NCBI GenBank assembly: GCA_026874595.1 | Contig: CM049309.1 | Span: 19,285,576 to 19,349,575, forward strand | Length of the DNA: 64,000 nucleotides | Source of the DNA: Sipunculus nudus | Taxonomy: Eukaryota; Annelida; Sipuncula; Golfingiida; Sipunculidae | Direction: 5' to 3' | Shown: positions 1 to 64,000 of the stretch, in pieces | Numbering within the stretch: position 1 is the first letter of the stretch | Layout: each line of letters begins with the position of its first letter | Position numbers and translations under genes: made by a program | Notes under the pieces: model-generated | What the model saw: the letters and a program-made list of their open reading frames with translations, nothing else | Database searches by the model: none | What the model was told of the DNA's origin: nothing

Positions 1-653
1 TTATGCAGATATTTATGAACAGATTTTGATGAAATTTTGTGGATGGTTAAGGTAACACTCTAAGAAACAGTTCAGGAGGTAATCTTGTTAAAAAATTTTT
101 TTTTTATTTCGAAGGATTAAATACCATTGGGACACAGGGCATTTCCTTTGTTCCCCAGCAGACAACGCATTCATAAGTATTAGAGTCAGCATTTTCCAAG
201 CAAATGACCAAGTGAACCTGTGATATTGAAGTGTGCACAATAAAGGAAGACTTGATAAGGAGAATCACACGTTTATATATCATATCATATTTTCTGTAAT
301 TCTACAATATAACCTCCAAATGTTTACCAGGCAAAACAAAAGTTTATTTCAGTTTATTTCATTCATATCCATAAATTTAAAAAAAAAACAGCAATTAAGT
401 CTTAAGTCCTGAACCTTAAGAAAAAGCTTAAGTGAAACTGGATAGGACATGGAGCTATAGCTCCCGAGAGATGGAGAGAGAGAGAGAGAAGGAGAGAGAG
501 AGAGAGAAGGAAGCAACAGCATTTTGGGTAATTCCTTGTTGTTAAACATTGATATTTGATTATGAAAGTCATTAAAATAAAAAGGCTTTGAAGTAATTTA
601 GGTTTATTCAAATAAAATTCACTAAATCCAGCAAAGAGGTCATGGCCTCTTAC
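1..653. other. Intron 3' of e38, with (AG)n microsatellite
   Basis: Intron sequence leading to the unseen NBD2 exons. It holds an (AG)n-rich purine tract at about 472-510. Nothing else recognisable; the overlapping minus-strand ORFs are simple-sequence artefacts. Confidence 0.6.
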
Positions 654-774
654 CTTCATGAGTTCTTCTATCCTCAGCATATCCTGATCAGCCTGACCAG
701 ACATCACGCGTTCCCGCTCACGAGCAACATCCTCATCCTCAGCTTCATGTCCACATGTTACCGCGGTAACCTTC
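654..774 (-). CDS. ABCA1-like: ABCA exon e38: linker into NBD2 (last exon in window)
   Basis: Encodes [20 protein letters not shown] and [20 protein letters not shown]. Matches [30 protein letters not shown] just before NBD2. Acceptor tttacacag, donor gtaaga. NBD2 itself is left of base 1. Confidence 0.96.
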
Positions 775-3700
775 CTGTGTAAAAAAAAATATATTCTTGA
801 CTGCATTTTGCATCTTGATAGCAGAAGCTGGATGCCAAAGGGTGCTACAATGATTTTAAAATACGAACAAAATGGCACCCATCAGGAGACAAAATAAGTG
901 TCAACATTTTTATTCATGGTATGTGGCTATTTGCTGTCAATAAATTCATTATAAAAATTCTAAAGCATTTAAGAAAAGTTTTACTCAGGTTTTCTAGTTT
1001 CAGGGGCCTAATCTTCTAACTGACCTTTATAAACTAAGGTAATCCCTTGCCCAGAGCCATAATAAAAATAGGCCAGAAAACATGGATATCACTGCACACA
1101 GGCTGCTTGTTTTGTTTATATCAACATGTTTATTATATGTGGGGCCCGCCAAAATAATCAAAACAAATTCAACAAAGGCATCTGGTGGCAAGTCAGATAA
1201 GCAAGAGTTTTGCAAATAGTGTTTTGCAACATGTGACCTTTCTATCTCCTCATATATGCAACCTACCACCTTAGATTACATGTTTTTCCCGTTTGTCAAC
1301 ATTGCTGTTTACAAATGTGTTGTTGATAAACAATTTATACATCCTTCACAGAGGCATTATAAGAACTTTTCATAACTAGATTTACCCTTAGCTCATTAAT
1401 ATATGTACAAAGGAAGCCAGAATCTCATAAATTCTTTTTCAAAAGGTAGGTGAATGGGCAGCTTTAAGGTTGGTATAAATTTAAGTTTTGAAAGAAAAGG
1501 TTTCCTGAGGTGATTGCACTGAAACCTGACAGCACTTACAGCCTATCTAGAATTATCCTTGTTCTAGGGCACTCAGTCATAATAATTTATACCCCAGAAC
1601 TTGTGTTTTGTTTGAAATTTTGTTTGCAATTTCTGCAATGTGCGGAACAAAGAACCATTCTCAGTCCAGTTTGCTGGATCATTAGTTCAACCAAAGCTGT
1701 GAACTTGAAAGCAAAAAACCAAACGTAAGCAGAGCACTAAAATATTCCCATGACTTTGACACTGCTTAGAGATCAAGCAAATATGGTGAGAGGATGCTGG
1801 AACATGAACAGGGTTATCCCTTACAAAGATGTTAACTACGAAGCAGTCACTTGTTACAAAAAGTTTAATCATTTGGATAAACTTACATTTTAATTAGCAG
1901 TTATAGGTTCAAATTTTTCACATAAAAGCTGATAGTGTTCAATTTAAAATAAAGCCTCATCCTCCTTACCTTGGCTTGCAGAAACATTTGTATTGTAACA
2001 CAAGATTCAGCAGGAAGAACCCAAAGCCCTGGACGGCCATACACAGTAGGTTACGACCCACAAGGTTCCACGCAAACGGGTCCCACTCCAGTGTCTCACC
2101 TGAAATGCAGGACATTATAGACACTGGTCATGCACAAATTAATTGATTATATCTGAGATTGGTGATTTTATGTCATAATCTTTGGTTGCATTTTGCATAT
2201 TTGATCACAAGCCATTATGTATGCACCTGCACAGATCAACCAGAAACAAGCAAATTTGTGGAATTATTTCACAATAACATAGAAGATGCAGAAAATAATA
2301 GATAATTGGTCATCAGTCTTTTTCCTATCAATCACAGAATTTGATTTTGCAACTACTTCTGATCACAGGTAGACATGACTCGATATATAGCCTGATTATA
2401 TATCTTCTCCTCCAAAAGGAGTACATAATCTAACTTCATTTGTTCTACGCAGAATAGGTGTGTGTCATGGTTAAAAAACTTCATGTTTGGATTACAACAA
2501 GGTCACCTCCAGAACAAAGACAGTCCCTAATATCAATAAATGGCCCTTGGAGGGGATAATGTTATCGCCTAAAAATGAACAAGATTCCTTCCATGCATAT
2601 TTTGGTGATACAAAATACCTCCAAGACTGTTCCTTTAGTTTTACCCTATCCTAACTCAGCATCATCAAAATATCTTCATACTTTTATCTTGAAACCAAAC
2701 AAATCAACCAAACATTCTGCCTTGTGATTGAATTTATTGTGAATCTTCTTGATGAAATTTTATAAATGTTTGAAAGGCCCAAAATTTATATCAAACTGAA
2801 AATAAACTGATAAACTTGTTTATTTTTGTGTATCTCAACTCATAACATCATAAGTTTCTACAGACAGTGACTCTACAATCTTACACAATGGCCCTGTTAA
2901 TAACCAAACATCTCATTAAACGTTTCATAGGTTTCACTGAGATGTTTAGGTTAAGACATAGCTATACATGTACATTCAGCATCTGTGACTGAACTTCATA
3001 CTCACCAAAGCTACTTAAAGCATCTGCAATGAGCTGTTGCCGTGTCATGTCTATCAGTCCTCGACCGAGACAGTAATGAGGCAACAACAAGAACACTTGT
3101 CGTAAGATGTTGTTGATATCGGTCAACTCCTGTGGGAAACAATAAATATTTTACCTTTAAATACTTGATATATTATACAAACATGAAGATATCTTCTAAG
3201 GCAAGTTCTTGTGAAGTGACAATTTAGTATTGACAGGGATGATCGGTAGGGAAGGGTTCACCATGTTGAATTAATTATAATTTATGTGATATAGTCATCA
3301 AACCAGAATGATTATGAAGTGACCATATGGGATCAGGAGAGGTAATTTGTAGGAAAAATTTTCTGGATCTGAATGAGCTCTGAAATCAAATTGGTTCATT
3401 TTGATGTCAGAACCAATTATACTTCCAAGATATGTGAAAAAATTCCATCACATTATTTTTTTAACAGACATACAAACAATATCTATGTGATAACATAACA
3501 TTTGATCTTAACCCCGTAACTATTATATAACAGCTGCTGAATTCACTGTTCTATGTTTAAAGCTAGCCATTCACCTAACTTTCTTTATTGTTTGTGATTT
3601 CTCATTTACTCTGCATACATATTCATGAACTTAAGGTTATTCCTATTTAGAAAAGTTCTTATAACACTTCTATGATGGGTGTACAAGCTTGTTTTTGTAC

Positions 3701-6700
3701 AAGCTCTTGACAATCACGGCAATGGTGATAAATGAAGAAAACTATGTAGCCTAGAAGTTTGGTTTGCTATGTCCATAAGTTGAAAGATCATTAGTTGCAT
3801 ATGCCTTTTGCAAAACTTTGTTTCATCTGTCTTGTTGCCAGATGTCCTTGTTGAATTATTATGGTGGGCCCCCCACATGTTAGAGACACATGGATATATA
3901 CTAAACAATCAGTCTGTGTGGGATGTCATCTGCATATTCTATTTTTATAAGTGTTTCAACGGAATATCTTAAGTTAATAAAGGTGGATATCAGAACAGAC
4001 ACCTTTAATCCACTAATGTAGGACATATGATTAAAATTATTTATTAAAATTTCTATTCTTAGAAACCTGATCAGCTTTAATACCTCAGTATCTAAATTTT
4101 TTAACATATTTACAATTGTCTTATCATCTGCAGACTAAAGGTTGTTTTTTTCAACAATATCAACAGTCCTGTGTTTAATTTCATGGTAAATCAGCTCATT
4201 TAGACATTCAAAATATCTGTGTACACAAGCTGACGAATGCAAGACAATATGCATGTTACTATATTAAATTAAAGAAAGCACTTGGTCTCCTATGCATAAA
4301 ACTGGGAACAAATTTTAAAACAGTAAAATATAATGATTATTAAACATAATTATTTCTCAAAATTTGAGCATGGGGGGATCTAACATAAATGTGTATATTA
4401 CATCACTGCACTTAAGACCATGCACAATATATGTGGCTGGACAAACATTAGGTAAAATCTAAGATTAAGTACTGGTATGAAGGTTTTACTAACCTGATCG
4501 TCAAACAGTTCCAGAGTGAAGGTCGTGATGGTGGAAATGATGCCCAGGAACACGTTGAGACAAGCCAGGCCCACGAACGCGCTGCTTGGTACCTTGAATA
4601 TGTAACACGCTGGGTACATCATCGGAGTCACTGCCCACCTGCAAACATTATATATCCACATACTAATCTATATTGTAACTGATGATGGTGCCACTTAACC
4701 TTTGACACAGAACTGCTCTGCCTCTTTTTAGTCTTAAACTGCAAGGAATGATACTAAGTGTGTTCTAAGGGGTTCATTTCAATATTATATAATAGCTCTT
4801 ACATTAATTCATAGAGAGGCTATATAAGAATATAAGTGTGAATTGTGTATAAAGCAAGCAAGCTTGCCAAATGGAAAACCTGACTGTCAGAATTAAGAGT
4901 ATACACAAGTTGTTTATAATTATTATCCCTTTCAGCCAACCCAGAATAAACTATACCACTGACTGGTCAGGAAGGGCCACACAAAAGGCCCATAGACTTC
5001 CAGTAGAGGATGAGTGATGCTTGAAAAATGAAATAAAGGAACTGATTACATGCAGAGACAGAGGGAACAGACTCAAACAGTATTTAAAGGATCCCTAATT
5101 AATAATTCTACAGACTTGTTCATAAAATAAATGGTATAAATGAGTTGGTAAATTTTACTTTCTTTTGGAAGGCATGAAATATCTAAAACTAGATGTGTCA
5201 GAACGAAACGAATGCCCCCGCCTTGGGCAAATTAGAAACATTTGTAAAATTTGGAAAATTTTTTAAGTTCAGGAGGTGTCGTATGGTCAAAAGTAGGTCA
5301 ACAAGGGCAAAATGCAAACTCGATCTGTAACGGGTCATTATCAAGCAACACACCAAAAATCATGCCAGTATATGCAGGCATTGTGAAAAAAGGTGCATAC
5401 ATGTGCATTTTCCATAAAAATTTCTGTCTTTTATGAAATTTTCTATGTTTAGGAGCCGTAAAACAATCAAAAGTAGGTCAACCAGGATGAAACGCAAACT
5501 CGATCTGTAACTGTCATTATCTGCCCACACAAAAAAAATCAGGGTGGTATCTGCAGGCATTGAGGAAAAAAGGTCAGTACATATGCATTTGTTATGAAAA
5601 TTTATATTTTTCATGAAACTTTCTATGTTCAGGAGCAGTCAAATGGTCAAAAGTAGGTCAACTGAGACAAAACAAGAACTGGATCTGTAACTGGTCATTA
5701 TCTGCCTACACACCAAAAATCAGGCCCGTATCTGAAGGCACTGCGAAAAAAAGTCCATACATTTGCACCTTTTTATGAAATTTTCTATGTTAGAGCACCG
5801 TCAAACGGTCAAAATAGGTCAACTGGTCATTATCTGCCCACACACCAAAAATCAGGCCAATATCTGCAGGTATTGGGAAGAAAAGTCTGTACAAGTGTAT
5901 TTGTCATGAAAATATATATTTTACATGAAATTTTCTATGTTCAGGAGCCGTAAAACAGTCAAAAGTAGGTCAACCGGGACGAAATGCGAACTCCATCTGT
6001 AACTGGTCAATATCTGCCGACACACCAAAAATCAGGCCAATATCTGCAGGCATTGCGAAAAAAAGTCCATACATGTGTATTTGTCATGAAATTTCATATT
6101 TTTCATGAAATTTTCTATGTTCAGGAGCCGTAAAACGGTCAAAAGTAGGTCAACCAGGACGAAACGCGAACTCCATCTGTAACTGGTCTATATCTGCCCA
6201 CACACCAAAAATCAGGCCAATATCTGCAGGCACTGCGAAAAAAAGTCCGTACATGTGTATCTGTCATGAATATTTCTATTTTTCATGAAAATTTCTAAGT
6301 TTAGGAGCTGTAAAACGGTCAAAAGTAGGTCAACTGGGACGAAACGCGAACTCGATCTGTAACTGGTCTATATCTGTCCACACACCAAAAATCAGGCCAA
6401 TATCTGCAGGCACTGCGAAAAAAAGTCTGTACATGTGTATTTGTCATAAAATTTCATATTTTTCATGAAATTTTCTATGTTCAGGAGCAGTAAAACGGTC
6501 AAAAGTAGGTCAACCAGGACGAAACGCGAACTCGATCTGTAACTGGTCTATATCTGCTCACAAACCAAAAATCAGGCCAATATCTGCAGGCACTGCGAAA
6601 AAAAGTCCGTACATGTGTATCTGTCATGAATATTTCTATTTTTCATGAAATTTTCTAAGTTTAGGAGCCGTAAAACGGTCAAATTTAGGTCAACCGGGAC

Positions 6701-9700
6701 GAAACGCGAACTCAATCTGTAACTGGTCTATATCTGCCCACACACCAAAAATCAGGCTAATATCTGCAGGCATTGCGAAAAAAAGTCCGTACATGTGTAT
6801 CTGTCATGAATATTTCTATTTTTCATGAAATTTTCCAAGTTTAGGAGCCGTAAAACGGTCAAAAGTAGGTCAACCGGGACGAAACGCGAACTCGATCTGT
6901 AACTGGTCTATATCTGCCCACACACCAAAAATCAGGCCAATATCTGTAGGCATTGCGAAAAAAAGTCCGTACAACTGTTTGATTTTGGAAGGACGGAAGG
7001 ACGGAATGACGGACATGGGTAAAACTATATGCCCCGGCCACTTTGTGGCGGGGGCATAAAAATATTTTACAATTATATTATGATTTATCCATTTTCTGTT
7101 ATAACTTCTAGGTACTAAAAACTATCATCATAAATACATCCTATACTTATACTTAGGTTATATAAATATCCAGGATAAATTTCAGAAAGTATAATTTGTT
7201 TGAGACACTAACCCGTAGAGCAGGAGCAATGCAATAAGACAAGGTGCGTTCCTGGCTGATACGTAAGCTTCCTTCTGGAACGCCACGAAGATGAGGATAC
7301 AGAGGATGGCTGGGATCAGGTAGTTCACCTGTAACGAACCATACACACATATTGACAGATGGAAATAAATATACTGATAGTCAGATTAAATATAGTGACA
7401 GTCTGACTAAATATAATGACAGTCAGATATAAATATTATGACAGTCAGATATATATACAGTGACTTTCAGATTAAATATAGTGACCATCAGATATAAATA
7501 CTGTGACAGTCAGACTTAAATTGTATGATAAATGACTTTCATGTCTTCATTAATATAAAAGATTATTTATTAGTGAAATGACAAAAATATCCCATGTTTA
7601 ATTGAGTTATATAAAATATAAGTTACTAAGGAGATGACTGTGGTGACTCTCCTGACTTCTTTACCATGTCCTGACATAAATTAGAAAACTGATGTGGCTG
7701 ACTATCCTGACAAACAAACCATGTGCCAGGAGTTTGCCAACAGGGACTATGCTGACTAATATATCATATTCTGGCAAAAGTCAGCCCACCAGGAAATGAT
7801 CAAGTTGACTATAAAGATTAACTTCCTATGTAACAGCAGAACTTGGCCACCCATAAATTCAAGGGTTTCCTCTGATGACTAACTTACAATGTCCGAACAA
7901 TAGTTAGCCTCCCAGTATATGACAAGGTTGACTACGCTGACTAACTTACCATGTCCAAACAGAAGGTAGCCACCCAGTAGATGAGGGGTTGACTCTGCTG
8001 ACTAATTACCATTTCCCAACAGAAGTTAGCCACCCAGTATAAGAAGTGGTTGACTCGGCTGACTAACTTAACAAGTCACAGCAGAGGTTAGCCACTGAGT
8101 AGATGACAGGGTTGACTTGGCTGACTAACTTACCATTTCCCAGCAGAAGTTAGATGATGGGGTTGACCCCGCTGACTAATATACCATTTCCCAGCAGAAG
8201 TTAGCCACCCAAATAATAAAGGGGTCGACACCGCTGGCTAACTTAACAAGTCACAGCAGAAGTTAGCCACCCAGTAGATGATGGGGTTGACCATGCTGAA
8301 TAACTAGTAACTTACCATTTCCCAGCAGAAGTTAGCCACCCAGTAGATGATGGGGTTGACCATGCTGAATAACTAGTAACTTACCATGTCCCAGCAGAAG
8401 TTAGCCACCCAGTAGATGATGGGGTTGACCATGCTGAATAACTAGTAACTTACTATGTCCCAGCAGAAGTTAGCCACCCAGTAGATGATGGGGTTGACCA
8501 TGCTGAATAACTAGTAACTTACCATGTCCCAGCAGGAGTTAGCCACCCAGTAGATGATGGGGTTGACCATGCTGAATAACTAGTAACTTACCATGTCCCA
8601 GCAGGAGTTAGCCACCCAGTAGATGATGGGGTTGACTATGCTGAATAACTAGTAACTTACCATGTCCCAGCAGAAGTTAGCAACCCAGTAGATGATGGGG
8701 TTGACCATGCTGAATAACTAGTAACTTACCATGTCCCAGCAGAAGTTAGCCACCCAGTAGATGATGGGGTTGACCATGCTGAATAACTAGTAAATTACCA
8801 TGTCCCAGCAGAAGTTAGCCACCCAGTAGATGATGGGGTTGACCATGATGAATAACTAGTAACTTACCATGTCCCAGCAGAAGTTAGCCACCCAGTAGAT
8901 GATGGGGTTGACCATGCTGAATAACTAGTAACTTACCATGTCCCAGCAGAAGTTAGCCACCCAGTAGATGATGGGGTTGACTATGCTGAATAACTAGTAA
9001 CTTACCATGTCCCAACAGAAGTTAGCAACCCAGTAGATGATGGGGTTGACTATGCTGAATAACTAGTAACTTACCATGTCCCAGCAGAAGTTAGCACCCC
9101 AGTAGATGATGGGGTTGACCATGCTGAATAACTAGTAACTTACCATGTCCCAGCAGAAGTTAGCCACCCAGTAGATGATGGGGTTGACCATGCTGAATAA
9201 CTTGTAACTTACCATGTCCCAGCAGGAGTTAGCCACCCAGAAGATGATGGGGTTGACTATGCTGAATAACTAGTAACTTACCATGTCCCAGCAGAAGTTA
9301 GCCACCCAGTAGATGATGGGGTTGACCATGCTGAATAACTAGTAACTTACCATGTCCCAGCAGAAGTTAGCCACCCAGTAGATGATGGGGTTGACCATGC
9401 TGAATAACTAGTAAATTACCATGTCCCAGCAGAAGTTAGCCACCCAGTAGATGATGGGGTTGACTATGCTGAATAACTAGTAACTTACCATGTCCCAGCA
9501 GAAGTTAGCCACCCAGTAGATGATGGGGTTGACCATGCTGAATAACTAGTAACTTACCATGTCCCAGCAGAAGTTAGCCACCCAGTAGATGATGGGGTTG
9601 ACCATGCTGAATAACTAGTAACTTACCATGTCCCAGCAGAAGTTAGCCACCCAGTAGATGATGGGGTTGACTATGCTGAATAACTAGTAACTTACCATGT

Positions 9701-12700
9701 CCCAGCAGAAGTTAGCCACCCAGTAGATGATGGGGTTGACTCCGCTGACTAACTTACCATGTCCCAGCAGAAGTTAGCAACCCAGTAGATGATGGGGTTG
9801 ACTCCGCTGACTAACTTACCATGTCCCAGCAGAAGTTAGCCACCCAGTAGATGATGGGGTTGACTCCGCTGACTAACTGCAGGTGTTTGGAGTTGGACAC
9901 TCGCTCCTCAATCAGGAACAGGACAAAACTGGCTGGGATGAAGGACATCGCAAAGATCACGCTTATAGCAATCAGGACATCGATGGCACTGGCTTTCCTG
10001 TAATACAAGAATAAGAAAAATCTACATGTGTTCAGGCATTAGTCTGGGAATTACAATTGGGTGAATGAAATGTCTGTTTGTGGGTAATCACCTGTAAATG
10101 TTAGCAGCAATTTTACCCTTCTGACATTAAAGATGACACTGATTATGTACGTCAAAGTGGCAGTATCGGCCATGTACTAGTACACAACTTTGATGATAAT
10201 CCTGATGAGGAAACAAACATTTCCAGATGTTTTCACAGCAATTCTCTATTTAAATAGTACAGTGTCACTAAACAAAAGTGACCCATAGGCCATGATGCTC
10301 AAATGACTGACATATTGCCATTGTCTAAAAATTTTGAACCTGTGAACAAGCAGTATTTACACATACATCATTGCTGAGATGCTGGCATGGATGAACACTA
10401 CACAAATTAAATCAGATAAAGACTTGATAAATTCTCTTAAGGTTTTGAGAATTGAGATCTTTTCCTTATATTTCTTACAGACTTTATGAGATTTTACAAG
10501 AATTTGTTTTCTTTGCATATGCGTACCTAATCGTTTATGGCTGATTATATCAAAATGCAATCTAATTGATTATAAAAATCATCAATATAAATGATTAATC
10601 AGCACACAGACAATTCTTACTTATATTTAGGTTACTGAAGGAGAATATTATGGGAATCATACAACTGAAAAAAAAAACATCTTTAAAGAAACATATTATC
10701 TGAGATACAGCAGACAACTTACAGTGTCTCTTCTCCAACTTGCTTGCGGGTCCTGTTCATTGGATGGTTGATGGCCGTGATGCCATATTCATTCGGGTCT
10801 TTGCCTCTGGGTAGCTGAGACCTGAGCAGCAGGTTGTTCAGAACATTCATGTACGACACCATGGCTGGGTAACCCTTGTTGTTGAACCAAACCTAGAAAA
10901 TAAATATTAATGGGCATGTATTTAACAGATATTCATAAACATATTTTCACAGAAGATTAATATTTATAAGCATATGAAATCAATATTCATCAGAACACAA
11001 TTAAAAAAAATACTCATAAGAAAATATTCAACACATTCATAATCATCTTTCCTACAGAAAAGGCTTTGGTCAATGTCTGTGTGATTATACAGGTTAGAAT
11101 TTGAGATTTCAACTGTAACTTTTCAAAACATTACAGTTACCATGTAGCTGTAATGTGAATATTTTTGATTAAGGATCAACTGATCACAACTGACCATTTA
11201 AACATTTCAATAAAACTTGGTATCGTGGAGTTATATCAAATAGAGTATATGATTTAAACCCAAGCGGTTTGACGCATGTTATTTTCAATTAATCACCAGT
11301 GGTTTAAGTGGCTCAAATAAGACTTAATTTAAATGTGGTAAAAGCAGACATACTTGATAATGAAATGTAGACACACTGTTTCTTTAAGTTAAACAATAAT
11401 TACAAGTTTTCTTAATTATCAGAGGGTACATTTTGAGGTCATTAATTATTAAATAAATACCTTAGCATTTCTCTTGGTTTCCATCGTGTTGATAATTTCT
11501 TCAATATCTTCCAGTATTGGCGGCAGGTCCACTTTGAAGGCAGGGTCCCTGTCTGGTTGGTCTGCTGTTGCTATTCGACGGAAGATGGAGTCCAGTGCTG
11601 TGATGTTCACCATCTGTAGCCTGTTGGTTTCACCAAAGGACAGCCCACCATATCTATCAAAAAGAAAATAAAAAGTGTCAGGAGTAGTGAATCATCAAAG
11701 ATTTAATCTGAATGCACAAAACACCAATACTTAAAGAACTTAATGGGCTTCCTGTGCAACACTGCATTGATTTAAAAATTTTATTATTGGTATAAAAAGC
11801 CATAAATGGTTTCTTGAAGATTTTTGTTAGAAAACTTTTTGTGTACCAGAAATGCAGCTTGGATTATCTGATCAAGGACTTTTAGTGGTTCCTAAAGCAA
11901 GAACAGAGAATGTATTAGAGTACCTTCTCTCCTTTGACACCAGGAATTTTCTGTTCAGTCACAGTTTCATATTCTCCAGCTTCTATTGGAATCTTAAAAA
12001 CTTTCCTTTAATATCAGCTTTTGGTAGTTCATGAAAACCAGATTTAACAGTGTTTTAGCGATATACTTTAATTATTTTAGTAATTGTCCTTTTTATAATG
12101 ATTTAACCAACTTTTGCTCTTAGTTTGAATAGCACTTTTGATAACAATTCTGTTGAATTAGCACTGTATAAAGGAAATGTATTATTATTATGATGGCTTG
12201 ATTTTCATCAATGTGTCTCCCAATGTTTATATTAAGATATTATATTCTTATAGTAAGATTTCTTTTGGTTGAAGAAACAGCATCCTTTATTATGCTCTCT
12301 TATCCAATCTTAATCTAAGTAAGTATATATGCAGATTTTCCATTTCTGTTTTGGATTACCTGATTGGGCAGTAGCGTACGCGTCCTATCATATTATTTTT
12401 GTATCCTGGTGTCATGAGGGCTCGGTGTCTACTGCACCTGCAGGTCCTGGGTGTGTAATTAACCCCATTGCTGGGTCATAACACTGAGGAAACCCAACAG
12501 ATGGACTTGTTTGTGAGTGATACACAGCTGTAGGGCATTTCCTTCCCTTTAAGCCTGCAGAATGCACACCCTGGGTGGGGACCGACCATGAAAATCTCAC
12601 AGCCTCAGCTGAGATTTGAACTCGCGACCACCCGAGTCCTGTGCTCTATCCCTGAGCCATAGAAGCTAGTTACCCAGTTAGCTATGCTTTCCATGGTTTC

Positions 12701-15700
12701 AATATACATGGCTCCGCTGGTGGTAGTCAACAGTAGAAGCTCCCCATGCAAGCAGTGTAGTGAATTAAATTTCCAGGAATGGAATGCAACTGCTGTGCCA
12801 GGAGTGATGGGTCTAGTATGGAAAAGAGCATTTTACAAGGGTTTATAATGATCTTCAAGGAAGAAATGTGAATAGTTATTTTTTTAGAGAGAAAGAGGGA
12901 GAGAGAGAAGGGGGGGGGGAAGATTTACAAAAGTAATGTTGAGAAATCACCATGATGCTACATGTATTTAAGTCAACCCTGTTATTTTTAGCCCAGTTCC
13001 CATGTACCTCATTAACATAGAAATCTACTCATAAGATCTGCTCATTAATCAGATACCCTGCAGCTGTGATACAGTGAAGTCTACCTTGTAATCACAACTT
13101 ATAAGACTAATTAAAGATGACTGTACATTGGTCTGTATAATAAACAAAATTTTATCAACATTTATTCCTAACATTCATATTGCTTTATTATCAATATAAG
13201 TTTAATTTTATTGTCAATGGGTAAGTAATAAATTTGTGAGATTTATATAACAACTTGTTTTAAGGGGATAGAACTGAACACAATTTTTTTTTTTACAAAA
13301 GCTGGATTGCTTTGACAAAAAGTATTTTACAAATCTGGATATCACTGTAAGTACAGTTCCTTGTCTGCCATCTTCTGGTTAAACATGGCTGTGCAGATCA
13401 ACATAGGTTAATATTTTGGGTAGACCTTAAAGAAAATTATTCTAAGTGAAATTTAAAAAAAAATCTGATTCCTTTTAAGAAAATAAGAATGATATGAATA
13501 AATTTTCCATTTCATGAAGTCTTTACAGCTACTTGTTCAAGAAAATTTAAATAAATACAAAATTGAATATTACAGTACCCTTTATGTGATGATTATTTGT
13601 GATTATATGTTTTCTTCGTAATTTAGGGATTGTTCTTGATGAAAATTTTGCAAAGGTGGCATTATGCACATGCTGATTGCTCACATGCTATTAATGTTTC
13701 CATATCTGCTGAATATGTATGGTTTTACTAACTTATAAAGTTTTGACTGTTTGAAATTCGAGTGGTGTTTAGTGGCTGGTCAAATTTGTTACTGTCTTGG
13801 AAGTGGACAAGTAAGTAGCTCTTCAGCAAAACACATTTTTATTTGGGATTAAATGTAAAATTTCTAAAAAATCTAATGACCTCCTTCATGAAAATAAGTC
13901 AAATTACTAAAGCTAATTTGATTCATTTTTCAATTTTATGTAGTCATTCAGCTGCTGGTTCAAGGAAAATAAATAAAATTATAAATAAGTACACTGAAGA
14001 GTAGTTTTTTAGTGATGATAATTCATAGTTATGTGGATTTTAAATTCACGAGGCAGGGTGATCTTGATAAAAAATAAGCATTGGTGGAGATATACACAAT
14101 CCCAGGTTTTCTTGCAGCTTGTAATTAATGCATCTCAATCTGTTGAATTTATCTAGTTTTACCAACTCCTCCAGCATTGATTGTGGTTTGATTGTTACAT
14201 ATTTCAAGTAATACTACACTTACTGGGCATGCTAAAATGATAGTAACTTCATATCAAATGCAACAGTTCAAATCCTTGATATACACTTCCAAATGCACAC
14301 AGACACACAGATATAACAGTACAAAAAAAAACCAAAAATTGAACAATATTGATTGTTTATCAACTGGAAATATTAAATTGTGATTAATGCAACAAGTGAA
14401 TCACTAACAAACAAATATATAATAAGACATATATACACATATTTACATGTGTTACTGGATGAGATAACTTTCTGTAGATCTATAAGATTTGATGTTCATC
14501 ACAATGGGCTGTAACATTTACAGTCCATTTAAAATTCATGTATAGCCAGCTATGTATGAAACGATCATTTCTTGTATTGTATATGTCATAATCCCTATTA
14601 CAAGTGACCAAGTGTCCAGATGTGACCAGTGCTGTCTTGACTGCAGCAGCTGTTCCTGAACTTCTTCATCTTCTTGGCCAGCCTCCTCAGTGACTGTTCT
14701 GTAAACTTTCCTCGTGAGCTGTGGCTGCAGGAATCTGGTTTATAGCAAGCAGCATCCTTGCTGGTTAGTGGCTGTGATCTCAGTCCTCGTCTGATCCTCT
14801 GTACGTCCTGGACAGCCAGGTTCAAGTCCTGCATGCTTGGGGTCAGCTCAGAACAATGAGTGGCCTCTGGTATAGAAGAATCAGAAGTAGGCAGAATTCT
14901 GTTCTGGTTTCTGGAGACGATGAATGTGTCACCAAGGTTATGAGATGATGTCACATCAGCTGAACTTTCACTGTCTGTTACCATAGTGTCACTCCCCAGA
15001 AATCTGTCACACACACCTGGTACTCCAGGAACGGGCTGGTCTAGGCCATTGTCATCTCTGGAGCAGTCACAGCAGGAACTGTTACTCAGGTCAAAGAATG
15101 TCTTGTGCTGGTGACACGGTGATGGGTAGACAGGACTGTCACAGCACTTGGTCTCAGTAACAGCTACTGATGTCCCCCACAGTGATGTCTGGTCAGCAGA
15201 GTTGATGACAGCAAAAGTGGACTGTTCCAGCACCTCCAGGGTTGTGTCAGTGCCACCTGGTGACTGATACATGGAGCTGTCTGTAGAGGCTGTTTCAGTG
15301 TTAGATGAAGCTGTCACAGGAACACACAGCAGACCACAGGCTTTCACAGGTCTTGTCTTGCTGCAGCTGTGTCTGTTCTGCTGCTTGCGAGGACCAGCAA
15401 CTTGACTCTTGAGGAATTTCATGTCTGACAGATGTAGTCCTGTAGGGGTTTAGTTTTATAGATGTAGTGTAGATGTTAGCAGTAGTGCAGTAAGAATCAT
15501 GAATGTCTGTGGGTCAGGGTGTATGATATTTATATTAATATGACCAGTATGGGGTTTGAGACCATGATCAGCTCATACTCAGGGGACTGACAGGATTTGT
15601 TCTGGTGAGACCTGGTGTTAGACAGGGCTTCACAACCCTCCCTCAGAACATGCTTCAATCACTCACTGACATCTATGATGTGAGGCAAGGTTTCACCTAA

Positions 15701-16603
15701 TCAGGTTTCCTTAAGAAACCTCATGATACACTGAAGTCTCCCCTCTAACCTACCCTTGTGACCAGCCATGCATGCAGATTTGATCAATGGACCATTCCAT
15801 GCCTTTAAGTTATACCTCTTTAAAAATTAAATGAATTTACTGATTTGGATTGTATTTAAAAAAAAACAGGTGCTGCTTATTATCAGAGAAATATCTCATG
15901 AGAATATTTTAACAAAATTTAAGTTTTCCTTAATATTTTACAACCGTTCATACACACTGGGGTATATTCTAAAAGCTAACAATGGGTTCTAAATTGTGGT
16001 ATTTGGAAAATATGAGTTTCCCAAATCTGGTTGATTTCATCTAGAGTTTGAAATATTTTGATTCATTCCATATATTTAACTGAAATTCATTTAATTCTGC
16101 ACACTTGTTTAAGACCAAAATTACTTTTGGAATCATCCTAAAATATAGGTTAAATCCCATTAACTTTACTGAGGTGTGTCAGTACCTTTAAAGTACAGTA
16201 TCTCTCTGTTTGTTTTATAACCACTGTTCTGATTATACTATGTGTTTAGCAGGAATTGAATAGAGACACCAGAACATATGCTTTTATCCTGTGTTAATGA
16301 TACTCAGGAAACACAGGAGCTTTTCAAGAAAATTTGACAAGAATAAGAAGAACAGACATCTTCCTATATGGAAGCAAAAATCTTTCCTGTGGGAAAACTT
16401 ATTGTACAAATACAAGTGTTAATAATTGCTACCAATCATTTTTAATTTAGGTAATTTCTTTCAGGTGGCTACAGAGGAACTTAAACAAAACATACATATC
16501 ACTGCATAAACAACCCTAATCTGCAATTTGCATGCATGCTGCACAATGGATTTTATTTTGATATATGCATTTGTATGTAAACATATGTGTGTTGGTGTAT
16601 TTA

Positions 16604-16696
<93 letters not shown>

Positions 16697-19600
16697 CACA
16701 TTTGATTAATAAAAATGACCAAGTGCATGATATTGTACATGTGAACAGGTGCAATATGCATGTATTAATTACTTTTTTATTCTTGTTTATTAAATCATGT
16801 GAAATAATTATTTGCAAATCAGGAGAAAATAAATATTTGACTGTGCCCTGTTTTCAAATCCTCTTGATATTTTGCAAAAAATACTTTTTAAACAAAAATA
16901 CAGTATCACTCCTATCAAAGAACCTCATCTCTCAAGATAGACCATTTCCTTAGCAGTATTAGGGAAACCTTTACTTTTTAAAGATTTATGGATCTACATG
17001 ATATATGCATATGCAGGTAAAAATTCTTTTAAAACTATGTAACCACAATTTTTGTGTAATTTCTCCCATTATGTTGCAATCTGCAAAGTCTGGTTCATAA
17101 TTACAACACACTTTCAAGGCATTAACAACTCTACAAATATGAGTTAGAGAGTGTACACCTACACAAAACACAGATTTACATTAAGATAAAACCTTGAATT
17201 TAATCAGCAAACCAAATATATGTTGTAAATACATGTATGGTTGAACAAATATCTATAACAGTTTAAGAGCAGTTCTAAACAACATGAAAGTTCCTGCTCG
17301 TTTCTTCATTAAATAACATGTTATTTTCATAAAAAGATTACTCCTGTTTTTGATATTAAAAAAAAAATAACAGAATTAGCAGTTCTGATGAAAAAGGAAT
17401 CGGTTATCATTTCTGTAAATAAAGATCTGGCATTAATCTGAAAAATTTTACATGAAGAGTACTCCTGTTTTTTATATATTTTTAAAAAATTAATAAAAGA
17501 TATAGCAATTTTGATGGAATGGAAATTGGTAAAAATTTCTCTAAATAAAGATCTGGTATAACATTAAGAAATTTTACTTAAAATCAAATTAGGTTTCAGT
17601 AAAAAAATACAGAATATCCTGGATAGCTTCTAAAAAAAATTAACATACATTAGGCCATAATATTTCACAATTATTTTCAAGTCTAGTTTAACTGATCACA
17701 TTTTACATGCATGTTTTGTCTTGTATAAAGGCCATTTTATAAGAAATATATACTAAAGTTTTATCTATCAGTGTTAACTATAAATAACTGAATTTATTTT
17801 AATAACTCCATTTTAAAGTTTTGTAAAAGTAATAATTAAAGAAAATTACTGCTGTGACATGGTGTGATGATCTTGCCTTCATGCATGGTTGGTCACAAGG
17901 GTAGGGTAGAGGGGAGTCTTCAGTGTAGCATGGGGTTTCTGTGGGAGACCTGATTAGGAGAAACCGTACCTCACATCACAGATGTCAGTGAGTGATTGAA
18001 GCATGTTCTGGGGGAGGGTTGTGAAGCCCTGTCTAACACCAGGTCTCACCAGAACAAATCCTGTCAGTCCCCTGAGTATGAGCTGATCATGGTCTCAAAC
18101 CCCACACTGGTCATATTAATATAAATATCATACACCCTGACCCACAGACATTCATGGTTCTTATAGCTTACTGTTAACATCTACACTACATCTACAAAAC
18201 TAAACCCCTACAGGACTAAATCTGTCAGACATGAAGTTCCTCAAGAGTCAAGTTGCTGGTCCTCGCAAGCAGCAGAACAGACACAGCTGCAGCAAGACAA
18301 GACCCGTGAAAGCCTGTGGTCTGCTGTGTGTTCCTGTGAGAGCTTCATCTAACACTGAAACAGCCTCTACAGACAGCTCCATGTATCAGTCACCAGGTGG
18401 CACTGACACAACCCTGGAGGTGCTGGAACAGTCCACTGTTGCTGTCATCAACTCTGCTGACCAGACATCACTGTGGGGGACATCAGTAGCTGTTACTGAG
18501 ACCAAGTGCTGTGACAGTCCTGTCTACCCATCACCGTGTCATCAGCACAAGACATTCTTTGACCTGAGTAACAGTTCCTGCTGTGACTGCTCCAGAGATG
18601 ACTATGGCCTAGACCAGCCTGTTCCTGGAGTACCAGGTGTGTATGACAGATTTCTGGGGAGTGACACTATGGTAACAGACAGTGAAAGTTCAGCTGATGT
18701 GACATCATCTCATAACCTTGGTGACACATTCATCATCTCCAGAAACCAGAACAGAATCCTGCCTAGTTCTGATTCTTCTATACCAGAGGCCACTTATTGT
18801 TCTGAGCTGACCCCAAGCATGCAGGACTTGAACCTGGCTGTTCAGGATGTACAGAAGATCAGACGAGGACTGGGACTGAGATCGCAGCCGCTGCCTAGCA
18901 AGGGTGCTGCTCACTATACACCAGATCCCAGCAGCTGCAGCTCACGAGGAAAGTTTACAGAACAGTCACTGAGGAGGCTGGCCAGGAAGATGAAGAAGTT
19001 CAGGAACAGCTGCTGCAGTCAAGACAGCACTGGTCACATCTGGACACTCGGTCACTTGTAATATGGACAGTTTAGGAGAGTTTATGTAATCCATGCTGTT
19101 TCACACCTTGTATTGTATATATGTATATAGATGTGTATACTGCCTCTGAGAGGTTTGTTACTGATTCACCTGTTATTTGTTTCACTAGTTAATTTTACTT
19201 ACAAATAAAAGGTAAGATATTGTTTACTGTGTTGAATTATTAAGTGTGTGTGTGTATACATGTGAGTTAGAAATTAGTGGATTAATTGTTATGACTTGAT
19301 AACATATAGCGTTATTAAAGGTCCATTTATATCTTTAAAAGATATACAAAGACTTCATACCTGGAAATAAACATAATATATTTTGGAAATTAATATTTAA
19401 TAAATATAATAAAATATAATGCAAATTAGATATAGAGAGCATTTAAAGAGTGCAAACCTTAGCCAATCACATCTATTATTTGCATCAAGAACCAACTGTT
19501 TTGAAAATACAAAATTATATCACCAAATGATCATGCCAGTGACAATGCATTTTCATGGGAGACAGATAGTGTCGGGTATCAGTTGTAATTTCATGATCAA

Positions 19601-22600
19601 TCATCTGTAAAATTCAGTTGACCTCTACAGACTGACAATCGGATATAATTCATTGTTTAGAAATAAGAACATCAGGCCATATACAGACTGATACATCATC
19701 TCAACTGATACGTAGGCCTACATTCAGGCCAAAATAAATTCTTATTTCCATAGCCTATATGGTTATACAGTATATATAGTAGTTTAGAAATTAAGTTTTT
19801 TTTTAGTAAAAGTAGACTTTTCTCGAGTCTGCTTGCATAATATATATTAAAGCACACATTTCCTCATCGAAAAGCCTAAGTTACATGTAAAAGTTTACAA
19901 TCAATTATGGCACCACAAGATCAATCATTCAAGATCATTTGCATCAGCCCAACCATTCATCGATTATAATCGATCGCCAGCCCATCACTAGAGAAGATGT
20001 ACTAATCAATAACATTTATTAGTATAGGCTTTGTAGTAATATGTATATGGGTAGAAAGTAAAGGGGTCACAATGCATCAAATAACTGATACATAGAAATA
20101 CAACTCCTTGATTAAATTGTAATTGATTTGTTACTTTGGAATCAATTTGTTTTTATTATTGTGTTATGCAACTACCACCCCAAAACATACAGTGAGCTGT
20201 AAACTCAGCGGGACAGACACTGGAATGTTTGACATTTCAAAATCAAACTCACAAGAATGAAACTCCCTGTGCAGGTTTTGGTTTGTGGGCATCAAAATCT
20301 GCCTCCCACAATGCAACAGGACTTCTTAATACACTAGCAGCAAAGGTATGAATGTAGTGAAAAGCGTCATGTGGTTCATTCAAATATGAGGGATAGGATG
20401 TTTCAAGGCAAATTACATTAACATGGATGGTTTTGTGTTAAGGACTTTATGGAACAAGTAATATTCTGTAGGTATGCACATGTGAAATGTAAACAGAAGG
20501 TGCTTTCCATGAAATGTAACAAATTTTTATTTTAAATTTGTCAGTTGAGAGATGTAGTCCCAGTGCTCCAATTGTGCACAACAGGAAGTTCATTTTGAGT
20601 AGAAATGACATCTGGAGGAAGACTGAGATACATAGACATGTGAAAACATAACCTCCCTACGTTTGTTCAACTGGAATTTCACAATTTTTTTATTATATCA
20701 CAGGAGGGATCCAACCCCACAAAGTATGGGTCTATCTGTTCTGTATGCTTTGATAGTTCACCCAGCATGTCTTGTTGACCCTACCTTTTCTTGAGGTATT
20801 GGGCGTTGGTTTTGAGCAGCCATTCTGTGATATTTCTTCCTGTCATGTTGTACAGTATATCAGTTGACGGTAATAACCTCCTGCTGGGCTCTGGTCCTGC
20901 AGCTCCTAATTACATACAAGCATCACTAGTGTACATCACTGAATACATATGTATAAATGTTATTTAATCAGTAAATATAATGGGTACTTAGTATTTATCA
21001 TTTACAATAAATCCTTAATTGCTAATAATTGCTAGTGTTCATCTGGTGAAACAAAACTATTTAATGCAGTTACATTGACACTATGACATTTAACTGTACA
21101 TCCTGCCCTTACTGACATACAAATATAGATCCGTTTTTACTTTGATTTAATGAAAATTATATATAAACAAGTGACCCAGCAGTCTAATATTCACTCTGAG
21201 AATTACTATGCATGATGGTGGGTGATCAAGAAATGAAGAAGTGAATGTGATATGAAAAGATATGAAAGACAAAATATTAATACTTTATGACAGATCTTGG
21301 GAAAAGCAGAAAAAAACATTAGTCTGCAGACAGTAGGTCAACACAGGTGGCACCACCTGCACGTCAAAATCAAATAGAAGTTACCTGATCTATATTCCTA
21401 TGAAATTTGCTGAAGCAGTTCTTAAGATATTTGGTAACACACATGACATCATGTATGGAAACACATAAAATAGTCAAATTTTGCGATTGACACAATTTGA
21501 AGTTCCTTTGACATGCCACCTTGAATATGATGTGACTGAATTCATACTCATTTTATTTCCCTTCTCTAAGGAACTGCTGATTATGATATGAAAGCCAAAA
21601 TATTAATACATATGACTTGTACTGAAAAAAGAGGAAAAGATCATTTCAGCCCGCAGACAGTTAGTCAACAAAGGTGGAACCCCCAAAAGCTTATATTTGC
21701 ATATTCTTCACATAATAAAACAAGGGACCCATGGGTCACGGCACTCAGCTGATCGTGATTGGACTATAAATGTTTCTCCACTGTGATACTATATCGAGTC
21801 GATAAAGCTTATGAATATCATGGACATGTTGGGCTATTATAAAGGAATGTAATGTAATATGTGAGTAAATGATAAATGAAATAACCTGACTGATGGATTA
21901 ATAGAGTCAAATATTTATTTAGGAGGGGTTGAAAATTGTGATATATTTGAGCAAATATGAATGCAATGACAGCAGTAATAAGCAGTAGGAGAATGATGAT
22001 AAGGCTATTTGTTGAAGGATCTAAAGTGTATGGTAGTCTGCAAGCTTTCAATTTGACAGATATGATGTTATGATTAACTATGCTGATGAAGTGATTTATG
22101 AATTTGTGACTGTATGACACAATATCTCTTTAGTCTTGACAAGGTACATTACTGTGATCCCCACTATGTCTACATATTACACAATATTGACATAATTTCT
22201 GGCATGTACATAGGTACCTATGGACGAATAGTTATACAAAATATTTAAGTATGAATATATCTGATTCATCTTGTTCTTGCTTACTGAGGCTGACTTTGGG
22301 ATGGGGTTCGGAGAAGGGAAAAGTGAGGGCAGCACGAAGGTGGATGTAGAAATATTCTATTGTAATGTTTTTCATTTATATAAGAATATGAAAAGCTAAG
22401 AGGAAAGGGGCCCTCCTACTTGGTTATAGTAAAGTTCTAAATATATGATTGCAAACTAATACTCTGACAAGACTGTCATGAAGAAAAACAGTAAAAGTTT
22501 TGAGATACTGTAATGCATATGAAAATTTACAGATGGACATGCAAGTGGACAGAATGGACTAATACCTTTATTTCACTTTCAAGGGAATAATGCATTTAAG

Positions 22601-25600
22601 TTTATATATAAGCCTATTTTTTTAAGCATATCCACTTTTTCCATTAAGAAGTTTTTATCTGAATCATTTTTTTTATTAACAGGTTTTATAAATTTTTAAT
22701 AAAAAAACCTGAAAATATAAGTTAAAATATTAGAATTGTTGCAAAAGTTGCAATCATTATATATACAGAGTAAAAAACTGAAACTATAAGTTAAAATATT
22801 AGAATTGTTGCAAAAGTTGCAATCATCATATATCCAGAGTGAAGCTCATATTGGGTCATATTATGCATACACATATATTTTATTATTTTAAATCATAAAT
22901 GTTTAAACTGAATTTAAAAGAAAATGCCACAAAATGGCATCTACAAGAATATTCCTTGAATCACTATTAAAAAGTTTTGCACATTGGAGTTTTCAGTACA
23001 TGCTTAATTTTATTCACCAAAATAAAATAAAATATTCAGTAAATTTGATAAAATAAAACATCTTTTCAAATAAAGTATACACACTGTTGGTTGAATGAGG
23101 GACGCACAATAGCATTGTGCTAATTACTATCCCAGTTTTAATTTATTACTGGAATTAATAGTCAATTTCACACCTGGTGAAGTTTTTACTCTTCTGAAGT
23201 AATGAATTACTTATCTCATGAACATCCACACTTTCACAGCAATACACCACTTTGTGGACACAATTAAATGTACACTTTGATCATTGTAACCCTGGTGGTA
23301 CAATACAAAATCTAAAATGTAGCATAGCCTAGAATAAGAATGAATCAAATACAGAAAATAATAACATTCATCTAGTTTATGCACCATCTGGGGGGGGGGG
23401 GGGAGTGCAGGGCAGAGGGGAAGCCTGCTGGTAGTGGCCAAGCTGACCCAAGGCAAGCTGCCTGGGGTGGGTTACATAATGCAAGTGAAGGCTGTACTAC
23501 TAGGTGGGCTAGATGTAAACAACACTTGACATGGTGTATGAAAACATGAATAAAAGCTATTCTTTCCAATCAATTTCTTTGAAATTTCAGATTTTAAAAG
23601 ATTAAATCCTTATGTATATATGCTGTGAAAATTAAATCAACAGTGCCAAAGTTTGACAAAATTTAAGGTATTGATTTTTTATTTATGCTAATAACTTGAA
23701 AAATTTGCAAAATTCAGATCTAATTTTGGGTAAACAATTGAATCCTGATTAAATAAAGTTATATTCCTGAAAAAAAGTCTCTAGGTTCAGCAATTCTCAT
23801 GTTAGGTTAGTAAATATATTTCCTGATTTTTTAAAAAAAAATCCAATTATGTTTTTGCCCATAACTTCAAAATAATACCCAATACTGACCTAATTTTTGG
23901 TAAGTTCATAGAAAATGTATGAAAGAATGTGAATACTATATACGATCAAAAACAGATCAGTGGTTTTGATATTAGGCAGCCTTGAAGTGTAACAATGGGT
24001 TTTTTTATGGAAAATGGAGTTTTTTCCTTAATATCTTGAAGGAACAAAGTCCTAATGACCCAATTTTCGGTATGGTAGGAGATTTTGGGGACATCTAAAA
24101 TTATGCCAACAGCCTGGGGAGCATAGAGATGTGCACTGAATGACCTACAGTCATCGAAGTGGACTGCTTGACAATGTAAGGGAATACAACAAGAGCCTCC
24201 AAAATAATTCAATAACTAGCCTAATTTTGCAGCTTTTATTTTCAAATTTCAGATTTTAACAGATTAAATCCTTATGTATACATGCTGTGAATATTAAATC
24301 CACAGTACTTACAGGAAAAAAATGTGCCGTGGCCAAAGTTGGGCAAAATTTAAGGTACCAATTTTATATTTTGCCAATATTTAAAAAATTTAACAGATTT
24401 TGATCTAATTTTTGGTATACAATTAAATTTTGATTAATTAAAGTTGTATTACTGGAAAAAAGTCCCTACCTTTAACACTTTTGGTCTTAAGTGACCAAAT
24501 ATCTTCCTGATTTTTTTACAAAGTCCATTATGTTTGGGCCCATAACTTTTTTAAATTATATAATACTGACTTAATATCTGGCATGTACATAGGAACTATA
24601 TAGAGGAACATTTATGGTAAATATGAAGAAAACCAGATGAGTGGTTTTGATATTAGGCAGTCCTGAAGTGTGAAAATAGATTTCTAATAAAAAATTGAGG
24701 TTTTTCCTTTATATCTCGAAGGAACGAAGTCCTATTGATCCAATTTTCGTCATGGTAGGAGATTATGGGGACATCTAACTGTATGCCGAATTTCAGATTC
24801 GTAGGTCCAACGGTGTCGAAACGTGCCAGTCTTACGGATGGACATCCAGACGGACAGACAGACGGACGGACGACAGACAATGGACCACGACTATAGCTCA
24901 GATGACTTATAGTCAGCTGAGCTAAAAAGTCTGCGAAGTTTTGTGATGATAGCTGCAGCAGCTTTTGCGATATAGCTGGGAACAGATGGTGGACAGTGGA
25001 TGCTTGCTAGTGCATTAGTTCACAGAGTGAACTAAAAATAACCAACAATATTAATTAATTAAAGATAAAAACAACTTTTACTTTTGAACACTAATTTCTA
25101 ATCATGAATTTCTATAATTAACATTTTAATGACATAATTGACACAAGTAATGTGAGATTCCCTGTATTCTGATAACCAGCCCTTTGAGAGGATATATATG
25201 TAAAATGTGTATGGTTTACATGGAAAAAATCACATCCTAAGTATCAATTATTAACAATCAAAATCATTGTACCATCATAATCTATTCTTCAGGAATTCCT
25301 TACCTTCAGGGCAGACCTGATGCCCAGTTTCACAGGAACATGGCTGCTCCTCACCACTTGATACAACAGGAGTTTTCCACATATCATCTGATGTTGGCAC
25401 GTCTTCACATGATAGTCCACTGAAATGATTGTCAGCACACTCAGGGTATTCACCTTTTCATGTCCCTATGATTCACATTTTTAATGTTTCAAATAAAGTC
25501 CACTGAATTGATTCACATCACAATCAGTGCCTTCACATTTTCATGCCCATATGATTCACAACACACAAAGGGTTTTCACATTTTCATGGCAAATGAAATG

Positions 25601-28600
25601 GTTCAAATGAATTAAATGACTGTTATAAACCAGTACCATACATTTGCAAAGATTCCTTACAATTTTCAACAACAAAATTCTTCAGAGATATTTTATAAGA
25701 TGTAGGCATCCAATATATAAAAATCAGATTTATTTCATCACATTATATGTATTATGATAAAAAAATTAAAATTCATTCACTCTAAAGAGTAACACTCTTA
25801 TTTAGACATCTATTCAAATACCCTGATCCAATTCAACATGTCATGGCATATTCAGTTTTCTCAACTAAGGAGATGACTTTCCGGCTAACAGTCTATGAAA
25901 AACACTGTTTCTTCAGTTTCATAAATTAGAATGGTGTCTTAATACCTATTAAGTGCCCTGGGTGTTAACCCTATTTGAGTAAGCAGAGTTTTTATCCCCC
26001 CCAAAGGGCTCCTGCCTTAGGGCCCAAATATGTTCATAAAGCACTGACGGAACAGCAATCACCCAGCGATGTCAAATTTGAATCATGCACAGTGAAAAAA
26101 CTCCCCTACCAACCAGCCCACCATGACAACCACTTTTTTGGTCCCAGACTAATACAAATCATCATAAAAACGAGTTAACATGAACACTTTGGCTGGTCTT
26201 GCAGGAGGTTGTGTTAGTGAGATTTCACTGTATTCATGCATGCAGCAAACACCATCAAAACATGATAAAATGTCATTTTATTATGAAGAAAAGATAGACT
26301 AACGAAGGAGGGGAAAGGGAGGTGAGATCAAGCAATTTTGTTAACAAGTGAATGGTGATCCTTGCCGAGGTAAAGTTACAAAGATCGAAGATCACGTGAC
26401 TGTGAGTCATGTGACCAGTGACGTGACAGTTACCAGTCAAGACTGCTAGCTTGGTGGGCTTAAATAGAATTTTCATTAAATCCAAAAATGTGGTGTTTTA
26501 CCCATGCATAAATCTCTGTGGGGCTTGTTCTACCCCGAGAGACATATATGATCTTCAGTCATTTATTATGGAAAAGAGTGGCCATTTGGATAGCCAGTAG
26601 TGATGAGTTTGTCAAGAACCACAAATCAAGAGGGGTCACTTATTAGGGCAGGGGCACTGATAAGTTCTCATACCTGATTTTATCCTTGCAAATAATTTAA
26701 TAACGAATGTCAGTAGAAAGAAAGCATTTTAACCAGGACCCATTTTGATTTACACAGTGACTTACTCTATGCTGTAGATACTCTTGTCCATACATCTGGT
26801 GCCAATGCCAGGCTTCTCCACCAATAGTCTCTCCAAGCTGTTAGCGAGCTCTGATTCTGGTTCATCATTACTGAATATGGAAAATGAAGGATCCTGTAAA
26901 ACTGTACTATCAGTAGGCTAGTTATGTGACACGGAGTATATTCTCATTCCTGTTTATGTCTGTCACAACAATTATGACTTTATGTATATAAAATATGAAT
27001 TCTTTGATAGAGAGTTCATATTTATAAAATGTCAAACCACATATAAGGTTTATTATTATTTTTAAATGATTTCATCCATACACATTATAAAAGTGTATAT
27101 GCTTTTAACTGAAAAAAAAACATAGAAAGAAAGGAAAATTTCAATAGATAGCTCCAGCACAGTTAAACACATGTTACATAGTACTAACCTGTAGAACATA
27201 TAGAGATGCTTGTCCTGTCCCCTTGGTGACAGTTGCCATGGATACAGTTCAAGGGGTGGTTCTTGTTCCATGGGTGGGACGATCATAGCAAAGACCATGG
27301 CCAGACAAATGAAGACGGCTGGTAATATCACCTGTATGTATGTTAATATATAGAAACACATCAAAAGTAGGAGATAATGCTCTTAAATTCTAGAGTATAC
27401 AAGATTACATATATTTCATGATCTAACATACTTTATGGAGTCATGGTTCCTAGGACAAGGTATAAAATGTTAGAAGCAATCTGAAATGTTTGGGCTAAAA
27501 ACTGATCCTTGCAATATAATCTGAAACAATTAATACAGAAACTTATTGAAAATTTAAACTTTAAGTCAAAGATGTATATATTATGAATCTGTAGGTAAAA
27601 AGGTTAGATTATTAACCATGTGTAGGTATTTTCAACAAACTGGACTTAGCCTCTTCAGCTTCTGTTCCAGTCTTTAATACAAATGGCACAGTAGTTATGC
27701 AACAGCCATCTTAGACACAGATCTATAGTAGAAAAGACTGACTGCTAAATTTTGATGATTCAGATTGAGTGCTTCTGATAAAAAGTTCTTATAAATGAAT
27801 TGCGTAAATAATGGAATGGTGACATATTTACCATCCTTGGCTATGATTAGCATAAGAAGAAACTATATAAATAATTATAATTATTTAGCCTCAATGGTTT
27901 TGATATGGGCTGAGTCTGAAGTGTAAATTTGTAGGTAGTGAGAAATGAGGTCACAGTGACCCAGATTTAGTTCAGTTAAATACATCTGAACTGATGTATC
28001 TGAAAGCAAAATTATGAGCCAGTAGCTTTAGGACCGTTAAAATGGCATAAACAGGAAATATTTCATACCTGGCTGACAAAGCCTTTCTTGCTTCGTCTGA
28101 CATAGTGGAATCGTTTCACAAACAGTGCCAAGAACTGGTGCCAGATAAGGGTGTGTCCTGTCACGCGTGATGAACCAGCTCCGTTACAATTCTCAACGTC
28201 CTGGGCTCTCACAGTGCCTGTATTTATGATAAATAAATATATATAACTGGTGCATGAGACTGATTGTTATTAGGCTTGTGTATCATAAAAAAACTCAAGA
28301 GATGAATCAATTCACTATACTGCATTGGAAGTAGTAAATCATTTTGGGAAACTTGTGCCTTACATAATACAAGGAATAATAAATGATTCCTACTGCATGT
28401 TGATTAATGAATGCATACAATATCTTGTCTTAAATTTAGTTATGTGCCAATGTACCATATGCAATAAGCCATGCATTTTGGGACTCCTAGCATTAACCTA
28501 GTACCAAAAATGAAGAAAAAGCACATTACTAGACACCAAATATTTGATAAAGTTTAGTTTAATAAGGGTTTGTTTTATTCTTAGCTTTATCTATATGTCT

Positions 28601-31600
28601 CTTAGGTTATATACTCTGCGGCCATAAAGAATTTAACAGACAAACCAACTGCAATACTGCTATTACAATCTTGATGTGATCAAATTAAGTTTTCACAAAA
28701 ACATTACTCTTTGAAATTTGGCAGACACCTTGGCACATACAAAAATCTCATAGTGCTTGTACATATTTGCACTCTCAAAAATGTTTTGCCTCTTGAAAAC
28801 CCTTGAATACTTTTGGTGCTGTTTTGAACATTAATATTTGCTGTGTGGATTAATGGCATGTCCCTATCTTTACATATTTGCATGCATCAGTGAATACATA
28901 GTGGATTTTTATACTGTTTTACTCACATAACAGCATTACCATATTGTTGCAAACAAGGAAAGGCTGCCATTAGAACCCGTTATGTGCACATTCAACTCCA
29001 CCTAGTGGCTAAAAGTCTAACTTTACTGACATAAACGCATGGTAATGTCACATCTACAAGCAAGTGAAGCTATTTATCTCCAAGCTCTTTATTTATAGTG
29101 CAGTATTGTAAAACTATTCCCTACTCCAAGGTGTTCCTGTAATAAAAGTCACCTAAAGATACTAAATAAGTATGTGATACAGAATAGGGTACTTGAATTC
29201 ATATTAATAATTATTTACGGTAATTTGCCAACTGCTTTCAGCACCATCTGGTGTTACCCCTTTAAACTAATCTTTATTTAAATTTTTAATTTTTACGATC
29301 AAGGAGATGCTTGACCAAACTTGCTTCTCTTGGTGGAATAAACTTTACCCCCTTATCTTTGCAATGTCAATGTCACTTCTTTCAAGTATGAACTTTCTTT
29401 CAGAGTTCCATTATTTTACTGACTCACAATATTTTACTGACATGTATCAAGCTCACAGGTACTAATAAGCATCTGAGATATCACATATAATTGACTGTTT
29501 TGGAAGTGCCCATTACCCTGTTACTTTACTTACCTGGGTAGTCCTGAGTGGTCATATCTAATTCATCTAGAAAGAAAAGGTGAGGAAAACATGAAGACAA
29601 TATACAGGAAATAAAGGTAGGGTCTGTCTATAAAGGAAGGAGTCACTTAAGACAAAGGAAACATCACACAAAGACAGGAAAGGATCCACTTCAAACAAAG
29701 GATGTAATATTACATAACCAACACAAGGTTTAGACAGTCAATACAGGATGATATGGGTTTATTGATCAAAGTAAAATCAAAGTCAAAGACTTTTCACACT
29801 AAATCTTTCTGGGGGTCTTTAAACCCTAGTGGTCTTCAGGATTATAGTCCGTTTCATCCCCTCATGTCCACCTGTTTTTTGCTATGAAAATTTTAATAGT
29901 TACATTTCAAGGGAAACACTGAAGTGTAAAATATTAAAGGACTTTATTTTCAAAATTTAAATAATTACCTACTTTACACTGTGTTTCGGAAAAATAATTT
30001 ATTTGAAAATATGAGAAATCCGTCTACATTCACAACATATCAGACCCTCTTATGGTGGTCAAGGTCATTGGTCACATGCAAAAACAGCCTCAACTGACAG
30101 ATTCTGATTGGATGATCTCATGTAAACACTCTATAAAATATAACCAGCTAAAACAAAGATGGCTGCTTATAGAGGGACACATCATATTTGCCAGATGATG
30201 GTGAAAAGACTAAAAAGTAGTGTAACATGAGCAGGGGATTTATTGTAAATTTCTAAATTGCCATATTAGGCTGTCACTCCCATATGTTGTTTTCTTGGAA
30301 ATTATTGAGCAGTTGGTGAAACAGACTATAGTTCCATTGCATAATTTGACTGTGCAAATTTAAAAACCACGAAACTATTAGCTACAAAGCTCCAGTATTG
30401 CTTCTCTAATTAATGGCATAAAGATGAACATATATAGGCATGTTAATGTGACCAAGACAGGAACAATAAACATGTTTTCTTGTTTATCTTCATAAAACTA
30501 TAATAAATTGAATAATTCACATTTCCAAATTTAGAAAATCATGTTTTTATTCAAATAATGGGCTTAGAAAATATTTAAAAATTCGTTAACCTGTGCTTTG
30601 AGACAAACGGGTAAAATAGATGAACTGTGGTTGACTTCATATTAGCAAGGTTAAGATTTAGCAATTTTCACTTTTACATTGTTTCACAAGGGTCCCAATT
30701 TTTAGATCTCACCATACAGTAATCTACACAAAGCACATCCATTATTTATGAATTAATTAAATCAAATAATATGTGAGCATAATCTTATCAAATGGCTGGT
30801 TACCAAAGTGAACATTAAACAAATAGAAATTACGGTTCGTTACTGGCAGATAAAATGAATTATAAGACATTTTTATTTTTAATAGCAATATAATTCCTTT
30901 TGACTTGCCTGCAATGATGGGGGCTCATATTAATGAAAATTTATTTATGTGCTAATTCCCTTTTTCTGAAAATCATGAATTTGAAACCCCCACAAACAAA
31001 AAAGTAACCACAGTAACCAGAGTTTGGATAATTTTCAGAAGAAGAAGATACATCAGGAGCTTTGTAGCAAAAAAAAAACAACTGACTCAAAAATACCTTC
31101 AGAAACATAGTTAATATACAAACCCTGAGGTCACACCATAAAACAACTGAGGTTTAAAGTGCTATATACCAAACACTCCAGTATGAGACAGAGGGACACA
31201 ATAATGAAAACTGGATAACTATCTAAAAATGAAAATTATACTGAGTACAGGTCTGGTTAGTGAAAAAGGTTACCGTTGGCAACAAGATCCTCCAGGTCAC
31301 CACTGGTTTTGTTCAGGAACCGGAGTCGTTTCCGACGGAAGCTGAGTCTAGTAACTGGCCTGGCAAACTGTCCACCTACAAGGACAAGAAGGTGGTTGAA
31401 ACTGGCTCTCTTATGGTAAAGTTTATCATATTATATGCATGTTATACAATCTTGAAGCCATTTTGGCTTCAGGTTTTAAATACACAGGAATAATCCTGTT
31501 TTTATGACATGAGTGTGAATCTTTGTCACAAGTACTGACTTTTGAAGGAGGTCTTTGTGTGTGTGAGTGCCTGTGTGTGTTCATGTGCGAATCCTTTTCC

Positions 31601-34600
31601 AGCATACAAAAAGACCTTATGTGATTTATACCTTATTAACATTAGGCAAAAAAAAGGTATGGTTCTCAGGCACTTTTTTCACAAGCCAATGCGAGCAGGC
31701 GATATTTTGTATTACCTTAAATAAAAATGTTTGATGAGATGGTTAAAACAGATGCTGGCAGTACCTGAGAACCATACCTTTTATTTTTTTTGCCTTAGAT
31801 CAGAATATTTTTTTTTTCTGGATATCATGTACGCTCCCGAGGCAGCGGAAATCTTGCACTTCTAAAGAAGCAACTGATTTTCACTCTGCAAGCTTTGACT
31901 GTTTATGATATATTTAGACACCAGATGGCGGTTCGTTGTCTGCTGAACAAAACGTGCGTATGATGTGACAAGCAGCCAACCAGATGCCAATAAACAAACA
32001 CTCGACAGGCATCCTGGCTCCGCCCATAGCTGCGCTTCAAGCACCGCTTGATGAGAGGTAAAGGTCAAATTTTAATTGCTCCCTCTGTATTCTCGCATCA
32101 TCGACCGATTTGATTATGACATTATGACTGTGTTAGCTGGCCATGTATCTGTGGTCTGCAGAACTGAAACCAGCCAGCGAGGTGTGCACGCAGGCTTTGT
32201 TGTTACGTTTTGTTTGAATTACACCTCACCGGTTGGGCATCCTATGTGCCCTAGGCAAATCACGTCTGGGGCAATTCTCTTCGAGCCTGTGGCCTGTTTA
32301 GACGGTTACCGGGGTGATGGGCTGTCACTCAAAACAAAATGAACATGATTGGCTCTGTGTATTCCTTGCTTGGCCGTGTCTTACAACACAAGGTCTCATC
32401 TGATTGGACGAAAATACAGTGCTCCCCTCTGGTGTAGCAATTCAGAATACAAGGTCATAACAAACAGGGCTTACTATAAAGGGAGTTGGCCTATAGTTAA
32501 AGCGCTGTGTAAAGAGCGTAGATATCATGAATTCTTTTCAAGTGCAGAAAAATAATTTGTGATCGATCATGCAAAAATGCAACTAATTTAATTTATTATG
32601 AAAGAAAACTACTAATCATCCATTAAATCAATTAATTGGCCCACCACTGATTATCATTACCATCTGTCATGTCTTCCAGCATGGTCCTCTTCCTCTCCTC
32701 ATCCACGTCGTTGTCCTCGGCAACCTTCAGGAACACCTGGATGTGATGAAAAGTTACATACTTTGTATGAGGAAAAAAAATATGTTAGAAAAATTATTAT
32801 GAAGAACATCCAGTAATACACATTATTTGCACACAGACAACTGTTTTTTTTTTATCACAATTCTCTTCATAATATTTGCATAAATTATAAAAATCTTTCA
32901 AGGTTATTCTATTTCATGACTTAATTTTATGCTTATTTTCTCATTCAATTTACTTACAAAATAATCAAAATCTTATTTTTAGGTATCATCAGCGATATGT
33001 TTAGGAAAACTTGAAATGAATAAATTACAATCATTTAAAGCACATCCAACTGAAATTTACTAACTAATCATTTATAATTTACCAAAATCTAAGGGGAAAT
33101 ATTTTTAAAGATATCTTTTCATTAATGTATTTATATACTGTTATCAGGTGCTCATAAAAGCAGACCAAACTGTCACGCTAGTGAGGCTTGCTTTTCTAGC
33201 AAAGAGGTTGGAATTCAAGACATGTGCGCCACTGACATTGGTTAAAATCTGGGATTAACCCAATATCTTCCACTGAGCAAAATGTTAACATAACATATTG
33301 GGGCTCATCCAAAATGAGGCCCAACTTTGAGAAAGCTGGGGCTATAGGAAGGTAGTTTGAAGTATAGGATAGCTCACCAAAAAAGTTAAGTAACGTAATT
33401 CTGAAAGCAGAACTCTCTTAAGAGTGGGTGTGTTACCCGATGCACAGAAAGTGGACTGAACTGTCCCACCAGTGAAGTTTATTTTCCCCTCAGCAAAATG
33501 TTTCTTGTGACAATACACATGTACCTCATTTGCAAGGGATCATGTGAACCTTACCTCTTCCAGTGTTGTATCAGAGATTCCATAACTAGAGATATCCAGC
33601 TCTGTCAGCTTGCTGTCCAGCGCTGTAAACAGCTGTTGGAAGGACTCGCAATGTGACAGGCCTGAGGGGAGCTGGTAGCACAGCTCTGAACCCACAGACT
33701 CTACCAGCTTGGCTTGGGGAACATACTCCTGAATGAAACGTGTCAGGGAGCTCTCTGAAGTGGCGCCACCTGTCTCTTCCACCACATCCATACTGTCATC
33801 TTTTTCAAATTCTCTCTCAATGTCTGGTTTCTTGACCTAAATAATATTTAGACATAGCTACTCATTTTCACCATCTGTCCTGATTATTAGCATTTAATAA
33901 TACAGTCATATTTTCAAAATTACTTACCTGAAAATGGAAATAAATTTACTCATGTATATATGTTTACCAAGATGGAAATACATGTGTTATTATGTATTTA
34001 TTTTAAAAGACTATTTTTTTCAGGGTTTTCTAGAGGGAAAGTGAACCATCCATGATTAAAAAGTTCATGTTCTATAAGTTTAATAATGTATATCAATATG
34101 CATAAAGAAATAAACACAAAAATACAAACTTCAATTTAAACTTAAAATTAATCTGTAAAACCTGTTCGCATTTCCTACAACAAAAATATCAAAGACTTAA
34201 TTCTTTTACATCATTACACATTCTATGAAACATGGAATATGAGCTTAAATAGAATGTTTGAGACATATCTTACATCTCCATTGGCTAATGGAGCTCCTAT
34301 GCCGTTAGCTTTGGCTTCTTTCTTCACCAATGTCAGGTAGTAACCGCTACCAAACCGGCTCTTCAGGAAGAGGCTTGATCCACAGCAGCACAGCTTGCCT
34401 TGGGAAATGATAGCGATCCGATCACCCAAGATGTCTGCCTCGTCCATGAAGTGAGTAGATAAAATGATAGTTCTGCCTGTAATTAAATAAAATGTTTTTA
34501 TCCACCTTGATGCTAAATTGTTCACGACTTTGAAACAGCACCCATTATCCCTGACAGGAAGGATGAAGGACTTCAGATATTTTAAACCCATAATTGAATG

Positions 34601-37600
34601 TTTTAAAAGCTTTTTTTTCAAAACGCATATTTAAATATTGTAAAAGCTCATTTTTTCTAATTTGCTTATTTTGACATTTCCGGTTTGAGTGATACCCTAC
34701 TAGTGGTGTGATAATTTTTTAATTAAATCAATGATTGGTCATTTTCTTTCAATTAATCTGGTTGTATTTATGCATAATCAATTAATTATGTGTGCACAAG
34801 CATGCAAAGATGTAACATAACCCAGACTGAAAAGACAGAACAAGTGTCAATAACCAAGCTGTTATCTTTACCTGTCAGCCTGATGTGAAATTCAGGCTGA
34901 TTTTATTCAGTCAATATTTTAAGAATAATTCTACATTCCAGATTTCATCATAGATGATTAATAAAATAGCTGATTTAGAACAGATAATTGCCTCTGAGAG
35001 GAAGGTATGCTTTCATTTCTATTTGTGTGTTTGTTCACCACATAATTCATTGAATCATGAATGGAATCTCATGGAATTTTCAGGGCATTTTGTGAATGGA
35101 CCAATGAAGAATTGATTATATTTTGGTGTGGATCTGACCCATGATCCAGACTCACCAGCATCACCCAGGAATATTCACAAATGTACAGCCACTTATGCAT
35201 GAAAGAACCTCAGAATGTGGGCTGAATAACTGAATGGCGTAGGCTTGCATTCATTAGAATCCAGATTGGTCTTTTTTTGTTTTGACCGTCGAACATGACT
35301 TTACAACCAGTCCCTCCCACTACTACCTACCCTGTCGGTATTTGAGGACCAGTTCCCAGATTGACCTCCTGGCATAGGGATCAACACCAGCAGTTGGTTC
35401 ATCCAGAATCACGACCCTTGACCCTGCCACAAAGGCCAAGGCCACAGACAATTTCCTCTTCATTCCCCCTGAAGAAAAATACAAGAAACAAGATGATTTA
35501 CATATGGATGCTTTCTACCCTAGCAAATCACCCATACACTGTATTACAAAGTATATCATTACTTCATTTCAACATTATCAATTTCTATGGCAACTACTTT
35601 TTTGCTAAGTTCTTCAAACTTTTGTTTTGAGGAAAAGTCCTAATTTAGTACTAAACCCTTCTGTGAAAGTATTCTTGTTTTCAAGCTAAGGATCTCAATC
35701 CTGAAATAAGCCCTCCATATACTTTTCCATCAAGATTTAGTCAGTAAATTTGCAAGTCATTCATATATAGAATTACTCAGATACTATACAGGAGTTTGTG
35801 CATGTAATGGTAGCTTTCCATGTATACATATGCAATACATTTGTGTATGCAGTATATATCTGAACGCAGCTATAAATGGGCACCTGTGATTCCATTAATA
35901 TGTATGCATATGTGGTACATATGCAGCAAAGTAGGCCTATAGTATACAGTTATATTAGCAGAGAATTCATCTGCCGGAGGAATACCCTATAACTGATATC
36001 ATGATTCCCCATCTGTTATAATGCGCATGCATTTTCAATCACTTCCCTGAGCGAAACATGCCGCATACCCATACATATATAAATATACAAAGTTTATGAA
36101 GAGAATATAATGTGTGCAATTCCTAGCTACATATGCAAACATAATGCCTAAGTACTGCAACACATATGGAATGCTATCTTCAGAGTTAAAGAGCATTACC
36201 AGAGAGATTTTTGGCTTGTTCATTCCTCTTGTTGACCAGTCCTACATCCTGAACCATCTGTTCTATCTCTGTCTTCACCTGCTGTGATTCCAGTCCCTTC
36301 AGACAGGCATAAAACCAGATCTGCTCATCCACAGTCAGACTGTAATTATTCATATACATAATCAGTATTAATAAACTATTATCCCTTTCATACACACAAC
36401 AGTTTAAAAAATTTTGGGCAATGAAGATTAATAGGTTTCAAACCATATTGTGCATCTGGCACCAATGAATGAGGTGTTCATTTCATATGTGAAAATAATG
36501 TAACAACATGATGACATAGCATTCGTGCTGTGACCAAGTTTCCATTTTCCAACTGAAACTTTTGACTTAATTTCCTGTGACTTTGCCATACAGAGACCTG
36601 TGACTTTATTCCTTCCAATGTTTGTGACTTTTTTTGTGACTTATTTCTTATGCAAAATTGTGACTTTATTTCCCAGTCCCTTTTATTCCCTAGAATAGAA
36701 TTCCCACACTTCAAGACAAAGAGCAGGTAGGTTTTGTCGTCACAGCATCTAATGCTAATGTATTGTTTGGCTACCATAAAAGAATCCCTCACGTGTCATA
36801 GAGGACGTTATGCTGCGGACACATGCCCATGCTCTTACGGATCTCCTCCATGTCGCTGCGGATGTCCTTGTTGTAGATTAATGCAGTTCCTTGTGTGGGT
36901 GGGAACAGTCCTGTCAGTACGGACCTGGAAAATAATATACACAACATGAAGCTTCAAGATTAAGAATATAACATTATATGCAAATCTGCTGCCTAAAGGA
37001 ATGTGGTATTATTTGTTCAATATTCAGGGTCATTCAAGGATGCAAAAGAATAAGTCCATTATTGCAAATATTTTTTTTTTATAGATATACACACATACAT
37101 ATATATAAATATATATATATATTTAAAAATATGACGGCAGTTGCTTTGATGAAAAAGTCTGTGTTATGTTTTTTATTAAAGATATAACACAAATATAAAG
37201 TTTAGAATATTGCAGTATTTTAATCAAATACATTTCTGAAATTTATTGGACTATCACATTGGGTACAGGTAACTTACATTGTTGTGGTTTTGCCTGCTCC
37301 ATTATGACCTAGGAATGATGTGATTTGTCCTTCAAAGAAGTTCAAGGTCAGCCCATCCACGGCAACCTTCTGACCTCTTTTATAGATCTTCTTCATACCT
37401 CGGATTGCAACACCAATGCGTTCATTTTGTGGCTCTGTCTCGAAGTCTCCAGAACCTATGTAATTGAATCAGGCCCTTCAGCTCAAAAGTCCAACATCTT
37501 AACCACTACACAACATCCTACTGCTTTACATTACATTTTTAAAGTCATTGCAGTTTTAATCTTGAAATTCCATATTTTACCAAGTTTGAAAAAAAGAAAC

Positions 37601-40600
37601 ATTCTAACCATATAGAATAGTTTAGTTTAAAACATAAAAGAGCAAGTTTAACACTGAGTTTGTCCATCATTATCACTTTGAGAAACATCAAAGGACTAAA
37701 AAACAAAATATTTAATATATATATTTAAGGTTTAACTGAAAAACATAAAACTGCAGGTAACTGCAAAAATTATAACTAATGGCAAATCACAGGGCTACAT
37801 GATCAAAAACACTGAAACTTCAAGAAACGGAGATTTGCAAGAGTGACCAACTTGTGTTGTTTGGATCCATCTCGTATGTGCGGTCTTCTGCTGTAATATC
37901 AGGGTAATGGCCGCCTTTACCACACCAGTATGATCTGGTCACAGGGAAGTACCATACACGAGGAACACCATACTGGCCTGAAGTATATTTAAATACACAC
38001 TCTGATTTCAAGCAGATAACAACTGGTGCCTTGTTTGCTTATATTAGCCTTCATCAATTCATGTATCAATACATTCATGAAACTTAAATATCAGTCCATA
38101 ATACCATGAATTAAATTATCTCATTCTTCTGTTAATCATACTTTATCACTGATAATCTTTTAACAAACTGAACCATTACTGAACACTAAATGGTTAAACT
38201 AAAATAATTATTTTTTTTCTAAGATCTGTAAACTGCAAAAGGTCTATCATACTTTATGCTCAATTTCTGCTCACATGATGAGTAATATATATACTACCAC
38301 TTTAACATTACCATCTTTGTATGATGACCACTGTATATTTGATATGACCATGACCACATAATGAAAATACAAAGTTAATAATAGCTAAAATGACTACATC
38401 AGTAAAGAAAATCAGTTTTAAATTGGGAAAGCAGCTGTGCTTATTAGCGATCAAACAGCTGGCAGATTTTTTACACATTCACTGATTCAAACTCCAGTAC
38501 TGTTACCATTACAACAATACATTTTCTCACATAAAACAAAATTTCAAAAGACAAATGATGGAAATATCATTCTTTTAGGCAAATAAAAAATACTTTGGCT
38601 TAATGTGAATTATAACAAATACATGTTTAAGAGTGTGTGATTGGTGCGAAATATCCTGAGAGTGTAAAATATTACTTAAATAACCATAAAAATTTATATC
38701 TTAATATGTAAAGCTCCTCAGAGTACATGATTCAGATTTTAGTAAAATATTTATTAAGTATTATTTCAGGACCAGTGTTTATATTGTGTTTTACTGCACA
38801 GTTTACCTGGGAAGACTGCCTCAATATACCAGGTGAGTACCCAGTAAATGAACGCATCCAGCAACATCATAACTATGCATCCGAGCATGCTGTAGGAGTC
38901 CTCGGGGATCGGGCTGCGAGCCATGTTGTCAAACTGTATCCCAATACCTTGCTCTTCATAGCGTGCTATGTAGCTGCACCCAAACCCAAATGCCACTGTT
39001 GAAGACAGGCACTGGAAAGTGATAAATATGGATTATCTATACAAAGAATGCACACTGTGCATAATCAAGACTCACAAGAGTACAATTATGCTGGTTAGGT
39101 TTGTGGCTTCAAAATCTGCAGCCCACATTGCATTGGAGGTTCAATGTACACAGACAACATAGGTATAAATATAGTGAAGAGAGTAATGTAGTCAGTTAAA
39201 ATATTTTGGACAAGCATGGTTTCAAGGCAAGATACATAAACATGGGTGTTTTTGTGAAAGGACTTCATGGAATAAGTAATATTTTGTAAGCATGCACATG
39301 TGAAATGTAAAAAGGTGTTCTCCCACGGAATGTAACAAACTTTGATTTTAAAGTTTGACAGTTGAGACTAGTATTCCTGGTTGTCCCACAGTTCCCAACA
39401 GGAAGACATTTATTCTGAGCAGAAACAACCTCTGGCAGAAACCCTGCACAGAATGTGGCACCTACAAACAGTCACATTATCGAAAAAATGAACTGGCCCT
39501 GGCTCTTTTTTAATGAAAATTTACATGATTTCAATGTAGAATAAACGGGTTACTTCCTAAAAATAAAAGTTGGTATTTGGAGCATTCTCAGTATAAGGCT
39601 GATTTTCATTAAGTACTGAATTTTCATTTTGTTATTTTTTAACATTTTTGATAAATTATCAGGTAAGTTTAGCTGATGAAAATTAGACAGTAAAACCACA
39701 ATAGTCAGAATTTAGGTATGCATGATTCTTGTCATACCAGAAATATAATTAACTTGATTACCAGGTTGGATCGTTTTTCCGTTGCAAATACAGAAATATG
39801 TCTCCCCTCCCTATGGGCCTCCTCCATCCCCGAATTTAAGGAGAGAAATATGGACTATTTCAAAAGTTTGGGTTCACACAAAAAACCTTAATTTCTGAAG
39901 ATTTGAATTTGAAGATGAAGGTCAAGGTCACAAGTATTCAAACTTTTCTGAAATTTTGATAGAAACTAAAAAGCAAGCAAGGCAGATTTCAGGTTTTATA
40001 TGCATAGGGTTACAAATAACCTAGAACTTAAAACTTGCTGTTGCAATATTATCCTTAATGAACAGGCTACATTTTACACTACTCTAAGAGTTTAACAATG
40101 ATCACAAACCCCAAGAGCCTTTTGTGAGAATGTCATCAGTTCCTCCCACTGAACAATGAGCGTGTAGGGCAGGTAGCCAATAAAGTAGAAGACACCGCCG
40201 CACGCCGCAGCCACATTAGCTTTTGAGAAGAACACACTGAACAGGAAGCACTGCATGATGGTTGCCACGGTGAATGCCAGCAGGAACAGCAGGATCACCA
40301 TCGGGTTGGAATGTTCCAGGACCTTACCACCCTGAAAGAATGATAAGGTATATGAATATACAATATATAATCATATGCTATAGATATACATATACATGAC
40401 ATAATAAATAAGATCTAAAATGTTGGGTGATATATATTGTAGTAGGAACGGATTAAATGACCTGCCCAAGGATCCGGGACCCGTCATAGGACCCCCCAGT
40501 TTTACGCCAGAAGACCTCGGGTGAGTGTCGTGTGTATAAGGGCCGAGCTGTAGAGAGCCATCGAGGAGTCCATGTCCGATTGGAGCTGCCTGTTGGCGTG

Positions 40601-43600
40601 TTTGAGGTCGTACTACGAGGTGAGACTACCTACATCTACTATAATGGCGACGAAGGATGATTTGGAGCGGGTTTAGCCCCGGTTTTACCTCTTAGATAGT
40701 CGGTAGTCGTTGTATCTAGATCTTAGCTCGGCAAGGAGCCGCCATTTTGCTTGGCGCGCTAGTCAAAAACTTTGGTCTCTTTGCTGACTTCAGCAGTCGA
40801 GACAAGCTAAGTACAGCGTTGTCTTGTGTTTACTTAACTGGACAATTAGTTGTTCTTGCCTGTTATTGTACTGGATAGAGCTGTCAATAGTCTTAGTGCT
40901 AGCAATAGTCGAATTTCGGTCTTCTCCATATCGTTTTGATCAGAGCTGTGATCACGTGACCCCATGTTTCTGGTCAAGATCCCAGAAATTCTTCACTCTG
41001 AACGATTTTTTGTCACGTATTTCCTTGAGTATTGCCCTAGAATATTTCATATTCTTCTCTGCCCCCTTGATTAGCTGCAATTTCTGTGGTTACAGACAAT
41101 TTTCCTTTATATACCTTGTTAGGATCGGAGTTTGTACGAGTTTATACTTGTATGCTATTACTGTAGTATTAGCCCCTTTTGTAGTTCACAGTCTGCCTGT
41201 ACTGAGGCCCAATCTTGTATTTTTAATGTGCAGGTACGGTCAAGGTTGTTTGCTGACAAAATTTTTTTTTAAGCCATCAGTAGTGATGGGTGGGTAAGCA
41301 GGAAGCATGAGGTAACCCCATATTGCTGTTGTTGTATTGTGCTTCCACCAAGTTCTTTTATAGTCTATTATAGACTGGAGCAGTCGAGACAAGCTAAGTA
41401 CAGCGTTGTCTTGTGTTTACTTAACTGGACAATTAGTTGTTCTTGCCTGTTATTGTACTGGATAGAGCTGTCAATAGTCTTAGTGCTAGCAATAGTCGAA
41501 TTTCGGTCTTCTCCATATCGTTTTGATCAGAGCTGTGATCACGTGACCCCATGTTTCTGGTCAAGATCCCAGAAATTCTTCACTCTGAACGATTTTTTGT
41601 CACGTATTTCCTTGAGTATTGCCCTAGAATATTTCATATTCTTCTCTGCCCCCTTGATTAGCTGCAATTTCTGTGGTTACAGACAATTTTCCTTTATATA
41701 CCTTGTTAGGATCGGAGTTTGTACGAGTTTATACTTGTATGCTATTACTGTAGTATTAGCCCCTTTTGTAGTTCACAGTCTGCCTGTACTGAGGCCCAAT
41801 CTTGTATTTTTAATGTGCAGGTACGGTCAAGGTTGTTTGCTGACAAAATTTTTTTTTAAGCCATCAGTAGTGATGGGTGGGTAAGCAGGAAGCATGAGGT
41901 AACCCCATATTGCTGTTGTTGTATTGTGCTTCCACCAAGTTCTTTTATAGTCTATTATAGACTGGACAGGTACTTTTAGTGTAGTAGGTCCCGATACTTT
42001 TTGCATTGTTTTTCATATTCCTCTTTAAACTGTATAGATCTGGACCCTGTGCATGCACTTTGCTGACTTACTTGCTTGTTCATGTTGTTGAGCCCCTATT
42101 ACCTTTGTTGTTGGTTATGAGCCCGGCATTGCTTTTTGCTAAATTTGCGCATCCCTAATCAGCTTGCGTTGTTTGTTTTGCTAATCATTGCATATTCCTT
42201 GTGTGCATTGGGCTCCCTGTCACACAGGCAACCTTCCCTGTCCCTTGTTACAACTGGCATCATGGCCCAATTTCAAAATTCTATTGATGTAAGTTCTGCT
42301 TCGGTGTCCCAATTGGTCACCTATTTCACGGATATGCTGTCCCCAGCCACTATCCTCCACATTGTTCGGTTGCGTGAGTCAACCCCTGATTTTGGCCTAC
42401 CTGATTTGGCTCAAGCTACTGGTCTAGCGTTAACCTTTTGGGAGCGTCTTTCCCGGGAAGGCAAGATTCGTCTTTCGGGTAAGACGGGTGGGCCCCCGAA
42501 TCCCGGCCCAAACGATTCCTCCATAGATCGAATCCTTCATGCACTTCCTACCAAAGCTGTATATGTCCCGCCTCCAAATATGTTGAGGGAGGGGAGTGTA
42601 AGAGGTGACTGTTTACCCCAGTCTAGAGGTGTGGGAATGCGAAATGGTCCCAGTGTAGACCAAACCCAGCCTGAACTCGGTCGTCATGCTGGAGCCCCCA
42701 GTAATGAAGGCAGTAGTCCAGCGTCAACGGCTGGATATTCCCAGCAAGGTATAAGTAACCTTGACATATTAACGATGATTGGGAATTCAGGTCCTCGGTC
42801 CACCCAGGGCGATATTAGGGGGGAAGTATACTATCAGGGAACAAATGAGGGTTTTGACCCAGCTACAGGTCTTGCTTTAAGCGTGCGTCGAACTTCTGCC
42901 CCCTTACCAGTGAATTCACGCCCGGGTACTCAACCGGCCTCAGGTAATGTGGGTCCCTATAATCACACACAGCGGGAGGCGTATGACCAGGGCGTCCTCT
43001 GGGCTCAGCCCACTAGATCCAGCCGAGTTAGCAACAAGAAACGGCCTTCAAGGCCTAAGAAGAGTGTAGACAGACACGAACGGCGTCGCCGGCATAGGTC
43101 CAGTTCCTCTGAGTCAAGCGACTCAACCTCCGAAGAACGTGGCGGCACACGGTCCCGTAAGAAGCATCACCGGCGTCGGGTTAGGTCCATCAGCTCTAGT
43201 AATGGTTCGAGGCATAGGAGAAGGGATAACAGAGCCAGTTCTTACTCCGAAGATTCAGACTACTCTTGTTCACCTCACCGCCATGGCACCAGAAGGAGAA
43301 GAAGGAGCCCAGACATCATGAAGTTAGGCACCTTCACAGGCGATAGGAATTGGAGTGGTTTCTTCTTCCAGTTCCAGAGGTTGGCAGACAGGCGAGGATG
43401 GTCTAGACACAAGAAAGCAGAAAAACTTGTCGACTCCCTTGGTGGGAGGGCCCTTGATTATGTCAGAGAGCTTGAATTGGAAGGTGACTACAAACGCTTA
43501 ACTAAGAAGTTAGAGCAACGTTTCGGCATGAGAGATGCACCTATCACTGTGCGTAGGGAGCTTCAGTTTGCAAGACAGGAGGACCAGGAGACCCTGGAGG

Positions 43601-46600
43601 AGTTTAGCGAAAGGGTTCACGTCCAGGTCATAAACGGTTTCCCGGGCGCCACAGAAGATACAATTCAACAGCTTGCCATTGAATACTTCCTGAGGGGATG
43701 CGGCGACAAGAAAGCAGCAGTTAGTGCCATGGGAAGGAACCCAAAATACCTCCACAAAGCTCTTCAATACGTGAAGGATGCCATCAACAACCACCGAGCC
43801 ATTTATGGGAAGATACACATAGCCCGTAAAACGGTAACGTTCGCCGAGAGTGCAACGTCAGAAATGGAAGGTCAAGTTGACACAAAGCAGGCCCAGTCGA
43901 CAATATCTGAAAGGGTCAACCCGCGGAATGGCACACAACCCGAAACCAGCGACCAGGCTTGGGCGCAAATGAACAAACGCATTGACAGTCTGGAAGGATT
44001 GATCAAGAAAGCCTTAATGGTGTCCAGGCCCCGATCCGTAAGCCCAAGTAGGCCCCAGCTAAAGCCTGCTAATAGCGTCTGCTACAAATGCAATCAGCGA
44101 GGACACTTTCAGAAACAATGTCCAAATAGTGAGGGCAATCCTGCCTATAAGGAACCAGAACAGGGTTTAAAAGGCCAAGGGTTGCGTTAAACGGCCTAGA
44201 CGCAACCCAGTTATCAGAAGGCCATTTACAAGAAACAGAGGCTGACGAGGCCAATCGTCAGCACTCATCGACCCAGCTAGGTGGGGCGGAGCAAGGTCAG
44301 TCTCCCCTTCAGCGGGAGGACTCCTCTGTCAGTTCAGGTACTCAGGAACGTTTCTGTGAGGCAGAAGTTAAAGTGTGCCAAACTCAAGGACTAACGCTAG
44401 TAGCCCCAGTTAAGATAAACGGGGTTGACACCCAGGCTGTGATCGACAGTGCGTCTCAAATCACTGTGATCAGCCTCAGCTTTTATGATAGTCTACCCGA
44501 GAAGCCTGTATGCACAGGCACAGCCACCCTGAAAGGGATTGGCGGGGATGATTCGGCGCTTACAGCAGAGCGCGCCCCTGACACAACTATCCAGTTCGGA
44601 AAGAAAGCGTACCATTGGCCAGTGTACATAGCCAAGATATCAGATTCAGTGCTTCTTGGTCTAGACTTTCTACTGGCACAAAAGTGCACGGTTAATTTAG
44701 AAAACAAAACCGTAAGCTTACCGGGAGAGGTAGTACAGGCTTCAATCCGGACAAGTCCGGATGACGATATCTGTGGATGTTCAGTAGTCGCTGCAGCGCG
44801 GAGGGTGCTGCAACCCAATGCGGTGAGCACCATCCCTATAAGAGTCCTTAGTTGCAGAGTTGAGAATTGCGACTACTTAGTTGAACCCAAGTTTAGCCAG
44901 GCGGAACTATGGTCCCCCAAGATGCTCACTAGGAGTAGTGGGCGCATAGAAGTTTGCAATAGTTCCAACAGGTGTATCACGCTTCGCCCAAATCAACCTG
45001 TGGGCGTGGCGACAGGAGTAGAAGGGATCCTTACATCCATAAGTATCGAGTCTGCGGACTATAACAGTGCTCCAACAGGGGGCGCTGTGCCAGTTCCACC
45101 AATGCCAGTGCCCACTGTCAGACGCGTGTCTGGAATTGCAGGGGACCAGTTAAAGGAGAATACAGAGGGCAGAGTGGTACCAGACCATCTGAAAGAAATT
45201 GTCAGTCAGGTCAGGGAGACAGCATCAAAGGATCAGGCCACACAATTAGAGAAGCTCTTGCTAACGTACCATGACGTTTTTGCTAAGCACGACCTGGATC
45301 TAGGTTGCTTGTCTGATGTTCGCCACAACCTGGATACAAAAGGCCACGCGCCAGTCCACCAACGCATGAGGAGAGTTCCAATCAGTTTCGAACAGGAAGA
45401 GAGGAGCCACCTAGAGAAACTCCTAGCAGCAGGGGTTATTCGCCATTCTAGTTCGGAGTGGGCCTCAGCACCAGTGTTGGTAAGGAAGAAGGACGGAGGG
45501 ATGAGATGGTGCATAGATTTTAGAGCCCTGAACGAAAGGACAGTCAAGGACACCTACCCTCTCCCCCTAATCGAAGATTGCTTGGATACCCTGGCTGGCA
45601 CTGTCTATTTCTCCACTCTTGACTTAGCCTCCGGCTACTACCAGATAGAGTTGGAAGAAGAGGCAAAAAGGAAAACAGCATTCATAACAAAGTACGGGTT
45701 GTTTGAACACAACCGTCTCGCTTTCGGCCTTTGTAATGCGCCAGCGACCTTTCAGCGTGCCATGAATCACGTGCTGAGGGGGCTCACGTGGTCCGAAGTC
45801 ATCGTGTACATCGATGACATAATCGTCCTCGGTACTTCATTTGACCAACACTTGGCCAGTTTGGAGAAAGTATTCGGACGTCTGAAACTCAAGCCAAGAA
45901 AGTGTGAGTTCCTGAGATCTGAAGTAGAATTCTTAGGACGGACCGTTAGCTACGAAGGTGTCAAGATCACAGACGGGAAAACGGACATAATCAGAAGTTG
46001 GCCAGTCCCTGTCACAAGGAAAGAACTCGAATCCTTCCTGGGATTCTGCAACTATCATCGCGCACACATCCAAGGCTATGCGGGAATTACTGCATGTTTG
46101 TATGAGCTGGTGAAACCCAAATCCATTTTCGTATGGTCTGAACAGCACCATGATGCATTCAAAGCACTCAAGGAGCGGCTGACTTCAGCCCCGTGCCTAG
46201 CGCTGCCTTCAAAGGAAGGAACGTTCATTTTAGATTGCGACGCCTCCGACTACGCAATAGGGGCTGAACTCTCGCAGTTGCAGAACGGCCAGGAGCGTAC
46301 CATCTCATATGCGAGCTTTACTCTGACCAAGGAGCAGAGACGCTACTGTACCACCCGCAAGGAACTGCTAGCGGTAATACGGTTTTGTCGACATTACAGA
46401 CACTATCTCTTGGGGAGACCATTTGTGGTAAGGTCTGACCACAATTGTCTGGCCTGGCTTATGCGTTTTCGGCATGTAGAGGGTCAGCTAGCCCGTTGGC
46501 TGGAGGAACTTGCTAACTATGATTTTAAGATCGTGCACCGGGCCGGCAATAAGCATTGCAACGCGGACGGCCTTTCCAGAATTCCAGCACCGCCATGTGA

Positions 46601-49600
46601 ATGCTACAGTGCGGGAGCTCGTACCCAAGACCTCCCTTGTAAGGGGTGTCAGAACTGCCAGAGAGCAAGTGAATAGTGGATCTGATTCACAGAAGATGTA
46701 GATGATGTGGTTCCTTTGGCAGTCAGGACATGTGAACTTGGGGTTACGGCCGAAGATACAGCTGATGAAGAGGAACCTGGAGATGCGAGAGAAATTGACG
46801 GTTCCTCAGATGCATCTGGATGCCATACAGCCACGGATTCAGGCAGTGAAGTGTCCGACACAGAATCCATCCCGGACCAGACGCCTAATTGGCTGGAAGC
46901 TTACTCTTCTAATCAGCTGATAGAGATGCAGGATGCTGACCCGGACCTAAAGCCCTTGGTATTGTGGTTGGACAATGGAGAGCCGAAGCCGGCAGAACTG
47001 CTCCTTACTAGTCCTGCAGTTAAATCTTTGTGGGCGTGTAGGTCCCAATTGCAGTTGAGGGGCGGTGTACTCCATTATATGTGGGAAGGCGATGATGGGG
47101 CGCACCCCTTATTGGTGGTCCCTGAGGGTTTAAAACAGGAAATCCTTAAACTTTGCCATGGCTGCCCCACGGCTGGGCACCTAGGAAGAGATAAGACCTT
47201 GGCACGCCTCCGTAGGTCCTTTTTCTGGCACAATATGGTCAGAGACTGTGCACTGTATGTGGCACAGTGTCAAGTCTGCAACCAACATAAACAGCCTGTT
47301 AGAACTGCAAAAGCAGGATTAGTCAACTATCATTCTGGATATCCAATGGAACGTGTGCATCTGGACGTCCTTGGGCCATTTACAACAAGCACACAGGGGA
47401 ACTCTTACATCTTAATGATGTGTGACCAATTCTCCAAATGGCTTGAGTGTGCGGCTATGCCTGACCAGACAGCGGAGACTGTGGCCAAGCAATTCATCAT
47501 GCATTTCGTCACCACCTTCGGTTGTCCGCTTATCGTTCACACCGATCAAGGCCGCAATTTTGAGTCGAACCTGTTCAAAGCGTTCTGTGAGAGGATGGGT
47601 ATAGCCAAGACTAGGACTACGCCCTACCACCCCTCTTCGAATGGCCAGGTTGAACGGCAAAACAGGAATGTGTTGCAGATGGTGCGGTGTATGATCCAAG
47701 GCCGGACTCGGGAGTGGGACGAAGATCTACCACTCGTCGTTATGGCTCTGCACTCGATGGTCAACCGAATGACAGGTTTCTCTGCAAATCAAATTATGCT
47801 GGGACGCGAGGTTTACCAACCCACCGATCTGATACTTGGTATAAACACAGATGAGCAAAGCCATACTCCTGAGAGCTGGGTCCATAACCTCACGAAGCGT
47901 ATGGAGGCCATTCACCATCGTGTGAGGGAGAAGTTGAAAGGTAACCTCGAGCATCAAAAACAACTGTACGACATTCTCGTAAGAGAGGATCGTTTTGGGA
48001 TGGGTGATGTGGTTTACCTCCGTGACAGGTCAACAAAGAAGGGGCAAAGCCCGAAGCTTCAACCCATCTGGAAAGGGCCTTATCTAGTGGTTAAGGCAAA
48101 GCCTCCATTGTATTTGGTCAGGACAAAGAAAAAAGAGTCCTACCATCACCACAACAACCTGAAGCATTGTGCAGACGGCTTTCTTCCCCATTGGCTACGA
48201 AGAACTCGCGCTCAGTTATTCCATCGGGAAACAGCCACCTTACTAGATCAGTCTGAATCCATTCCAGAATCCTCTGATGGTGGTCAAGATCCGGCAGAAG
48301 GAGGGTCAGCACCGACCTCGTCAGGGGAACCTGCAGTAGCTGTTGCAGCCTCAGAGGGCGCCCTTGGTAGTGATCCCGCCGTTTCGGATCCTAGTAGCAG
48401 TATAACTGAAGATATTCCAAAGGGAAGTCCAGAGCCTCTTTCTGAGTGCCAGGATTCGGGGATCTCGCCACTAGACTCACCAGCCCATAGCAACAGGGAG
48501 TCGAGGCGTAAGTGCCGGAAGCCGGCTTATCTTAAGGATTATCTTATGCCATAGCGTAAGGTGCATGGAGTTATAGATAAGGCGTTGCCACTTATTGTTA
48601 TTTAGAGTTACATTTTGTAGAGCGATGGAAGACCCAGAGAGTCTTGGGGAGGACAGATTTGTTCCCAATTATGAGCCCGTTCCTGGGGCTAAATCCGGTG
48701 CTACTGGCAGCATCAGGAAGTCCAGGCGCCAACACACTTGTCGTATATGTGGGGAAGATAGCAGTTCCCTTGGCCGGCATGTGGCAACTGACCATTTGCC
48801 CTGGTGGCACCACCCGTTCACAGCATGCTGGACGTGCAGAGTCCAGGAGTCGTCCAAATGTTTCCTTAGGCTTAGGCATACAGGGGTTGGATGCAAAAAG
48901 TTCGATGATAGTAATCTGTTTGAGGACTTGTGGGGATTATGGGTATACCAGTTCATCCAGTTCATTACCCAAAAATTAGGCTTGGGTGAACCCTCTGATC
49001 TCAAGGCATATATCCTTCAACACCAGTTGCATAACCTTAATCCTCATCCGCCAGGGTTTAACGAGGAAGAGCAGGTACTCTTAGCCAAGGTAGCTTCTAA
49101 GTACGGATGGGAGATACCCAGTGTGTTTAATGCTAGGCCCCCTAATTCGGAAATCTGTGTGATTCACTGGGACGTTCTAATGAGGCTTTTAGCCACACTT
49201 CCAGTTGATACTAGGTCTGCCATCTCAGGGTTCGTCCCCGACTCTAACACTCATGCCGCAGTAGTAGGCATCATAGATTCACACTGCCACCTTGACGTCA
49301 TGCTTAGCAGGGCAGATGCCAGGTCTCTAGCACAGTTCGAAGCCTCAGTGGGTGAGCCAGAGCGAGCGGTCTTAGGCATGGTTTCGAACTTTGTGTTCCC
49401 TCATTACTGGGATAGTCACCTTAGTTTGTCTGGGGACCGACGTATAAAGTGTTCTTTTGGTGTCCACCCTCGCCTCATCAAGTCCAGGGCAGCTCGCCAA
49501 CAGCAGTTATTGTCGCTTGAGCACCTTTTGGCCTTACCTTCCTGTGTAGCTTTGGGTGAAGTGGGGCTAGAATTCACTCATACTAGCACTAGGGAACAGC

Positions 49601-52600
49601 TTTTGCAGACTGGGTTCTTCAGGGAGGTTCTTAGTCTTCTGCGCCGGGAGGATTTCCAGTCCAAAGTCCTCATTCTCCACTGTAGGGATTACGGCTCGGG
49701 GGAGGCGGCTAGACAAGCCTTAGCCATGCTGTTGGATTCTGGGTTGCAAGGACATAAGATCCACCGTCATTGTTTCTCAGGGAATAAAGACGAGTTAGAG
49801 ACGTGGGTTAGTCGTCTTCCGAATTGTTACTTCGGGTTCACATCTACAGTACGTAGAAGTCAGGAAACCGAGGAAGCAGTATCGGTAGTGCCTCTTAACC
49901 GAATCCTAGTCGAGTCCGACAGTCCATACCTCGCTGCTTCCCCATGGCATCTCGGAGAGCTGGTTAAGTATTTGGCCCAGTTGAGAGGGTTACCAGTAGA
50001 AACCTTTGCAATGCACTGCAATGCTAATGCACAGGAGCTGTACGGAGCCTTTCCGGAGGGTACAGCCGATGTCTGCGATGCAACCCCTCGGTGAGTCCTC
50101 TGAGAGTATTCGTACAGCTAGTCCCCCTTATAAGTTGTACTCCGGTGGGAATAGCTCTCTTCGTTTATAGTTCTTTTCATAGTTCACTTGTTATTACCTG
50201 TAGGGCAAGGTTTTGCTGAGACAGTTTAAACTTAATAGGTTTAGAAGCTGTACAGTGTACAACGGATGCGTTGCCAATGTCTGCGGGGCAAGCCTCGGTG
50301 ACCCTTCCGACTTTGTACAGCTGATTGTCCCTTAGGGCATCACTAGATATGTTGTGTTGTTCCAAGCCAGAGTAATTTAGACCTCAGGTCGACAGGGTAA
50401 TTTTAGTGTTCAGTGTCCAGTGTACTGTCCAGTTTGACTACTTTGTCCAGTTGTTAGCTGCAAATGTTCAATATCCATAGTCTCGGGATATAGTCGCCTC
50501 AGTCCATTCTTTTGGAAGATGGGCTCACCTCTCACAAAAAGGGGAGGAATGTAGTAGGAACGGATTAAATGACCTGCCCAAGGATCCGGGACCCGTCATA
50601 GGACCCCCCAGTTTTACGCCAGAAGACCTCGGGTGAGTGTCGTGTGTATAAGGGCCGAGCTGTAGAGAGCCATCGAGGAGTCCATGTCCGATTGGAGCTG
50701 CCTGTTGGCGTGTTTGAGGTCGTACTACGAGGTGAGACTACCTACATCTACTATAATATGATATGACAACATTTTATAATTTGAACAAGTGCATATATAA
50801 AATTACCAAAACATTCTTGATGGTCTAGTCATACAAAGGTTAATTTTATGAAATTAATATTTAGTAAGACATTTTCACTTAATATTTAGTAAGACATTTT
50901 TATTATTTTAGTATATCCTCTACTGGTAACTTTTTTGGTATTTTCAGAATTTTTCAGAATCTATCTGATATTTCACAAATCTCATTGGGTACCAACATTC
51001 GTTTTTTATTCTGCAATAAAAATCAAGCCAATATGAAGAAAATAAAATCAGTAAAATACTTCATTAAAATAATATATGAACATAATATCAGAACAATCAG
51101 TTTTCAGTGATGAAACTATTTACGCAATGACACCTGCATGTACTGGAAAGACTTTTTTGTTTTTTCAGTATTTTTTCGGCATCTATCTGGTATTTTATGA
51201 ATCTTTTGTGGTATTCCATTTATATTCAGCACAAAAATTCCAGTCAATAAAAGGAAAATAAATCAGTAAAATGTGCACTGCATTAAAGTAATAGATAAGC
51301 ATTACTTTATCTGATAGTGTATGATATTTATCATATCTTTTTTTTGTAATGATTATTAATCAGTAAAATATAGTACTTCCTTGAAGTATCATTGTTATTA
51401 GAATTATATGAAATTTTTTAAATTGTGCAAGTAAATGAATGAATGATTATCTTTATTCTGGAAATGAAGACCTCAGCCCATAGATCCAACATGTACATAC
51501 ATAATACATAATACCTGGTTGCGTGAAAAATAATTAGAAATGATAGAATTAAATAATAAAAATAAATAAACAATAGCATGTATACAGTTTTAAACAATTC
51601 TCAATTATTATTTACAAATTATTAACAGAAATAACCTTATTGTGAACTGAATAAAGATAGACTGTATAAGGTAACTAGTAATATATAAATGCAATATACA
51701 AACTAGCAAAGGTTTTAAAATGAGTATATAATGCAAAAGTTAAATGTTTTCCTTGACATTCTTGTTGAACAGAATTAGTACAAGAAGTATTTAAATATGC
51801 AAAAATGAAATTGAAAAAAAAAAATTATCAGAAATAATACTATTTCATGCAAGTGATGAGGATGCTGCCTGACCTTGAGGACGATGAGTAGCATAATGAT
51901 GCTGATGAACATCATGATGAAACAGGTGATAAACCAGGCCAGCCAGTGTACCCCGTTACCAAGCCCCATCACCTTCATCACCTCCTTCAAACGCTGCTCC
52001 TTCTCGTACACAATCCCCTTCACTACCATGGCAACCGTGTAGATCCATGCCAGCACCATAAACATGGGCATGCTGCGTGCAATGGCCATCGTGAAACTGA
52101 AACAGTTAATATACATGTATGTCATATAAAAATATTATACCTGTTCTACCTCACTGGCGACATCTGCTGGCAATGACTGACACCAAGTATTCTGGTCAGA
52201 TTTGTTAACAAAGTAATATTGTACTTTTTAATATTTATATGGTACAAGTATAGTAAAACTATCATAGTCTCAAAGGTTAGGTTCTTGCCTGATTATTTGG
52301 CATTGTAACAAAGCCACCATGCTTGATTACTTGGCATTATGCATGGCAAGTATGCTTGTTCAAATGGTCTATTATCAACATACTAACCAACACAGTATTT
52401 TACATCCCATGAAAACAGATATAGGTATATACAAAATACAAAAGTAATTTTTATCCTTACATGTCATCTATGTAGCAGGGGTAAGGAAACTGCTGGACAT
52501 ACACCCCAACCTTATCACTCTGTTTGTCAGCCCCCGTCTGTGTCACGATGATGCCGTGTTCTATCATATCCTGGAGGTAAGCGTAGCCACTGGTCACATA

Positions 52601-55600
52601 CTTCAAGTCCTGTGCCGGTCGTCTCCGGGGTCCTGGGCTCCAGTATCTGAAGGACAAATTGACAAGGTTTTACCATCTAGGAAGAGTAGTAAGTAAGGTC
52701 ATGGGACCTTTATGATGTCACAAGCAAAACGCTGAACCGTGAAACTTAGACACTCATGAGGAACAGCATACCAATACACAGCCCCATTTTTTCTAATAGT
52801 TAATTATGTAATCTTGTGATTAAAAAGTTAATTTTTCCATTAACAAATTTGTATTTCTAAATAAACATCTGGAGCAGATCATTGATGAATTTTTTAAGTA
52901 TAGATCATGGTCTTTAAGTTGTACTGTGTTTTCAAGGTGGAGGCAGGTTACCAAGTCAAGTGACTGATATATCATTAGAAATCTGCATCCAAATGGATAC
53001 ATGCCTCCACCATGGGAGCACACATTTAAAAAATTCTCTGCAAACACAATGGACTCACACTTTAACAATCTCTAAGATGGAAGTGTTACCATGGTAACAT
53101 GCTCACCTGTCAAGGACTCTTCGTGTAGAGTCTATCCTATCTGTGTCCATCCTGATCTTGTAAGATACATGGGTACCAACGTCTCCCTGTCCTTCATCGA
53201 CCTTGAACACGATGCCTGTAATCATACATATAACTTAAAGTAAATTTTACACGATTGCAATTTTTCTTCAAATGATTCTAGATTTTCTAAGATATGCTTT
53301 GCTTTGATATGCTACATTTTTCTGTAAGATTTGTAATTGCTCAAAAGTTTCACCAGAAAAAACATCTCCAATTGGTAAATACAGTGCTTATTCTGACAGT
53401 TCAAGTTAGAATTGTCTGTAAATGCTCATGATTTTTTGTGACAGCTCAACACAGGTTGCAATTTCTTATAGTTGTCTGCAGCTGGATGCACATTTACACT
53501 TTTTAGTAATGTGTAAAACAAATAACATCTAGTGTGTAATATTTATTACCTTCAGCACAGCACTTACTAAGCACAACTTATTTTCTCTTGTCTACAAATG
53601 ATTTGTTAATGCATGCAAGGCTCTGTAACATCCTGTTGGTTGTTTCAGTAAAAATAACCCTTACCTGCCCATAGAAGCTGGTCCTCTATATACTCCAGTC
53701 CTACTTTGATAAGTTCTTCCTCACTGTCATATGGTTCAAATTTGTTGAACTCAAAGCACTAAACAAAAGGATAAAAATACTCAGTTGTATTAAAGCACTA
53801 AACAAAAGGATAAAAATACTCAGTTGTATAAGAGCACTAACAAGAAGGATCAAAATACTCAGTTGTATCAAAGCACTAAACAGAAGGATAAAAATATTAA
53901 GTTGTATCAGAGCACTAAACAGAAGGATAAAATACACAGCTGTATAAGAGCACTAAACAGAAGAACAAACATACTTATTTGTATCAGAGCACTTAACAGA
54001 AGGATAGACAAACTCAGTTGTATCAGGGCACTAAAAAGAAATATACACATTCTCAGTTGTATCAGAGCTCTAAACAGAAGGACAGACACACTTAGTTGTA
54101 TCAGAGCACTAAACAGAAGGACAGACACACTTAGTTGTATCAGAGCACTAACCATAAGGATAAAAATACTCAGTAGTATCAAATAACTAATCAGAAAGAT
54201 AAAAATACTCAGTTGTATTAAGACTTAAACTGTCTGACACAGGCAGTGTAATCAAGTTTAGTTAAAAAACAAAATATAACTCACATTATCCAGACAAACA
54301 TCTACATAAAATTTTCAAACTACACATGATATACCATGGCTTTTCAAATATATTTATATGCACTTAACTCTCCTCTTATCCATACGGTAAAATATACTGT
54401 GCAGACATTTTTATTTTTAAATTATTATGCACTCTTATAGTGAAACAACAATAATGCCTACAAGAATATATTATACAATAATACTATATAAGTTATCAAG
54501 TTAATATGGTCACCACTTCATCTGAACCTAATTATATCTCTGTACTCCTGCTCTAGTTTGTTACAGGTTTCTTACAGGTTTTTCTTTTCTATATCTTCTT
54601 TATCTCTATTTCTTCTTTATTTCTTTTACCAGTTCTAACAGTTGTTTTACAAACTCTTATTCTCGTTCAATCTCTCTTCTTTCTCTCTCTCTCTCTTTCA
54701 ATCTTCCTTTCTTCCCTTACTCTTTCACTTTCTCACTTTTTTGTCTCTTTCACACTTTTTCTCTCTTTCTTTTTCACTTTCTCTCTTTCACTCTCTCTCA
54801 ATTTCTCTCTTTCTCTCTCTCTTTCTCACAAACTCTCTGTTGCAATGCTACAACATTTTTTTCCTTGTATCATTACACTTTTAAATTTTTTCTCTAAAAC
54901 CACTATTTAATTTAATTTATCCTTCTAGTGACTTACATCTAGGTACTTTTTCAGCTGTGCCATTGCTATACTGGTGTAGTTGATGGAGTCTCGCCAGTCA
55001 TACTGCCCAGGAACCTCTGGCCCTTTGTTCAGCCATCGACGGTAAGTATTGATGATGCGGTTATCAGGGTATTCAGTGTGTGCAATGTCAAGATACAACT
55101 GGAAAAAAGCATGACGTATAAGTTAGAACCATCACAAGCTATTTTAAAATTAACACAGCTTCACGAAAATCAGTCATGACCTCACCTGTCACATTTTCTC
55201 TTTCATCTTTTTGCAACGAACCTCTCATTGTTTCTGCCAGGAGGGTACGCATTCATCCCTGTTTGTGTGTGTTGGTTGGTGTGTCTGTTTGTGTGGCTTT
55301 GATGGTGTGTCTGTTTGTGTGTGTGTGTTTGTTCACAACATAACTCATGCAATCATAAATGGAATCTCATGAAATTTTCAGGGGATTTCCGGAATGGGCC
55401 AATGAAGAATCAATTAGATTTTGGTGAGGATCCAGCACATAATCCCAATTCAGGCATGTCATCAAGGGATATTCACTAATGTAACACTATGCATGAATGA
55501 ACCTTCGACTAAGTGAATGCAAACAGAGTTTTGGGAGCAGCCCACAATAGGGACCCCTCACATGGCAGAGGCTTGCATTCCTTAAAATGCAGATTTCTTG

Positions 55601-58600
55601 TTTTCTTCATGACATCATCTTTTTATTACATGCATTATTCTTTCTAAGTCACAATATGCTGTCACATGTCATATTCTGTTCCATTATTTATTCCCTACAT
55701 CAATGTATCTTATAATCACATCATCACCACATAATGCTGGTTCTGTTAACACCTAACAAGTCTGACACAGATCTATGTTTATCCAGTTAAACACTCAATA
55801 TGACTAAGACTAGCTGGATGAGAATGCAAATTTACCCGGACAATGTCAAGTCCTTGATTATTCTGAATGAAATCTGACACATTAGGAGCAATGTCCATCC
55901 AGTCCTGAGCCAATTTCTTCAACCGAGCAAGCTCCTCAAAGGTTTCATTTGCCTGTAAATAATAACAGTTATATCAATATCATATTCTAAACCAGCAGAT
56001 TAGTGTTAAAGTGCTGATCTACAAGTGACAATATATATCATTCTATATTATCAGCTATGTTTCTCTTCTCTCATATATTCTAAATAAAGTTACCAAATCA
56101 AACAATACTGTAAGTGAGAACAGATTGAAGTGGTGTCAACCACTTCCTTTTATTTAATAAAATTAATATAATAAAAACAAATAATTCTACTTGCATTTGG
56201 CTTTGGTATTTCCCACATTTCTTATTCTATATGGCATATAAATGACCGTCACACAAACAGTGTGTGAGCATATGGGTATATCTTTGGTCAAGTACAGAAT
56301 TTTTACAACTATAAAGTTACTGCAAAATTTTCTACATGAACACAAGCAAATTGATATAATACTTGTTTAATGTTGTAAGAAATTCTGTAAAGGCAGCTAT
56401 TCATCTTGTACCTTTTCTATAGAATATCTGTGCTTTCTGGCTTATACTGAGTAAATTTTAATGAATTCTAGGTCATTGCTGCTAAAAAACTTCTACTAAC
56501 ACCTCTGTGAAGGAAGCATAAGTTTATTTATCTACATGCTGTTAGTAAACACAGCAATGTTGACAAACAGAAAAACCATGTAACCTAAGCTGGTTTGTTG
56601 TATATGTGCGGAAGTTGAAAGGTCATTAGTTGTACAGCCTGTGTGTGGTATGACTGGCATTTTTTGACCTATTTTTATAAAAGGTTGAAGGCATAACCAC
56701 TTGTTAAGATATGTTAATTATCAGAATAGGCCCTTTGAATAAGTTGTAAATTAACATATTACCTGTATTATTTTGTAATTTGGTCAAGACCATTGGTAGA
56801 CCACCTTGATCTTTTTTTTAACAGGTACAGATGGTACACTGGCTTACCTTCTTGATTATTTTATTAACAGTAGGCGTGTTTGGTGTATACGGGATCCGAC
56901 CTCGGATCAGCGGTTTGACCTGACGCCACAGGATCCGCGTGTACTGATTCTGCTTCAGGTTGTTGAATAAGTCATTGCAAAACTCAGCTTCAAAACAATA
57001 AAGTCATAAAATATGCTGCACTTATATTACAAAATATGCTTTATTAATGAAAGGTTCAGATTTTACTTATTCATAAATCACTCTACAAAGATGAAAACTA
57101 ATCTTATAATAGATATCATTTATAGCTATGAACTGTTAGTATTGAAAATACATTTAATAGCACAATTTTATCAGTTATTGCACTGAAAGTGCATTTGGTT
57201 CTGGTGAAGTATTTCCTTTATTTATGGTAATTAAGTTTGTAATAAGCCTGTTGTGAAAAATATGGAGGGAGGCTACTGAAATAGATAATTCATGATAAAT
57301 ACTTCTGACATCAAACAACATTAAACTGACCATTAAATAAGAATATGCCATGGAAAAAATTGACATAATGATATGCAACTCGTATACTAACCTGAATACA
57401 CAGAAAATAAATCAATGGTCAAATACTTCAACCACTCTAAATGTAAAGGTAGGGGGGTTTATAGTCTCATATCACTGACAATATCTTTGCCTTCCTGGTC
57501 TTTCAGGCCTGTTTATTCTTGTAGCTTTTCTCAGCCCCTGGGGAACATGCAACCCAAGCAAGCCATAACAGGTGGTAGAAGGTTATTTGTTCTATATTTG
57601 CTGCCCATTACTACTACTCATTCCCACCTTGTAGTAAAGAATTTTGAATGCCATCTCAGCAGGGAAGGCAGTTAGAACAGGATGCAAACCCAGAACTTTG
57701 TGGTCACAAGTTCAGCGCCCTAACCATTACGCCACCATGCAGTGCTCTCCTGCATGACTAGTCATTACCATATACAGTGAACTCCTGCATCTTTTACTGT
57801 TTCTTAGAAGTTTTAACAATTTTTGTATTTTAAAATCTTCTGGGTCCTTCAGGGTCTGGAATGGCACACTCTAAACTTCTTCATATATTAAAAGTTAGGC
57901 CTTCAAATAAATTTCCTGGCAAATTATTATAACCATATTGTGTCAAAGTTAATGGGATGTACAGAGAACTTTGATATAGCCAATGTTCATCACAAACAGG
58001 TTTCTGTTGGTAAAAATTTCACAAGAGTTTACTATAACTGAAAGCTTGAAACTTTAAAGTGGGGTATTTCAATTAAGTTTGATAGTATAATTAAATTTGT
58101 CATTTCAACAAGGATACAAAAAACTTACTTGTGCGAGTATCATTCTCTGGCTTGTCATCGTCACTTTTGGATTTGAATACCTGGGGCCCGTCCTGACTAC
58201 GTGCATCCCGGAACATGTTCTTGCCTTCGTCAGCGCCCAACAGAACACCGCTACTGCGACCACAGAAGAGTTGTGACACCAGAGATGCATTCATGCTTCT
58301 GTTCTGCATGGAGACACCATCTTGGTATGCATCAGTTACTGTGTCATTCAACTCAGACAAGATGTCCTGAAGACTCTGGAGTTTTCGGAGCTGTTGATGA
58401 AATGTTACTAAAATTTATGAATACAGTAGATTTCTTCATACTAACACACTGTTTTAATTTGTCTAACAATAGAACACTTTTATTTCTTTTTTTTTTTAAG
58501 AATGGGTCCATGGCCTCTTGGTGGCACTGTCTATTTATAAGGGTTAAGGGATCTGTATGATAAAAATGATATGTAATTTTTAAGCCTCCTGGATTAAAGG

Positions 58601-61600
58601 TTTTATATGCACAGGGTTGGGAATAATGCAGAAGTCATAACCTGTGGTTAAGACATTAGAGTGAATCCCTGTGGGTTCAACGAGATTTTACCATTATGCG
58701 ATTGAGGCACTGGTGGGGTTCGAACCAGGGACCTTCAGCTCCAAAGCCCAATGCCCTAACCACTAGCTAGGCTATGTCCTACTTAAAACCCTAGAGTCAT
58801 AATATATTACACTTTATATCATATTACTTTCTTCATCCTCATTACAGGTACAACAGTACAACTTGTAAAATATGTTGGCCATGCAATTATCCTCAAGGAA
58901 TAGAAAAATAAGAGAGATAAACTAGGTATGTAAAGTATAAAATGAAAAACAAGCCACTGGTTGGTTATGTGCCATATAATGCAATGACAGCAAATATGAT
59001 ATAAGTTGGTCAGTGTTTACAATAAAACATGACTGAACATTTAAATGGCAGCAGAATGAATGTGTCTGTAATGTATAGTTAGAGCAGGGAGATACATACA
59101 TCTCTTATAAATCTGAGTCCTGCCTGAATTGTGGCGTTGTCTACCGCAAACCCTTTTCCTAGGGTATCCTGAAGACATTTTTCAATCTGAATAGAAAAAC
59201 ACTGTATCACTTGTCATAGAGATGATAAGAAGGCATAATGCACATACCAACACACACACACAAATACAGTGTACAATCTTACTACCTCATCACTCATAGT
59301 ACTGACCTTATCATGTTATAGTGAGGTAAAATATTTAAAAAATTTCAATTTTTAAGGTGACAATTTCACTTTTAAATCTAAAAAAAAAAAATTTAAATCA
59401 ACAAGGCAAAAGGCATCAACATTTTCCATATTTTAAAACTTTACCAAAGCCAAAATACAGCTACACCATACCTCAGCCCTAACTGCCATTGGGTCGAGTT
59501 CACTCATGAAGTCCTCATAGAGCTGGCGGTATTCCTCCACCGTCAGATTACACAGCTGTCCCGTGGTTCGGTGAAGCTGCTCAGTGTCCGGGTACTCCAG
59601 CAGGAGGTCTTGTTGACCGCAGATCAGGTCCCTGATTTCTTCCGGATTGTTTACCAAGTTGTCTCGATTTTGTAACATCAGTTGAAAAATCTGGATATAA
59701 AAAAATAATTTCTTTAACAATTATTTCTTCTTATTCTATTATTTATGTTTGATATCAACTGAAGAATCTGGATATACATTAAATAATTAAAATAACATTT
59801 ATAATCATTTCTGCCTTCCTATTTTTCATGTATGATATCGACTGTAGAATCTGGGTATACCTTATATTATTTTATTAAAGTAACATTTATATAACATTTA
59901 TAACTATTTCTTCCTTCATATTATTCACATTTGACAGCAACTAAAGAATCTTGGTACAAATTACATTACATAATAAAAATGAAATACCCTATATTTAGGT
60001 TTGACAAATTTTAAATAAATCCAAATTTCAATACGTTTAACCATATATAATTGATAATATTATATCAACTGTATAGTGATATAGTCTGATAAACAGAAAG
60101 GAACTGGGGCAGAAAGACAATCAAGAAACACCAATTATATCCTACCTCTGTCCAATTCAGACTGCTGTTAATTAGAGTATCTATGGTATGCTGTGATATC
60201 GGCAGCCCCTGCTCCTCAATACGCTGCCTTAACTCTGTGGTGTTTACTAACAGGTTGCCCACTTTTGCAGCACCTACAAATTCAAAAATCATGTCTGAAC
60301 AATTGATCTAAGCCTTGAGGAGGGTATAATAGCTTTAATGCTATTTGATTCCTTGAGTAACTGTACAACTGTTAGAAACAGTTTTAAATTCATGTTTGAT
60401 TACTAAAAGAACAAAACAACCAGTTTTTAACAAATAATTGTCTTTCATGTACCTGTGTCACTTCACTTTTCTATTACTTTAAGAAACCCTCACCATTCTA
60501 ACAGCAGTGACAATTCTTTAAAATTTTGCAATTCTTTGGTCTTTCACTGGTACAAATAGTTGATGAGAGTAATCATTGTCATTAATCATGTAAAGGTTTC
60601 ATAAATCATGCTGTTATATTCCCCCAGTTTGCTGCTACTTTATTTACTGATTTTCCTATGTTTTTCATGCACACATAATCATTTGTGATTGATTACCATA
60701 AATTGCTCAATAGAAGACGTGTCTTGTATTGGGTTAACTAAATTTCAAAAGTTTTAACAATTTCCTACAGTCCTTGTGCATCTTCTATTGCATATATCAT
60801 AAATCATCATAAATAAAATAACACTCAAGGTGCTGGTGCCTCACCAAGGTGAAAATGTACTCCAATTAATCAGTTTTGAAGAAAAATAGCCAATCACTGA
60901 TATAAATGATTAATTAGCTATATCAATATAATCAATTTTCAACCAATGAATAACTATTTCTTTACATTATAAACAAGAATAAGTTCAGTCCAAAATATAT
61001 TAAAATATAACTGTTAAGAAGACTCAAATTATGTATTACCTTGAAAATGCAGGCCTAAACTTACATATTTACACCTGTTTCCATTAAATGAAACTTTCTT
61101 AAAAGCTTCAATTTTATGATAATAACTGTATGCTTCTTAACAATTTCTTAGAATATGCAGTCCTGTACTTATATATCCACCCCTGTTTTCACCTAATGAA
61201 ACTTTCTTAAAAGCTTTTATTTTATGATATTAACTGTATGCTACATAAAAATTTCCTTGAACATGCAGTCCTCTACTTACATATCTACCCATGTTTCCAC
61301 CAAATAAAACCCCACCATGCCAAGACCCTTAGGCAAGGTCCCAACCGAAAGTGTGCCTCTATCCACCCAGCAGTAGAAATGGGTACCAGTAAATACTGGG
61401 AAGGTAACCTGCGATGGACTAGCATCCCATCCAGGAGGAGTTTAACTCCTAAGTTGCTTCTCTTTACCGAAACTGGGATAAGCTCCAGCCTGATGAGACA
61501 TTAGGCTCAGGTGTAAAAGCCCAATAGACTTTACCTACCTTTCCACCAAATGAAACTTTCTTTAAAGCTTTAATTTTATTAAATTTACTGTGTGCTACAT

Positions 61601-62792: not shown

Positions 62793-63195
62793 CTAAATAA
62801 AAGATAAATATGATAACTGTAATATTTAAATTAAAATAAGCTTACACACAATCCAGTCATGTGGTATAGTGGTGTTTTAGCTGAGGCTTTTTCCACAGGC
62901 ATTTAACTTACATTTCAGACATATATATGGATTTTTGTAATGAAAGAAGATGATTTTATGTATACAAAAATAAGTACATACATAGAATAATATCATATTT
63001 TATAAGGGACAGAGCATAAAGGTTTGGTATATAACAGTCTCAGTCAATTACTTACTTAGCACATTATCTACTGGTATGTCAATCAAATATTGTTGTTAAA
63101 TTTAACAAACTGCAAAACTAAACAGTTATACTTATTCAGAATATAACCATAATTTTTCTATACATATAAATATAAATATAAATATACAATTAGAA
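62793..63195. other. Intron right of e1, nothing recognised
   Basis: A+T-rich; no gene seen. The exon(s) carrying TM1 and the start codon were not found in the window. Confidence 0.5.
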
Positions 63196-64000
63196 CTAGA
63201 ATACGGGTAGTTGACAAGCAACTATGTGTATCCGCCGAAACCAGATGTGGACGGGTGTAGTGAGGCATGGATTGGGTGGCAAAGGGAAACAGAGAGAGGT
63301 GTGTTGCATATTCTGCAGCCAAAATGTGTATTTAGGTGGCGCCACCCTCACAAAATCCAAAAAAATTATCCAAGTTGTATACAATTGCAAAATTTTAGGC
63401 AGATAAGTCAAACCAGTCCTGAGATATAAGCCTGGATTTCTGCAGCCTGAACTTCAGAGTACGTGGCGCTACCTGCCAAAAAAATCGAGAAAGCTATCCA
63501 AGATGTATATACGTGCAAAATCTTAGGGAGATAAGTCAAACCACTGCCGAGATATGAGTGATTTTTCCCACCAGATGCTTTGCACAAATGGTTGCACGTG
63601 GCACCACTAGTTTTGTGTATGATAAAGAGCTATGTGAGATCTATACACAAGCAAAATTTTAGGTGGATACGTTAAACCAGTCCTGAGATATAAGCCTGGA
63701 TGTCTGCAGCCTTAACATGAAAGTAGGTGGCGCCACCTGCCAAAAAATCGAGAAAGCTATCCAAGATGTATATACTTGCAAAATCTTAGGGAGATAAGTC
63801 ATCCACTGCCGAATTATGAGTGATTTTATCCCATGGCAGACAAACAGACGGAGGCTGTGCAAAAATGTTTGCAGGTGGCGCCACCAGTTTTGTGTATGAG
63901 AAAGAGCTATGTGAGATCTATACACATGCAAAATTTTGGCCAAATCGTTCAAACGGTTCCCGAGATATTGGTGTCAAACCAGTCCTGAGATATAAGCCTG
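63196..64000 (+). repeat. Tandem modules with GGTGGCGCCACC palindromes, running off the window
   Basis: ccagtcctgagatataagcc recurs at 63412, 63676 and 63978. Two submodules alternate, each near a gtggcgccac palindrome (63335-63346, 63462-63473, 63596-63607, 63726-63737, 63874-63885; some imperfect). Shared text includes atccaagatgtatatac.tgc, aaaatcttagggagataagt and gagctatgtgagatctatac. Non-coding; continues past 64000. Confidence 0.85.

What the first reader, a model, noticed from the sequence alone, without database searches (positions are those of the whole stretch)
48625..50094. A TatD-family nuclease occupies the env position of a young Ty3/Gypsy retrotransposon
Seen: a 489-codon ORF between integrase and polypurine tract, within identical LTRs, with all six expected TatD metal ligands (H220, H222, E312, H352, H382, D432). 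Known: TatD enzymes are Mg-dependent DNases; Ty3/Gypsy elements normally carry gag-pol, sometimes env. Inference: the element captured a host TATDN-like gene and keeps it active, perhaps to trim cDNA or act on host DNA. Multi-copy TATDN2-like annotations in mollusc genomes could largely be this element family.
Basis: partly seen in the sequence, partly recalled or inferred. Interest (0 to 1): 0.9.

Follow-up and report, generated by a model that had tools for sequence, protein, structure and literature searches.

The report
Retrotransposon lineage carrying TatD nuclease gene
A group of jumping-gene families in this animal genome carries an extra gene for a DNA/RNA-cutting enzyme of the TatD family, kept intact in the young copies, which suggests that the enzyme helps the jumping genes or counters their host.

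Summary
Window 48625-50094 encodes an intact 489-aa protein: a TatD nuclease domain (PF01026, E 5.6e-41) behind a zinc-finger-like N-terminal domain. It lies between integrase and polypurine tract of a Ty3/Gypsy element with identical LTRs.

It is not a one-copy accident. In the 1.43-Gb own genome the TatD protein gives 93 matches, a lower bound. I fetched 20 loci outside the window's family: 19 lie within about 1.1 kb downstream of Gypsy pol on the same strand; one is an LTR-TatD-LTR unit without a pol match. Of 30 LTR-paired elements in the two youngest families, 28 hold TatD, whole or in pieces. TatD and pol distances correlate across about a dozen families as well as RT and IN do. Metal ligands are mostly kept at 32-46% identity. 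TatD-less lineages look like secondary losses.

So TatD is an old ORF3 of a Gypsy lineage. I found no description in the library searched. Most likely it is an active metal-dependent nuclease acting on the element's nucleic-acid intermediates, or on host R-loops/repair; function is inferred. Capture from a host TATDN2-like gene rests on one motif.

The parts
40438..40643 (+). 5' LTR (206 bp, TGTAG...CTATA)
   Evidence: end set by divergence of 11 of 12 copies after CTACTATA
40434..40437 (.). target-site duplication ATAT, 5' side (low complexity; second copy 50756-50759)
40645..40660 (+). probable primer-binding site TGGCGACGAAGGATGA, read by eye (resemblance to a tRNA-Ser 3' end is recalled, not tested)
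40786..41969 (+). 598-bp tandem duplication in the 5' leader, 99.5% identical
   Evidence: element span 10318 bp against a commonest span of 9745 bp
42136..44190 (+). gag open frame (first ATG 42262) with a CCHC zinc knuckle; a PNMA match is below Pfam's cut-off
44373..46676 (+). pol part 1: protease, reverse transcriptase, RNase H; ends at an in-frame stop in this copy
46707..48554 (+). pol part 2: integrase (H2C2 and rve domains; an MLV-type C-terminal match is below cut-off)
48625..50094 (+). ORF3: zinc-finger-like/TatD nuclease, 489 aa
48715..49260 (+). N-terminal domain of ORF3: C39-C42-H52-H57 and C68-C71 ligand pattern plus helices; no solved-structure match found
49261..50091 (+). TatD catalytic part (PF01026 at residues 217-474; ligands H220, H222, E312, H352, H382, D432)
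50536..50549 (+). polypurine tract AAAAAGGGGAGGAA
50550..50755 (+). 3' LTR, identical to the 5' LTR

Best explanation
The ORF is the third gene of an old, diverse Ty3/Gypsy lineage: an N-terminal zinc-binding-type domain fused to an active-site-complete TatD nuclease. Shown: position between IN and 3' LTR, intactness in young copies, ligand conservation, divergence that tracks pol, copies and lineages that lack it. Inferred: it is made as a separate protein, its N-terminal domain brings it to nucleic acid or to the particle/integration complex, and its metal-dependent nuclease processes RNA or DNA ends (residual RNA on RNA:DNA hybrids, flaps, damaged ends) during reverse transcription or integration, as cellular TatD enzymes do on ssDNA, RNA, AP sites and R-loops. 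It helps but is not strictly required in cis.
For: TatD domain and fold. Own genome: 93 matches; 14 of 16 full-length copies of this family and 10 of 10 of a second family have no stop. 19 of 20 fetched loci of other families have Gypsy PR-RT-RH and/or IN upstream within about 1.1 kb, same strand; the 20th is LTR-TatD-LTR with a 4-bp TSD and a TatD frame open to its terminal stop. TatD, whole or in pieces, in 17 of 19 LTR pairs of F1 and 11 of 11 of F2. 52 of 67 nearest IN loci have a TatD match within 4 kb downstream. The six ligands are kept in 17 of 20 loci, 16 key positions in 16 of 20. Distances: RT vs TatD r 0.53, P 0.001; RT vs IN r 0.52. In six between-family pairs fourfold sites differ at 62-84% while the TatD catalytic part is 41-64% identical. 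F1: catalytic pN/pS 0.37, IN tail 0.33. Published activities: PMC12709183, passages.
Against: No activity, transcript or protein data. Copies without TatD have also moved: L116 and L118 share one deletion junction, two F1 LTR pairs show no TatD, and a TatD-less group exists. Within F1 the whole TatD has pN/pS 0.57, no better than the short LTR control at 0.55 (3' non-coding control 0.78), and the N-terminal part 1.2 on 13 changes. Catalytic dN/dS is above 1 in two degraded pairs and 0.63 in L114-L115. One locus per group gives only r about 0.5.
Confidence: 0.6

Rival explanations
1. ORF3 acts on the host rather than on the element's own intermediates: it degrades host R-loops or nucleic acids used for silencing, sensing or repair, so the faster-changing N-terminal domain is an arms-race surface.
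For: Apart from L114 and L115 the N-terminal part is 30-38% identical to the window's against 32-46% for the catalytic part, and it has 11 nonsynonymous vs 2 synonymous variants among 12 F1 copies. Cellular Tatdn2 is expressed in germ cells, and its knockout raises R-loops in medaka (PMC12709183, passages).
Against: Counts are small; L112 and L113 do not show the difference; fast evolution also fits relaxed constraint. No host target known.
Confidence: 0.22
2. Passenger: a gene captured once and copied with the element, without benefit, decaying slowly.
For: TatD-less derivatives and lineages move; many older loci carry TatD with stops; within-F1 ratios are not clearly below the controls.
Against: Intact ORF with ligands kept in most families at 32-46% identity; between families fourfold sites are near saturation while 41-64% of catalytic residues stay identical.
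Confidence: 0.1
3. The TatD genes are ordinary host genes and the retroelement context is coincidental.
For: The host does have an intron-bearing TatD gene (L143).
Against: Multi-copy, uninterrupted by introns, same position after IN, LTR pairs around it; the host gene is distinct.
Confidence: 0.01
4. ORF3 replaces env function (cell exit or entry) despite being an enzyme.
For: It occupies the env position.
Against: TatD is the only Pfam family over its cut-off; the model is a helical zinc-type domain plus a TIM barrel. Transmembrane segments were not formally predicted.
Confidence: 0.02

Closest known systems
Bdelloid rotifer LTR retrotransposons (Vesta, Juno) with DEDDy-type exonuclease ORF3 (PMC5408684; abstract and sections 3.3 and 4 seen)
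   Same: LTR retrotransposon with an enzymatic, nuclease-type ORF3 in the env position, invariant residues said to be intact, function unknown
   Different: A different nuclease family (RNase D-like DEDDy vs TatD); here an extra zinc-type domain, about a dozen families in one genome, and divergence that tracks pol
Cellular TATDN2 / TatD nucleases (PMC12709183, passages)
   Same: TatD catalytic domain and metal ligands; HRHCF motif shared with the host's intron-bearing gene
   Different: TATDN2 is described with a disordered N-terminus; the element protein has a confidently modelled N-terminal domain and an uninterrupted ORF inside LTRs
Orchid Ty3/Gypsy elements with an m6A demethylase domain (PMC9289625; search listing only)
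   Same: Acquisition of an enzyme domain by Ty3/Gypsy elements
   Different: Different enzyme, plants
Qat anti-phage TatD nuclease QatD (NCBIfam NF041926)
   Same: TatD nuclease used in genetic conflict; E 2.6e-25
   Different: 88.9 bits, far below its cut-off of 230; bacterial defence

Membership tests
Ty3/Gypsy LTR retrotransposon | two LTRs, short target-site duplication, PBS and PPT | tested here: met
   PBS read by eye, TSD in low-complexity AT sequence
Ty3/Gypsy LTR retrotransposon | gag with zinc knuckle; pol order PR-RT-RNase H-IN | tested here: met
Ty3/Gypsy LTR retrotransposon | RT placed inside the Ty3/Gypsy tree with reference clades | not tested
   no reference element set was used
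TatD nuclease family (PF01026) | profile match over the curated cut-off | tested here: met
   141 bits vs 27; PF01026 is matched by 12 of 12 members of A1
TatD nuclease family (PF01026) | metal ligands H, H, E, H, H, D in a TIM barrel | tested here: met
TatD nuclease family (PF01026) | metal-dependent nuclease activity | not testable with these tools
   needs purified protein
TATDN2 orthologue | disordered N-terminus followed by TatD domain (PMC12709183) | tested here: not met
   N-terminal domain modelled at pLDDT 89, pTM 0.86; no N-domain match better than E 0.017 in the 6-kb host locus
TATDN2 orthologue | groups with the host's TatD gene against bacterial TatD | tested here: inconclusive
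   HRHCF in the host gene and in 9 of 11 element TatDs, but host-gene scores to element and bacterial TatDs overlap
env-bearing (errantivirus-like) element | ORF3 encodes a fusion glycoprotein | tested here: not met
   TatD_DNase and a sub-threshold amidohydrolase are the only Pfam matches
Known fold for the N-terminal domain | match to a solved structure | tested here: inconclusive

The most novel reading that the evidence does not exclude
A diverse metazoan Ty3/Gypsy lineage replicates with its own zinc-finger-type TatD nuclease as a stable, anciently acquired component of its life cycle, the first TatD enzyme known to serve a retroelement. The module can also travel as an LTR-TatD-LTR element without gag-pol, and many multi-copy 'TATDN2' annotations in animal genomes would be this mobile gene.
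Probability: 0.4. Interest if true: 0.85.

Novelty: new variant of a known kind. Interest (0 to 1): 0.74.

Why it matters
Extra enzymatic ORFs in LTR elements are unusual. A nuclease kept across about a dozen families suggests a step of the element cycle, or of host defence, that standard gag-pol does not cover. The genome also holds natural deletion derivatives for comparison (TatD-less copies, one TatD-only element). It warns that multi-copy TATDN2-like gene models may be transposons: the giant squid genome paper names a putative TATDN2 among the non-Hox genes drawn with its Hox cluster (PMC6962438, figure-legend passage); whether that one is an element was not tested.

Tried and rejected
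Coincidental host gene: rejected for the loci examined. One-copy capture: rejected. Simple host TATDN capture: not proven. Env function: disfavoured.

Searches that gave little: N-terminal region search of the protein database, 108 candidates, none significant, surprising because P0001 shares that region at 49%, so I do not read it as absence; viral contigs, 3 TatD loci at 25-26%; genome contigs, the 80 loci kept are prokaryotic records. No solved structure matched the N-terminal domain. BFVD: one match under 1e-3, from Yasminevirus. Whether the N-terminal domain occurs apart from TatD in the own genome was asked twice and not answered.

Co-occurrence in other genomes: P0009 (TatD) and P0034 (IN) both come from 'ena' contigs of 7874 bp. 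This suggests one contig, but a chance match of lengths among 120 listed IN rows is not excluded; adjacency was not seen.

Within-family dN/dS: few changes, mixed results. One search's first dN/dS attempt was wrong because minus-strand copies were not turned; redone. Rows dropped: one search used 12 of the 16 full-length F1 copies; one search used one row for each of 13 groups (L114 and L115, counted apart, may be one family: RT fourfold difference 0.12); one search kept rows with at least 180 of 451 integrase columns (33 rows); one search used 11 of 21 element TatDs. One search used TatD places plus 20 further ones. In one search the C4:63.58-Mb pair counts as TatD-less only because no match is listed there; its sequence was not fetched.

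Literature: no paper in the library held TatD + Gypsy + integrase. Searches showed no TatD ORF in a retroelement; of their papers I saw titles, abstract starts and the passages. The library holds open-licence PMC papers only.

Full report
What is there. The window holds a 10.3-kb LTR element at 40438-50755. Its LTRs of 206 bp are identical. Inside lie gag with a CCHC knuckle, protease-RT-RNase H, integrase with H2C2 and rve domains, then a separate ORF at 48625-50094, a polypurine tract at 50536-50549 and the 3' LTR. The element sits between the minus-strand ORFs 34223-34621 and 51775-52125. The latter matches an ABC-2 transporter family (PF12698); the former has no Pfam match. From their sequence I read both as exons of one ABCA-type gene, so the insertion is probably intronic (inference). 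In this copy pol is interrupted by in-frame stops between RNase H and integrase; nine other copies of the family are listed with a 1472-aa open frame at the integrase.

It is a family trait. In the own genome (1.43 Gb, 153 contigs) the protein gives 93 matches, with 87 of 336 candidates scored, so a lower bound; they merge to 76 loci. Sixteen are full-length copies at 95-100% identity, the window's included, 14 of them without a stop. A second family at 40% identity has ten near-full-length copies, none with a stop. Many older loci have stops. I fetched 20 loci outside the first family, from about a dozen families by my own grouping. In 19 of 20, Gypsy PR-RT-RH and/or IN matches lie upstream on the same strand, the nearest ending at most about 1.1 kb before TatD. 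The remaining one, L101, is a 2.6-kb unit: LTR, a TatD frame open to its terminal stop, LTR, with no pol match in the fetched 5 kb upstream. Its LTRs differ at 2 of 225 positions, and TGCT flanks it on both sides. It is a TatD-bearing element without gag-pol, presumably moved in trans.

LTR searches pair up 19 elements of the window's family, 17 with TatD inside, and 11 of the second family, all 11 with TatD inside; in a few, such as C1:83.20 Mb, C3:94.05 Mb and C16:32.43 Mb, TatD is in two pieces. Of the two pairs without TatD one was confirmed by sequence (L118); the other shows only no listed match. The commonest span in the first family is 9745 bp; the window copy is 10318 bp, in keeping with its leader duplication.

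Losses. Of the 67 integrase loci nearest to the window's, 52 have a TatD match within 4 kb downstream on the same strand and 15 do not. I fetched the downstream 3 kb of 11 of these 15. Three (L116-L118) are first-family copies with internal deletions; L116 and L118 share one junction that removes nearly all of TatD and keeps the 3' LTR, and L117 keeps a short TatD 5' piece. L119 to L126 show no TatD; L121-L126 share a homologous block of about 0.8-1 kb that ends together, as a complete 3' end would. In an integrase tree the TatD-less L128-L132 fall beside the TatD-bearing L107 with 100/100 support, and TatD-less L127 beside L113/L138 with 100/100. The simplest reading is that TatD is ancestral to the lineage and was lost at least twice; no outgroup was used, so gains are not formally excluded.

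Constraint. The six metal ligands are kept in 17 of 20 loci and all 16 key positions in 16 of 20; the exceptions are L102, L108, L110 and L115. With one locus for each of 13 groups, RT and TatD catalytic distances correlate at r 0.53 (P 0.001), IN and TatD at 0.57 and RT and IN at 0.52 (12 groups). In six between-family pairs dS was beyond measure and catalytic dN 0.29-0.65; fourfold sites of the TatD catalytic part differ at 62-84% there while 41-64% of its residues are identical. Among 12 first-family copies mean nucleotide distance is 0.0040 in TatD, 0.0066 in the integrase tail, 0.0102 in the 3' non-coding part and 0.0106 in the LTR. Their pN/pS is 0.57 for the whole TatD, 0.37 for its catalytic part and 0.33 for integrase, against 0.78 and 0.55 in two non-coding controls read as codons, so the whole-TatD ratio by itself proves nothing. 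Further against: the N-terminal part gave 1.2 on 2 synonymous and 11 nonsynonymous variants, and of nine close pairs outside the window's family two gave catalytic ratios above 1 (L102-L103 1.6, L112-L113 1.4), while the degraded pair L114-L115 gave 0.63. Such pairs include neutral decay after insertion.

Elsewhere. Ten relatives of near-full length at 31-45% identity come from other records, one labelled a Sedimenticola MAG, perhaps host DNA in a symbiont bin (inference). In a TatD tree the 11 element TatDs used and these ten are separated from 20 bacterial-type TatDs and the host gene with 98/100 support, and P0001-P0004 fall among the families of this genome (99.5/100). So related genes exist in other genomes and the radiation is probably older than the species. 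P0009 and an integrase, P0034, are both listed on 'ena' contigs of 7874 bp, suggestive of one contig only.

Origin. The host has an intron-bearing TatD gene on C1 (L143). It shares an HRHCF motif with 9 of 11 element TatDs; none of the 20 bacterial-type sequences printed shows the first His. But in a score comparison it is no closer to the element TatDs than to bacterial ones. Capture from a TATDN2-like gene is plausible, not shown; the name TATDN2-like is mine, and no TATDN2 sequence was available for comparison.

Mechanism. E. coli TatD is a 3'-5' exonuclease on ssDNA and RNA; TATDN1 and TATDN3 have AP-endonuclease activity; [quoted passage not shown] The most economical model is an element-encoded nuclease that tidies RNA or DNA ends during reverse transcription or integration, targeted by the N-terminal domain. 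A host-directed role is the main rival. TatD-less copies that moved show that TatD is not strictly needed in cis.

Known or new. Bdelloid rotifer LTR elements carry a DEDDy exonuclease or a GDSL esterase as ORF3 (PMC5408684; abstract and sections 3.3 and 4 seen). That is the nearest precedent for an enzymatic ORF3. I found no report of a TatD ORF in a retroelement; the library holds open-licence papers only. I therefore rate it a new variant of a known kind.

Noticed in passing
L101 (G000:C7:62422367-62431246), oriented 4369-6954: LTR-TatD-LTR unit without a gag-pol match, LTRs 2 differences in 225, TSD TGCT, TatD frame open to its terminal stop: a non-autonomous element that carries only the nuclease gene.
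   Followed up: partly
window 14598-15422 (-) and 18231-19061 (+): Two near-identical 274/276-aa ORFs in inverted orientation; the one scanned has no Pfam match.
   Followed up: no
G000 contigs C61, C62, C64, C65, C66, C69, C72, C74, C75, C89: Small contigs with open bacterial-type TatD matches scoring up to 233 bits: probably bacterial contigs in the host assembly.
   Followed up: no
window 40786-41969: 598-bp tandem duplication in the element's 5' leader, probably private to this copy.
   Followed up: partly
window 53716-54230: Tandem array with a unit of about 39 bp.
   Followed up: no
window 34223-34621 and 51775-52125 (-): Probable exons of an ABCA-type transporter gene on either side of the element (PF12698 in the second only).
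   Followed up: partly
L096-L098 around oriented 4473-4734; L112-L113 around 4397-4739: Short tandem duplications upstream of TatD in other families.
   Followed up: no
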